The translations under genes were made by a program, and so were the position numbers. Of a DNA stretch of 64,000 nucleotides, positions 1 through 64,000 are shown piece by piece. The first letter of the stretch is position 1. Each line of letters starts with the position of its first letter. The stretch is from the NCBI RefSeq assembly GCF_965363235.1, contig NC_134841.1, forward strand, positions 30,967,440 to 31,031,439, in the 5' to 3' direction. Under the pieces are notes generated by a model. That model saw only the letters and a list, made by a program, of their open reading frames with translations, searched no databases and had not been told where the DNA came from. The DNA is from Mytilus galloprovincialis (Eukaryota; Mollusca; Bivalvia; Mytilida; Mytilidae).

Positions 1-763
1 TTGAGGGCATAAACAACAATGACACAAAACCGTTTTGGAAGTACATTAAATCCAAACGCCAGGACTCAGGAGGAATAGCACCATTAAAAAAGGGAACTAG
101 TCTTGTCAGTGATAGTAAGGGGAAAGCTGAACTCCTACTAGAACAATTCAAGTCCGTATTCACAATAACAACAGACACAAACCTACCAACAACAAGAATA
201 CGAGCTAAAATCAACATAACACCATCGACCAAAAGGGACTGGAAAAACTATTGAAAAACACCAACCCAAACAAAGCCTCTGGACCAGATAACATCCCAAA
301 CCGCATACTCAAGGAATGTGCTGAACACAACTCGCACCCATCCTACAAATCATAATGCAATGCTCGCTAGACACAGGTGAACTACCAAAAGACTGGAGAG
401 ACGCTAACATATCCAGTATCTTCAAAAAAGGAGACCAACATCTAGCAGAAAACTACAGAGTCTGACCTGTATCATTAACATCTGTCATCAGCAAAATTTT
501 AGAACACATTTGATGCAGGCACATCCTAAAACATCTGGAAAAAAACAAAATCCTAACCAATTTAAACCACGGCTTCAGGTCAGGATACTCATGTGAAACC
601 CAACTCATAACCACCATCAACGACTTCCTACAAGAACATGACAAGGGACACCAAATCGACGTAGGCATGTTAGATTTCTCAAAAGCTTTCGACACAGTAC
701 CACACAACAAATTATTACACAAGTTAGATCAATATGGAATTAAAGGAAACACACACAAATGGC
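1..763 (+). mobile_element. Non-LTR retrotransposon (LINE), reverse transcriptase N-terminal half, degraded
   Basis: Conceptual translation on the + strand gives a Jockey/CR1-type LINE region. It starts with a linker motif like NDTKPFWKYIKSKR, followed by NKASGPDNIP, then FRSGYSCETQL, and at 660-720 LDFSKAFDTVPHNKLL, which is a classic RT block with the first catalytic Asp. The reading jumps between frames several times and has stops, so it is not functional. The element starts before the window. It is interrupted at 764 and resumes at 4830, where the RT continues without loss (see the TTAA element). Clade assignment is from motif recognition only. Confidence 0.85.
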
Positions 764-1814
764 TTAAGGTCAAGTTACAGTAAATGAACGCCGTCTAGCA
801 GATTCCGCGAAATATTGCGACGTTTTGTACGAATTACGTCCCTTTGACCAGTTTGCAATGTTAAAATTGCACCCGGCGACTTTTCGATGGGACAACGCCA
901 ACGGTAAATTTTACTGAAAGTGTTACTTCTAGGAGAATGAACTTGTTTTTCTAAAATTAAAAATTGAAAATTTATATGAAAACAGTCATGAAGACGATCT
1001 TCAAAATGAAAATCAGGTCTTTGACTGGCGTCAGGGACGTAGGGTGGTAGAGTTTGTATATCTGCCGACCAGGTAAAACAAGTGTGAAAACTGTGGCTCA
1101 CTACTATTTCTACATAATTGTGATGAGAAAAAAAACAGTGTGGTCTCGGAAGTATTCTATATGTAGTATGTCAAAACTGTCCTTACAAAAAACCATATTC
1201 ACTGGGAAAAGAAAATAAGCAGAAGGGGTGCAAGCACGGTGCAAGTTTGGGACATTAATACTACAGTTAAAACTTAGTATTGTACGATAAGACTATATAT
1301 CCCATATTTTGAAAATTATCACACGTGACCAGTCGGAACAAGTAAAAATATTTTCAAATAAGAGAAAAGGAAATGAACCACATAAACTAATACTGGTCAT
1401 AAATTCGCCGCTGCTGTCAGTCAGTCAAAGATGGCAATAAAATATAATACACTTACATTAATATTAACCTTGTTCACGGTTGGTACAACAGTTTAATATT
1501 CATACACAGTTTTTAGACTATAACAAATTAAAAACAAACAAAAATGATGTTTCACGATCATTACTCCTCGCTAAATTTTGTATTCTAACGTTATTTTTTT
1601 TTTGTAATGGTGTTTTCTTTCACGTCCGCAATTTCGATGTTAAAAATAGAACACAATTCTTTAAATAGATACATGTATAAACAGTATATGGTTTGAAGAT
1701 TTATACATGGCTTAGTATCATAAAAGTATTGATTCGTATGGTTGTCTCCTCAAAGGAAATTGTTATATATATATATGGGTAAAAATTAACCGAATAAAAA
1801 AAATGTACCTTAGC

Positions 1815-2003
1815 TGAATAAAATTAACGGTACCAATTTTCTTGCACCAGATGCGCATTTCGACAATACAATACATGTCTCTTCAGTGATGCTCGTGGCC
1901 AAAATATTTGAAATCCAAAGCTTACATAAAAGATGAAGAGCTATAATCCAAAAGGTCCAAAAAGTATAGCCAAATCCGAGGAAGGAATCAGAAAGTAGCA
2001 TCT
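1815..2003 (-). repeat. Dispersed repeat family A (hammerhead-like core), copy 1
   Basis: Reverse-strand copy of the unit tandemly repeated at 47.4-48.2 kb, including the core CTGAAGA...GTCGAAA (here with a few extra bases in the hairpin loop). It is nested inside the TTAA element. Confidence 0.75.
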
Positions 2004-2267
2004 CAAATATAAAATAGAACTGTTCTCTCTATTTCACTCATAAAACTTGAAGGTTGAGAACGAGATTATATCGATCATCTCTATATTATACTACTACTAT
2101 ACATGTATATACCTACTGAAAAATATGCACAGTGTCACAGACTTTCAGTACCTAAAGTAAAATGTAAATCCCGTAAGTAGTTAGTACTTCAATAAGACAG
2201 CAACCAGACAAAAACACAAGGCCAAAAGAAAATTAAAAAGGAAAAGAATCTTATGATATGCATTTGT

Positions 2268-2516
2268 AAAGGGGGCAGGGGTCCAGATCCCGAAATCCCG
2301 GATGAAATCATGAAATCATGAAAACATGAAAACATGAAATCATGAAATCATGAAATCATGAAAACATGAAATCCCGAAGTCCCGAATTTATAGAAAGATA
2401 AATCCTGTCATCCCGAAATTCGAGAAAAGAATAGCCGGATCCAGAAAGGATCAATCCCGAAATCCCGTGCTTAAAAACACCAAACCCGGAGTCCCGTTAA
2501 AGGTCCCCCCCCCTCA
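2268..2516 (-). repeat. Low-complexity dispersed repeat built on ATCCCGAAATCCCG, copy 1
   Basis: About 250 bp bounded by G and C runs. It matches the reverse complement of 7795-8003 over its length. This copy has an extra expansion of a 10-bp unit (GAAATCATGA and variants) at about 2305-2370. Confidence 0.75.
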
Positions 2517-4829
2517 TTTTACATGACTAAATAACAAAACACAATATTTCCAGTCATGTCTTAGCCTGTGTGCGATTGTTTTTTTCGTGTTTTTTTTTTT
2601 TTTTTGGTTTGGGGGTGGGGGTATTTTTGTAGGCATATTAAACATAAGTATGTACATCTGTTTTTATGTCATATCTCAACCTCCGTATTTTTGGTTTCCT
2701 TGGAAATGTTTTTACACGATGTATTTTCTGGAAAAAAACACTGTACTACAAAGACCGTGCAATGTCTTGAGAGAAAGCGAAATTCAGAGAGAGAAGCACA
2801 TTAATTTATTGTCACATATAATTACATCTAAAAAGGAGTTGCAGAATAACGTATACTGGGGAATGTCAAAATTGAACAAAAAAGTTTGCAAAATTATAAA
2901 GAATAACAACGGAAAATAAAATAATTATTTAATACAATAGTATAGACCATTTACAGAATTAAGAAATCATGTAATGAAAGAAGAATTTTACAAAATCGTT
3001 AATTGATGATTTTTTTAGAATAAGCGTTATATTTAAAGATAAAGAACATTTAGGTCCACACTTAATATGGACCCTAAAAAAATCGTTGGATTATCTCGGT
3101 GTTGCTGGTCAGTAATGAATAAAAAATTACTGGTCAATTTAAAGGTTGATGTAAGTGATGCAATATATTCTTATTTTCCTGTTCCCCTTATGTAACTTCC
3201 AGCTTTATTGAAGTTTACATCAATCAAAGCCTTAGTTTAACTTAGTTTCCTGTTATTACTACCCCCCCCCCCCCAACCGCCCTTTATTTGTCGCATGTTG
3301 TGTATCATGTACTGATTCTATATATACTTCGAACATACATATGTACACTTATGGAACAATAACCATTTATTAAACTTTTTAAAACGTTTTTGTAGACTTG
3401 TATACAATAAATTTTATACAGAACAAAAAAGATATTAATAAAGATGTCAGTTTATCTGCATGTTTTACTTGTTAACTTGCAGATGTGTAAATAACCACAC
3501 GACACTCTTTCAAGAATTTCTAGGATCATTGATATAATGTTTGTTTATAAATGCGATGTTAAGAAGCAGTATATGGACAGAACACGTTCTGTCGTGATAT
3601 AGTACCAAAACACAAGCTATTACATGTTCCGCTGCTAAAGAAACCGTTTTTTTCCAAAAGTGGCCAAATTATATATCGGAACGGAGAAAAAGTGTAAACA
3701 GATGACTTACAAGATAGTCTAAGAGATTTATGAATTGGTTACCCAAAAATGACAAAGTTCAACTATCTCTCATTAGAGCAAATATCAATAAAGATCAAAA
3801 CTCTGACCACATGCAAACAGACAGCAAAGTGAAAACGTTCTAGGTTTCAAACCGTAGATGTTTTGCGGATTAACAATAAAGGGGGACGGACGGCCAGACG
3901 GAATGACGGGCGGGTAGACGTACAGGGGTAGTTGAGGGGGGGGGGGGGTATAAAAAATAAAGCTTCAATAATATCTTTTATTGCGTCAACTTGTAGACAG
4001 TAACCCTGATGATTTCTATTTTTAAGTTTTTACCATTTTTGCGTTTATGTACTTGCAATGTATTTTTGTCTGAATTAGTAATTGTTTTAGATATGTATAT
4101 TGATTATGAACATACATGTTTCATATTTTTTACAACGTATAGTTTCTTTTTAAAATGTTCCATAAAAGAGGGTCTGATTGGGATTTACGGAATATAGAAT
4201 AATGGGCAAAAATTGCAGAATAAAATGCAGAAAAGAAAAAAAAGAAAAAGAGTATAATGGGGTGCTAAAATATAAAGAATAAAGAATATTGGTAATACTA
4301 ATAAAAATTATTGATAATTATCCAGATTCTTATGATAAAAAGAATCTATCAATACGAAACACATCGTGCAGAATCAACACGAAGAACGTTGGAAATTATT
4401 AGCATGATAACTTGACGTTATGTTATAAAAATTACGACGTCACGAATTTTGATGCTTTTTTTTTGCCAAAATGTTGGGTTTGCGTCGCTTCTACAGGGAA
4501 AACGAAGTCGGTGACCATATTTTTTTTTATATCATCTAATTCGTAAGACAAAAAGGAAGAAAATATTAATAATAAAAAAATTCTATGGAGCGGTTCACGT
4601 GATTTATACCGGAAACCGAAAATTGTAGAAGAAAAATATATATTTCCCCTATATATTCAATGTAATTTAGTACCCTCTCGGACCATTTTGAAAATGGATT
4701 TTTCTTGAAAACGAAGTCGGTGACATATACTTTTTTTTACATTTTCTGATGTATATTTTCAATATCTAGTTGAGTTCTAAATTTTTAAAAAATCTATGGA
4801 CTAGTTCATTTACTGATCCTTGACCTTAA

Positions 4830-5860
4830 GAACTTCCTAACTGCAAGATCAATGCGAACCATCGTAGAAGGCGAATCATCCAGCGAAACAACAGTTGACT
4901 CTGGGGTCCCCCAGGGCACAGTCTTAGGACCAATCCTGTTCCTGTGCCACACCAACGACCTACCAGACAGTGTAACATCATCAGTAAGACTATTTGCCGA
5001 CGATTGCCTACTATACAGAACAATTAAAAATAGCCAAGACCAACAAAAACTACAAACAGATTTGGAACAACTAGAAATATGGGCCGACAAATGGGGAATG
5101 CGTTTCAATGCCAAAAAGTGCTATGTTCTATCCATAAACAAAAAAAGCCGACAAATTCTACACCCTTAACAAACACATCCTACAATAGGTACAAGTGAAC
5201 CCGTACTTGGGACTCCAAATCTCAAACGACCTGAAATGGAGTTTCCACATAAATAACATCAGCAAGAAAGCCAATGCCACCTTGGGCTTTCTTAGGAGGA
5301 ACTTGAGGAACGTACCAGAGGCATGTAGGAAAGTGGCATACATATCCCTAGTAAGATCGACAATGGAATATGGCGCAACAATCTGGAACCCATATATGAA
5401 AGGGGATATTGACAAATAAGAACGTATCCAAAACAGAGGCATACGATTTATCAAGAAAAATTACAGAAGTCGAGAAACAGGGTCCATAACAAACATGAGA
5501 CGACAACTTGAAATGGAGACGCTAGAGGATAGAAGACACAGCCTCCGTCTTATTCTGATTTACAAGGTGGTTGAGGGACTGGTGCTGGCTCTGCCAGCCG
5601 ACAATTTTGTCATACCAGCACGACCTAAACGAACGATAAAAGCCAAAACGTATTCAAATTGTGAAACTGACAATATCATCGAACGACAAGTCATCAATAA
5701 CACCAGAGGACTAAAAGTACCAAACAGCAACAAACCACAGTATAAACATTCATTTTTTGTGGAAACAACTATTCACTGGAACCCACTACCAGTTAAAGTT
5801 GTGCATTCAGGCTCTGTAGAGGCATTTAAGACCGCTCTACAAGAACACCGCCCATAACAA
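4830..5860 (+). mobile_element. LINE reverse transcriptase C-terminal half and 3' domain, degraded
   Basis: This continues the LINE interrupted at 763. Visible RT blocks are SGVPQGTVLGPILF (about 4896-4940), LFADDCLLYR with the catalytic DD (about 4990-5020), WGMRFNAKKC (5090-5125), NPYLGLQIS and EYGATIWNPY (5196-5400). A basic C-terminal domain follows (RPKRTIKAK; HWNPLPVKVV) and ends at 5857. At least two frame changes or stops separate the three open segments 4852-5169, 5195-5419 and 5495-5857. It is a fossil of the same family as 14820-15510 (-) and probably 29822-30360 (+). Confidence 0.87.
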
Positions 5861-6181
5861 CGGCGCTCTTCTCCACCGTGTATAAAAGCCTAAACAGGAT
5901 TCTACACGTACTACTACAGATACAGAATATAAAAAATCATAAAAATATATGCATATGTAACTTTAAAAAAACATGTTTTATTTGTTTAAATATATTTATC
6001 TGAGAATCATGGACTTTTGACCAGATAAATACTTTATAAATGAAACTGTTCAGATGATATTGACCGAGGACGTAGTGGATGGATGTGATTGCAAAGCCAG
6101 TAGTCCTTTCTTTTTGTTTTACGAACTTATATATATAGTGGGCATACCTATCCACCTATGAAAATTAAAATGCAGGTTTAA

Positions 6182-6218
6182 TCGTCAATGCAAGTCTTAT
6201 TAAGACTTGCATTGACGA
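6182..6218. other. Perfect 18-bp palindrome with 1-nt centre
   Basis: The two 18-nt arms (6182-6199 and 6201-6218) are exact reverse complements around a single T. It lies in otherwise featureless AT-rich DNA between the LINE end and the PLE tail. It could fold as a hairpin or mark the joint of an inverted duplication. Confidence 0.8.
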
Positions 6219-6397
6219 ATAAAATCGCAGGTCATAATGCGTACACTCTTTTTCAAGCAGAATATAAGTATTTAGGGATTATTTTTTTTAATGTTTTTTA
6301 TTAAATCAAACAGTTTCCAAAACATATGCACTGAAAATAATTTAAATAAAATAGTGATATATATATATAGCAAAAGTAAATAAACACGGTGTACAGA

Positions 6398-6540
6398 ATG
6401 TATATAATAATATTTTTAAATCTGCAAACTACATTTCACATCAAATAATAACAGTTCGTTAAAATATTGTCACTAGCGCTTTCATGCCTTCTGGCAATCT
6501 TCAGGCGACGTTTTAAAGGGAAATCACACTATTTAAACTA
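6398..6540 (-). mobile_element. Penelope-like element 3' tail fragment, inverted partner of 10405-10567
   Basis: About 140 bp nearly identical to the reverse complement of 10405-10567; the right copy has about 28 extra bases. On the minus strand it carries CTGAAGA, a 4-bp hairpin TGCC/GGCA and GAAA (6480-6504 in plus coordinates), then an AT-rich tail. PLE 3' ends are known to carry hammerhead-type motifs of this layout. Calling it a PLE tail is an inference from this and from its likeness to the tail of the coding PLE at 10.7 kb. Confidence 0.55.
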
Positions 6541-7794
6541 CTAATAATAATTCATTGAAATTTTTCATTTAGACAGATCATACTTGTTTCAATATTTTAG
6601 GCCAAAAAAAAATTGGGGTCACCGATGTTGTTTTCGAGATATGACGTCATCAAAAAGTAAAGAATTGCGTTATACCGCAATATAGAAATAGCGCTCAAAA
6701 ATGCTATAAGAAGGCAAAATTATTGAAAAACGATGTTTAACTGGTTTAACTTAAACTGTCAGTTGTAACTTTTATCTTATACACATTTATTTTTCTCAGT
6801 TTCCTTATTTATTACGGCCTTTTTACATTTCCCGCCATTTTTAATTGCCGTTTATTAAAGATTTTTCTTGAAATAAAAAAAAATCTACTAATGTTTTTTC
6901 CTTCAAACTTCTGCATTAGTTGCAGCTTCAGGGGAGATTTTAAAAGCATTAATAAAAAAGGGGGGTCACCGATGTTTTAAATCCGCTACAGTGGAAATAA
7001 TCTTATTATCAATTTTTGGCGGGAATTATAACCTTTTCTCTTTTTTTAAACGTTATAGAACGACGTTGCTAGCATAGCAGCATTTCTTGCAATGCTTGGA
7101 ACTATAAGGTTAAAATTATATATATTTTTTTTTATATAATAATATTTTTTTAAGGTATTTTGATTATTCATTATTAAACATACAGTAACAGTTTATTAAA
7201 CAGTAATTGTCAAAGTTGGAGTCATCTAAATTTTTAATTGCATTTGTTGTATAGGAAAAACTAATGTGTGCCTCATGCCGTATTAAAGAATTAATTTACG
7301 GCTTGCAGATTTAGAATCTTCTACTTCGGAAGATTGAGGGTATCTGGGCTGAAAAGTAACACGTTCCATTTAGACTACAAACGGAATAAATTCATTAACT
7401 TGTCCATTGCACCGGGAAGATAAAACCCGAAATGCCGTGTTTGAAAAGCCACAAACTCGGCACTTTAAAAAAAAAAAGCCCTCAATGACACCGTTTTCAA
7501 GAGAAAATTAAAATTGGCTAACATTTCTGTTATTACATAACGCTCCATAATCGACACAAATTAAGTTCGAGTTCCAGCATTATTTCGAATATTTTTTTGA
7601 AACTTCTTGAGTTATATTGTTAGATAGAGTAACAATTCTGGTAAGAGTTTAAATTTTGAGATCCGATGAAATTAAGAGTAAGAATGTGGTTTCTATTTTC
7701 TGTTGGTGCACCTCTTTTTGTTTGAATGTATATTCTTTTATCACATTTATCTTTGATTGTGGTAAATGCACCTATTTTTGCCAATACTGATTAA

Positions 7795-8003
7795 TGAAGG
7801 GGGCAGGACCTTTTTCGGGACGTCGGGATCAAGCGTTTTTAAGCTCGGGATTTCGGGATTGACCCTTTCGGGATCCGGGATTTCTTTTTTCGATGTTCGG
7901 GATGTCAGGATTTTTTTTTTTAAATTCTGGACCTCGGGATTTCATGTTTTTAAGCCCTGGATTTCGGGATCAGGACCCCTCTGACCCCCCCCCCCCCTCA
8001 TTA
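7795..8003 (+). repeat. ATCCCGAAATCCCG-type dispersed repeat, copy 2
   Basis: Reverse-oriented copy of 2268-2516, made of repeated TCGGGAT/TTCGGGATC words and ending in a C run. A shorter related scrap is visible at about 7425-7490. Confidence 0.75.
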
Positions 8004-8049
8004 ATGATAGTTAATTTGAAAATAATTAATTGAATTTGTGTGCCAATAT

Positions 8050-8454
8050 TTAAGCACTCTCTGATATATCATGTTGGCTATTTTTGTTTAAAGAACCAAA
8101 GAATAAAGAGTAAAAAAACTGGATGTCCTTTTCAGTCACGGTCTCCGACAATATCCCTTTATCACTGTCGACAGTGATCACATTGAGTGTCCTAAACTCG
8201 AAACCTACATCTGAACTTTTATTACTATTTATTAATTTTTTTACCATTGTTTTCTTGATTTTTACAAAACTTTCAGTGGCAAATACTACATGAACATCAG
8301 CACAAAACATTTGTCTATATGAGTGGAATATTCTTTCACCAGACGGACCATTAATGTGTTTGTTACAGTTTAGCAGTACTCTGTGAGACATGTGTATTAT
8401 ATCTCTACATAAATACATGTGTATGTGTGTGTTAAATATTTCTCTTGTTGGAAA
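8050..8454 (-). CDS. Candidate terminal exon of an unrecognised protein
   Basis: The minus strand is open from 8526 to a stop at 8050. The part above 8455 is repeat sequence, but from 8454 down it reads like real coding sequence: a plausible acceptor (TTTACCAG) is followed in frame by FPTREIFN and about 134 residues to the stop. Composition is ordinary, with mixed charged and hydrophobic residues and segments such as CADVHVVFATESFVK and FEFRTLNVITVDSD. I do not recognise a domain. It sits between mobile elements and I found no partner exon, so it may be a stranded exon, a captured gene fragment or part of an element. Confidence 0.35.
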   Translation of the reverse strand, partial: FPTREIFNTHIHMYLCRDIIHMSHRVLLNCNKHINGPSGERIFHSYRQMFCADVHVVFATESFVKIKKTMVKKLINSNKSSDVGFEFRTLNVITVDSDKGILSETVTEKDIQFFYSLFFGSLNKNSQHDISESA

Positions 8455-8488
8455 CTGGTAAAGCCAAATGTATAGTACGTGTTGAATT

Positions 8489-9287
8489 ATTATACGCCCG
8501 GTTACGGGACGTATTATGGTATACATCTGTCGGTCCGTCCGTCGTCAAAATGTCGGACATTTACTCAAAAACGCTTTAACCAATTGGCATAAAACATTAA
8601 AGAAATTGTTTATATCTATTGACGTGAGCTCCCTTTCTTTTTTTTTTATAAATTTTGATTTTACTTTTCCGAGTTATCCATTAAAAAAGGGGGATTTTCC
8701 AGTTTTCGGACAATTATAACTCAATATCGCTTTCATCAATTTTAATACAACTTTGATAAATTGTTTATATCTGTTGATGTAAATACCCTTTTGATTTTCA
8801 TAAATTTCTAATGTGACATTGAGAAGTTATGCATCTTTCTGAAATTGTACCACAAGGTTCCAATTCACAAATGAAAGGCTGACGTATGTAGTTGCTCAAA
8901 ACGTTCAGAAATTAGGGGCCACAACCAAGCATTTTACTAAAATTACTATTTTACAATAACTTGTGTTATGGATCTATCTAAAATTGTACTACAAGGTTCC
9001 ATACCACACAGGGAAGGCTGAGATTGAGTTTGGTGGTAATTACTCCAAGAGGGGAGGGGTGGCGTTTCATGTTTTTTTTTTGCAAACTTTTCGAAATATC
9101 TCAAAAAGTTATCTCCAATTGCACAGTATTGCACAATAGATTTTTTTATACCTTTGACCACATTTACTTTGTGTCAGAAACCTATATTATGTCAAAATTT
9201 TTATCACAATCCAAATTTAGACCGTATCAAGCTTTAATATTGTATCCAAACTTGCCTCAACTGTTCAGGGTTCAGAGGCGTTAGATA
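8489..9287 (+). repeat. Dispersed repeat family C (GGGACGTATTATGGTATAC head), copy 1
   Basis: It starts with a head shared with 41868-42955 followed by GTCCGTCC-type repeats. Its last 140 bp (about 9150-9287) instead match the tail of the family B elements at about 32930-33150 and 46420-46535, ending near the block ACTGTTCAGGGTTC. No coding capacity is seen. Confidence 0.7.
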
Positions 9288-9822
9288 TCAAAGGAACATT
9301 TGGGAAAGATGGACGACACTTAGATCATTTCTGTCGTCACATGTGAAATAAATAACGATTTCAAATAGGACTTCACACATTTACGTCCAGTGGCAAGTTT
9401 AATGCATATTCAGAACTAGAACATATGAATTTGACTCTGCTTTGTAAAAACCCGACAGTCTGAGCCGGATAAATACTTAAATATGAAATGAGATGTTTGA
9501 TGAATTATTTATACATGTAGTATAGAAGACTATAATAGTTATGACGTTGCATGCATGTGATATGAGAAAACTGTAAGTTGAAACTCATTGTTCTTATTTA
9601 CAACCCTCTTTTGAACAGAAAACTACAGATTCCGATAGCTATACGCTAACATTACTCTTGGTCTATATGTATCCCCCCCCCCCCCCCGAAAATATACGCG
9701 GAACCCTACATACCGCATCGCGGCGATACGCTGCCAAAGTTGTGCCATTTCATGATCACCTTCGGCAATTTTTCGCCATACATTTTGTCCATTTCGAGTA
9801 GGATTTTCATTTTTGCACTTAA

Positions 9823-10270
9823 GGTCAAGATGAGTCCATAATATTTTTGGAAATTTAGAATACAATTAGATATTGAACATGTACATCAGAAAATTAAAAA
9901 AATATATATATTTCACCGACTTCGTTATCGAGAAAATGGTCGGAGAGGGTACTAAGATACATTGAATATGCTATGAAATTCCAACGTTCTTAGTGTTGAT
10001 TATGCATGATGATTATGTGTTTTGTATTGGTAGATCCTTTTTATCATAATGGTCTGGATAGTGGGTCATTCATTTATTAATGTTTATTTTGTGTTTCCAA
10101 TATTTTTTATTCTTTATATTTTAGCTCCTCATCATTCAATCTTTTTTTTGCCTTTTATTCTGCAGTATTTGCCCATTATTTTGTATTCCGCAGGTAAACC
10201 CCAATACAATCTAGAAACTCGCTAGTACAACATATCAGTTGTAAAAAATATGATATGTCCATTATCATTT
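9823..10270 (-). mobile_element. Partial second copy of the TTAA element (right end, inverted)
   Basis: It begins at TTAA (9819-9822) with GGTCAAG and runs for about 450 bp as the reverse complement of roughly 4080-4825, diverged but continuous. Shared marks include the CACCGACTTCG block, the AACGTTCTTAGTGTTGATT block and the ATTCTGCA...CCCATTAT block. The other terminus is missing. Confidence 0.75.
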
Positions 10271-10404
10271 CTCCTGCTTTAGTGGAACATCCCTTCGAGC
10301 GTTCGCTTTTTCATAAATTAGCAACCTTTACGGCGGAAACGAAAACGGCGACGTCATAATACAGTTACGACACTATGGCGGCGCCGAGAGCGATGCGTAT
10401 AAAC

Positions 10405-10555
10405 AATAGTGTGATTTCCCTTTAACAATGTCCTTGACGACATTTTAAAAAAAACGTCGCCTGAAGATTGCCAGAAGGCATGAAAGCGCTAGTGACAATA
10501 TTTTAACGAACTGTTATTATTTGATGTGAAATGTAGTTTGCAAATTTAAAAATAT

Positions 10556-10567
<12 letters not shown>
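10405..10567 (+). mobile_element. Penelope-like element 3' tail fragment with hammerhead-like motif
   Basis: Plus-strand partner of 6398-6540. It shows CTGAAGA (10461-10467), the hairpin TGCC-AGAA-GGCA (10469-10480) and GAAA (10482-10485), then about 75 AT-rich bases running into a (TA)n tract. The order hammerhead core, then a GTTATT..GATG block, then TA repeats mirrors the 3' end of the coding PLE on the other side of the tract. Confidence 0.55.

Positions 10568-10644
<77 letters not shown>
10559..10644. repeat. (TA)n microsatellite, about 43 units
   Basis: An uninterrupted TA run of about 85 bp. It lies exactly between two element tails that point at each other (10405-10567 on plus; 10645-12700 on minus). 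Its length may be approximate in an assembly. Confidence 0.95.
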
Positions 10645-10645
<1 letters not shown>

Positions 10646-12700
10646 CAAGTCAAAAAGGGTACAACATCACCATTAAATAACTATAAAATATACAAATATT
10701 AGATATTTCGGATAACAGATATCCTTCTTCGGTAATTGCACAATGACAAATGAATCATGTCAATTCAAATTGAGACTCAATCAAAATCTTGATTTATACA
10801 ATTTAAGCGAACGCTGGAACAATTTTTAAATTTCCAAACACACCGCAAAGACTACAGAAATATGCCAAAAATAAAAATAGTTATGTACGATGTGAAATGG
10901 CACAACTCTAGATTTCCAAAGGTTGTGACAGTTGAGATGTTATAACTGCATTGAGGGCAGTCCTCAAACAAAAAAATCAAAAATGTCCTAACCGATCCAG
11001 GATGGTATAAATTAGACAACGGTAGGGCAATTACAACAGAAACTACATATTTAAGCCTCCCAAACGAATATCAGTCTAATAATGATTGAAAAAATAAGTA
11101 TTGTATAATGAGGTAAAATAATTGAACGTGGCAACGTACTTATACATCATCCCGAATCAATGAAAACCTGTAATTTAAACTGTTATTTTAAAAATAATTT
11201 CGAACTGTAAAGCCAGTACTAAATCCGGCGTTGTTTGAAACAGGTAGTCACAGGAAAATGAGGGACTCGTTCTATGTTTTTTCATTTATACCCTCTGGGG
11301 AGACTGTCCGTAACTTTCTTATCCAAAATCTTTCCCGAGCGACTCTGTCGACCTTCGACCAACCCTCGTTGTGGTCTATGATGGTAAGGTTTTTGAGATC
11401 AGCTTGTGTGTGTCCAGGTGATCTCAAATGACGACTTACGGGTAGGTCGGGCTTGCAAGTGTAGTCACTTCGATGACCATTCATGCGTTTGTTAAATGGC
11501 TGCTCTGTCTCGCCAACATACTGCATGCCACATCGACATTGAAGGAGGTATACAACATTCTGGGTTTTGCAAGTTACATTGCAATATATAGTGTACACAG
11601 ACCCAGTCGAGTGGCAATTGAATGTTTGAGTATTCAGTATTTGTTGACAAGTCAGGCAACGTCTGTTACCACATGACTTGCACCATCCTGCAATTGAACA
11701 GCTTTTATTTGAGGAGACGTCAGCTCTAACAAATAAGTCTTTCAGACTTGCTGGTCTCCGAAAAGCTAAGACAGGAGGATTGGGAAAGATCTTGGATAAT
11801 TTAGGGTGTTTGGCAATAGTTTGCCAATTGGCACGGATCAAACGTGAAAGGTTATTAAAGGCTGGATTGTATGTAAGAACAAACGGGACTATTTTGCTGC
11901 GCCTCTTCCGTTTGTACTGTAAGAGGTCATTGCGGCTGTTATTGTTAGCGCGCGCAAACCCCTTATCTATGTCCAATTTCTTATAACCTCGTTTTGTCAA
12001 AAATCCGCGAAGTTCCTGTAACCGTTTCGTGACAGCCTCCTCAGAGGAGCAAATCCGCTTGACTCTGAGAGCTTGACTGTACGGGATATACTTTTTGTAC
12101 AGTGTTTGGGGTGACAGCTTTGGGGAGAAAGGTATTGATGTTTATCTGTGGGTTTACAGTAAAGGTCTGTTGATATGACACCGTCCTTTATAGATGTGGT
12201 TGTGTCTAAGAAAGATATCTTAGAGTCAGAAATTTCATACGTAAATTTAATTGAATGGTGGGCGTTGTTTGCATGTCTGATGAAATCATCCAGTTTTTGT
12301 TGAGATTCAATCCATTTCATGTCAACATCATCAATGAAACGGAACCAAGACAAAGGTTTGGATAAAGATGTTGCAATAATTTGTTTTTCTAATTTGCCCA
12401 TGAAAATATTGGCGTAAGACGGTGCCATTTTCGTCCCCATCGCTGTCTCGTTAATTTGAAGGTAATGCTCACCATTAAAGGTGAAATTGTTGCATTTCAG
12501 GACCAGAGTAAGCAGCTGGACTAAACATTCAGTAGGTGGTTCTAAAATGTTGCGCGAGTCCCATATTTCCCTACAAGATTGTATGCCGTCATCATGAGGT
12601 ATGTTGGTATACAATGAGGTGACATCTAAAGTGGTAGACCCATTGTATCCGCAAACGGCCATCCGACTGAGAAAATCTCGGAATTCGTCGATTTTCATTT
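10645..12700 (-). mobile_element. Penelope-like retroelement: reverse transcriptase plus GIY-YIG endonuclease
   Basis: Read from 12698 downward, the first open segment (12698-11997, 233 aa) is a PLE-type RT. It contains [31 protein letters not shown] and [11 protein letters not shown], then [11 protein letters not shown] and [11 protein letters not shown]. The second (12000-11272, 242 aa) continues with TYNPAFNNLSRLIRANW, a Cys-rich patch (CKSCGNRRCLTC) and a GIY-YIG nuclease: VVYLLQCRCGMQYVGET, then FNKRMNGHRSD, then RERFWIRKL. RT followed by a GIY-YIG nuclease is diagnostic of Penelope-like elements, which prime at DNA ends or nicks. The coding region is split between two frames at about 12000 and the 5' part is missing. 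The tail at 10706-10731 has a second hammerhead-like core (CCGAAGA, 5-bp hairpin GGATA/TATCC, GAAA). Confidence 0.88.
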
Positions 12701-12704
12701 AAGA

Positions 12705-12832
12705 TCTCATGTAGAAAATCTTCCTTCCCACATTCAAGACACTACAGATTATCTTCGTAAAATGGAATCCATGAACCCTCTTCCTCCGGAAACCCTCCTT
12801 GTCACTTTAGATGTCACCTCATTGTATACAAT
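12705..12832 (+). mobile_element. Second PLE fragment, head-to-head with the first
   Basis: The plus strand reads [17 protein letters not shown] and [16 protein letters not shown], the RT region just before and including the LDVTSLYT block. That block is also present at the start of the minus-strand PLE, so the two pieces come from different copies and meet head-to-head near 12700. It stops abruptly at a C run. Confidence 0.75.
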
Positions 12833-12839
12833 CTTGCCC

Positions 12840-13430
12840 CCCCCCTTTTGTGGGAAAAATTTGGTTGATTATATAGGGAATCACTGAAGCATGACTGGAG
12901 CGGGGGCCCCCCCTTAGGTCAGTCAGCGGGCCCCCGCTTAGGTCAAGTTCTGGATCCGCCAATGCCTATATGCCTTATTTTTAGTCCAGATGTTTAGTAT
13001 TCGTATTGTTATCTTAGAAAGTCTTACTGATTAAAATACTACAATTTAGTAGTGTCAATCCTGTGATTATGACCCGTGTATATAGCATATTAATTCTGAA
13101 TACACCGTTTGGTGGTGCGCCTGTCAGATGCGGAACGTACAGATAAGGTAATAGGTAACAGGTGAATATACTATTGGTATCGGTATCGGACTCGACCCGG
13201 AACTTCTTAATTATCGGCAATATTAATTACGTGGAAAACAAAAGGGCCTGGAGTGGTGTTATTTTTAATCTACACCTTGGTACTATATTAGTTATATATA
13301 AAGTTGAATTCTTTGATTCGTCGTTTTTACGTGATGACGGCTGACAAATTGGACCTCGTAATTTTAGTATTATAGATATATCACTATTTTATTGCACCTA
13401 TTAGCCATGACTACGTTACCGTTAATCCTG
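12840..13430. other. Non-genic stretch; probable repeat
   Basis: 12840-12960 holds G/C runs ending in CTGGATCCGCCA, which resembles the end of the element at 44193-44357. 13010-13380 has short ORFs on both strands that look like repeat-derived sequence; no gene is supported. Confidence 0.4.
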
Positions 13431-13436
13431 TTTTAA

Positions 13437-14017
13437 GGTGGTATGGGAGTCTAAAATAATAATGATAGAATGTGTTTATACTTTGCCAAAACGTAGTATC
13501 TATTGATATATGTTCAAAAATATAATAGAAAAGATAGGTCACTGCGCATTTTCTCAAGCTACAGGTTGTGACAAAATGACAGATTTTGTATGGATTATAC
13601 AGGAAAAAATACCATTTTGTGATTAGAAACTAAACAAAATAAATTAGGAAAAGATAGCTTTCAGACAATGCTTTGAGAATGTCAAAAGAAAAGATAGGGT
13701 CACCGTTCGTTTTTTCCGGCTAAAATACAAAATAGGAAAAATCCATGTAGATTCCTTCAGAAAATGCACTTTTTTAGAGTTATCTCCCCTTAAATGTAAT
13801 TTAAAAAAAAACATTTAAAAACAACCAAAAATAATCTACACTTGTAAAAATATTATTATCTACAAGTTATATTCTTATAAATCTGTTCTTTTAAATGAAA
13901 TTCACATTAAATATCTGCATTCCTGCATAAAATTTTGCTAACTTGTCTGATAGAAAATGTGGACCTTAGGTTCTCTGTTTTTAACAATCCAAGATGGCGA
14001 AAGACACCCATTCCACC
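13437..14017. mobile_element. TTAA-flanked MITE, 581 bp
   Basis: Ends begin GGTGGTATGGGAGTCT and the inverted GGTGGAATGGGTGTCT (14 of 16 alike). TTAA lies on both sides (13433-13436, 14018-14021). There is no open frame of note. Same terminal logic as 768-4825 and 40699-40971. Confidence 0.8.
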
Positions 14018-14819
14018 TTAAAATACTTTATCAGATCAAATCAAGCAACAACTGCTTTAAATTATTCAGTTTGTGTTTACTTTTAAGAGCCAATCTGCCA
14101 GAAAACCATGCAAAACCTCCCGAATGTTACTTTACCAAATTAAATGAGTTCAAATTTGGCACATTGGTTAACCTTAGCAGAGGCATATATGTATTATATG
14201 TCTCTGACCTTAGTAATGTAAATAACCACGCAATTAATTTTTTTTTTGAAAATAATGACACGTTCTGGATTTTTTTTTTTTTTTTTTGGGGGGGGGGGGG
14301 GGGCATCTATATCAGATGAAATTGCTTGAAAACAACAAAAATAAGCCTTATTTAAAATCATAATATACACTAAATATATATCCAGTCTGACGGCCACGGT
14401 TTCTTAGCGACATTGACTGGCTATACAGCCCTTGCAAATCCTTGCACGGTCATTTGCAATCTGATGATGTTAGTTTTTAACGACCTTGACAAGCTATATA
14501 CAGCCCTTGCACAGTCGGCCCTTGGGTTGCTCCTAGTTGGGTATAATTTTAAAATATACTAATTATTTACGACCTAAAGCTAAGGTAATTGGTGTAACTG
14601 TTAATTAACAGTGTTTTTGAAAAGCTGTCAAGTGAAGCCATGCACTAAATGGGTATCTGTATGAATACGTTGTCGATACCAATACTGGCTTAAATACAAC
14701 GGTTTGAGAGAGCGCTCTCTACGCTTGATGTGCGCAATACAGTGTCGTCTTGTTGATTCCACGCGATCACTGTCTTTACAAATAATGAGTTTAAGTATTG
14801 TGGTGTTTTGCTTGGTGAA

Positions 14820-15510
14820 AGATCAAAACACTTAGAGTTGTTCTTTGCTTACTTTTCCACAATATATGTTGCTTGGTATTCTTCAAATTTCTTGGCAGTT
14901 ATGTTTCTCTTAGGACGTGCCTTTCTGAGAAGTTCGTCTGGTTCAATAGCGGGAATCAGCCCCTCAGCCACTTTGTACATAAATATTAACTTCTGGCTTG
15001 TTCGTCTGGTCTGGAGGTCTTGTATAGTTCCAGTTGGGCAAGCATTTTGGGGACACATCCGTCCTCTCTTGACTTGTAATCTCTGGTGATAAATATTGCC
15101 GCTTAACGTTGTATCCTTTCAAGCTTATTTATGTTTGTTAACGTGTAGGGGTTCCATACTATGGCTCCATATTTCATCGTTGATCTGACGAGCGAGATGT
15201 AGGCTGGGGTTTTTTTTTTTGCATTCTTGTGGGCAGTATTTCAAATTTCTTCTTAGAGAGCCTAGTGTTGATTTTGCTTTCTTTGCCACGTATGATATGT
15301 GGGTTGTCCATTTAAGGTCTTCCGAAATTTGTAGGCCTAGGTATGGGTTATGATGGAGTTGTTGTAGTATATGTCCATTTAAACTGTAGAATTTATGGCT
15401 CTTGTTTCTTTCTGATGCTTAGGATGTAGCATTTTTTTGGCGCTGAGCCGCATTCCCCAGTTATCAGCCCATACTTCTAGGTTTTTGAGCACAGGCACTT
15501 GTCTCAGAAT
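14820..15510 (-). mobile_element. LINE 3' fragment, same family as 1-5860
   Basis: Reverse-strand translation shows WADNWGMRLSAKK, then PYLGLQISEDLKW, SLRRNLKYCPQECKK and YKVAEGLIPAIEPDELL with RPKRNITAKK. These align block for block with 5080-5700. Several frame changes show it is dead; only 14849-15058 is open for any length. Confidence 0.85.
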
Positions 15511-15686
15511 TTGTTTTCCCTATATACCTTAATATAACACAAGGTACTTTACTAATTTTTTTGAAAAATGACACCCAGTCCCGAATCCCCTTTGTTTTTC
15601 GATTTCTCGGTTGTCAAACCTACTTAAACTTATTATGCCGTAAATCTAAATTGATTTATCTACACAATGGTATAAATAACTCATCA

Positions 15687-15866
15687 TAGATACCAGGACT
15701 AAATTTTATATATACACCAGACGCGCGATTCGTCTATAAAAGACTCATCAGTGACGCTCGAATCCAAAAAAGTTTTAAAAAAGCCAAATAAAGTACGAAG
15801 TTGAAGAGCATTGAGATCCAAAATTCCCAAAAGTGTTGCCAAATACAGCTAAGGTAATCTATGTTA
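15687..15866 (-). repeat. Dispersed repeat family A, copy 2
   Basis: Reverse complement contains CACTGATGAGTCT, a hairpin closing with AGACGAA, then TCGCGCGTCTGG, preceded by the TCAACTTCGTACTTTATTTGGC block common to the family. The GAAA of the core is GAAT here. Confidence 0.75.
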
Positions 15867-15939
15867 TATGACACGACTATCATTGGTGTCGGGATCATTA
15901 GTAGCAGGCCTCAGAAGTCGGTCAACGGGATTTTTTTTG

Positions 15940-16125
15940 CATACGTCTCAAGATTTGACCGCGTTTCGTCTACAAAAGACTCATCAGTGACGTTCGAATA
16001 AAAAAATGCTAAAAAGGCCAAATAAAGGACAAAGTTGAAGAGCACCGAGGACCAAAATTCCTAAAAGTTTTGCCAAATAAAGCTAAGGTAATCTATTCCT
16101 GAGGTAGAAAAGCCTTAGTATTTCA
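15940..16125 (-). repeat. Dispersed repeat family A, copy 3
   Basis: Follows copy 2 in the same orientation. The core CTGATGA/GTCT..AGAC/GAAAC is intact, but the sequence 3' of it diverges from the other copies. Confidence 0.75.
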
Positions 16126-16169
16126 AAAATGTTGTATATGTTTCAAATTGTTTTGTTCACACATCGTTG

Positions 16170-16385
16170 TCAATACTAGTGAAAGGTTTAACTAGCTATA
16201 AAACCAAGTTTTATCCACCATTTTATACATAAGAAAATGTCTGTACCAAGTCAGGAATATGATAGTTGCTATCCATTCGTTTGATGTGTTTTTAAGCTTT
16301 TGATTTTGCCATCTGACTCGGGACTTTCCTTTTTGAATTTTCCTCGGAGTTCAGTATTTATTTTTATTTTACTTGTTATTAATCA
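16170..16385 (+). repeat. Dispersed repeat family G (CATTCGTTTGATGTGTTT), copy 1
   Basis: Shares GAAAGGTTTAACTAGCTATA, CTGTACCAAGTCAGGAATATG and GGAGTTCAGTATTT blocks with copies at 49885-50410 (+), 54500-54680 (-), 58585-58700 (-) and 62130-62310 (+). No coding capacity. Confidence 0.75.
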
Positions 16386-16399
16386 TGTCAGTTCCTGAG

Positions 16400-16630
16400 T
16401 ATCTACTACTGAGCTGATCATATCATCGTGGACTTATAGACTACCAGCGAAGGTATCGACCCAGTACTGTTAAAAAAGCCAACACTTCATAAATTTCATC
16501 CGTCTGAAGCGCTTCTCTGGATTGACCTTCAACGGGAACACTCATAGCAGAATATTTGAAGTCCAAGCATGTATAAACTATAAGTACCGAAACAGTTGAA
16601 GAGTTATATACTCAAAAGAACCTTAAATAA
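16400..16630 (-). repeat. Family A repeat, third sequence subtype
   Basis: Related to 46722-46915: a block CCGTCTGAAGCGCTTCTC is followed by GTTGAAGAGTTATA. Flanking it at 16400-16470 is the module (GAGCTGAT...GTGGACT...CCAGC) that accompanies family A at 46960-47040 and 47520-47580. 16630-17229 shows no gene. Confidence 0.6.
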
Positions 16631-17229
16631 TAGCAATAAATATATTCATTGAAGTAAGGGTAGCTGGTGTTTCTTTTTAGAATAAGGTTCATGGCATACT
16701 TCGCACTGAAATAAATATACGATTTTTTTCATTGAAATAACATTTATTGCATTTCTCACTGAAATACCGTTTATGATATTTCTCATTCAAATCAGATGTA
16801 TGGTATTTCTTAATGAATGAGGTCTATTGTATATCTAGCTGAAATAAGTCCCGTGATACTTCTGACTGAGAAGAGGGACGAGATACCAGAGGGACAGTCA
16901 AACTCGTAGATTGAAAACAAACTGACAACGCCATGGCTAAAAATAAAAAGACAAACAATAGTACAGAAGACACAACATAGAAAACTAAAGACTTATTAAG
17001 CAACACGGACATTTAATTAGAATTGAATTCGAATCGAATGCGAATCGAATTCGCAAATCGCGTTCACACACTCTTCTTTTTTAATTCGAATTGATTTGAA
17101 TTGGCTAATTGGAATTATCAAATTCGCATTAGAAATACGCTTTTGTGAATACGAAGTAAAAGTTAACGTCGACCCAGACGAAAACGAATGTGCAACGTGT
17201 CAGATATATGTAGAAAAGAAAACAAATAG

Positions 17230-19023
17230 TCAGTTTTTAATAGAAATCTGACAGCATGTTGTCATCAAACGTTTATAAGAATTGAGACCAATCTTTTTGG
17301 TATCACAATTGGCAATTAGAAGCTCAATGTCTCTGAAATACAGTGCAGTGTTTTCGTTTACATAGAAGGTTACTTGCTCAAGGTTGCTGCACATAGACAA
17401 GACCTTTTGTAGGTCATCGATTGTGATAAAATAGTTTAATGAAAAGTGAAGCTGCTTTATATTGTGTCCATAGTTGGCTATTGCTTCTATGGTTCTGGAT
17501 GTGAAATTTGTTTCCTCTGTATCTTGAATACCTGAACATAAAAGTAACTGAAGGTTGGGACAGTTAGTTAAAAGTTGTACCAACGCATCGTCTGTATCAG
17601 AAGCAGCAGTCCATCCGGCTAATCGTAACTCATTTAAATCTGGACAAAACTGTGAAATTTCTATTAAAGATTTAGCAGTCAAATACTTGCAATATCGAAA
17701 ATGCAATACTTGTATATATGAGTTGGATTTTGTCAAACTCTTTCCACATTGTTCTGATCTTTCTGTGTCGTTATATTCTTGGCATATAGTGGAACTTAGT
17801 GAAATGTTAGCAACATCCATGCATGAATTAAATTTCGCTTGCTTCAGCCATTTACAGTTTAGAAGAAATCTGCTCACACCAGAACCGCTAACACCGTCAC
17901 ATTCACTGAAATTCACACATTGTAATAATGTACAATGTGTTGCTATGGCAACAAGAGCCACGTCTGTCACGTTCTTAATCTTTTCAAATTCTAGAACTTG
18001 TATATTCGAACATAACTGGCTTATATTAGAAAAAATATCACCATTAATATATGGGTGGTAGTTTCCTATTAATTGTCGCAAATCACTGCATCCCTCGGCA
18101 ACGCTTAGAAGACCTGAATTGGTCACTTGACAACACTGATCAAGACCCGATGAATACATATTGATTGTTATTTTTCGGAGCCGTATGCATTTCATACCAA
18201 TATAATACAGTCCCTTGTCTGTAACATTCCTACATTTAGAAATCGAAAGAGTTTCTAAGTAAGGCGAATTTTCCGCTACAAGTTTTAAGGCCTGATCATC
18301 AACAGGCGTTCGATCGAGAACAAGTGACCTAAGTTTAGAAAATTCTAATCTTGTGAACGCAGTACTAGTAAGTCCACTGCATCTGTTCAAATTTAACTCC
18401 ACTAAATTAGGATTTTTCTCAGATAAAGTTTGAATTGCTAAATCCAAATAAATATCTCCACAACTCAGTGTAACATGGGTTAGTAATTTTGTATTTTGAA
18501 ATAAAACTTGAAAAACATGAGGCATCAATTTGAGATTTGAAGAATGATTGCAAAAGAAATGGCGCAAATGAAACTTTCGAAGATTTGTGAGTCGCTTGAC
18601 AATTGAAATTATACTAGTTAATCTTTCAAACGTTGATACGTCAAGTTTAAATGTCTCCAGATCTTTAAAACAGTCGATAATATCTTCAAACTTTTCAATG
18701 TCATCATTATCATACATTCTGATATGCAAAGATTTCAAATCTGTAAAGAACCTCGGTCCAAACTTTGTATAAACGCACGGAACTCTGGTTTTAAGTGCTT
18801 TAACATGATGACCTATTTTTTGAAGCAAAGCATCCAATTTGTGTTTAGACGCCGATAGAAATATTGAAGAGTGGTACAAATTAAGTTGATGCCATAAACC
18901 TGGAGCAGACGACAGTTCGTTCCATCTGTGACAAACAAGTCTAATGGTGGCGACTAAGACAGGCTGAGGTAGGTATGTGAAAATTTCCAATATGATATCT
19001 GACGGCACGTCATTTATATTCAT
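17230..19023 (-). CDS. F-box and leucine-rich-repeat (FBXL-type) protein
   Basis: Codes for 597 residues from ATG 19023. F-box LRR proteins link SKP1-CUL1 ubiquitin ligases to substrates through the LRR domain; that role is inferred from family. The F-box is at the N terminus (VPSDIILEIFTYLPQPV, then RLVCHRWNEL and LWHQL). Most of the rest is AMN1/FBXL-like LRRs, clearest at LVELNLNRCSGLTSTAF, YLETLSISKCRNVTDKGL and LQCVNFSECDGVSGSGV. The frame is open 10 codons further up to 19053, but a good acceptor (TTAATTTCAG, ending at 19032) sits just before the F-box, so the first exon is probably upstream and ATG 19023 is the likely start; not certain. The reading frame is intact in one exon of about 1.8 kb. 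Which FBXL subtype it is cannot be settled by eye. An 83-bp decayed copy lies at 22564-22646. Confidence 0.9.
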   Translation of the reverse strand: MNINDVPSDIILEIFTYLPQPVLVATIRLVCHRWNELSSAPGLWHQLNLYHSSIFLSASKHKLDALLQKIGHHVKALKTRVPCVYTKFGPRFFTDLKSLHIRMYDNDDIEKFEDIIDCFKDLETFKLDVSTFERLTSIISIVKRLTNLRKFHLRHFFCNHSSNLKLMPHVFQVLFQNTKLLTHVTLSCGDIYLDLAIQTLSEKNPNLVELNLNRCSGLTSTAFTRLEFSKLRSLVLDRTPVDDQALKLVAENSPYLETLSISKCRNVTDKGLYYIGMKCIRLRKITINMYSSGLDQCCQVTNSGLLSVAEGCSDLRQLIGNYHPYINGDIFSNISQLCSNIQVLEFEKIKNVTDVALVAIATHCTLLQCVNFSECDGVSGSGVSRFLLNCKWLKQAKFNSCMDVANISLSSTICQEYNDTERSEQCGKSLTKSNSYIQVLHFRYCKYLTAKSLIEISQFCPDLNELRLAGWTAASDTDDALVQLLTNCPNLQLLLCSGIQDTEETNFTSRTIEAIANYGHNIKQLHFSLNYFITIDDLQKVLSMCSNLEQVTFYVNENTALYFRDIELLIANCDTKKIGLNSYKRLMTTCCQISIKN

Positions 19024-19059
19024 ATTGATATCTGAAATTAAGAAAATATGCATTATTGT

Positions 19060-20540
19060 TTAGAAAAACACTTATGTTATAGAAAGACGTGTGCTTGGCT
19101 GTTCTTGGATTTTTTTTATCCCCCCAAAAAAATGAAAGCTGTTGTTCGAGTCATCTTATCTTCTTTTTACACTAAATAATATACACTTGTTTGTTAAATA
19201 TTTTTTTTTTACTAGTACCTTTAAACATAACTTCCTATTTATAATTCATAATATGAATAATAACTCACACTCTCCCTCAATTCTGTTTATTGAGCACGAT
19301 TTTGTGTATCTGAAGACCGTAAATTAGCCTTTTTATAGAAGAGGCAGTTATTGAGGCAGGGGTATGGGAGTAAAATATTTAAGCAGAAGTTTGGGGGTTA
19401 GCTCCTAGAAGCCGACTATTTGACCTTATAGGAAATCATTCATTTGGGAAATTTCAAGACATGTTAGTGTGTCTGTACTGAAAGGGTTTTTAGGAAATTC
19501 TTTGAATAAAAAAACTATTATTTAATAGAACAAAAAGCTCAATCGATGATGTCACTGGCTTATTCTTGTAAGTTCCTTCAAATGTTTACATTTTCAAATT
19601 CAACGTCAATCTAACGATTATGTGTGCCAATTTTCATGAAAACATAAATAGTGCAATTTTTTTTTAAATTTGATAAATATACAGCAAAAAATGATGTTTT
19701 TTCTACATCCATGAGTTATTTCTGAATAAAATATGTATAAATTTTTAGGATACTTATAAAATACAGAAAATACAAATTATTTAACAAAAAACAATTTGTG
19801 TTTATCTTTCAAAACAAAAAAGTTATGTCTTTCTTTTGAAAGAGAAAATACGGCTACAAATTCGAATTTTGAGCAAATATACAAAATTTCGACCTCATTT
19901 TTCTGAAAAAGTAGCTCATGAAGGTTTATTTTTTATTACATATTTGATTTAATCAGGTCTTTATGGAAATTTTTATCAAAATGTAAATACGGGATCAAAA
20001 CTGTATCGTATGCCCTTAAATAATCATATTTAGGTTTCTTGTTTGCTACAACCTGCTTGAGATTTTTGTAAACTATCGCGTATATGACACTTAAAGCCAT
20101 GCATGCATTGACAAGTAAAACAGCACTTTATGAAAAATAAAATAGTAATAGTTTGACTGACGTCAAAAGCACAAGTCTGAGTATTTGTATGTAACATGTC
20201 TGATGAAATGCGACCTTGTGATATCCTTTCTACCATACATCCGATACTTTTCACTAACGAAGTTTTTTTTTACTCACATGATCATGTTATTTTTCCGGCT
20301 GCTAAAATGTCAAGAGCAATAAATTTTACATACGTTGTTATCTCAGTGGCGGAACCAGAAATAGGGATTCCGGGGGTTGGTCTATCAATGAATCTTTTGA
20401 AAATGTCTGGATATGCCCTTGTATATTGATTTTCTTAAGGTATGCCATCAATAAAATTGAAATATTCGGTGGTAGTGCGAGTTAATCGATTCAGGGTCGT
20501 TGTTTGTTTTTATTTATAGTGTAAAAAGATCTTACCCGTT
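19060..20540. other. No gene seen
   Basis: AT-rich DNA upstream of the F-box gene. It should contain that gene's 5' exon and promoter, but I cannot place them. 20345-20385 resembles one arm of the GGCGGATCCAGG element seen at 44.2 kb. Confidence 0.4.
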
Positions 20541-20548
20541 CAAATTCA

Positions 20549-20825
20549 ATTGGCGCAATGCAAAATTAACAATTGGCACAATGAAAAATTGATTATTGGC
20601 ATAATGAAAAATTAATATTGGCGCAATGAAAAATTGATAATTTGCGTAATGAAAAATTAATAATTGGCGCAATGAAAAATTAATTATTACTATAATCGGC
20701 GTAATGAAAAATTAATAATTGGTGCAATGAAAAATTAATAATTGGCGTCATGAAAAATTAAAAATAATAATTGGCGCAATGAAAAATTAATAATTAGTGC
20801 AATGAAAACTTGGCTTTGGCGCAAA
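20549..20825. repeat. Minisatellite, about 24-bp unit
   Basis: Around eleven degenerate copies of ATTGGCGCAATGAAAAATTA, with a TA-rich spacer of variable length. Changes are mainly in the GGCGCA part (GGCACA, GGCATA, GGTGCA, GGCGTC). Confidence 0.9.
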
Positions 20826-20829
20826 TAAA

Positions 20830-21660
20830 AACATTGATATTTGGAATTTCAAAATTGGTACAAAAGTCACAAGCCCCGCAAAAAAAGGTGTCGTATGCGC
20901 CCGGAAATGATCGAGGTCAGAATTTTAGTAATGACAAACCCCCGGGGATTTCAATTGATAATAGGTTCTCATCCTGAAAACAAAACAAAAATGTAAAGCT
21001 GAATAATAATTTCCAAAAGTTTTGACTGAACCTATATTTACCTTTATCTGTATATCGTATTAGGTCACTAACACACCATCATGTAACTAATGTCACTGAT
21101 AGTATATGGACAGTTAAAATGTAAATATAATTATATACTTACTACATTACTATTTGAACGATAAGCAAATTGTTCACGCTTCTGATGTCCGTTCTGAGTA
21201 ATAAAGGAATGTCATCCAGACATGTGTATTATGAATCACACATATTGTAATCCATTAGACTGATTAGTGTGTTATATTGCCAGGAAACTGTAATGATGAT
21301 GTTGCGTACGATCTCAATCGACAAAGTTTATTTACTCATTCGTTTGGGTTGAAATACAAACTTCCTTCATCTGAATAAGTTTAATGATTAATTGTAGTTG
21401 AAATACGTGCGTCTTCGATCTCGCATATCTGTCCATATTATGAAATATGAAAATAAAATAGTAATTCGTAATTTATTCACCATGTAAAAATAGTTAATGT
21501 TCCTTGAGTGATGTTCAAAGTCAAAATATATGAAAATCCAAAACCAAATACATACTTTAAAGCTATAAATATGAGCTATTAGAACCGACTCAATCTTTAC
21601 GTTCAACATTTTATTTTGCTTTCGATCATCCACCGAAATACAAATAATTTTTATACCTTA
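20830..21660. other. No gene seen
   Basis: Non-repetitive-looking AT-rich sequence; only short ORFs without recognisable domains. Confidence 0.4.
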
Positions 21661-21667
21661 ATAGTAT

Positions 21668-22482
21668 GATTTTTAGCTCAAGTTTCTCATCACTGGGCGT
21701 CCGTCGTCAAATATCTTCTCCTTTAAAACTACTGGGCCAAATTTAACCAAACTTGGCCACAATCATCATTGGGGTATCTATTGTTTGAAAAATGTGTCCG
21801 GTGACCCGGCCAACCAACCAAGATGGCAGCCATGGCTTAAAATATGACATAGGGGGTAAATATAGATTTTGGTTTATATCTTTGAAACCAAGGCATTTAG
21901 AGCAAACCTGACAGGAGTAGAATAGTTTATCAGGTCAAGATCTATCTGCCCTGAAATTTTCAGATAAATCAGACAACATGATTGTTGTTAGGTTGCTGTC
22001 CCTGAATTGGTAAAATTAAGGAAATTTTGCAGTTTTGGGTCGTTATCTTGAATATTATTAAAGATAGTGAGAAACTGTAAACAGCAATAATGTTCAGCAA
22101 AGTAAGATCTACAAATAAGTCAACATGACCTAAATGGTCAATTGACCACTTACGGAGATATTGCCCTTCATAGTCATTTTTTACAGTTTTTTTGTAATTT
22201 ATCTTTGAAACCAAAGCATTGCCCTTTAAAGTCAATTTTTAATGATTTTTATAAATTTTGTAAATTTTTACAAAATATTTCCCACTGTTACTACTGGGCC
22301 AAGTTCTTTATAGATAGAGATAATTGTAAGCAGCAAGAATTTTCAGTAAAGTAATTAAGATCTACAAACACATCACTGGCCATTACCAAAACACAATCTT
22401 GTCATGAATCCATCTGTGTCCTTTCTTTAATATGCACATAAACCAAGGTGAGCGACACAGGCTCTTTAGAGCCTCTAGTTCT
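21668..22482. repeat. Dispersed repeat family E (GAGCGACACAGGCTCTTTAGAGCC end)
   Basis: Starts in TTTAGCTCAAGTTTCTCATC with GGGCGTCCGTCGTC, contains the GGCCAAATTTAACCAAACTTGG and ACCAAGATGGCAGCCATGG blocks, and ends in GGTGAGCGACACAGGCTCTT. I recognise this layout as a common bivalve repeat. Only one copy is in the window, so family status is from memory. Confidence 0.6.
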
Positions 22483-22563
22483 ATATAGAAAATAATGAAA
22501 TAGTTGTGCTATTTTATTCAACAGACCATTTACCAGTCAAATTGACGCATTTTAAAAAGATAT

Positions 22564-22646
22564 TAGATCTGGACAAAACTTTGAAATTTCTTTTTGAGAT
22601 CAAGCATTCAAAAATTTGCAATATCGAAAATCTAATACTTCTACAT
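22564..22646 (-). pseudogene. Short decayed duplicate of the F-box/LRR gene
   Basis: About 83 bp align with 17633-17715 in the same orientation: GATCTGGACAAAACT-TGAAATTTCT, then AGCA/AGTCAAA..TTTGCAATATCGAAAAT. Roughly four in five bases match, with no gene continuing on either side. A local partial duplication or remnant of an ancestral tandem paralogue is likely. Confidence 0.65.
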
Positions 22647-22649
22647 TAT

Positions 22650-23930
22650 TTACTTATATATGCAAGCGTTTGTATTCCCCTCTTAATTATTTCAACAATG
22701 TTTTTTTATGAAGTTGATCGTTCCTGGTGAACGTTATAACACAAAAGCGCGTCGGACGCACTAAATTTATATAAAGTGTTATTTTCATTTACTATAGCAT
22801 TGGTCGATACCACTGTTGGAGGGAAGTTAGTTCTGGAGGGTTTCACAATAGTATGTGCTTTCGGGTAATGTCATGATTTACAACATACTTGTCTTAAATA
22901 GAAGAAACAAAGGCCCTAACTCCCTCAGGCAAAGTTGACTCTACCAAATAATTTAGTCATATTGTTCCTTGTGTATTCAGGTAATTATACTTCCTTACTC
23001 GACCTTTGTAAAAAAAAATCCAACCTTAAAATAGCTGACGTCCTGATTACCTGAAGTAAAATTTCATTAAAAAAGACTTGCCAGATTTTACTTTAAAATT
23101 TTAGAGACAGATTGCAAATATATATGACTGTATACCATTTTTTAACCTTTGTCTACCCAGAGTTACACTCGATTTCTGGTTTGTTGTAGCAACTCGTCAT
23201 AATAAGTCTTAACATTAAAAAATTTGATAACACATTATTGTTCTTGGTCATTTAATTATATTAATACTTGCGAAATGCTTTTTAAATTCATTGTTGACTC
23301 TTGCATACTGCTAAAAAATGTCAATAAGTTAACAATTAGACCGTTCTGTATTGCAAAAAGACGAGTTGAATGTAGATGGATCTCTTATAAACTTGAACAT
23401 GTAAGTAATAAAAGACATTTAAAATATTTAGATGTAATTTAAGGTGAAGTAACCATTATTGGGCAGATTTTTGGATTTTAAAGAATTTTGGTTTGCATTT
23501 AGTATAAGAACTCGTTGAAGCTATAAATCGGAATATGTTTCGATTTGCAGAGTGAAACGGACAAAAAAGCGTACCGTCGGCAAGCTTCAGGTTTATTTTT
23601 TGTTTTTAATTTGGTAAGCAACAACGAGTCAGTTGATCCCTTTGATATACTCATCATTAAGCACTAAACTATCTTTCGTCAGGTTTTACATGTATTCTAT
23701 ACATTTATAGACCTGTTTATCATTTTTTTCATTGCTATATTTGCACAAAATTTTCGAAACCAGGCTAGTATACTGGCTGAGAAGTAAACAGTCCATATCA
23801 CATTTTGATAGAATTCTGGTCTAATACAAAATAAGCAACAAAAGGCTCATAAAAGTTATAATCGCTCACCTGTCTTCATTAATTATATCTTGTTACGGTA
23901 ACCCTTATCATTTTTGCTATATAAAAACAA
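22650..23930. other. No gene seen
   Basis: AT-rich sequence with short ORFs only. No convincing exon or repeat unit is visible. Confidence 0.4.
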
Positions 23931-23934
23931 GGAG

Positions 23935-24085
23935 ATGTGGTTTTAATTTCCAATGAGACAACTATCCAGAAAAGTTCAGATAAAATGAATGTAAGCAATT
24001 ATAGGCAACCGTACGGCCTTCAACAATGAGAAAAACTCGCACCGTATAATAGGCTATAAAAGGTTCCGACATAAAACAAAAAGTG
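23935..24085 (-). repeat. SINE-like dispersed repeat, copy 1
   Basis: Contains GAGATGTGGTTTTAATTTCC, AATGAGACAACTATCCA and CCGTACGGCCTTCAACAATG. The same set is seen in reverse at 52590-52720. Scraps of the GATGTGGTAT..TTGCCAATGAGACAA block also occur at about 37270, 39620, 39680 and 51055. Confidence 0.7.
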
Positions 24086-24134
24086 ATTCGAAAATACAAA
24101 TTTTATACTTAAAACCCAGTCTAATTAAAATTAG

Positions 24135-24216
24135 ATCTCTCACTCGCTCATTTGTTAATGCTTGGTCGCTGGTCCCACGCAGCGACCAAGCATTAAAAAA
24201 TGAGCGAGTGAAAGAT
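24135..24216. other. Long hairpin: 37-nt inverted repeat, 8-nt loop
   Basis: Arms 24135-24171 and 24180-24216 are complementary with only about three mismatches, around the loop GTCCCACG. The arm contains CACTCGCTCATTT and AATGCTTGGTCGCTG. Possibly a miniature element or a transcribed hairpin. Confidence 0.8.
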
Positions 24217-24954
24217 TTGTCATGTTGTAAAAATGCGTGAAATTGTGAATTTTAGCATTTTCATCTTTTTGTGTCGTGTTTGGTATCAACAGTCATTATT
24301 TCTTATGTGTAACTAATTAATTTTCAATCTTTTTATTTCTCTATATAGAAGTGCATTTTAGTCGGAAAACAAGTCTTTGAGCTATTTTTCAAATAAATCT
24401 ATAAAAGACATGTTTTAGTCGTTTTAGCATTAGGAGATATTTATGGATTAAGATTAAGATTAGGTCGTGAGAATATTTTTTGACAAGAATGGTCATCAAT
24501 GTAATTTATTTGTGAACACCCAAACTGTATATAGAGTGAATAATGTCAATAAACACTAAGTCTTAATTTAATCTGCTTTTGACATGTTTCATTGTTTGGA
24601 AACTATTTGTTTATAAGTACCTTTTTTCTATTTTCATTGGTCAAAAACGTTTCTATGATCATGCTTTTAAAACGAAAAGGGATAGGAGAGAAATAGCGAG
24701 AACGATGTGACGCACCGGTTCGCCCCGCTCTCGATCTACGAGCAGCGGCGGGTTAATATATGTTGCCATGATTACTGTTTTGTAAATATATGCTTTATGA
24801 ACTGTGATTAATTGTGTATATATGTTGGATGGAAAAATAATAATATTTTCCCGCGTTTCGATCAGTATAGCGGGAAAATGTTGTATTCTCGATATGGGAA
24901 TCGTCAATTTTCGGTAGGCCGAAGAAAATCTATCCAATCAGAGGACTGATTCGT

Positions 24955-25205
24955 GGTCATATATAAGGTGTTTTTTCTGTGGTAGCTTCACTTCTAGCCG
25001 TCGTATTGACCGTGTAAACTACATTTTTCTAAATGATGATATTTATCTGTTGTACATTATAACAAAAATTTTGATTTTCGAAAACCTGTTTTTGAAATGA
25101 CGAGGTCCGACGTCATTATCCTGAGATAGGCTCGAGCATTGATTCCGGCACAGGTTTCCGTAATACGGTTTTTCCTGGTCGGCCTTGGCTATCAATGAGG
25201 GGTAA
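24955..25205 (+). promoter_or_regulatory. Possible core promoter and 5' leader of the 26.1 kb gene
   Basis: TATATAAG at 24960-24967 is followed about 25 bp later by the pyrimidine-rich CTTCACTTCTAGCC, a layout like a TATA box and start site. A candidate donor (GGTAATTT, about 25202) could pair with the acceptor TTATTTCAG just before the coding exon at 26101. GC content rises locally. This is inference; no transcript evidence is available. Confidence 0.3.
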
Positions 25206-26100
25206 TTTTATTAAACGTACAGTATGTATATTTTGCCTGTGTTTGTACATAATGAAATGATTGGTAAATGAAAATGAAAATTGATTACTGATTTATATGT
25301 CACGATTATAGATGTATTATACAATTATATCTGGCGTCCATCGCGTACGACGGGCTGTCGGCAAATTTGAATTTGTTTTTGAATTTTATTTCTTTTACCG
25401 CCATGTGTACAAAGAAGGTGTTGTTGGTGTGCTGTCAATGGCAGAAAAGACTGTCATTTGTGCGTCTGTCGTCTGTAGTATAGAGAATACAGTATGTGAA
25501 CGTTCATGTATCCAGTCTCGTGTATTGATTTACAATAACTTTCCAGTACGGAACCTCTGTCATCTCAGTAAAACGGGCCTTAAATTGTTTGTTTCCTTAT
25601 TATTATCAGGTCTTACAAAAATGAAGGAGATAAATTGATTTACTAATCCCTTTTGTTCTTCTTGACCAAAAGCTTTTCACACTTAGTTACAAACAAGAAT
25701 TTGAGCTATTAAAAAAGACATATAGCATTTTGAATATTAATAAAAAAAAAAAGAAATAAAATATTTTCATTAAAAAGTCTGGAACAAGTTTAGCTGTTGA
25801 AATAACTTGTGGAGGTCAATGTGTCATTGTAAATATACTCTCATTATCTAAACGTTTACGACGTCGACAGACGACAACCAATGGCGTCAAGTGATGACAA
25901 ACCATAGGGACAGGTGAGCTAGAAGGGACAGCAAATTTTAACATGTATATGTCATATAAAATCTGTAAAAGGCTCGCTTTATGTAAAATGACTGCAGTCA
26001 GTGATATATATTTTATTTTTTTAAAGATTTATTTTCAATTTAAACATTTGAGTCACTGTTTATTATAGAGGTCAAGTTTTATTTCAGATATATTTAAATA

Positions 26101-26817
26101 ATGGGATGTGGGCAAAGTTCAGTTACAGAAACAAGAATAAAGTCTCCAGATAGGCAAGTTTTGAAACATGATCTGAATTACAATCAGGAGGAGCCAAGAA
26201 CGATGGATTCTATTCCTCTAGGACAGGAAAGTCAACCGGCTGGACATGAACAAGGAAGTAAGGTTGGGAGACTAAATGAATACAGTGATAAAGAATACAC
26301 AGAAGATATCTTTAAAGATGCTAAAGGAATTGAAAATGATTTAAAACAAGACGTCGAAATAACTATGTATCAAATTCAGTATTTAGAGTTACTAGCTAGA
26401 TTTTTTCAGTTATATGAAAAATGCTGTGGTAATATTCCTAGATATCCATCGATACCAAGTGGTGATCCAAACACAACCAATTTTCCATTACCAGATTCAG
26501 CTGGTTTATTCCGGGTGGATTTACATGACGATACTGGTACATTTGATCATCATATTGATGACGATGCTGCTTGGGAAGTTATACCACAAGACATTGTTAA
26601 AGAAGATCTAACAACACCAGAACAAGATTCTGTACATGAGAAAAGAGAGAAAAGAACAGATTTGAACGATCGTGAACGAATGAAGAAAAGAAGACTGGAA
26701 TTAGCTAGTTATTTTATAAAAGAACGTGCCGATGGGCTTACTACGTATTGTGAAAAATATCTTGGATTTGCTGACACTCTTGAAGAAGGATGGGCAAAAT
26801 TCCAGGAGCTATTGTAA
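26101..26817 (+). CDS. Predicted N-acylated (MGCGQSS) protein of unknown function
   Basis: Single open exon of 238 residues. The start MGCGQS fits the N-myristoylation pattern (Gly2, Ser6) with Cys3 as a palmitoylation site, so membrane attachment is likely; this is inferred. Residues 8-75 are polar and probably disordered. About 80-110 is helical (ENDLKQDVEITMYQIQYLE, then LLARFFQLYEKCC). About 140-170 is acidic (DLHDDTGTFDHHIDDDAAW), about 178-200 is very basic and charged (EKREKRTDLNDRERMKKRR), and the C terminus is helical (YFIKERADGLTTYCEKYLG, then GWAKFQELL). I do not recognise the family. The start is supported by an acceptor-like TTATTTCAG ending about a dozen bases upstream, so a 5' UTR intron is likely. 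AATAAA occurs at about 26896. Confidence 0.85.
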   Translation: MGCGQSSVTETRIKSPDRQVLKHDLNYNQEEPRTMDSIPLGQESQPAGHEQGSKVGRLNEYSDKEYTEDIFKDAKGIENDLKQDVEITMYQIQYLELLARFFQLYEKCCGNIPRYPSIPSGDPNTTNFPLPDSAGLFRVDLHDDTGTFDHHIDDDAAWEVIPQDIVKEDLTTPEQDSVHEKREKRTDLNDRERMKKRRLELASYFIKERADGLTTYCEKYLGFADTLEEGWAKFQELL

Positions 26818-27382
26818 TGTAACGGCGCAAAAATATTTCCAGTTAATTTTACAGCTACGACAAATCTTTCAAAACATTTTTTTACAAGTTGTTTTAATAA
26901 AAATGTTTGATATAATTTCAGGTTAACGATTATGCTAATGAATTGGCTTTGTCAAGATGTATCAAATTGTAGTGGATCAGTGAGGGTGGTTGTGGAGGCG
27001 AGGGAGACACATTTATTTCTGTATTCTTTAATTTTTTGGGACATTTTTCTTTCTTTTAACGAAATTATCACTTCTTCTGCAAAATTCTCTTTTAAGCTTA
27101 ATAAATATCTGTAAATTATAAGGTTATTCCGTTTGTCATTAATTTTTCTAATCAGTAATTTATAACCTTAGTTTTTTTTTTTTATTTTACACACTTATTC
27201 TTTATACTTTTGCACCCCATTATTCTCTAGTCTAGTTTTTTGGATTTTTTTTCACCAAACAATACATTTTTGCCATTATTCATTATTCTGTTAACCCTAC
27301 ATTTAGACCTTTATCAGTAGAATAGGATTTCCTTTAAAAACTACAGTTGCACCACACGGTGAGTGAAACCTGATCCCGGAAC

Positions 27383-27615
27383 CAATGGCATACCTTACCA
27401 CCAATCTATCAACCAAACTACAATCTACCAACCAAAACACCAATCTACCAACCAAACCACCAATCTACCAACCAAACCACCAATTAATCTACCAACCAAA
27501 ACACCAATTTACCAAGCAAACCAGAAATTTATCAACCAAACCACCTATCACCCAACCAAACCACCAATCTACTAACCAAACCGCCAATCTACCAACCAAA
27601 CCATCAATCTACCTA
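27383..27615. repeat. Minisatellite, about 20-bp unit
   Basis: Roughly eleven copies of CAATCTACCAACCAAACCAC with small variants. Open in two frames (NQTTNLPTKPPIYQP-like), but this is a by-product of repetition, not a supported gene. Confidence 0.9.
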
Positions 27616-27644
27616 CTGTGCTTTAGGAGTACACTAATAGGGTA

Positions 27645-29375
27645 GTTCTCTCTACTAACCACACATTATATTGTACAATGACATCTGAATGCTCAGAATA
27701 TATCAATACACTTACGTTTCAAAATTGATCTTGTTTAAATGATTATCCCCTTTATGCATTGATAAAAATATCGGATGGACTGTAAGCAAGTGGCTTTAAG
27801 TGGACATATGTGACTGTCTCTCAAAAAATAAACACAGTATCGATTTTTTTTTGTTATTTCTTTAACCTAATCCAGCTACAATTAGTAAATACATCATTAT
27901 TTAAAAGGAAAAAAGACACCCTCCACCTATTTACTACTTTTACAAAATAAGAATAATTTGACTAAACCGTAACAATTCAGAGTAAACAAAAACGTTTCTT
28001 TTGTAAATAATGATACACCAGATTATGTGTTGATTGCACCATCGATACACAGTACGTACAAATATATATATTCTTTACGAAGTGGTGAAGATCATGTATG
28101 TCTCACTTTTTCAATTAAAGTCGAAGGCTTGACAAAAACTGAACTATTATCATGTTTTGGAAAATATCAACAGTTTGCTTAATATTGACAAATCAAAAAT
28201 CCAAGTCACATGGTTAAGTTGGGGATGCTTAAACCTTTGACATATTTTGTAAGTTGAAAAATGAATATAATACAGACCTTGTTGGGGTATTTCCGGATAA
28301 CTGGCATATTTGATAGAAAGTATACAGCCTGTTTTATTTAAAATTTACCATGATGTTGATGTTGGTCATAAAAAGAAAACAAAAATGAAGCATATGTTCT
28401 TTTAACTGTTCTTGAACAAGGCTCCAATTTATAAAAAAAAAAAGGGGTCCAGATGATCAAGTTGTTCTTTGAACAAAGAGAAAGGGGAAACCAATGAAAC
28501 TGCTATATCATCTCAGGAATTATATCACAAAACACAGTTCTTATATTGGGATAATTTATTTATATAGATTATTTCTCCTACATATCTTTATATATTACTT
28601 TCTATAGTTCAAATTGTAATCTCAGACTAGAATCTGACACATTAACCTCTCCCCTATGTTTGGTCGGCATATGTACTACAGAATAATTCCAAGACATTTG
28701 CTTGTCAGATACATAACACAACATTAAAACGTGCTTTCAAAATGGGGGCTTTTCTGTCAGCGTAACAGGTAGGGAATGTCAGTTGCTTGCACTAGACGAG
28801 GCTCATTAGTCTCTTATCCACTGTGATGTTATTAAGGAATTTTATTCGGAAACAATCTCCATAACTTCTTGATAAAACTACTGTCTATCGTCCTTTTCGA
28901 TTTATACATCAGATGCATCACAAAATATATACACGTTATGTTAGTATATGAAATAAAGAAAAGTGCAAATCGAAAATGTTGAATTATTAATGTCTACGAA
29001 ACCACAAGATCCTACGTTAATTGAATTGACCATGTTTTCAAATCATATTAAATGTTTTCATTGATCTTTACTTGTTGGAAAAATGTACTGAATTCATTGT
29101 CAGCTAAATTATCAATGTTCGATTATTGCATATTCTTCAGAGCTGTCTGTTTAATGAATTGAAAAAGAGGGGATGGATATACGTACTTAACATTTGGATA
29201 TATTTTCAACATATCTAACAAATATGTGAGAAAAGGATAGCTTTAAATCTCTCTTATTCTGTAAACAGCCCAGTATTGTAGGATTGTTAAGGCATTTCGG
29301 TGTTTTTAAGGCACCGCCTTTATTTTTGTAATACACACCACAAAACATTTAGTTAGGATAAAGAACTAAATGGTA
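27645..29375. other. No gene seen
   Basis: AT-rich sequence between the acylated-protein gene and CCDC122. It may contain regulatory sequence, but nothing specific can be supported. Confidence 0.4.
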
Positions 29376-29540
29376 GTCCTATAATATAAGACTTCTAAGG
29401 TTCATATCATTTACATTCAACGTTTTATTGGATTTTGTTTTTACTATCAAGGTTGAACGGTTTATCATCGGAAATAGAAATCCGATAAACTTGAACATCG
29501 AATGTAAATGATATAAACAGAAGTCTTATATCATAGTACA
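29376..29540. mobile_element. MITE-like foldback element, about 165 bp
   Basis: Left arm TATAAGACTTCT..TCATATCATTTACATTC pairs with right arm GAATGTAAATGATAT..AGAAGTCTTATA. An inner pair, TTGGATTT and AAATCCGATAA, continues the fold, so most of the element can form one imperfect hairpin. Confidence 0.75.
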
Positions 29541-29821
29541 ATTGCCATGCATTCATGGAGGCAGCGAAATTACATGATTTGACAGGAGATCGAAATAAAC
29601 AAGGGGAGGAATTTTACCGAACCCTTGGCACTAATGGGCTGTAAACTATCGTATAGCAATGAAAACAAATTCCCGGAATTCAAACATAAGTTCTCCGAAT
29701 TTGTTTTAAGAATATACCTTCAATAGAATTTCCGGTAGAAAATCCGACCAGAAACTTTCACAACAATTTTTGACAATTTTGCAACGTTTACATGGAAACA
29801 CATTTCACAAGGTTTAAATTA

Positions 29822-30360
29822 TATTTTACATGCTAATGTATACCATATCTAACTCGTTCCCGCTTAGCATTCTTCTATTATTTAAAGCTCTTGTCCGACC
29901 AAAATTAGAGTACTGCTCAACAATCTGGGATCCACATCAAAAACAGCAAATTTCACAAATCGAAAAAGATCAGAAAAGAGCAGCACGCTTCTCATGCAAC
30001 CGCTTCCATAACACCAGCTCAGTTACTGAAATGATGACAGACCTAAATCATTTTAAATTGGTACCTACTCGAAATTAGGCGTTTACGATACAGACTTGTT
30101 TTCTTTTACAAAATCATTCATGAAATTGTTGCAGTCCCTACACACAACCTTTTGATCCCACTACAATAAAACCAGACATAGCAATCCACACTCATTTAGG
30201 CAAATAAAAACATCTAAAGAACGTTATAAATATTCATTTTATCCACAAACAATTATAAATTGGAACTATCTGCCACAACAAATAGTATCATGCAGTACAG
30301 TAGAGGGATTTAGGAGTATGATCACAGAATCTGCTCTCATCCCCATATTCTACCCCTAAC
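29822..30360 (+). mobile_element. LINE reverse transcriptase 3' fragment
   Basis: Translation gives LFKALVRPKLEYCSTIWDP, then QISQIEKDQKRAARF, the thumb/C-terminal RT region of Jockey/CR1-like LINEs. Out-of-frame remnants continue to about 30358. Only 29830-30078 is open. More diverged than the other two LINE pieces. Confidence 0.8.
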
Positions 30361-30799
30361 TATTCTGTTATCAAATGTATATAGTTTTATCAAAACTACA
30401 CATAGGTAATTTTGCTCTTTCTACTAGCTCTCCATTGTAAATAATAAATTTAATGTCCCTCTTAAGGGAGACAACTAAAAAACAGATCTCTAATTACAGG
30501 GTCAATAACGGGAATTGGCAAATAGCCTATTGAAGTATCTCCTTTGTACTTACAATGTAACTTGTATCATGATTGTAGGTCTTTTACTGTACATGTAGGT
30601 TGTGCTTCCAAAAAAAAAGAATAAAAAAAAAAAGAAACAAAAGATATAGAAAAATTAGACATGCTAAATAAAGTTTAACTTTAATATATATATATATATA
30701 TCATGTATATGTTATTGTTTTTTTTTTTTTCAAAAGGAATTGAAAATATGACTGTTTTACACCACAGAATCTACTATGATTACAGACAAACTGATGCAT

Positions 30800-30925
30800 A
30801 GATCTAGGAAAGTTTTAAGGCATGACAGGACCCAGATATATAAAAGCTGTTGTCTGTTCTTTGGTCGGGTTGTTGTCTTTTTGACACATTCCCCATTTCC
30901 ATTCTCAATTTTATGTTTCAGAAAA
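30800..30925 (+). repeat. SINE-like repeat (TTGTTGTCTTTTTGACACATTCCCC tail), copy 1
   Basis: Shares GGTCGGGTTGTTGTC, GACACATTCCCCATTTCC and ATTCTCAATTTTA with 38860-38992. Confidence 0.7.
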
Positions 30926-31071
30926 TTAAAAAACTTAACCTGGAATTTGTTGTGCATTTTTTCCCAGTCTGCATAAGATAGAAAAGTAAAAAAACACATG
31001 AGTTTCATTTGATACAGCCCATTCATATGACTTAGTTACATGTGTACACAGTTAAAATCACCATTTTTATA

Positions 31072-31125
31072 CGACCGCAAATTTTGAAAAAATTTTCGTC
31101 GTATATTGCTATCACGTTGGCGTCT

Positions 31126-31160
<35 letters not shown>

Positions 31161-33196
31161 CGGCGTCCGAATACTTTTAGTTTTCGCACTCTAACTTTAG
31201 TAAAAGTGAATAGAAATCTATGAAATTTTAACACAAGGTTTATGACCATAAAAGGAAGGTTGGTATTGATTTTGGGAGTTTTGGTCCCAACATTTTAGGA
31301 ATAAGGGGCCAAAAAGGGCCCAAATAAGCATTTTCTTGGTTTTCGCACCATAACTTTAGTTTAAGTTAATAGAAATCTATGAAATTTTGACGCAAGGTTT
31401 ATGACCACAAAAGAAAGATTGGGATTGATTTTGGGAGTTTTGGTTTCAATAGTTTAGGAATAAGGGGCCAATAAAGGGCCCAAATAAGCATTTTTCTTGG
31501 TTTTTGCACAATAACCTTAGGTTAAGTAAATGGAAATCTATGAAATTTAAACACAATGTTTATGACCACAAAAGGAATTTATTTTGGGAGTATTTATTTT
31601 GGGAGTTTAGGACCCAACAGATTAGGAATTAGGGGCCAAAAAGGGACCCAAATAAGCATTTTTCTTGGTTTTCGCACTATAATGTTAGTATAAGTAAATA
31701 CAAATCTATGAAATTTAAACACAAGGCTTATGACCATAAAAGGAAGGTTGGTATTGATTTTGGGAGTTTTGGTCCCAACAGTTTAGGAAAAAGGGGCCCA
31801 AAGGGTCCAAAATTAAACTTTGTTTGATTTCATCAAAATTGAATAATTGGGGTTCTTTGATATGCCGAATCTAACTGTATATGTAGATTCTCAACTTTTG
31901 GTCCCGTTTTCAAATTGGTCTACATTAAGGTCCAAAGGGTCCAAAATTAAACTTAGTTTGATTTTGACAAAAAATGAATCGGTTGGGTTCTTTGATATGT
32001 TGAATCTAAAAATGTACTTAGATTCTTGATTATTGAAGTTTTTTTGGTCCAGTTTTCAAATTGGTCTACATTAAGGTCCAAAGGGTCCAAAATTAAACTT
32101 TGTTTGATTTCATCAAAAATTGAATCCTTGGGGTTCTTTGATATGCCAAATCTAACTGTGTATGTAGATTCTTCATTTTTGGTCCTGTTTTCAAATTTCA
32201 AATTCTACATTAAAGTCCAAAGGGTCCAAAATTAAACTAAGTTTGATTTTAACAAAAATTGAATTCTTGGGCCTCTTTGATATGCTGAATCTAAACATGT
32301 ACTTAGATTTTTGATTATGGGCCCAGTTTTCAAGTTGGTCCAAATCAGGATCTAAAATTATTATATTAAGTATTGTGCAATAGCAAGTCTTTTCAATTGC
32401 ACAGTATTGTGCAATGGCAAGAAATATCTAATTGCACAATATTGTGAAATAGCAAATTTTTTTTTAATTAGAGTTATCTTTCTTTGTCCAGAATAGTAAG
32501 CAAGAAATATCCTATTTGTGCAATAGCAAGAATTTTTTTTAATTGGAGTTATCTTTCTTTGTCCAGAATCAACTTAAATCTTTGTTATATACAATATACA
32601 ATGTATATACACTTTTTACTACCAACTGATAAATTTAAATAATCTTTACCATTCAGTGATAACAAGCAGTTTTTTTACATCTTAATATTTTATGATGTAT
32701 TTAAATGAGTAGTTATTGTTGCAAACTCCATTAGAAATTTGAATTGATATCAGTTTTGAAAAAGGGAAACGGGGATGTGAAAAAAAAGGGGGGGGGGTTA
32801 AATTTTTCTCATTTCAGATTTCATAAATAAAAAGAAAATTTCTTCAAACATTTTTTTGAGAGGATTAATATTCAACAGCATAGTGATTTGCTCAAAGGCA
32901 AAAAAAACCTTTTAAGTTCATTAGACCACATTCATTCTGTGTCAGAAACCTATGCTGTGTCAACTATTTAATTTTAGATTTAAAAAGTTTGAAGAAGAAA
33001 TCTTTAATTGATTTGTAAAATCTTGGCATTTGTTTTGTGTAAAAAAAAACCATGTAATGTCAAAAATTTGATCACAATCCAAATTCAGAGCTGTATCATG
33101 CTTGAATGTTTTGTCCATACTTGCCCCAACTGTTCAGGGTTCGACCTCTGCGGTCGTATAAAGCTGCGCCCTGCGGAGCACCTGGTTTTTATATGA
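31072..33196 (+). mobile_element. 2.1 kb non-autonomous element, family B, copy 1
   Basis: Begins TTTATACGACCGCA and ends near the inverse TGCGGTCGTATAAA (33151-33164), followed by GCTGCGCC. A (CGT)n stretch lies at 31124-31158. Four copies of a roughly 190-bp internal unit (AAGGTTTATGACCA, TTGATTTTGGGAGTTTTGG, AAATAAGCATTTT) run to about 31810. Then come about four copies of a unit starting AAGGTCCAAAGGGTCCAAA, then GTGCAATAGCAAG repeats. No transposase. It lies upstream of or within a 5' intron of CCDC122. Confidence 0.8.
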
Positions 33197-33514
33197 TGGG
33201 AACTTCTCAAACCTTGTCCCATTTGTTTCCTAACTTAAGTTTATTTTGGCACCTACTGCAGGAATGAAAAAATTATTAGAAAAATCTAAAAAAGTTTATA
33301 ATTTTCTGAAGCATAAAATGCATTTAAAACTTAATTATCTAGATCCTGTCATGCCTTAAAACTATTCCAGGTGCACAAGTTTGTCTTTTCTCAGAGTAAA
33401 ACTTGTGGTGTAAATTCAGCCATTTTAGCTAAAAGGTTATGATGAAGTCATAAGGACAATTTTGTTTTTTCTTTCACTGAAAGCTGGATAGTGTAAAGAG
33501 TTTCTACATTGTAG

Positions 33515-34685
33515 CCCTCCAAAGTTAAGAAGAGAGATACAGATTAGTCCTATAGTAAAGCATGTTGAGCCACAGATTAGAATACAAACCACAAACAGAC
33601 CACAATTTGTTCCTATAGTTAGTCCTAGACAAATCCCAGTGGTCAGTCCTACATCTCAACACAGTAGGTATTTCAATTATTCCATAGGTTTTATTTATAA
33701 TTTATTCTGAATTGATACTTGTATTAAAATGGAATATTGTTTTGATAGGGTTCGCATTGATTTTATAATGATTTTATATACTTCAAATTCTAAGAAGGTA
33801 TATAATATTTATTATTACTAAATGAAATGCATATTTTTAAATGAATTGTTGTTTTCATATTAACTGTACCTGTATATTTTATAAAATCCCGGAAGCATAG
33901 ACTTTTGCACAATCTATTAAATTTGTATCCATTATCATGATATGGCATAAGCAATTGTATAAATAGAAACATGTTTATGGAACTAGTATTTTAGAGTTTT
34001 GAAATTGATTGTTTAATTTATGACAGGTTACCGTGTTTACCATTTAATACTGGTAATTATATAAGCCATAAAAAGTTATATATAAGATTAAGGGAAATTA
34101 TATTGTAAGTACATTCTATTTATTGTTTGTTTATCAGATTAAACTAAGTTAATTTTAAGCTGGATACATCTTTTTAAATGTCTTTGTAAATGTATGTGTG
34201 TGTGTGTGAGTAATGATTCTTTTGTATAACATGAAAAATTTAAGAACTCTAGAAAATCGCAATTAAATTGATTTTTTCACATCTTATTTTAGTGCAAAAC
34301 AAAAAACATTCTAAGGTGACACTACAGTCTTCCATGAATGAATCTGAAGAAACAGTTTGTAGCCCTTCAGAACATAATGAACACTTCACAAGGCAGATAC
34401 CAGACATGGGTAGCATTGTCAAGCCTAGTAATGAACACTTCAAAATGCATATCCCAGTGCTAAATTCTGACAGTTCTACTCATACAGAAACATTTGTGAA
34501 AACAGAATTTCTACCCACTTGCGGTAAGCAAAATATAATTGAAAAGCTTGTCATTGTTTATTTCACAATTTGCCATTTCAGAATACTAGTACACTGTACA
34601 TAGGTATATTTGTACTGTAATTTCATTGTTTGTACAAATCCATGTCTATTTTGCATAGAAATTTTAAGCTCCAGATTTTAGGTCC

Positions 34686-34720
<35 letters not shown>

Positions 34721-37700
34721 CGGGGGGAGGAAACAGAACTCATAAGGCCAAATAAAAAAGTATGTATGTTAACTGTACCCCTACTTACCCTGATTTTTAT
34801 CCCCTACCCTAAATTTTGTTTGGCCATTTTTGATTAAGCACTGTTAAAGTCACAATGTTGCTCCCATAGACTCAATAAAAAAAAATACTTACCTTCCCAC
34901 CCTGATTTTTTCAGCATGTGACAATAAACACACATACTTTTTTATTTGGCCTAATAAAAATGAATATCTGATTTCAGATTACAGTAAAAGTACAAGTGTT
35001 GATTTAGAAGGTGAAATGGTGGATAGTGCAATAGATAGTGTAATGGGTCTTCCACAGGCCTTTAATGAAGTGGTTGAAATGCAAAAAGGCCAAAGCAGTG
35101 AAATACAGAAGCAACAAATGTTACTGAAGACTTTGCAGGTAAAAAGCCTTGTAGAGAATGTTTACATCTTAAATCAAATTTAAAATTCAATTTTTTTTTT
35201 AGATAAAATCATATAGCAATATCTTTTGTTTTGTTTTTGTTTTCAGGGAAAATTTAAAGAAGGTATACAGATATACAATGTAATGTTATCATGATGTTTT
35301 TTGTTTCTTGTTTACAATGTGTCTTGTTCACAATGTTTCTTGTTGTTTATACATTTACAATGAAAACAATAGTTCAGCACACAATTTCATCTTTTTTCAA
35401 TGAAAAATAAATAATATTTTATATTAATTGAAAGAAAATACATGTACAGTGATTTCCAGTAAAATATAAATCAATATTTCAATACATTGTCAACATAGTT
35501 GCATCAAAACAAGAATGAAAGCAAAAAAAAAATAACTAATTCAAAAATTGATACATAAAAAAATATTCAACTCTGGACTGAACAACACTGAAAATTCACT
35601 CATGCACTATACTCACTTACAAATTATTTTGTTGTCTGGTCACTTATTGAAAAATTTCCACATTCAAGTTGTTGGATATAAAAATTAGAAGCTATGGTAT
35701 GATTGCCAATAAGACAATCCTTAATCAGAGACCTACTGACATAGAATTTTAGCAGCTATATATCTTACAGGTTCCCGTAAAATTTTGACGTCTTAAAACA
35801 AAATATCTGACGCCACAATGGAAAAGTGATTGTTCTATGCGTCAAAAGTTCAAGCGGCCGGGTCAGCCGGGATTAGCCATAAGGTGTATAAACGATAAAC
35901 AAATATGATATACACCAACAAACCACAACAACTAAATCACAGGTATTTGGACAGACACATACAGAAGGTGTGAAAAGTGTTTTTGTGGGCATGCAAACCC
36001 TCCTCCTTAGTTGTTCTATAATTCTGCAATACAACAAAAAAATTCCATACCTCTTGTTTGAATATAACATAATTTATTAAATCATGAAATTTGTAATATT
36101 TATGACTAATGATTCTTATGTGAATGTTTATATAGATTGCATGTATTTACTGTTTAAATTTGTTTGTTTGTTATGTTTCATTTTTCATTTTTAAAATAAA
36201 ATTGATATGGGTAAAGAATTAAGTTCAGAAATGGAAGAACATAATTTAGATTAAAACTGAAATGATTATAGTCAAAACTAGATTCAAAATCTATATATAT
36301 TATAGTCCAATATACTCTGATGCACGTTTACAAATTTTTTAATTCAGATTAAATAATGTATTTTATATCAAAGAAAGAAAGTTGACATGTTTATTAGGGC
36401 TTCAACCATTAATATTTCAACTTGATATAACCTTTCAACAATCAAATTTAATATATTGCAATTTTTTTGAGATCTCTATTTTTGTATAGCCTCAACAAAG
36501 TGGTGCAGGCAAGATTTTGATGTGCCATTGGTTTACTGATGTAAAAGCACAGTATTATCTTTATATCTATTGAGTAGGCCTCTTACCCTTAATCATGCAT
36601 AATTGTCTTTGAAAGTTTTGTATAGTTCACATTTTCTATTCATATTTCAGCATTTGCACCACTTCATTAAAATAACATATACAGGCTAGACATATTCGTT
36701 AATTTTTTTTTTTTTTTTTTATTAAAACGTATGTTAACATCTTTATGCTATTGATTTGTAAATATATTTTGAATGCCTACATAGATAGTTATAGTTCTTG
36801 GTTTACCATTATATAACTATATAGTTACAGAGAAGAAAGAGGAGGTAACCCAGGAACTGACTAGTGTGACACATAAGATTTATGTTATAGAGGAGCAAAA
36901 GAGAACTTGTACCAAGAAATGTAAAGAATTTGATAGCGGTTTGTATTGCATATACTGTGGATTCATTTATTTTTTTTTGGGTACCACTTTTCATGGATTT
37001 AGGAAAACTTGCATGTTCGTGGATATTTATTTTCATGATTTTGCCAAATTCTGCATACAAGCCTATAGAAAACTTGCTATTTGTTGAATATTTAATTTCG
37101 TGGTTCACCTGTACCCACGAAATCCACGAAAATTGGTATCCAACGAATAATCATGCATCTACAGTAACAAATAAGACATAATTAGGGAGCAATATTTGAA
37201 GCAAAGTAATATCCCTTGTCAAACCGAATTTGTTATCATTCAAATTTTTCTCATTCCGAAAAATAAAAAATAGACATATGGTTTGATTGCCAATGTGACA
37301 ACTATCCACCAGAGTTCAAATGACAAAGATAAACTGTATGTATTGCAAACTTCTTGAAAATGATAATTGAAAATGATAATGTTATAGATATGTTGATATC
37401 TTGCTCTTAAAATCCCCCCCCCCCCCCCCAAAAAAAAAAAAATGAGGGAGTTTACACTAAAACTGATGATTTCTTTTTAGGGTAACTGCCTTATTTCATT
37501 TAAACAATTTTATCTTTTCATTCATTATGATCAGAAAATTGTGATTAGATTTATTTTTTTACAGAAATTATACAGTTAGTTATAGAATCTGAAAAAGAAA
37601 GAAATTGTATTAAAGATTTAAAAGAAGATATAGAAGAAAATAATAGGTAAAAACATTGAGGGTGTAGTATTTTTGTATGTCACGAATAATTCCTCTTAAT

Positions 37701-40700
37701 ATATGAAGCAGAGAGACGCGGAAAAAAAACTGATTATGGCGAATAAGTAGAACCCAATACACAAACAGTATGACGTGGAAATATCTCATAGTTTATCATA
37801 TACTGTTGGATACCAATTTGGGTTGGGTTTTGTGGATAGAGGTGAATCACAAATTCAAATTTTCTATAGGCTTTATATACAGAGATTGCCAAAACCCTGA
37901 AATCAAATATCCATGAAAAAGCAACTTTTCCTTAATCCACGAAAATTGATACCTATTAAAGAAAATAAATGAATACACAATACTAAATTTGATACACCAT
38001 GTATTATTGAGACCTTTTATAAACAGGTGAAACACTTGGGTTCTGTTTTGAATAATTTAATCAATGTTATATATCTAATATTTTTGGTACTCTCTAGTAC
38101 ATCAAAATAAATAAAAACATTTTGCGTAGGTATTTTTTATTTTGTATGTTATTGATCAATCAGATTTCAAGTACCAGTATGCTTTTACTCAGAAATAACT
38201 ACTATTAGAAGCAAGGAATTGTTCGGCATATTCAAACATGTTTCTGTTATCACAAAGTCATGTTCAGATGCCTGAAAATTTGTAAGAAACACAAAACTTC
38301 ATAGGCATATTTCTTTTAAAGCCCAGGTCTATTTTTGTTTAAAGTGGGGATATAATTAGATCTGTGATACAGAGTGGTATGGTAAATACTATTTATTTTT
38401 CAAAATATATTCAGTCATAAATCTCATATTATAAAAAAGTTGTTGTAGTAACAATGCATCGAAAAGCATGGCAGCTAGTATGTGAAGTTATTGTTGTAAC
38501 CTAAATGATATTTAACCATAGTATATACCATACCACTCTGTATCACAGATCTAATTATACCCCCACTTTAAACAAAAATAGACCCGGGCTTCAAAAGGAA
38601 ACAAAACATTTCAAGGATTTCTAAAATTTGGTTTCAGGGTTTATATAAGTCAGCTATACTGTGTGATGCATTTTCAGATTCATCATTCAACAACTTCCTT
38701 TTTACTGTCAAGTATTAGGTCAGGGGTAGCATCAGTGAGCAGTAGCTCACAGTTTCACTTGTTATAGTATGCTATATGCTATAGTTTCTTGTGTACAATT
38801 TGGAAATTAGTATGGCTTTCATTATCACTGAACTAGTATATATTTGTTTAGGGGCCAGTTGAAGGACGCCTCCGGGTGCGGGAATTTCTCGCTACATTGA
38901 AGACCTGTTGGTGACCTTCTGCTGTTGTTTTTTTCTATGGTCGGGTTGTTGTCTCTTTGGCACATTCCCCATTTCCATTCTCAATTTTATATGAAAAATT
39001 TATAAATATCAATGTGCTTTCTTCTACTACTATGATATTAAACTGCATGGAGAATAATTTTGATTACAGGCAATATACCAAGTACAAAGAAAGGATATCA
39101 AGACATAAACAAGTGGTGGCAGAGTTTGAAGATGACCTTGAGGTACACAAAGAACTCCGGCAAATCAAAGAAGAAATTAAGGAACTACAAACTGAATGTA
39201 AGTGGAAATTATTATTGGGTATACATTGAAGGATTTTAATATGCCTGAAAACTTGACTATCATGAGTAAAAAATGTTTTCGGTAAGCGGGAAGTTCAAAC
39301 AATTAATCAAAAGACAAAAGGATGTGGTATGTTTACCAATATATATATATATATATGTATAATATATAAAACTTTATTTTCCGCTACAATAGAGATTTGG
39401 TGTACATGAAAGATAAAAATCAGAAAATTACAAACAATGAATTTAAACACACCTTTTAAATTTATTTTTTTTAAGTTTTCAAAAGAACTTTCATTTTGGT
39501 GTGTTGTTGGCTGACCAAGAGATAAAAACAACCACAAGAAAACAGATGTCTATTTTTATTGTATATCTTTCAAATAAAATTTCATTTTTCAAATGAAACA
39601 GGGACAAAACTAATTCAAAATGGGAGGCATATGTCAATGAGACAACTACTAAAAATACAATTAATCAAAGACTGTAAAAATAAGACGATGTGGTATAATT
39701 ACCAATGAGACAACTTAAACCAGAGACCAAATGAAGAAGAAGTTTTAAGTTGGTACGAGATATCATGACAAGATTCCCATATCTTATCAATGCCTTACTA
39801 ATTAGAATTTCTCAAAGATAGGTAATATTATGCATTAATTTTCTACCAATTAGAAAAAAAAGTTCATCATGAAATGATTGAGTTGCCTTTTAATGACCTT
39901 ACGAAATATTTATAATTTATCTGTAGGTGAAAAAAGGGAGAGGAACAAATGTGATACAGAGAGGTTACTATCTGGTCAAATAGAAAACAAAATAAAAGAA
40001 CACATTTTGACAGTTCAAAATGAGGTAGAACAGTTAAAACTTATACTTCAGGAAACACAAGAACAGGTAAGATATACTGTTATTCAGAAATTATTGCAAT
40101 GTTTTTTTTATTGTAATTTTTTTATTGTAAAAAATGGGACAGGGTTATAATCCTAATAATTTGAACACAATTCTTTTTGAAATTTTGTTTATCAATTAAA
40201 CAGGATTTTTCTCAATATCACGAAAATTAAAATAGCATTTTATACTAAATTGACAAAATCGCAATAATAAATGCATGCAATTAACAGTAGACATTTAGTA
40301 GCCAACACTTTTAATATTTTATGTGATGCCAACCAATCAGCAGTTTTGACCTAGGTATTATTAAATTCTCACTAGAATGGTTGACAAAAAGAAGTAAAAT
40401 TTCGACATAAAAGTATATAAAAAAAGGAAATGCAATACTCTATATAAACATATATATTCACTTCTTTCTTTCTGAAAGGTCGATGGAATCATTTCCATTA
40501 CATATAATAATAGGATCAATTTGAAGTCTCAGGAGTATACAGAGTTCTTTATGTAGAATAACGCACATTGTGATAAACTCAAAAGTTATGTTCATACTTT
40601 TTTGCCCAAGAAGATGCTACATAAACTGCAAAATATTTGTTGGCAGGAAAACTTAAATGTATGTTATAAATACTAATTTGCAAATATTTATGTGTTAAGG

Positions 40701-43189
40701 TGGTACCTAACACTACAGGGAGATAACTCTGTAAAATCAACTGAACGTTTTAATTACCCTGTGTTGTAAAGGGAATAATAAGCTTCACAAAGATCAAAAT
40801 TGGTGTTTGTCAAACTGCTATATAACCAGTGTAATTTTTCTGACAAAACGGTTGGTTCAAAATTTTTGAAATTTTTATATTTTTGTTAAAGGGTCATAGT
40901 AAATACTTTGTATAAATTTTATCAAAATTAAACGAGCCAAATAAATTTTAGTGAAAGTGTTAGGTACCACCTTAAGCTGTCAATGTTTTAATGTGTATTG
41001 ATGTTGCACTTTATATTTCATATCAAGATTCAAACAGAGAAAGAAAAGCAAAGTCAAGCACAGGTTTCCTTAAATGTTCTTCATGTAAGTTTACTGTCAA
41101 AGCAAAGTGCGCTGCTAATATAGTTATAATTTATTTTGATTCATTTTGCATATAAATAAAAAGAGATGTGAGATCATTAAGACTGTAACTCAGCAACACA
41201 ATAAAACCAGAAAATACATAAAAAGGTCAAGAAAGGTTTTGTGCAAAACATAATTGTCAATGCTATATGTCAAGCCAAGTCCTAAGTCAAGACTATTTGC
41301 GAGTTTTGAAAACGACTACCAAAATTGTTTATACCCAATTCTTAATTATGACAAATAATACTTACATACCAACAAACTATCACAACAAGGTCCCTATCCT
41401 GGTATGGACATATTATAGGTGACAGGTTGAAATGTCAGAGTAGATACAGGAGGACTGTTACTCTTTATTTTTGTGGGTACCAATTTTCATTGATTAAGGA
41501 AAACTTGCATTTTTGTGGACATCTAATTTCTTTGCATTATCAAAGCATAAAATCCTATAGGAAATTTGTCATTCATTGAATATTTAATTTCTTGGTTCAC
41601 CTTTACCCATAAAATCCATGAAAATTGGTATCCTAAGAATATTAATGAATCCAGTAGTTCCCACTGGGGCCGAGTATTCCATGCTTCCACACTTATAAAA
41701 TGCTATGTTACATACATTTTTACATTAATACATTTTTACCAAGAAATCAATGTTCGAAATTTCTCAGTCAAAGTAAATCTTAGATAAATTTGGTTGGATA
41801 TACTTTTTGGGGTTTCTTTTAGTGATATAGTTCCTGAAATATTAAAGGGCGCTGTAAACAGATTTTATACCCCAGTCAAAATTTTGACGGGACGTATTAT
41901 GGTATACAAATGTCCGGTGTCCGTCCGTCCGTCTGTCCGTCCGTCCCTCTGTCTGTCCAGCGTAAACATGTCGCACCGTAACTTGAGAACGACTTATCTA
42001 AATTTCATGAAACTTAATATAGTTTTTTTTTATGATGGTCAAATGATCTGTATACTTTTTGGTGAAAATAAGATTTAAACTTTTTGAGTTACGGCACTTT
42101 GTAACTAAAACAGGGGTGTGGTTTTTTTTCACATGTCACACCGTATCTCAAAAACAATTCTTGATTATTGGTTAAAACTTTACACACTTCTTAGTTATAT
42201 TAATCTTAATATCTGTATACTTTTTGGTGATGATTCAAAATTTCATTTTTGAGTTATTGAGTATTTTGTAAAAAAGGGGGAGGTTTTTTTTCATGTCGTA
42301 CCGTATCTCAAAAACGATTTATGATTATTGCTTAAAACTTTACACACTTCTTTGTTATATTAATCTAAAGATCTGTATACTTTTTGGTGATGACTCAAAA
42401 TTTTATTTTTGAGTTTTTGAGTATTTTGTAAAAAAGGGGAGGTTTTTTTTTACATGTCGCGTCGTATCTCAAAAACAATTTATGATTATTGCTTGAAACT
42501 GTACACACTTCTTTGTTATATTAATCTATTTTGAGTTATTGAGTATTTTGTAAAAAAGGGGGAGGGTTTTTTACATGTCGCGCCGTATCTCAAAAAAGAT
42601 TTATGATTATTGCTTAGAACTTTACACACTTCTTTGTTATATTGATCTAAAGATCTGTATACTTTTTGGTGATGACTCAAAATTTTATTTTTGAGTTATT
42701 GAGTATTTTGTATAAAAGGGGAGGTTTTTTTTTACATGTCGCGCCGTATCTCAAAAACAATTTATGATTATTGCTTGAAACTGTACACACTTCTTTTTTA
42801 TATTAATCTAAAGATCTGTATACTTTTTGGTTTGATTCAAAATTTTATTTTAGTGATATTTGTAAAAAAAAAAACAGGGTGGGGGGGGGGGGTTTCACAT
42901 GTCCCGCCGTGTCTCAAAAGCGTATCATGCGCTCATGGCGCAGCTGTTTATTTTTTATAATTTAATATGAGTTATTTCTCAAATAAAAAATATTGATTTG
43001 TACAGATGTTCTGTTTCATTTGCTGTAAATCATTTTGTAATATTTTATTTGTAGAAAAAGAACCAAGCACAGTTGACAAGACTTAAGAAACAAGTTAAGG
43101 CTGCACAACAAAGTAGTCGGCAGTGGCATGATCAGATTTCCCTTCTTCAGAAAACTATAGCTGAGTTAAACAATAGACTGGGACAGTAG
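33515..43189 (+). CDS. CCDC122: CCDC122 orthologue (coiled-coil domain-containing protein 122), ten exons
   Basis: Exons: 33515-33663, 34293-34523, 34978-35138, 35247-35262, 36831-36938, 37565-37646, 39070-39197, 39927-40066, 41028-41084, 43055-43189 (stop TAG). Every junction is GT-AG and phases match throughout. The product is a charged coiled coil. The C-terminal SRQWHDQISLLQKTIAEL resembles human CCDC122 RRQWQWNIQQLEKTAAEL, and LPQAFNEVVEMQKGQSSEI resembles LADAVEKVAKQQQSQASEI (human sequence from memory). The fourth exon is only 16 nt and is required, since skipping it breaks the frame. The mussel N terminus is longer than the human one. The true start is unclear: an ATG is formed across the first junction (A|TG), or there are further exons upstream. 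Molecular function in this family is poorly known. AATAAA at 43221 and 43443 are candidate poly(A) signals. Confidence 0.85.
34687..34728. repeat. Poly-G tract, about 40 bp
   Basis: Nearly pure G run in a CCDC122 intron; G-quadruplex capable in principle. Length may be an assembly estimate. Confidence 0.9.
35690..36070 (-). repeat. SINE-like repeat, inverted, in a CCDC122 intron
   Basis: Starts with the GGTATGATTGCCAATAAGACAA block. On the reverse strand it contains the CTGTCCAAATACC..GTTGTTGTGGTTTGTTGGTG stretch that resembles 51515-51600. The short ORF here is repeat sequence. Confidence 0.6.
36948..37165. mobile_element. MITE family H, copy 1 (intron)
   Basis: Ends TACTGTGGATTCAT and ATGCATCTACAGTA are inverted, followed inward by GGGTACCA..TTTTC and GAAAATTGGTATCC. 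Same layout at 37795-38038 and 41452-41662. Inserted directly after the exon ending at 36938. Confidence 0.75.
37795..38038. mobile_element. MITE family H, copy 2 (intron)
   Basis: Inverted relative to copy 1: TTGGATACCAATTT at the left, CACGAAAATTGATACC at the right, with the shared middle CCATGAAAAAGCAA and TATAGGCTTTATA. Confidence 0.65.
38310..38601. mobile_element. Foldback MITE with about 75-bp terminal inverted repeats
   Basis: Left arm (38321-38393) and right arm (about 38516-38589) are about 93% complementary. The arm begins GCCC-GGTCTATTTTTG and includes GATCTGTGATACAGAGTGG. About 120 bp separates the arms. It lies in the intron before the exon at 39070. Confidence 0.85.
38860..38992 (+). 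repeat. SINE-like repeat, copy 2 (intron)
   Basis: GGACGCCTCCGGGTGCGGGA, then CTACATTGAAGACCTGTTGG, then the tail shared with 30800-30925. I recognise the head as a frequent mussel SINE-like sequence. Confidence 0.75.
40699..40971. mobile_element. TTAA-flanked MITE, 273 bp (intron)
   Basis: Perfect 16-bp inverted ends GGTGGTACCTAACACT, flanked by TTAA on both sides (40695-40698 and 40972-40975). No coding capacity. Perfect ends suggest a relatively recent insertion. Confidence 0.88.
41452..41662. mobile_element. MITE family H, copy 3 (intron)
   Basis: Contains TTTGTGGGTACCAATTTTCA, AGGAAAACTTGCATTTTTG and CATGAAAATTGGTATCCTA; same orientation as copy 1 and diverged at the extreme ends. Confidence 0.7.
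41868..42955 (+). repeat. Dispersed repeat family C, copy 2, with internal tandem units (intron)
   Basis: Head TTTTGACGGGACGTATTATGG followed by GTCCGTCC repeats. Then about six tandem copies of a 130-155-bp unit (ATGTCGCGCCGTATCTCAAA, GATTATTGCTT, TACACACTTCTTTGTTATA, GATCTGTATACTTTTTGG). Ends near CATGCGCTCATGGCGCAG. It fills much of the last CCDC122 intron. Confidence 0.8.
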
Positions 43190-43747
43190 TCACATGTGTT
43201 ATCTCACTCCATCATTGTGAAATAAAAGAAAGACGAAATAAGAACATCTGCTAAAACCATCTTTGGTAGAAATGAAAATCAAAAAATATTTCTGATGCCA
43301 AAACTTTGGTTGATAGTACAACTTTTTTTTGTTAAAATCACAATTTTAAAGTGAGAAAGCAGCGTTTATATAACCTTTTGATTATAATATCACATGTATT
43401 TATATGACTAAATATAAAACTATTTGTCAGTTGTGTTATTGGAAATAAATGATGGAAAAAAAATGATTTTTTTTTAAATCTTGCATTTCTTTATATACAT
43501 TTCTGTAACTAGTTTTTGGCAAGTTTGGTTACTTTTAGGTCATTAATTTGTCTCTCTTGCCTATTTTATATACTTTTGTGTCTCATACAGATCTGATGAA
43601 TCAAGGTATATAAACTTACTTTAACAGTTTGATTTCATGTTGTGTAGGTACACAACTGACCCAGGTTAGCAAAGGATTGAACATTTATAAATATGATTAT
43701 GATGCTGTCCCAACCTGAATCTAGTGGTGGTCTTCTAATTTTTTTTT

Positions 43748-44000
43748 ATGCCCCATCATAGTGCATTATTTTTTTTCAGTCTGTGTGTCTATTCATCAGT
43801 CTGTTCATATGTCTGTCCTGCTACAGGTTAAAGTTTTTGATCATGGTAGTTTTTGATGAAGTTGAAGTCCAATCAACTTGAAACTTATTACATGTCCCTA
43901 TAATATGATCTTTCAAAGTTTAAGACCAAATAAGAGTTTTGACCCCAATTTAACAGTCCAGTGAACATACAAAATGATAGTGTGAGTGAGGGATCCTGTA
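43748..44000 (+). repeat. Dispersed repeat family D, copy 1 (truncated)
   Basis: ATGCCCCAT start, TCAGTCTGTGTGTC, then GAAGTTGAAGTCCAATCAAC and AACATACAAAATGATAGTG. A fuller copy is at 53432-53905. Confidence 0.75.
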
Positions 44001-44192
44001 CCATAACTTATAGTACTGTTTTAATGTTATATTATAAATCAAGCTGTTTGTTTATTCTTTTTGAATTGTTTTACATTATATCATCCCATGCCTTCATAAC
44101 TTTACCATGTGGCATGTGTATTTATTGTTATAAGAGGCCGTGTGGTGGCTTGTAATTGTTCACATATATGTCTTATGGTCTGTGATGGATGG

Positions 44193-44357
44193 TCAGGGGC
44201 GGATGCAGGAATTTTCGAAAGGGGGGGGTGCTAACCCAGGGCACCCAGGGCAAAGGGGGGGTGCAAAACATATGTCCGGATACAAATGCATTGATCAGCA
44301 AAAATAAAGGGGGGGTGCGCACCCCCGGAACCCCCCCCCCCCTGGATCCGCCACTGA
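44193..44357. mobile_element. G/C-run miniature element with GGCGGATCCAGG ends
   Basis: Ends TCAGGGGCGGATGCAGG and the inverse of TCAGTGGCGGATCCAGG, with long G and C runs between, and GATGG on both outer sides (possible target duplication). Single ends of the same type occur at about 12945 and 20345. Confidence 0.7.
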
Positions 44358-44649
44358 TGGTTGCCTCATTAGCAATCATACCAAATCGCCTGATTTTTAT
44401 ATTCTTTCATTTATGTTAACTATGCTTTTATGTAAATTTGGCACAATCTTTGCTATATTTCAGACCAATACATTTTATTCCTAAACCTAAATTCCTTAAC
44501 AACATTCACAAAAGTTCAATCAAATGTTTTGTAAAAAATGTGTATTGGTATTCCAGGGAACTCTATAAACCTTGTTGCTTCTTAGTCGAAGAATTATGTC
44601 GGGGTTATGATTCTTAATAATTTTTTCAGACTATTGAACTAGAGGTTTT

Positions 44650-46575
44650 TATACGACTGCAAAAATTAAAAATTTTGGTCGTATATTGGTATCACGTTGG
44701 CGTCGTCGTCTGCGTCGTCCGAATACTTTTAGTTTTTGCATTCTAACTTTAGTAAATGTGAATAGAAATCTATGAAACTTTAACACAAGGTTTATGACCA
44801 CAAAAGGTAGGTTGGGATTGATTTTGGGAGTTTTGGTCCCAACATTTTAGGAATTAGGGGCCAAAAAGGGCCAAAATAAGCATTTTCTTGGTTTTCTCAC
44901 TGTAACTTTAGTTTAAGTAAATAAAAATCTATGAAACTTTAACACAAGGTTTATGACCACAAAAGGTAGGTTGGGATTGATTTTGGGAGTTTTGGTCCCA
45001 ACATTTTAGGAATTAGGGGCCAAAAAGGGCCAAAATAAGCATTTTCTTGGTTTTCTCACTGTAACTTTAGTTTAAGTAAATAAAAATCTATGAAATTTTG
45101 ACACAAGGTTTATGACCACAAAAGGAAGGTTGCGATTGATTTTGGGAGTTTTGATTTCAATGGTTTAGGAATTAGGGGCCAAAAAGGGGCCCAAATAAGC
45201 ATTTTTCTTGGTTTTCACACCATAACTTAAGTTTAAGTAAATAGAAATCAATGAAATTAAAACACAAGGTTTATGACCACAAAAGGAAGGTTGGTATTGA
45301 TTTTGTGAGTTGAGGTCCCAACAGTTTAGGAATTAGGGGCCAAAAAAATAAGCATTTTTCTTGGTTTTCGCACCATAACTTTGGTATAAGTACATAGAAA
45401 TCTATGAAATTTAAACACAAGGTTAATGACCATAAAAGGAAGGTTGGGATTGATTTTGGGAGTTTTGGTTCCAACAGTTTAGGAATAAGGGGCCCAAAGG
45501 GTCCCAAATTAAACTTTGTTTGATTTCATCAAAAATTGAATAATTGGGGTTCTTTGATATGCCTAATCTAATTGTGTATGTAGATTCTTAATTTTTGGTC
45601 CCGTTTTCAAATTGGTCTACATTAAAGTCCAAAGGGTCCAAAATTAAACTTAGTTTGATTTTAACAAAAATTGAATTCTTGGGCTTCTTTGATATGCTGA
45701 ATCTAAACAAGTACTTAGATTTTTGATTATGGGCCCAGTTTTCAAGTTGGTCCAAATCAGAATGCAAAATTATTATATTAAGTATTGTGCAATAGCAAGA
45801 AATTTTCAATTGCTCAGTACTCATCAATAGCAAGAAATCTTCAATTGCACAGTATTGTGCAATAGCAAGAAGTTTTCAATTGCACAGTATTGTGCAATAG
45901 CAAGAAATCTTCAAATGCACAGTATTGTGCAATAGCAAGTATTTTCAATTGCACAGTATTGCGCAATAGCAAGAAATATCTAATTGCACAATATTGTGCA
46001 ATAGCAAGAAATTTCAATTGGAGTTATCTTTCTTTGTCCAGAATAGTAGTTGAATCAACTTAAATCATTGTTTTATACAATATACAATGCATATTCACTT
46101 TTACTACCAACTGATAAATTAAAACAATCTTTACCATTCAGTGATAACAAGCACTTTTTTTACATTTTAATATTTTATGATGTATTTAAACGAGTAGTTA
46201 TTGTTGCAAACTCCATTGGAAATTTGAATTGAGATTGGTTTTGGAATAAAGGAAAGGGGGATGTGAAAAAAAAATTGGGGGGGGGGGGGTAAATTTTTCT
46301 CATTTCAGATTTCATAAATAAAAAGAAAATTTCTTCAAACATTTTTTTGAGAGGATTAATATTCAACAGCATAGTGAATTGCTCAAAGGCAAAACAAAAA
46401 TTTTAAGTTCATTAGACCACATTCATTCTGTCAGAAACCTATGCTGTGTCAACTATTTAATCACAATCCAAATTTAGAGCTGAATCCAGCTTGAATGTTG
46501 TGTCCATACTTGCCCCAACTGTTCCGGGTTCAACCTCTGCGGTCGTATAAAGCTGCGCCTTACGGAGCATCTGGT
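44650..46575 (+). mobile_element. 1.9 kb non-autonomous element, family B, copy 2
   Basis: Same order of parts as 31072-33196: TTTATACGACTGCA head, short CGT run, about five 190-bp units, the GTCCAAAGGGTCC units, then at least six GTGCAATAGCAAGAA..TTCAATTGCACAGTATT units (45785-46010). The tail ends TGCGGTCGTATAAAGCTGCGCC. The number of units differs between the two copies. Confidence 0.8.
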
Positions 46576-46721
46576 TTGGATTGCGAATTACACCTATTTG
46601 CCTTTATATCACTTGGTTAAAGATTAATGATATTCATGTAGTAGGTATAAATAGAATCTTGCCATGAGTATACACCACCTTCATATGGTGAACTCTATAA
46701 AATATTGAAAACAACACGTTA

Positions 46722-46915
46722 TTAATTTCTTGCGTCCGAAGCGCTTTTCTGGATTTACCTTCATCAGGAACGCTCAAAGCCAAACATTTGAAATCCGAAG
46801 ATGTATAAGTACCGAAACCGTTGAAGAGCTGTATGTCAAAAAATACCTAAAATAATAGCCAAATTCATCTAAAGCCAACTTTGCCTGAGGGAGTTGAAAC
46901 CTTAGTTTCTTAATA
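46722..46915 (-). repeat. Family A repeat, third subtype, copy 2
   Basis: Reverse strand reads GAGCGTTCCTGATGAAGG, then CCAGAAAAGCGCTTCGGACG. The CTGATGA and GAAA words are in the same places as in the other subtypes but stem II is weak. Confidence 0.65.
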
Positions 46916-47039
46916 ATTTGTAAATTTATAAACGGACAATTTTAGTAAAGTTTGTTAAATCATGTCAGTACCGAAATACTGACTACCGAGCTGATGATAC
47001 CCTCGGGGACTGATAGTCCACCAGCAGTACTAATGATGT

Positions 47040-47340
47040 TGATTTTTCTAAATTTTTTAGTATATATTATAGACCAAAAAGCGGTGAAATGTCTATCATC
47101 TCTTCAAGATTCATATGTTGTTGTTCCTGAGTGCAAAGCTTCAAATAATATTGTCTTTGTATGTAAATCTTACTACTATGGGTGTCTTGTAAAAAGATTA
47201 GAAATAAATGGGCACTCAGGTAGTCCCACATACTAAAGCATATCATTTGGCAAATCATAAGTCCTGCCTTCATGGCTTCAATGAATATTACATTGAACAG
47301 CTAATTCGAGGACTTGCCTTGTTTGAATTGGATACTTAGG
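47040..47340 (+). mobile_element. Decayed PLE-type reverse transcriptase, upstream part
   Basis: Translation from about 47077 gives KAVKCLSSLQDSYVVVPEC, then KASNNIVFVCKSYYYGCLV, which I recognise as the N-terminal RT region of a mussel Penelope-like family. Interrupted soon after by repeats. Confidence 0.6.
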
Positions 47341-47389
47341 CTTTACAAAATTCCGTTCAAACATTTGGTATATTGCGGCCCATCTGCAT

Positions 47390-48209
47390 GTTCTATATAT
47401 AAGCTTTGGATTACAAATATTTTGGCCACGAGCATCACTGAAGAGACATGTATTGTCGAAATGCGCATCTGGTGCAAGAAAATTGATACCGTTAATTTTA
47501 TTACTATCACTGGGTCGATGCCTCTGCTGGTGGACTATTAGTCCCCGAGGGTATCACCAGCCCAGTAGCCAGTACTTCGGTACTGGCATGAAAATACGGA
47601 TTTTTTTTGTGTTATTAAAATTTGCTGTTACAAAATGATAGAAATTATTATAAATTAAGGAATGTATCTCCCTCATGCAAAGCTCTGATTCCTTTCACGG
47701 ATTTGGCTATACTTTTTGGACCTTTTGGATTATAGCTCTTCATCTTTTATATAAGCTTTGGATTACAAATATTTTGGCCACGAGCATCACTGAAGAGACA
47801 TGTATTGTCGAAATGCGCATCTGGTGCAAGAAAATTGATACCGTTAATTTTATTACTATCACTGGGTCGATGCCTCTGCTGGTGGACTATTAGTCCCCGA
47901 GGGTATCACCAGCCCAGTAGCCAGTACTTCGGTACTGGCATGAAAATACGGATTTTTTTTGTGTTATTAAAATTTGCTGTTACAAAATGATAGAAATTAT
48001 TATAAATTAAGGAATGTATCTCCCTCATGCAAAGCTCTGATTCCTTTCACGGATTTGGCTATACTTTTTGGACCTTTTGGATTATAGCTCTTCATCTTTT
48101 ATATAAGCTTTGGATTACAAATATTTTGGCCACGAGCATCACTGAAGAGACATGTATTGTCGAAATGCGCATCTGGTGCAAGAAAATTGATACCGTTAAT
48201 TTTACTACT
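47390..48209 (+). repeat. 352-bp tandem repeat, about 2.3 copies (family A subtype 2)
   Basis: Two full units and a third partial one (from about 48104) look identical by eye with a 352-bp period. Each unit carries CACTGAAGAGACATGTATTG followed by TCGAAATGCGCATC, the hammerhead-like core, and the module CGATGCCTCTGCTGGTGG. Near-zero divergence implies very recent duplication, or an assembly artefact. Confidence 0.9.
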
Positions 48210-48269
48210 AAAGAATTGTTCCTAAGTTTGACATAACATTTGTCCCCAGTGAAATAAAAGATCCTTAGA

Positions 48270-48755
48270 AATATTGTGAAGCTGTTAATTCATGTGTATA
48301 TTCTAAAACTTCAAAAGAAATTAATTCAATCAAAACTTTGGATTTTAAACCCTGTATACCAACATTTCTCCATGTGAAATTTCAAATGTGTCTAAAAGAA
48401 ATAATCCACAATGCTTTTCAATATAAAAATGGTGCATAAATGGCTATACATAAATTGCTTTGGCATCCTTTGTTCATAGTGAAAAAAGGTAACATATGCT
48501 ATACAGAATAAGTGATCAGTATGCTGGAGTTTCTTATTGACAACACATTTTTTGATCTTTGAGATAGACATTTTCAACATGCTGTTATGCATTCCTATGG
48601 GTACGAACTGTGCGTCTCTCCTTGATGTAAATTCTTATTTTTATATGAATATAAGTTCCTTGAGACACTTGTCAAAACGCAGAAGATTAAAGAAGTCTGG
48701 TAATTTAATTTCACATTCAGATATATTGGTGATGTGGATATTTATTTCCCCGAGG
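48270..48755 (+). mobile_element. Decayed PLE-type reverse transcriptase, downstream part
   Basis: Scattered frames give DFKPCIP-like text, FQYKNGA, ISMLEFLIDN, IPMGTNCASLL, then FRYIGDVDIYF where FxYIDDV is expected. These blocks follow in order the RT begun at 47.07 kb. The element is broken many times. Confidence 0.65.
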
Positions 48756-49070
48756 GTATCACCAGCCCAGTAGTCAGCACTTCTGTGTTGACTTTAGTAA
48801 TCATTGATATGTTCATAATTATAAATTTACTGTTAACAAAATTTTGAATTTTTGAAATACTAAGGCTTTTCTACCTCAGGAATAGATTACCTTAGCTGTA
48901 TTTGGCAAAACTTTAAGGAATCTTTGGTCCTCAATGCTCTTCAACTTCGTACTTTTTGGCCTTTTAACAATTTTTGATTGGAGCGTCACTGATGAGTCTT
49001 TTGTAGACGAAACGTGCGTCTGACGTAAATATAAAATTTCAATCCTGGTATCTATGATGAGTTTATTTCT
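48745..49070 (+). repeat. Dispersed repeat family A, subtype 1 (intact core)
   Basis: Starts CCCCGAGGGTATCACCAGCC, passes through TCAATGCTCTTCAACTTCG and ends with TTCAATCCTGGTATCTATGA. Holds the intact hammerhead-like core listed separately. Confidence 0.8.
48989..49027 (+). ncRNA. Hammerhead-ribozyme-like motif
   Basis: CTGATGA (48989-48995); stem II GTCT/AGAC (48996-48999, 49005-49008); GAAA (49009-49012); stem III ACGT/ACGT (49012-49015, 49023-49026) round a 7-nt loop; then A in the cleavage position (49027). These match the catalytic core of type I hammerheads. Stem I pairing of the flanks is not convincing, so activity is uncertain. Confidence 0.45.
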
Positions 49071-49516
49071 TTCCATTAACAATTAAAACAATTCTGATTG
49101 GGTTTCATTAATATAATCTCCAGAACTACATAGTTAAGCAACAAGAGACAGAGACAGGGCTTTCTAGGCCTAATATCTAAAATTTGAAATAAGCGGTCAT
49201 CTCAGTACCAAATCTATGACAAACGAGACGATTTTACCATGTTTAAGTTTGAAATTATCAATTTTCCTACCTTAGTAGCAAATACCAATATTACCTGCAT
49301 ATAGGTTATATACTTTTCAAACTCATTTTGTATCCAAAAGCTTGTTATAAAACGTCACCAGTGTCTGAGCAGAAAGTTTAGGAACGAGGGTTGTGTCAAA
49401 GAACGTCTAGTCCTTTTTCTATAAAAAAAAAAAATCATCGGAAGATACCAAGCCCTTATTGATATATATTCCGTCTCCACTTAAAAAAAGCATGATGGTC
49501 TTGAAATATAGATTCT

Positions 49517-49888
49517 TTGACGTTGTTTATCATCTTAATTCAGAGCTATAGTGTTCTTGTATTTGTCTTTGTTGTAAATTATAAACTTTTACTGTCTAGT
49601 TCTTTTTTGGTAATATTCTTTTTGGCGTTGCTAGGTACTTACACCTTCAACCTATGTGGTGTTGTGCTGAGACCATTTTTTGTATTCTTGTTTTTTATTT
49701 TTGTTTATGTGCTTTGTCTATATGCAGTCATTTTGTTTGTTGACATATTTGTTTGTTTTTACAGATATAAAGAATATAACACAATGTTGGCTGCTATATC
49801 ACTATTTTTGACATTTATTTTAGCTATTATGTCTGTTTGCTTTGTTCAAACATTATATTTATGTGAATTTCATTTGACAATCATATAA
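49517..49888 (+). CDS. Hydrophobic ORF, multi-pass membrane-like, unassigned
   Basis: 123 residues, mostly hydrophobic, with about four possible membrane spans: SVLVFVFVVNYKLLL, FLVIFFLALLGTYTFNLCG, FFVFLFFIFVYVLCLYAVILF (first 20 residues form one span) and LAAISLFLTFILAIMSVCF. The first Met is arbitrary because the frame may begin upstream. The stop is followed within about 10 bases by a family G repeat. It may be the last exon of a membrane protein, a retrocopy or a chance T-rich ORF. Confidence 0.3.
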   Translation: MTLFIILIQSYSVLVFVFVVNYKLLLSSSFLVIFFLALLGTYTFNLCGVVLRPFFVFLFFIFVYVLCLYAVILFVDIFVCFYRYKEYNTMLAAISLFLTFILAIMSVCFVQTLYLCEFHLTII

Positions 49889-50410
49889 GTGAGAGGTTTA
49901 GCTAGCTAAAAAACCAGGTTTAATACACCATTTATTAGGAAATGTTTTACCAAGTAAGAAATTAAATAAGCAGCAGTTTTCCATTTGTTTGATTTGTTTG
50001 AGCTTTTGATTTTCCCTTTTCGACTTTTGATAAGGGGCTTTACTATTTAAATTTACCTTGGTGTTCGATAATTTTTTTTATATGTAACTTTTTATATGTT
50101 TACATTTTGCAAACATAAAGAAGACTCATTTTGTTAAAAATTTATTTGCTAAATACACGTATATAGTTTTCTAGATTCGCCACCCTAGCCACAAACTGAT
50201 TAAAGCAAGACTTAGGCATGCTGTATCTGGCTTTGTCTCACCTGCTAATATTTTCTACATTTGAAAATGCCTGTACCAAATCAGGAATATGACAGTTGTT
50301 GTCCATTCGTTTGATGTGTTTTGTCATTTAATTTTGCCATTTGATTAGGGACTGTACGATTGAATTTTCATCGGAGTTCAGTATTTTTGTGATTTTACTT
50401 TTTTTTTTAA
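49885..50410 (+). repeat. Dispersed repeat family G, two tandem partial copies
   Basis: GTGAGAGGTTTAGCTAGCTA start, then CCATTTGTTTGATTTG. A second copy from about 50259 has CTGTACCAAATCAGGAATATG, CATTCGTTTGATGTGTTTTG and GGAGTTCAGTATTTTTGTG. Confidence 0.75.
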
Positions 50411-50414
50411 ATTT

Positions 50415-51040
50415 GTGATTATTTAAGTTCAAGGGTGACCCTTAATGATATGTCTATTATTTTTTGTATTTTCCCATAAAATCATTGCCAGATCCCATTT
50501 CCAATGAAATAATTTGGCCCCTTGCTTAGTAATTTATTGACTAGAAACTTTTGCACACATTAATGATCAAATAGAGAAGTCTTGTCCACTAAGGAGTCAA
50601 ATGCAGGTGATATTATTGGATTGAATACAACTGCAAATTACTTTTTATATAATTTTGTAAAATATAAGGAACACAAGAATGACTTGCACATTCCTATATG
50701 AATTTTGTGAAAAAAAACCTATATTTTTTACTGGAGGGAAACAATGGAAAAAAATTAACTGGTGTTCTGAGTATGTTTTAATTGATATTTGAATAAAAAT
50801 TTAAGGTCTGATAGGTATTGTACCTAAACCATGCTATTAAAAAAGAAATAATATTTTTTGGAGTTACTTGAACTCAATAGTAGGAATATACCTCATTGTA
50901 TTACTTTTTTGTTAAGACTATATATCTATAAGTATGGTGCAAAACATGTTGGCCACAATTTGAGGTGCCTTATGTTGAGGATACACAATTGCATAATCAA
51001 AAAGTATGGCTTGTAAGAAATACAAAATAATTTGTTATAT
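50415..51040. other. No gene seen
   Basis: AT-rich, short ORFs only. Confidence 0.4.
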
Positions 51041-51459
51041 ACAGTTATAAGAAGATGTGGTATGAGTGTAAATGAGTCAAATCTCTATCCAAGTCGCAAT
51101 AAGTAAAAAGTAAACCATTAAGGTCAAAGGATTTTTTTTTTTGTCAATCATACCACCTCCTCTTATTGTACTTGACTTTAAATTAACTTCCAGTAACTCT
51201 TAGATTGGTATTTGTGTCTTTTGTTCTAAATTTTGTTTTGTTTCGTGCAAATATAATGAATCAATCAATGTCCAATTAATTTTTACAGTTTGATATATTG
51301 CGTTGTGAGGTATAAGCCCTATCAAAGATATTTTGGATACAGTTATTATTGGCTTTGAAAACAGCTTGACAGTTTCTGCGATTAGTCTCAGTTTTGAACT
51401 TTGAACTTTGTGATTTAGTGGACTATGTATCGATCATATTGAGTCATTCAATTAATTTT

Positions 51460-51905
51460 ACAGTTTGTTTTTATTAAGGGCTATATCACCACTGTCCCAG
51501 GATATGGGAAGGTTGGCGTCTGCAAATATGTCTGTCCAAAGTTAAGAGTTAATAAATCATTGGTTGTCGTTTGTTGTTGTTAGTCATATATACTTATTTG
51601 TTTTCGTTTTGATTTTGAACATTAAATGGTCGATGATGTTCCTGTTTTAATTGTTTTAAACTTTATCATATTTGTGCCTTTTAATTATAGCTTGCTATTC
51701 GGTATGGAGTTTTCTGACGGCCAAACGATGACATTTTGATATCTTGTTGGTAGTTATTTTGTTGGCAATCATACCACCTTCTCTTATTTCATATATAACC
51801 CGCCACATTTTGTATGTGTCTGTCCAAATGTCAAGAGCCTGCCATCTTGGGATCTTCGTTGGTTGAAGAAAGTCTTTTTTTGTTTTCCGTTTATTGTTTG
51901 ACATA
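51460..51905 (+). repeat. SINE-like repeat, long form
   Basis: CACCACTGTCCCAGGATATGG, GGTTGTCGTTTGTTGTTG, TTGGCAATCATACCACCTTC and a second head AACCCGCCACATTTTG with TGTCTGTCCAAATGTCAAG. Shared with 52495-52720 and, inverted, 35690-36070. Confidence 0.7.
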
Positions 51906-52494
51906 AACTTGCTTCAATCTATGTCTCTTGGGATCAGCTGGATGGGTTTCTCATTGAAAAACATATCGCAATTCTTTTTTATACAGATGGATAATTGAAA
52001 AATATACTTTATGACAAATGCTGCTACTATAGGTTTCTATTAAATTGTAAGTTTCTCATTCCTAAGGTAAACACATCAATCAGCATATTTAAATGTATCT
52101 CAAACACGTCGCTATGAAACGTCAGATCAGATCCTCTTCGTGTGAATTTCACTGTAAGACGTGTGCTGATAATTCTTTTACTTGAATCAACACACTGGCA
52201 CTATTATACTAACTTTATAGTATAAAGTACCCTGCTACACATTACCCTGAATTCATTTTAATAAGATTTTATATTATCATTGTGGTTTCCGAAGGAATAT
52301 GATAGAACACACCATATTGGTATTAATCCAAATAAAAATGCTGTGGTTAAAATGGCGTATTCCCTTACCGTCCGATTTTACAGAATGATACTAGAGGTCA
52401 TCTTTCTATGCTATTTTCAAGTATCCGTCCACGTCCACTCTGTTTTTGTTAGATGGAATTCTATTTGTCGCCTTTTTCAACATATTTTTGATAG

Positions 52495-52720
52495 TTTGTT
52501 CTTATGTTGTACTGTTACACCACTGTCCCAAGTTAGGGGAGTGTTGACACCTTCAAACTAGTTTAACCCCGCCACATTCTTTATGTGTCTTTCCTTAGTC
52601 GATGGGCTTTGCTCATTATTGAAGGCCGAACGATGACCTATAGTTGTTATTGTCTGTGTCATTTAGTCTGTTGTAGAGAGTTGTCACATTGGCAATCATA
52701 CCACATCTTATTTTTATAAG
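52495..52720 (+). repeat. SINE-like repeat, second copy
   Basis: CACCACTGTCCCAAGTTAGG, TTTAACCCCGCCACATTC, GAAGGCCGAACGATGACC, then GTCACATTGGCAATCATACC and CACATCTTATTTTTATAA. The best-preserved copy of this family in the window. Confidence 0.75.
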
Positions 52721-52810
52721 ATATAAATCTCCGTTAGCTTAAAATATTAATGTACTCGTATTACAAAATGAGCCTACGTAACCAACAATTTGTCATTTCC
52801 ATTTGTACAG

Positions 52811-52933
52811 GCTATGCAGGGTTTAGGCAGCAGTAGTTTACCGATGTTCAACATTAATAAATCAAAGAAGAAGAAACAGATACAGGTAAAAAACAAAAAC
52901 GGAGGTAAGAGATCAGTTGAGTCGAAAGGATGA
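52811..52933 (+). CDS. Candidate terminal exon, Lys-rich C terminus
   Basis: A good acceptor (TTCCATTTGTACAG) is followed by an open 40-codon stretch, AMQGLGSSSLPMFNINKSKK, then a Lys-rich end and a TGA at 52931. A donor-like CAGGTAAAA at 52884 could end the exon earlier. No other exon of such a gene was found nearby, so this may be chance or the tail of a gene with long introns. Confidence 0.3.
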   Translation, partial: AMQGLGSSSLPMFNINKSKKKKQIQVKNKNGGKRSVESKG

Positions 52934-53431
52934 ACGTAATGGTCTAAGGTCAGACATGCTGTCATCCTCTTTGAATAAGATAATTATGTGACTGTAGATC
53001 ATACTATTTTGTTCAGTGTGAGAAGATTAAGAGTGCATTTAAAGAAAATGTAACGTTAATTATTTTGCTCTTCATTCGTGCTAATAAACTGGGGAAGTAA
53101 TCTCCTGCAGATTATCAGAGTCTTTGAATAATGAATAATGAACTGCGATTTATGTTAAAATTGTGACATCCATTAACTGCGGGGAATTTTTGCCATTACA
53201 AGAGGTCTACCACGTTCTTTAAACATCGGTATCTTTGGACATTCAGTTTTCTTTGTGAAAAAAATAGTTGAAACTGTGACGGTTAGAACTACACTTGCCT
53301 TCCAAAGCTTAGGGTGATTCATGGGGATTGTGTATATTCAAAAACATGAGATGTTAACAAAAATAATTTACTAAAAAAGACAGAAATGTTTTTAAATTGT
53401 ATTACATGAACATTCTACATCTAAAATGATT

Positions 53432-53905
53432 TTTATGCCCCACTTACGGTAGTAGAGGGGCATTATGTTTTCTGGTCTGTGCGTCCGTTCGTTCGTCCTT
53501 CCGTCGGTCTGTCCTTCCATTCGTTCGTCCCGCTTCAGGTTAAAGTTTTTGGTCAAGGTAGTTTTTGATGAAGTTGAAGTCCAATCAACTTGAAACTCAG
53601 TGCACATTTGCCCTATGATATGATCTTTCTTATTTTATTGCCAAATTAGTGTTTTGACCCCAATTTCACGGTTCACAGAACATAGAAAATGATAGTGCAA
53701 ATTTCAGGTTAATGTTTTTGGTCAAGGTAGTTTTTAATGAAGTTGAAGTCCAATCAACTCGAAACTTAGTATACATGTTCCCTGTGATATGATCTTTCTA
53801 ATTTAAATGTCAAATTAGAGTTATTACCCCAATTTTACGGTCCACTAAACACAGAAAATGATAGTGCGAGTGGGGCATCCGTGTACTATAGACAAATTCT
53901 TGTTT
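53432..53905 (+). repeat. Dispersed repeat family D, fuller copy
   Basis: Starts ATGCCCCAC and ends GTGGGGCAT (9-bp inverted ends). Contains GTCCGTTCGTTCGTCC and two copies of a roughly 180-bp unit with GAAGTTGAAGTCCAATCAAC and GATATGATCTTTCT. Confidence 0.8.
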
Positions 53906-54499
53906 ATAGACTAAGTGTGACTATGTTCCTCTTCGTTTCTAGGCGCAGTAAATATTTATTCACCTGCAGGGTTTATTTTCTAAAGAGCATGTGCAATTAT
54001 TAAAGAGTATTTGTATGGTACTCCACACAATTCAACAAGACTGAGTGTCATTTACAGTATCAAATTATAAGCCTGGTACCTTTGATAACCATTTACAGTA
54101 CCTAAACCAAACATATAACTATCATTTAATTTCATTACATGCTACTTTGGTTTAACATGACTATATATATATAAACTTCGAGAACAAAAAATCAAAACAT
54201 GCACAAAAATATCCGATTCAGTGTACTGTATGTACTTGTAGAATATGAAGTTACTGATGCAAGACATGTAATCAGTGTGAGTTTCTATTAAATATTGCAC
54301 AAACTTAAGTAGTGTGATTATTCTCCTCGTGCCTTGTTGCAGGATTGTTAGTTACATCAATGTTAGAGTTATCCTATTTACAGGTACCTGCAAAAGATTG
54401 CAAAGTAAAATTAATTTTAGATCAATGTAATAGAAATAATTAAATGCTTTTAAACTATTGAAACGATTAATTGTGAAAGACAGAATGATAAAAAGTAAA

Positions 54500-54680
54500 A
54501 TTACAACAATACTGAACTCCGAGGAAAATGCAAAAGGGAAAGTCCCTAAGTAAACGCACAATCAAAAGCTCAACCACATCAAACGAATGGATAACAACTG
54601 TCATATTCCTGACTTCGTACAGGCATTTTCTTAAGTAGAAAATAGTGGATTAAACCTGGTTTTATTCTTTCTATGGTTAT
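54500..54680 (-). repeat. Dispersed repeat family G, inverted copy
   Basis: Reverse complement of the family: AATACTGAACTCCGAGG, ACATCAAACGAATGGATAAC, GTCATATTCCTGACTTCGTAC, GTGGATTAAACCTGG. Confidence 0.75.
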
Positions 54681-55430
54681 TAATACAAGTCATAAAGCTT
54701 AACAGTTTAATATAAACGATTAGAGTGTGCTGAGCTGTACAGCAATTGATATTGTTTTATAATCAATATGTCATACGTGTAAAAATACAAATCAAAAATT
54801 TCTTTTAAAGATTATCAACTTTGACCCAAAAAAATCAATAGCATAACCCAGTTTTATGCGACACAATATTATCGTTATAGATATCATTTATCATTTGATA
54901 AATAAGCGAATCACGAAAAACATACAATGATCGTATTGTACTTCTTTATATATATATATATATATATATAAACAAATAAAGTGAAATGACATTAACAATA
55001 TGTATCTTTGGTTCTTAAAAAAGAACTAAATGAGATAAAGGTCTGTTAAATTTCCATTCGTTGAAAATGTATATACTTAAGAACGTCGAACACAACCAAT
55101 CATATTACACTGATCACTTAAGAATCAGGTACCAAAAATACGTAAATCTGTATAACGATATAAAAGTTGGAATTGTATAAATCTGAGTAGTTATAAATCA
55201 GCAATGGCAATGCCTAAACGTCAGAAATTAATCAAATTGTCAGAAATTGGAACACAAATCCAGCGGTATATCATCTATTCCGAGTGTTTGAGAAAAATTG
55301 TAAATGGGAACAAATTACATATGATTAATGAATGCTATCAATATCCAGAAGTACCCAAATAAGATACAGTAGTTAAGAAAAATTCGCACTGCCTATCATT
55401 ATTGGCACTAAAATCAATCCGGAAATTTCA

Positions 55431-58400
55431 TTAGTCACTATCGTAAAAATATTGTTTAAAATATTTTTGTCTAGCTAAATGTTGTTGGCAGGGGTAAATT
55501 CCCCATTTTGTATAATGGTCATCTTTTTCTTCATATTGCCGATGCATAATCTCACATCTCATGCATTTACAATTATCTCGCCACTTTTTCCTTCGACTGC
55601 GACGTCCAATACGGTCATTTTCTAATCTGCACCGTGTCTGTCGAGAATTGTGACCCGAAAGTGTTTCATTTTCTAAAATTGTTCCAATCGTATTTTTTGA
55701 AAATCGTTGAGTAACATCTCCAGAAGTAGGGAATTCCCCAGTAATGTCAAATTGATAAATACCAGATTGTTCTAATGGCTGACCTTCTTTGTCCTCATTT
55801 TCTGTTTTGTCTGGTTTTCGATTTATGAGTGTTTTCTTTTGCGTTATTCTTTCATATCTGTGCTTTGACGAATTATTGCTTGGTTTGTTAACTTCATTAT
55901 CAACATCAGCCACATTTGGTAATGACTTGGACAATGTACCATTCAGTAATGACTTGGACAGTGTACCATTCGTTAATTTAGTGTCGGATAAAATACTTTC
56001 TGTTTCCTACAATAATATACTATGCGTTAGATCTTGTATTATTTTGTTGACTGAAGATTTATTTTCTATAGATATCATGTTTCATTATACAACAGTTATA
56101 TATTATAACTTAAGTAAATTAATTTTTGAAGTTTTTAAAGGCAAATTTCCATTTTGATCCTAACCTATATTAAAAGTATAGTAACTATATGTCGTATCCA
56201 AACTTTCTATCAATTTCATAAATATCAGTACTTGTTAGACACATCTTATGTAATCAATCTACATTTTGGAGGTTCCCAATTCCTGCTATTTACCTGTCAA
56301 ATTTATGCAGCATTAGTTTAAATATGTTCAAAACTCATAAATCGACAAGAAGACACATAAAAGTAACATTATATGGTCATTTTTATAAATTTTCTGTTTA
56401 CAAAACTTTGAATTTTTCAAAAAACTAAGGATAATCTTACCCCAGGAGTAGATTACCTTAGCCGTATTTGGCACTACTTTTTGGAATTTTGGGTCCTCAA
56501 TGCTCTTCAACTTTGTATTTATTTGGCTTTTTTAAACTATTTTGATCTGAGCGTCACTGATGAGTCTTATGTAGACGAAACGCGCGTCTGGCGTATAAAA
56601 TTATAATACTGGTACTTTTGATAACTAATGAAACAATTGAAAGAATCACAAAAATTAAACAAAATAATTCGACTGAAAACAGCTGAATAGTACAGTATTG
56701 ACTACAAGCAAAATGTTTAGGAGTATTGAATTTACCGCAAGGATAATATTATCTGAAAAAATACTTTATGAACCTTTTAGAAAAATGGACATATATTATG
56801 TTCAGATATTTAAGATGAAAATATTCGTCTTAGACTTAAATTTGTTTAGAAAGAGGCACGCAAATCTGTGAAATATAAATGACTTACAAAAGGCTGAAAA
56901 TTGGCGAAACATGTTCAGCCCCGAAGATGAACATGTTGTTCCTCCAAATTATCAGGAAATTTTAGAAATTTGCAGTCCTCAATGCTCTTCAACTTCGTAC
57001 TTTATTTGACCTTTTTAACATTTTTTATTCGAGCGTCACTGATGAGTCGTTTGTAGATGTAACTCGCGTCTGGTGCAAATATAAAATTTCAATCCTGGTA
57101 TCTATGTTGAATTTATAGGTAGATATATATAAGAAGAAAACAAAGATGCTTAGCATAAAATATATTGCCAAAAACCAGATATATGGGAATCAGAAACAGT
57201 AAACATGCTGGATTATAAAGCAGATTAGGATAGTCAGTAAAAGATAGCGAAACTATTTTGTCTCTTGCTGAAGGAGATTTGAGAGGAACTATACTAAATA
57301 GAAAACTTGAAAAAGCAAATCATTATAAAGATATGAATACATGGAAACAACTTGTTAAAGGGTCCCATTTATCTAATTCGTATCTACTAGTAATTTATTT
57401 TTTAGATGTGTGAGGAACATCGTCACTTTTAGTTGCACAAGCTCGTTAAAAATGATAATTATGATTGAAGGTATAAAATGTCTCAGTATAACGATATTTA
57501 TTGAACTTTAGTATTAAATATGTAAAATTGGTCATTGAATTATGTTAATTTTCTTCTAGAAAAGTTATTATGTTGATCGTTAGTGACACGTCGATATAAA
57601 ATCATTTGAATATAGAATAACATTAATTTGGTAACTTCACTATATTGATAGTCTTCAAATGGAAGCGCTTGTTGATTTATGTTATACTGGTACATATTAC
57701 GGTACTCTGAAAGGACATAAGTGGTGTTTCTTATTCGCGGAATTATCATACCCCGACCTTGTATAAAGCCTATACCAAGTGCTACCTATTAATATTGACC
57801 AATTGCACATTATGCCTGTGTTTATTTCTAAAAAAAAAAAGAATAATGATAAGTGCAAAAGAAACTGATTTTGTACAATAATTAAACTTTTTGTAGACTC
57901 ATCACCACTGAAATATTTCCTTACTAAAAACAGAAACCTCTATATATACTGTTTCCAGCAAACAACAGCAAAACAATATATATTAAATGAATAAAGTCAA
58001 TATAAAATACAAGAAGAGTAAAACGTATACCGATTTTCCAACTGGACTATACCGCCATCTCGTATAATGAATCAGCACCTTTATAAAATCAACACTTTAT
58101 GTAAAATTATGATGAAAATAACATAATGTCGACACAATCGTAAATAAGGGCACTTATTCAATGTAATAACAATTGTAATCATATTAAACGATTAAAACTC
58201 GTATTTCGAATAATCAAAATACAAACACATAACAAACAAAGTGGAGTTCTTCTTATAATAAATAAGCTGAATATACCAGCTTATTTTATACGATTGAAGG
58301 ATTAGCGGTTATAAAAATAACTAGATTATGATTTAATCTACTCGCAAATAATGCCATTTCCATACAGACCATTTAATATTATTGACTTCATCCTAGTTAT

Positions 58401-61318
58401 TACCTTTCTTCTTTTAAAATGATTAAATCTATCCATTGAAAGAATGTCACAACTAACCGTATGTTTATTTGGTTTTAATTTGTTTTTTGTAATTAAACTG
58501 GTTATTTCCGAATACAGAATACTAAGAACATATTCCGATGTACTTGTAAAAAGTAAAATAAAAAAAATACTCCACAGGAAATTCAAGACGGAAAGTTCCT
58601 TACCAAATTGTTTAATCAAAAGCTCAAAAACATCAAAAGAATGGACAACTGTCTTATTCCTGATTTGGTACCGGAAAGTAATTATTTCTTTACTAGATTT
58701 CTTTCTAACAAATATTTTATAGAAAATAATGAAATTAAGATACCTGTAATCCGACTTTCTTTGATCCTCTTTCTTTGTTACTCTTTGTAGTATATGTTGA
58801 ACCATTTGCTATGCTGCCATTAGAAATAGAAGGAAGTTTCATACTGTCCAGTGTTAATGACCTTGTTATACCAAGATGAGCTTTAGTGTTCTGTCTCTGT
58901 AAATAGACGTTCAGATACAAAACTGATGTATTATATACAAGCCATAGAAATGCTTCGTCAGTACAGCACTTACTGTTCAATTGTTATATATTACTTGACC
59001 AAGTGAAAGATCACCCTTTCAAAAAGCATAAGGAACAAAGGAAATCATGAACTGGAGAAATGAATAGAATATATCGTAGATACAGAAGTTTTTTCATCCT
59101 TCATATTCAAAGAGAGAGAGGCAAAAGATACAAAGGGATTATTCATTTTCATAAGTCGAAAACAAATTGACAGTGCTGTTGCACAAAAAAAAAGAAAAAT
59201 TAAACAAGACAAACAATGGTCATTCCACTAAATGAAAACCATAAACCTATAGACTAAAAAACACGAATTCCAGATTTGATCATTCTGGATGAAGATTAAT
59301 TAAAAAAAGCGGCTCGGACGGACGAAATTGGTATTTCCATTTACCAGCAATATGTATATATTTATGATGATAAACTCCAACGAATAAACTCAATAAAGAG
59401 TTATTTCCATATTTACATTTCCACGCAATGGGTCGAAACCCTTGCTGGTGAACTCTTAGTTATCGTTGGTATCATCAACTTAGAACTGCTTCGGTACTGA
59501 TATAATGTTAGAAATTATTCTCCGTTGATAATCAAAGAAATTATTAAGACATGAAAGGGAAGTCGACTACAGGTGAATGTAATTATCATTAAGATCCCCT
59601 TTGTTTATATTGCTTTTCACATGTTAACTCCTTTTACTTTCATGACTTAGAAATGTTTGGTTTTGATCTTTCCTGATTAGAGTAAATCCTGGAAAGTGCT
59701 TAGGTAGTACGAAATTGATAAAGTAGTGTTTCTATTTACCAGCAATAGGTTGATACATCTGATAATACTAGTCATGATAGTATCAGCAGCACAGTAATCA
59801 GTGCTTTGGCACAGACATGATTAAGAAACACTAAGGTTTCAACACCCTAAACAAAACAAGTTAACTGTAGATTTTTTCACATTTGGTAATGATGTCACAA
59901 CGTATTAAGGTCGATAACATCCTTGTCTTTCAAATTTATGATTTCAACGTTCCTGAGGCAAGTAAACCCAAAGAACCAGATTCACAAAGTGTTATATTCA
60001 GTCAGAGAATGTAACACGTATTGTAAATTAAGCATTGTTACTTGAGGTAAATATTGATACATTCTGAAGAATCTATAAAACACTGTCCATAAAAGAATAA
60101 CTGACAGTTGCTGTAAATTAAGCATGTCCTCTTCAGAATACGAACACAATCGAATATGTCACCGTCAGGCGAAAACACATTGTACAATTCGGATATGGTA
60201 GCCGTATGTGTTACAACTTCAAAAATTTCGTTTTATACGCTCGTCAACGTCGAATAATGTAAGCTTTCGTTTTTTTTTGTTTCGATTGCCAGTGTTGAGT
60301 CCACCGTAGACCAGGAGTACATCTGGCGTACCAATTTATAATATGGATGTCTTTGCAGAGTTATAACTATCACTAGGTCGATGACACTGCTGATGGACGT
60401 TTCGTTCCCGAGGGTATCATCAACCCAATAGTCAACACTATTTGTGTTGGAATCAAATACTAATTTCATTTATACGTTACATTTCTGAAATACTGTATAT
60501 CGGTATAACATGTTAATCATTTTAAGGACTAAGGGGCAAAGATAACCTTAGTCGTATTTGGTACAACTTATTATTTGTACCAAATTTAAAGCTTAACATC
60601 CTAACGGGGTTTACCTCATTGATTTGTAAATAGCGCCTTCGACCTTTTAACAATTGATTCTGTGTTATAGTGAAAGCTTGATATGTTGAATTTATTCATT
60701 GTCAATGCATAAATCAATCTTGAAGTTAATTGTAGTGGTAGTTATGATGACACTGTAGGTAACTTCTGGACATATCTTATTCCAGTAAAATTCAAATTAT
60801 GCTGGTTTTTTTTCTTTATAAACTATCCATAGAATTTTGAGTAACCTGCCATGCGCATATTTTCCTTGTTACCATAAAGTAACACACTAAATGCTTTCTT
60901 AACAAAACAAATGTGCATTAGAAAAATAAAATTACCGACATTTTAAATAAGCAAAAGATTTATTGAATTCTTATAATTTTAATTGTATTAGAAAGAAACA
61001 AATATCGATAAGAAAATTATCTCACGCGTCGAATTTCATAAATATTTTCCCACTCTTAAATATTAGCTGAATACAGAATATAATCAAAATAAACCGAAAA
61101 TAAGGACTGCTGTTGGTTCAATTAATCAAAATACCTACTTGTAGACTAGCAGCAATTTGTGTATTGAAGTCAAGTTTAGGAAGATTCCGGTTTCTGTCTC
61201 GTAAAGCTTTCCATCTTTGAACATAAGATCCTCTTTCTGTTAGTCTGGGATGCACATATGCCATTGGTGAATTAAGACGCACTGGAGATTCTGGAGAGCT
61301 CATCACCCCAGACGGCAT
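55431..61318 (-). CDS. Unrecognised basic/polar protein, three exons, 302 residues
   Basis: Exons on the minus strand: 61318-61139 (60 aa, ATG start MPSGVMSSPESPVRLNSP), 58896-58744 (51 aa) and 56006-55431 (191 aa plus stop). Donors CAA|GTAGGT and CAG|GTATCT and acceptors TTTACAG and TTGTAG are good, and both introns are phase 0. The protein is polar. Exon 1 has TERGSYVQRWKALRDRNRN; exon 3 repeats NGTLSKSL twice and has a basic patch (GRRSRRKKWRDN) leading into a C-terminal Cys/His-containing part (CKCMRCEIMHRQYEEK, then WGIYPCQQHLARQKYF). CxxC plus later His/Cys could bind metal, which is speculative. No signal peptide or membrane span. I do not recognise a family. More phase-0 exons could exist in the introns, which hold family A and G repeats. 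Confidence 0.72.
56385..56625 (+). repeat. Dispersed repeat family A, subtype 1 (intron of the 302-aa gene)
   Basis: Antisense to the host gene. TCAATGCTCTTCAACTTTG block, then the intact core (next entry), ending AATACTGGTACTTTTGATA. Confidence 0.8.
56557..56595 (+). ncRNA. Hammerhead-ribozyme-like motif, second intact copy
   Basis: CTGATGA (56557-56563); stem II GTCT/AGAC; GAAA (56577-56580); stem III ACGC/GCGT (56580-56583, 56591-56594) round a 7-nt loop; A at 56595. Compared with 48989-49027, one stem III pair changed from T-A to C-G on both sides, as expected for a conserved helix. Stem I is unsupported. Confidence 0.45.
56965..57115 (+). repeat. Dispersed repeat family A, decayed copy (intron)
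   Basis: Same flanks as 48745-49070, ending TTCAATCCTGGTATCTATG, but the core reads CTGATGAGTCG..AGATGTAAC, so stem II and GAAA are damaged. Confidence 0.75.
57120..58580. other. Intron sequence, no further exon supported
   Basis: AT-rich. A 69-codon minus-strand ORF (57749-57540) exists but its possible acceptor does not fit the phase of the neighbouring exons. Confidence 0.4.
58585..58700 (-). repeat. Dispersed repeat family G fragment
   Basis: CAAAAGCTCAAAAACATC, AAAAGAATGGACAACTGTC, CTTATTCCTGATTTGGTACC on the plus strand correspond to the inverted family consensus. Confidence 0.65.
59420..60450. repeat. Three scraps of the family A companion module (intron)
   Basis: About 59425-59510, 59745-59840 and 60290-60450 each retain GGTCGATG..CTGCTG and GAGGGTATCA-like words with the AGTCAGTGCTT/AGTCAACAC end, as in 47520-47590. 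The rest shows no gene. Confidence 0.6.
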
Positions 61319-61319
61319 T

Positions 61320-62125
61320 ATTTAAGTTTTTATAGAAAGAAGGTGCTCTGATATCACTGAATGATTATTTTTCCATCCAAGTTTTAAAAATGATATATAT
61401 CTCCATCACACTTCATTTTCTTTTCAGGTTTAAAGTAAATGTGTTTACATATGATTAGAGATTTGATATAACTAATGTCATCAATATTCAACTCACAAAG
61501 AATATTTTCAGAGTAGATTTAACGGGTTTTTAATCCATCACGACGATTATAGTCTACTTCATTTACTATCTAATGTAAACAAACAGGATGAACGAAGTAT
61601 CTACGTAAGTTGAAAACAAACATTGAAAGGGAAATCTGTAAATCTTCTCTGTATGTATATCCAATTTTTCAATAATAAATTTCCTACCTACAGAATGATT
61701 TTACAAAATTGATCGATTCACATACAATACTTTGATCTCGTTTTGACAAATCCTGGATCATAATAGTTTTAAAGATTTGAATTGTTCCTTAATTGAATAC
61801 ATTTTATATTCCATGTTAAAAAGAAATTTAAAAACGAGGGCAATTATGGGTACGGTCGTTAAGTCTAAAAACTTACAAAACCTATTAATATATATAAGCG
61901 TTTAAACCACGAGTAATATATATTTTGGTATAAATGTACTGTTTAAAATCTTTCGAGAGAGAGAATGAACATTTTTTATCTATCCTTTTCTTGCATAATT
62001 GATACGAGGAGTATACTTTGTAATGTTATATTTTTCTACAGTGTTCCTTGTTTTTCTTTGTTTTGTTTGCACATTGTTGTCAATTTAATGAAATTCTACC
62101 AATTGGTATGTACATAATAGGTTTA
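61320..62125. other. Upstream region of the 302-aa gene; nothing specific seen
   Basis: Should include the promoter and 5' UTR of the minus-strand gene starting at 61318. No clear TATA box or start element could be fixed. Confidence 0.35.
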
Positions 62126-62129
62126 GATA

Positions 62130-62310
62130 GCTATATAACATTATTCAATCCACCATTTGCCTGCCGAAAAGTCTTTACCAAATCAAACATATATATGACA
62201 GTTGTTTTACAATCGTTCATTGTATTTTGATTTTTGGATTTTGCCATTTGATAAGGGAATCACGCTTCGAGTTTTCCTTAGAGCTCGGTATTTTTGTTAT
62301 TTTACTTTTT
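62130..62310 (+). repeat. Dispersed repeat family G, decayed copy
   Basis: AATCCACCATTTGCCTGCCG, CAAATCAAACATATATATG, ACAGTTGTTTTACAATCG and GAGCTCGGTATTTTTG follow the family order with many changes. A scrap of family A follows at 62310-62400. Confidence 0.6.
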
Positions 62311-62939
62311 TCAACTTCGCACTTAATTTGGCTTTTTTCAACATTTTTTTAACATCACTGGTGATTCTTTTAAAAATGAAATGCGAATACAAGACGTAAA
62401 ATATGATATCTTTGATGATATTATTTGGTGGATTATACAACATGATATCTATGATGATATTATTTGGTGGATAATGCAACATGATATCTATATTGATGAA
62501 TAATCTACCACCGGAACTTATGACATTTTCACAGCTTTTTAACAAATTACGCTTTCTCTAAACAGTTTTAGATACTTTAAAAGATGTTACTATTCTGTAG
62601 TTCTCACATAATGGTATTAACGCATTAAGGTCCTATATTGATATGAGTGTTAGTTTTCCGTTAGTTCCTTTTCTCCGGGGTGTTGACTGATTGGTGAATG
62701 CCTAACACAAAACGGTGCTCTGCGAACACTAACGTATAATACCGTTTTCGGCTTAAAATATAATTGCTATTCAATCAACATCATTCATCAATGAGAAATA
62801 ATCCTTAACTTCTCAATATTTTTTTTTCTTCTACCGTAATCTCAATATTATCTCCTGTTTGTAATTTATGTTAGTAGTACACAGAATATCTGACAATGTA
62901 ATTGAATACGACTGTAAATGAAAACAAATTTTTAAATGA

Positions 62940-64000
62940 TTCCGTGGAGATTGACAAGCACTGGATATGGTCCGTCCATATTGACTATTCCTTTGTCGGT
63001 TCTGTGTAAATTGACTATCACTGGATCGGTTCCGTCCATATTGACCATCACTGGGTTGTTCCATTCAGATTGACGACGGTATCACTAGGTGTGTTTCGTC
63101 CAGATTGACTAGCACTGGTTCGTTTTCGTCCAGATTGAATCCCGTCGAGATTGATTAGCACTGGTTCGGCTCCGTCAAGATTGACTATTACTAAATCGGT
63201 TCTGTGCTGATTGACTAGCATTGTTTCGGTTCCGTGCAGATCGACTAGCACGCGTTCGGATCCGTCCAGATTGACCATCACTGGGTGGTTCCGTTCAGAT
63301 TGACGATGGTATCATTAGGTGTGTTTCGTCCAGATTGACTAGCACTGGTTCGTTTTCGTCCAGATTGACTAACACTGGTTCGTTTTCGTCCAGATTGACT
63401 AGCACTGGTTCGTTTTCGTCCAGATTGACTAGCACTGGTTCGTTTTCGTCCAGACTGACTAACGTCGAGATTGATTAGCACTGGTTCGGCTCCGTCAAGA
63501 TTGACTATTACTGCAGGTTGACCGTCAGTCCCCAAGGTCTTTATGCCAGTAGGTTGACTGTCATTCAGCTAGGTCAGTGTTGCTGAAGTTAACTATCAAT
63601 AGGTCGGTATTGCAAAATGCATAAAAAGCAGTACCTCTGCAGGTTGACTTCCAGTCTCCAAGGTTGGTATTGCTTGGTATTAACTTTTTCATGATCGACA
63701 TCGCTGCATGTTATCTATCACATTGTCGATATCGCTGCAGGTAACGATCAGACTTAATGTTTTTTTCTGCCTAGTAGCTACTGTTTCAGTCCCCAAGGTC
63801 GGTATCGCTAGGGTTGACTTTCACTTGGTCGATAGCGCTGCAGGTTATATATCACTGGGACAGTATCGGTGCAGGTTGACTATTAGTCCGCACGGTCGGT
63901 ATCACTGGTTGTTAACTATCACTGAGTCAAGTGAGCTATAGGTTGACTATCACTTGGTCGATATCGCTGCAGATTATATATCACTGGGTCAGTATCGGTG
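62940..64000. repeat. Minisatellite with higher-order structure, open at window edge
   Basis: Units of about 30 bp, best seen at 63334-63453 as four near-identical copies of GATTGACTAGCACTGGTTCG plus TTTTCGTCCA. Left of 63520 a larger period of about 240 bp repeats (compare 63040 onward with 63278 onward, both with TCAGATTGACGA and GGTGTGTTTCGTCC). Right of 63530 the units drift to GGTTGACTATCACTTGGTCG-type words. Minus-strand frames are open (SASQSGRKRT repeats) because the unit is a multiple of three; no gene is claimed. Confidence 0.9.

Follow-up and report, generated by a model that had tools for sequence, protein, structure and literature searches.

A repeat dispersed through the genome of Mytilus galloprovincialis carries a genuine type I hammerhead ribozyme (Rfam RF00163) and is best explained as a small non-LTR retrozyme of ~350–356 bp that occurs as three related families, here called S1, S2 and S3. 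The ends of its copies fit, and suggest, reverse transcription of a circular RNA that begins at one fixed internal point. To the model as a whole (a retrozyme, circles made by its hammerhead, a fixed internal start and the enzyme of a Penelope-like element, PLE), we assign a probability of about 0.8. The copies in the window, by which we mean the entire 64-kb stretch of DNA that was analysed, are as follows:

1817–1992, reverse strand: S2 copy, 5′-truncated, with an enlarged loop II
15658–15863, reverse strand: S1 copy with core GAAT
15960–16129, reverse strand: S1 copy that breaks off within the hammerhead
16379–16634, reverse strand: old S3 copy
46699–47027, reverse strand: S3 copy, with a hammerhead-like core (46773 to 46732)
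47396–48210, forward strand: S2 array of 2.31 units of 352 bp, whose 3′ end coincides with the family anchor (+37)
47432–47475, forward strand: type I hammerhead, subtype 2, predicted cleavage 47469/47470 (AUC)
47784–47827, forward strand: type I hammerhead, subtype 2, predicted cleavage 47821/47822
48136–48179, forward strand: type I hammerhead, subtype 2, third array copy, predicted cleavage 48173/48174
47508–47591, forward strand: conserved hairpin pair of the first array unit (CACTGGG...CCCAGT and a UUCG-capped hairpin), directly 3′ of the copy-end anchor
48747–49068, forward strand: S1 copy, 5′-truncated, nested in a degenerate reverse-transcriptase-like fragment
48983–49026, forward strand: type I hammerhead, subtype 1, 30.6 bits, predicted cleavage 49020/49021 (GUC)
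54060–54089, forward strand: tail-only S1 copy of 30 bp, flanked by CATTTACAGTA twice (54049–54059 and 54090–54100)
56368–56628, forward strand: S1 copy, 5′-truncated
56551–56594, forward strand: type I hammerhead, subtype 1, 33.0 bits, predicted cleavage 56588/56589 (GUC)
56957–57116, forward strand: older S1 copy, its hammerhead (57033–57076) broken, with GTAA for GAAA

A strict descriptor finds five intact type I hammerheads in the window (47432, 47784, 48136, 48983 and 56551, all on the forward strand) and none in 200 dinucleotide shuffles of it. The core that a sequence-only reading of this DNA had picked out, CTGATGA or CTGAAGA with a 4-bp stem II and GAAA, is present as it was read, and so are the two versions of stem II, GTCT/AGAC (48996–49008 and 56564–56576) and GACA/TGTC (starting at 47445 and 47797), the latter with a further array copy at 48149 that had gone unlisted. 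Stem III had been given as ACGT/ACGT, which is the wrong register; the hammerhead register is ACG-NN-CGT or ATG-CG-CAT, namely ACG-TG-CGT (49012–49019) and ACG-CG-CGT (56580–56587) in subtype 1 and ATG-CG-CAT in subtype 2, each followed by C17, with three pairs in both S1 and S2. This shift was the source of two doubts in the same reading, that stem I was not convincing and that subtype 2 lacked the usual UH cleavage site. In the correct register, the six bases after C17 pair with the six that precede CTGANGA to form a complete stem I, in which all six pairs are standard (counting G-U) in each of the five intact copies (GCGTCA with TGACGT or TGGCGT in subtype 1, GCATCA with TGGTGC in subtype 2), and the predicted cleavage sites are GUC in subtype 1 and a normal AUC in subtype 2. 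The elements run in the order stem I, core, stem II, GAA and stem III, open at stem I, and the type I model RF00163 matches over its whole length. The 352-bp array is likewise confirmed at 47396–48210, and the reverse-strand copies reported at 15.7 and 16.0 kb do exist, but both are damaged (GAAT for GAAA at 15757; broken in stem III at 15993).

At the gathering cut-off (34 bits for RF00163), the window has no match to Rfam. In E-value mode, the hammerheads at 56551–56594 and 48983–49026 are reported with E-values of 4e-5 and 2.4e-4, respectively, while the three subtype 2 array copies go unreported in the same stretch; four further loci (two S2 and two S3) gave no Rfam match at E ≤ 1. Across the genome, 29 of 70 matches lie above the cut-off, compared with 0 of 14 control genomes (74 of 224,653 candidates scored). 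The window copies stay below 34 bits, and the S2 and S3 copies scanned are missed. These shortfalls would fit a hammerhead look-alike, arisen by chance or dead, within a SINE or satellite, as would the unconstrained minimum-energy folds of ~130 nt around the ribozyme, which do not return the hammerhead for S1, S2 or S3, and the lack of most loop–loop contact bases as given in the available text of a 2020 paper (PMC7229834). We nevertheless regard a look-alike as very improbable, given the empty shuffles, the double changes in all three stems, the contrast between the genome matches and the control genomes, and the self-cleavage of a mussel repeat in vitro that the same text reports.

The 53 distinct S1/S2 copies compared support compensatory change, mostly through one family split. 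The stems of these copies contain 42 double-change cells, compared with 11.2 ± 2.7 in shuffled alignments (0/500 as high), which bears out the earlier claim of compensatory stem change in a dispersed and tandem repeat. Double changes occur in all three stems and affect 6 of the 13 stem pairs, versus 4.3 in shuffles (25/500). Four of the six covarying pairs change in the same 10 sequences, corresponding to the S1/S2 split, and the counts therefore represent few independent events, counted many times. In S3, the first stem II pair is A-A in 19 of 20 distinct copies, and the S3 hammerhead may be slow or dead.

Genome-wide, we count 48,682 near matches in the three families: 40,042 for S1 (35-mer), 6,534 for S2 (39-mer) and 2,106 for S3 (44-mer), each with ≤3 mismatches and with no match to the reversed-pattern controls. 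The monomers of S1, S2 and S3 measure 356, 352 and 350 bp, the GC content is 38.5% in S1 and 37.5% in S2, and copies range from a single partial unit to ~10 units among the arrays listed. Three features of metazoan non-LTR retrozymes (tandem repeats of 150–450 bp, GC below 50% and a type I hammerhead) are found here. The S1 core has no exact match in viral contigs, and among bacterial and archaeal genomes one degenerate 19-mer occurs in three contigs, where ~3.7 would be expected by chance. The census supplies a wealth of natural hammerhead variants, including one with an unusual A-A at the foot of stem II.

In a sample of 69 loci, which was picked on perfect cores and favours young and multi-unit copies, the 3′ end lies 30–48 nt beyond the scissile bond in 66 cases, just before the conserved hairpins. 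Of the 40 copies that exceed one unit in length, 38 end at +30–48 (binomial p = 5e-46 against 19/352 positions), and their 5′ ends show no departure from a uniform spread (KS p = 0.37), with 3/40 falling within 10 nt of the scissile bond versus 2.4 expected. Non-edge BLAST fragments in the loci and the window end at the anchor in only 15 of 31 cases, which counts against a fixed end. The S2 tail (−1 to +34) is found at 4,283 places in the genome and the stretch from tail into hairpin at 2,466; these counts agree with many copies ending at the tail and were kept out of the proof because mismatch tolerance confounds them. The sampled copies span 0.25 to 3.7 units (less than one unit in 29 loci, one to two in 25, two to three in 6 and three or more in 9). 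The 69 lengths are compatible with an exponential (KS p = 0.86), but the sampling is length-biased, and we therefore rest nothing on the shape of this curve. The hairpins that follow the copy end are themselves conserved in pairing: in 55 copies, 95.0% of cells are paired versus 91.7% when shuffled, with 74 double-change cells versus 30.4 ± 3.7 (0/500). By eye, a Pol III B-box-like string, GGGTCGATNCC, lies within the hairpin; no tRNA-like genes were found in the window.

No general target-site duplication is apparent around the copies; in metazoan non-LTR retrozymes such duplications, where they occur, exceed 4 bp. Duplication scores of ≥7 occur in 8/69 loci versus ~4 expected, a looser test gives 7 versus 2.3 ± 1.5, and the mean longest match is 5.38 compared with 5.13 ± 0.12 expected. 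A single exact 11-bp direct repeat (54049/54090) surrounds the tail-only copy, and the S1 copy at 48747–49068 has TTTATTTC on both edges, possibly an 8-bp duplication or microhomology with the tail.

Of the 15 listed arrays that have at least two spacings, 14 show a constant unit spacing (allowing for doubles), and in 13 of 15 arrays the mean identity among the units exceeds that with units of other arrays. Homogenisation would also give this last pattern if unequal crossing-over of single insertions were the main source of the tandem copies, as in ordinary satellites. We consider this quite improbable, as the copies of 0.25 to 0.95 units (29/69) have no repeated unit to misalign, yet almost all of them carry the common 3′ end, and among longer copies the fractional turns spread without a break.

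In the retrozyme model, transcripts would fold the type I hammerhead and be cut after GUC or AUC into unit-length RNAs, which a cellular ligase would close into circles. A reverse transcriptase would start at one fixed place, 30–48 nt downstream of the scissile bond and beside the hairpin pair, pass the rejoined cleavage site, continue round the circle and fall off anywhere, leaving copies that share one 3′ end, vary in their 5′ ends and cover 0.25 to 3.7 or more turns. For this genome, we infer cleavage and circles, the circle as template and the identity of the enzyme, most likely a PLE protein. Alternatively, an uncleaved multimeric array transcript could be copied from the same internal start, with the circle as a by-product. 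Arrays of up to ~10 listed units exist that could be transcribed through, and in the Anolis PLE, unprocessed RNA is the dominant substrate in vitro (PMC11167929). That hammerhead cleavage is not needed there for insertion in vitro counts against our best explanation. A linear template is less readily squared with the identical units of some arrays (100% over the two full units in the window and over the three units of array L087), with the constant unit length of nearly all listed arrays, as one circle predicts, or with the absence of a common 5′ end marking a transcript start. These points are not decisive, because identical units would also be expected in a source array that is young; overall, we judge a linear template to be rather unlikely.

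The circle model can be stated more specifically: a PLE reverse transcriptase would bind the hairpin pair on the ribozyme-made circle, start beside it and run a random number of laps, each insertion keeping its lap count, and the tens of thousands of copies would be a fossil record of rolling-circle reverse transcription. We hold this version tentatively, at slightly less than an even chance. This genome has at least 147 GIY-YIG matches, with frames of up to 911 aa, but such matches also occur in 12/14 control genomes and GIY-YIG is not confined to PLEs. The mobilising enzyme could instead be a LINE-type reverse transcriptase. A fixed 3′ end with 5′ truncation, as seen here, is the usual LINE signature, and the 11-bp direct repeat around the tail-only copy at 54060–54089 and a zf-RVT fragment in the flank of copy L045 point in the same direction. 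We find a LINE-type enzyme doubtful, however, as the 3′ end lies inside the circular unit and next to hairpins, which recalls the internal start described so far for a PLE, and by eye no poly(A) tail is present at the inspected 3′ ends.

A reverse-transcriptase-like family marked by the protein motif KIYDKRDDF lies near several copies, with the S1 copy at 48747 nested in one member, and was considered as a partner; it is not clearly enriched and was rejected as evidence. It has 16,122 matches genome-wide at ≤2 mismatches (reversed control, 8), and in the 283 kb examined we saw 6 versus ~3.3 expected, two of them in mutually duplicated loci. The reverse transcriptase fragments found lie outside the retrozyme units. 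A template-switch chimera at the 48747 copy was dropped because the KIYDKRDDF family continues on the far side (49209).

According to the available part of a 2020 review, animal retrozymes lack a conserved motif from which their autonomous partner might be deduced. The fixed start beside conserved hairpins offers a lead to the enzyme that they borrow, and it lends itself to a bench test: the RNA is defined, the first nucleotide is predicted, and circular and linear RNA are expected to differ.

When compared to plant LTR retrozymes (Cervera et al. 2016, PMC4918200), as two papers of 2020 describe them, the mussel repeat is alike in being a non-autonomous retroelement with hammerheads and circular RNA. 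The plant elements carry type III hammerheads inside LTRs, together with a PBS, a PPT and 4-bp duplications, whereas the mussel hammerhead is type I and no type III hammerhead inside LTRs is found. No LTR, PBS or PPT was noticed in the three natural monomers, in keeping with a non-LTR retrozyme. The fixed internal start resembles, by analogy, internal initiation in a PLE. The protein of the Anolis PLE, PAc, begins reverse transcription at internal sites (Frangieh et al. 2024, PMC11167929), in a stem-loop 111–118 into the ORF, with the hammerhead cut at 26, and genomic copies end at these internal starts. The likenesses to the mussel retrozymes are internal starts in a stem-loop some tens of nucleotides past the hammerhead, copies that end at the starts, tandem organisation and a need for template beyond the start (PMC11167929). 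Unlike the ~350-bp mussel unit, PLEs code for a reverse transcriptase and GIY-YIG, for which monomers of 350–356 bp are too short, and, in the descriptions available, their minimal hammerhead lacks helix III, whereas S1 and S2 have a 3-bp stem III.

The closest system is that of M. galloprovincialis itself, in which Cervera and de la Pena 2020 (PMC7229834) described non-LTR retrozymes with circular RNA, in agreement with the sequence-only reading's guess of small retrozymes and circular RNA. In the accessible text of that paper, the circular RNA is strongest in gonad and mantle, a cloned repeat self-cleaves with a kobs of ~0.1 per min, and the authors put forward circular templates, multi-unit cDNA and PLE machinery as hypotheses. 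The shared features are a type I hammerhead, two families that resemble each other in sequence, a repeat length of ~350–390 bp, tandem organisation and low GC, and, set against the paper by description, S1 and S2 are presumably identical to its two families. The same text gives ~5000 copies, in contrast to the 48,682 near matches in three families here, and in it we found no description of the fixed 3′ end, the 5′ truncation, the hairpins or a third family. The kind of retrozyme is already known; what is new here is the three-family genome census and the anatomy of the copies.

The window contains five intact type I hammerheads, against none in 200 dinucleotide shuffles (both strands), when searched with a descriptor that comprises CTGANGA, a stem II paired at 4/4 positions, GAA, a stem III paired at 3/3 with A15.1-U16.1, H17, and a stem I paired at 5/6 or better. 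They fall into S1 and S2 (subtypes 1 and 2), two of three related retrozyme families, the third being S3.

Intact type I hammerheads in the window, found by descriptor search
47432, forward strand: subtype 2
47784, forward strand: subtype 2
48136, forward strand: subtype 2
48983-49026, forward strand: subtype 1; Rfam Hammerhead_1, 30.6 bits
56551-56594, forward strand: subtype 1; Rfam Hammerhead_1, 33.0 bits

The sequence-only reading, which proposed a hammerhead core with paired stem changes in a dispersed repeat, had taken stem III as ACGT/ACGT, found stem I unconvincing, and seen no usual UH cleavage site in subtype 2. The register of stem III is instead ACG-NN-CGT (ATG-CG-CAT in subtype 2), and C17 follows directly. 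The next six bases pair with the six preceding CTGANGA. This gives all five copies a full stem I, counting G-U pairs, with a cleavage triplet of GUC in subtype 1 and AUC in subtype 2. The change from CTGATGA to CTGAAGA lies at hammerhead position 7, where any base is tolerated. With this correction the original observation stands and its interpretation is right in kind, the element belonging to a kind already known in mussels.

In the covariance-model search suggested alongside that reading, both subtype 1 copies span the Rfam type I model (Hammerhead_1, RF00163) from first to last position with scores slightly below the cut-off of 34, and the whole genome (1.385 Gb, 331 contigs) yields at least 70 matches, 29 of them over cut-off (74 of 224,653 candidates scored), against none over cut-off in 14 control genomes. 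Two results speak against the corrected hammerhead: subtype 2 is left unreported by Rfam in the window copies and the further loci tried, and unconstrained minimum-energy folding around the ribozyme (~130 nt) gives other folds in all three families. The published mussel study (Cervera and de la Pena 2020, PMC7229834) describes a ribozyme predicted not to be free in some circles. Allowing up to three mismatches, family patterns occur 40,042 (S1, 35-mer), 6,534 (S2, 39-mer) and 2,106 (S3, 44-mer) times genome-wide, counts that are not strictly comparable, with different pattern lengths and array units counted separately, while the reversed patterns have no match. S3, present in the window at 46732-46773 on the reverse strand, escaped Rfam in both loci examined but does occur in tandem arrays, with a spacing of mostly 350-351 bp among the copies listed.

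For covariation, hammerhead segments were gathered by plain similarity, with no pairing criterion, from 98 sampled loci and the window (160 segments: 71 S1, 43 S2, 46 S3). In a gap-free alignment of the 53 distinct segments of S1 and S2 that have no more than 10 mismatches, standard pairs fill 92.3% of cells versus 85.6% when shuffled, and at most 49.6% when the partner is slid by 1-3 columns. The compensatory change first proposed is upheld by the cells changed on both sides (42 versus 11.2 ± 2.7, with 0/500 shuffles as high), whereas the count of doubly changed pairs stands out less (6 versus 4.3; 25/500), and the split between S1 and S2 accounts for four of these six, each changed in 10 sequences: stem I pair 3, stem II pairs 2 and 4, and stem III pair 2. 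S3 adds further exchanges at the innermost stem I pair (C-G), the stem II G-C pairs and the stem III A-U, and its first stem II pair is A-A in 19/20 distinct copies.

To map the ends of copies, we opened natural reference units at the scissile bond (S1, 356 bp, locus L039; S2, 352 bp, window; S3, 350 bp, locus L072) and numbered positions past it. The 98 loci, comprising 8 Rfam matches and the 30 zero-mismatch matches per family earliest in genome order, are biased to young copies and lie mostly on contig C1. We kept 69 after dropping 26 flagged duplicates and three with the element <60 bases from the locus edge (L046, L055, L084; L055 and L084 were not mapped to the anchor, the usual 3' end). 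Two near-copies of one insertion (L027, L030) are both retained, and at L069 the mapped element is a second one, other than the sampled core. The 3' end lies within +30 to +48 in 66/69 loci, the exceptions being L051 (+26), L035 (+280) and L085 (+52), and more narrowly at +40 to +46 in S1 (29/31), +32 to +40 in S2 (17/18) and +36 to +40 in S3 (19/20). Sampling by hammerhead does not force 3' ends into 19 of ~350 positions, since conservation of the adjoining hairpin block is good enough for it to have aligned. In the window, the S2 array (47396-48210) and the copies at 48747 and 56368 also end at the anchor. A more permissive BLAST search, covering the window and whatever lay outside the mapped elements, gave 31 non-edge fragments. 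Fifteen of them stop at the anchor, including the sampled cores of L069 and L084; of the other 16, one is just the opening segment of the window array, and many of the remainder are cut short within the hammerhead or stop past the hairpins.

The 5' ends behave differently. Among copies longer than one unit, 38/40 end at +30 to +48, while their 5' ends show no departure from a uniform spread (KS p 0.37, n=40) and no pile-up at the scissile bond (3/40 versus 2.4 expected). Copies measure 0.25 to 3.74 units (29 below one, 25 of 1-2, 6 of 2-3, and 9 of at least 3), a distribution whose exact shape is uninformative because copies with more hammerheads are likelier to be sampled. Unequal crossing-over leaves the continuous lengths below one unit unaccounted for. 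A cleaved linear monomer, whose ends are at the scissile bond, cannot be the source of a copy that starts near +40 and is unbroken across that bond; the template was either re-closed or never cut, and any copy exceeding one unit requires a circular or multimeric template. Unit spacing is constant, doubles allowed, in 14/15 of the arrays listed with at least two spacings (e.g., eight of 350 or its double, seven of 351 or its double, five of 356), and the window array and L087, an S3 array, each have fully identical units. Mean identity is higher within than between arrays in 13/15 (not L030 or L059; L062, of low identity, was omitted). These three observations favour, without proving, one circle per array.

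Directly 3' of the anchor, all three families carry an 84-nt block that comprises two hairpins, the first long and the second capped by C(UUCG)G. In 55 full-length natural copies (10/65 were dropped as truncated or shifted), 95.0% of hairpin cells are paired versus 91.7% shuffled, and double-change cells number 74 versus 30.4 ± 3.7 (0/500), although pairs with double changes are not above chance (5 versus 5.3). The signal is clearest in the UUCG hairpin, which shows exchanges T-A/C-G, G-C/A-T and T-A/C-G. The covariation data do not decide between two competing folds for the inner portion of the long hairpin. Target-site duplications are not general (8/69 loci at score ≥7 versus ~4 expected). 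The window offers one clear case, a 30-bp tail-only copy (54060-54089) flanked on each side by CATTTACAGTA, a perfectly matching 11-bp direct repeat (edges 54049-54100) absent elsewhere on the forward strand of the window.

A Penelope-like remnant (11278-12698, reverse strand) matches RVT_1 (PF00078, E 8.6e-8), followed by a stretch that is GIY-YIG-like by eye and has no Pfam match at 0.01. The genome is rich in GIY-YIG matches (at least 147, with frames up to 911 aa), often as inverted pairs a few kb apart, as at G000:C13:29482393-29489131. An S1 retrozyme splits fragments (48516-48746 and 49209-49234) of a reverse-transcriptase-like family with the motif KIYDKRDDF (16,122 genome matches), two fragments of which from other loci have no Pfam match. 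Elsewhere in the window, similar arrays of 159-168-bp units (31180-31811 with 32369-32462; 44744-45509 with 45781-46020) are each followed by a ~135-146 bp array and a 35-bp array, apparently one composite repeat present twice; tandem repeats of ~121, 160 and 282 bp overlap at 42106-42851; and a 609-aa open frame (17233-19059, reverse strand) resembles an F-box and leucine-rich-repeat protein by eye.

The window elements fit the published Mytilus retrozymes. PMC7229834 reports ~5000 type I hammerheads in two families in M. galloprovincialis, usually inside ~350-390 bp repeats, with self-cleavage of ~0.1 per min and abundant circular RNA, highest in gonad and mantle; it already proposes circles as templates of tandem cDNA, with Penelope-like elements as strong candidates. 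A 2020 review, seemingly from the same group (PMC7761336), describes metazoan retrozymes as having no motif that points to a partner. Among papers listed for retrozymes with Penelope since 2021, or with target-primed reverse transcription, no title or abstract opening mentions a start site of the kind proposed here. The interest added here lies in this proposed fixed start site and in the lap structure, through which the mechanism of insertion becomes testable. In an Anolis Penelope-like element, as shown by Frangieh et al. 2024 (PMC11167929), reverse transcription starts internally at a stem-loop 111-118 into the ORF, the hammerhead cuts at 26, template past the start is required, and the start sites are the ends of genomic copies. 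Both systems share an order of hammerhead, some tens of nucleotides, and a stem-loop with an internal start, a predicted one in the mussel; this likeness is a resemblance, not proof.
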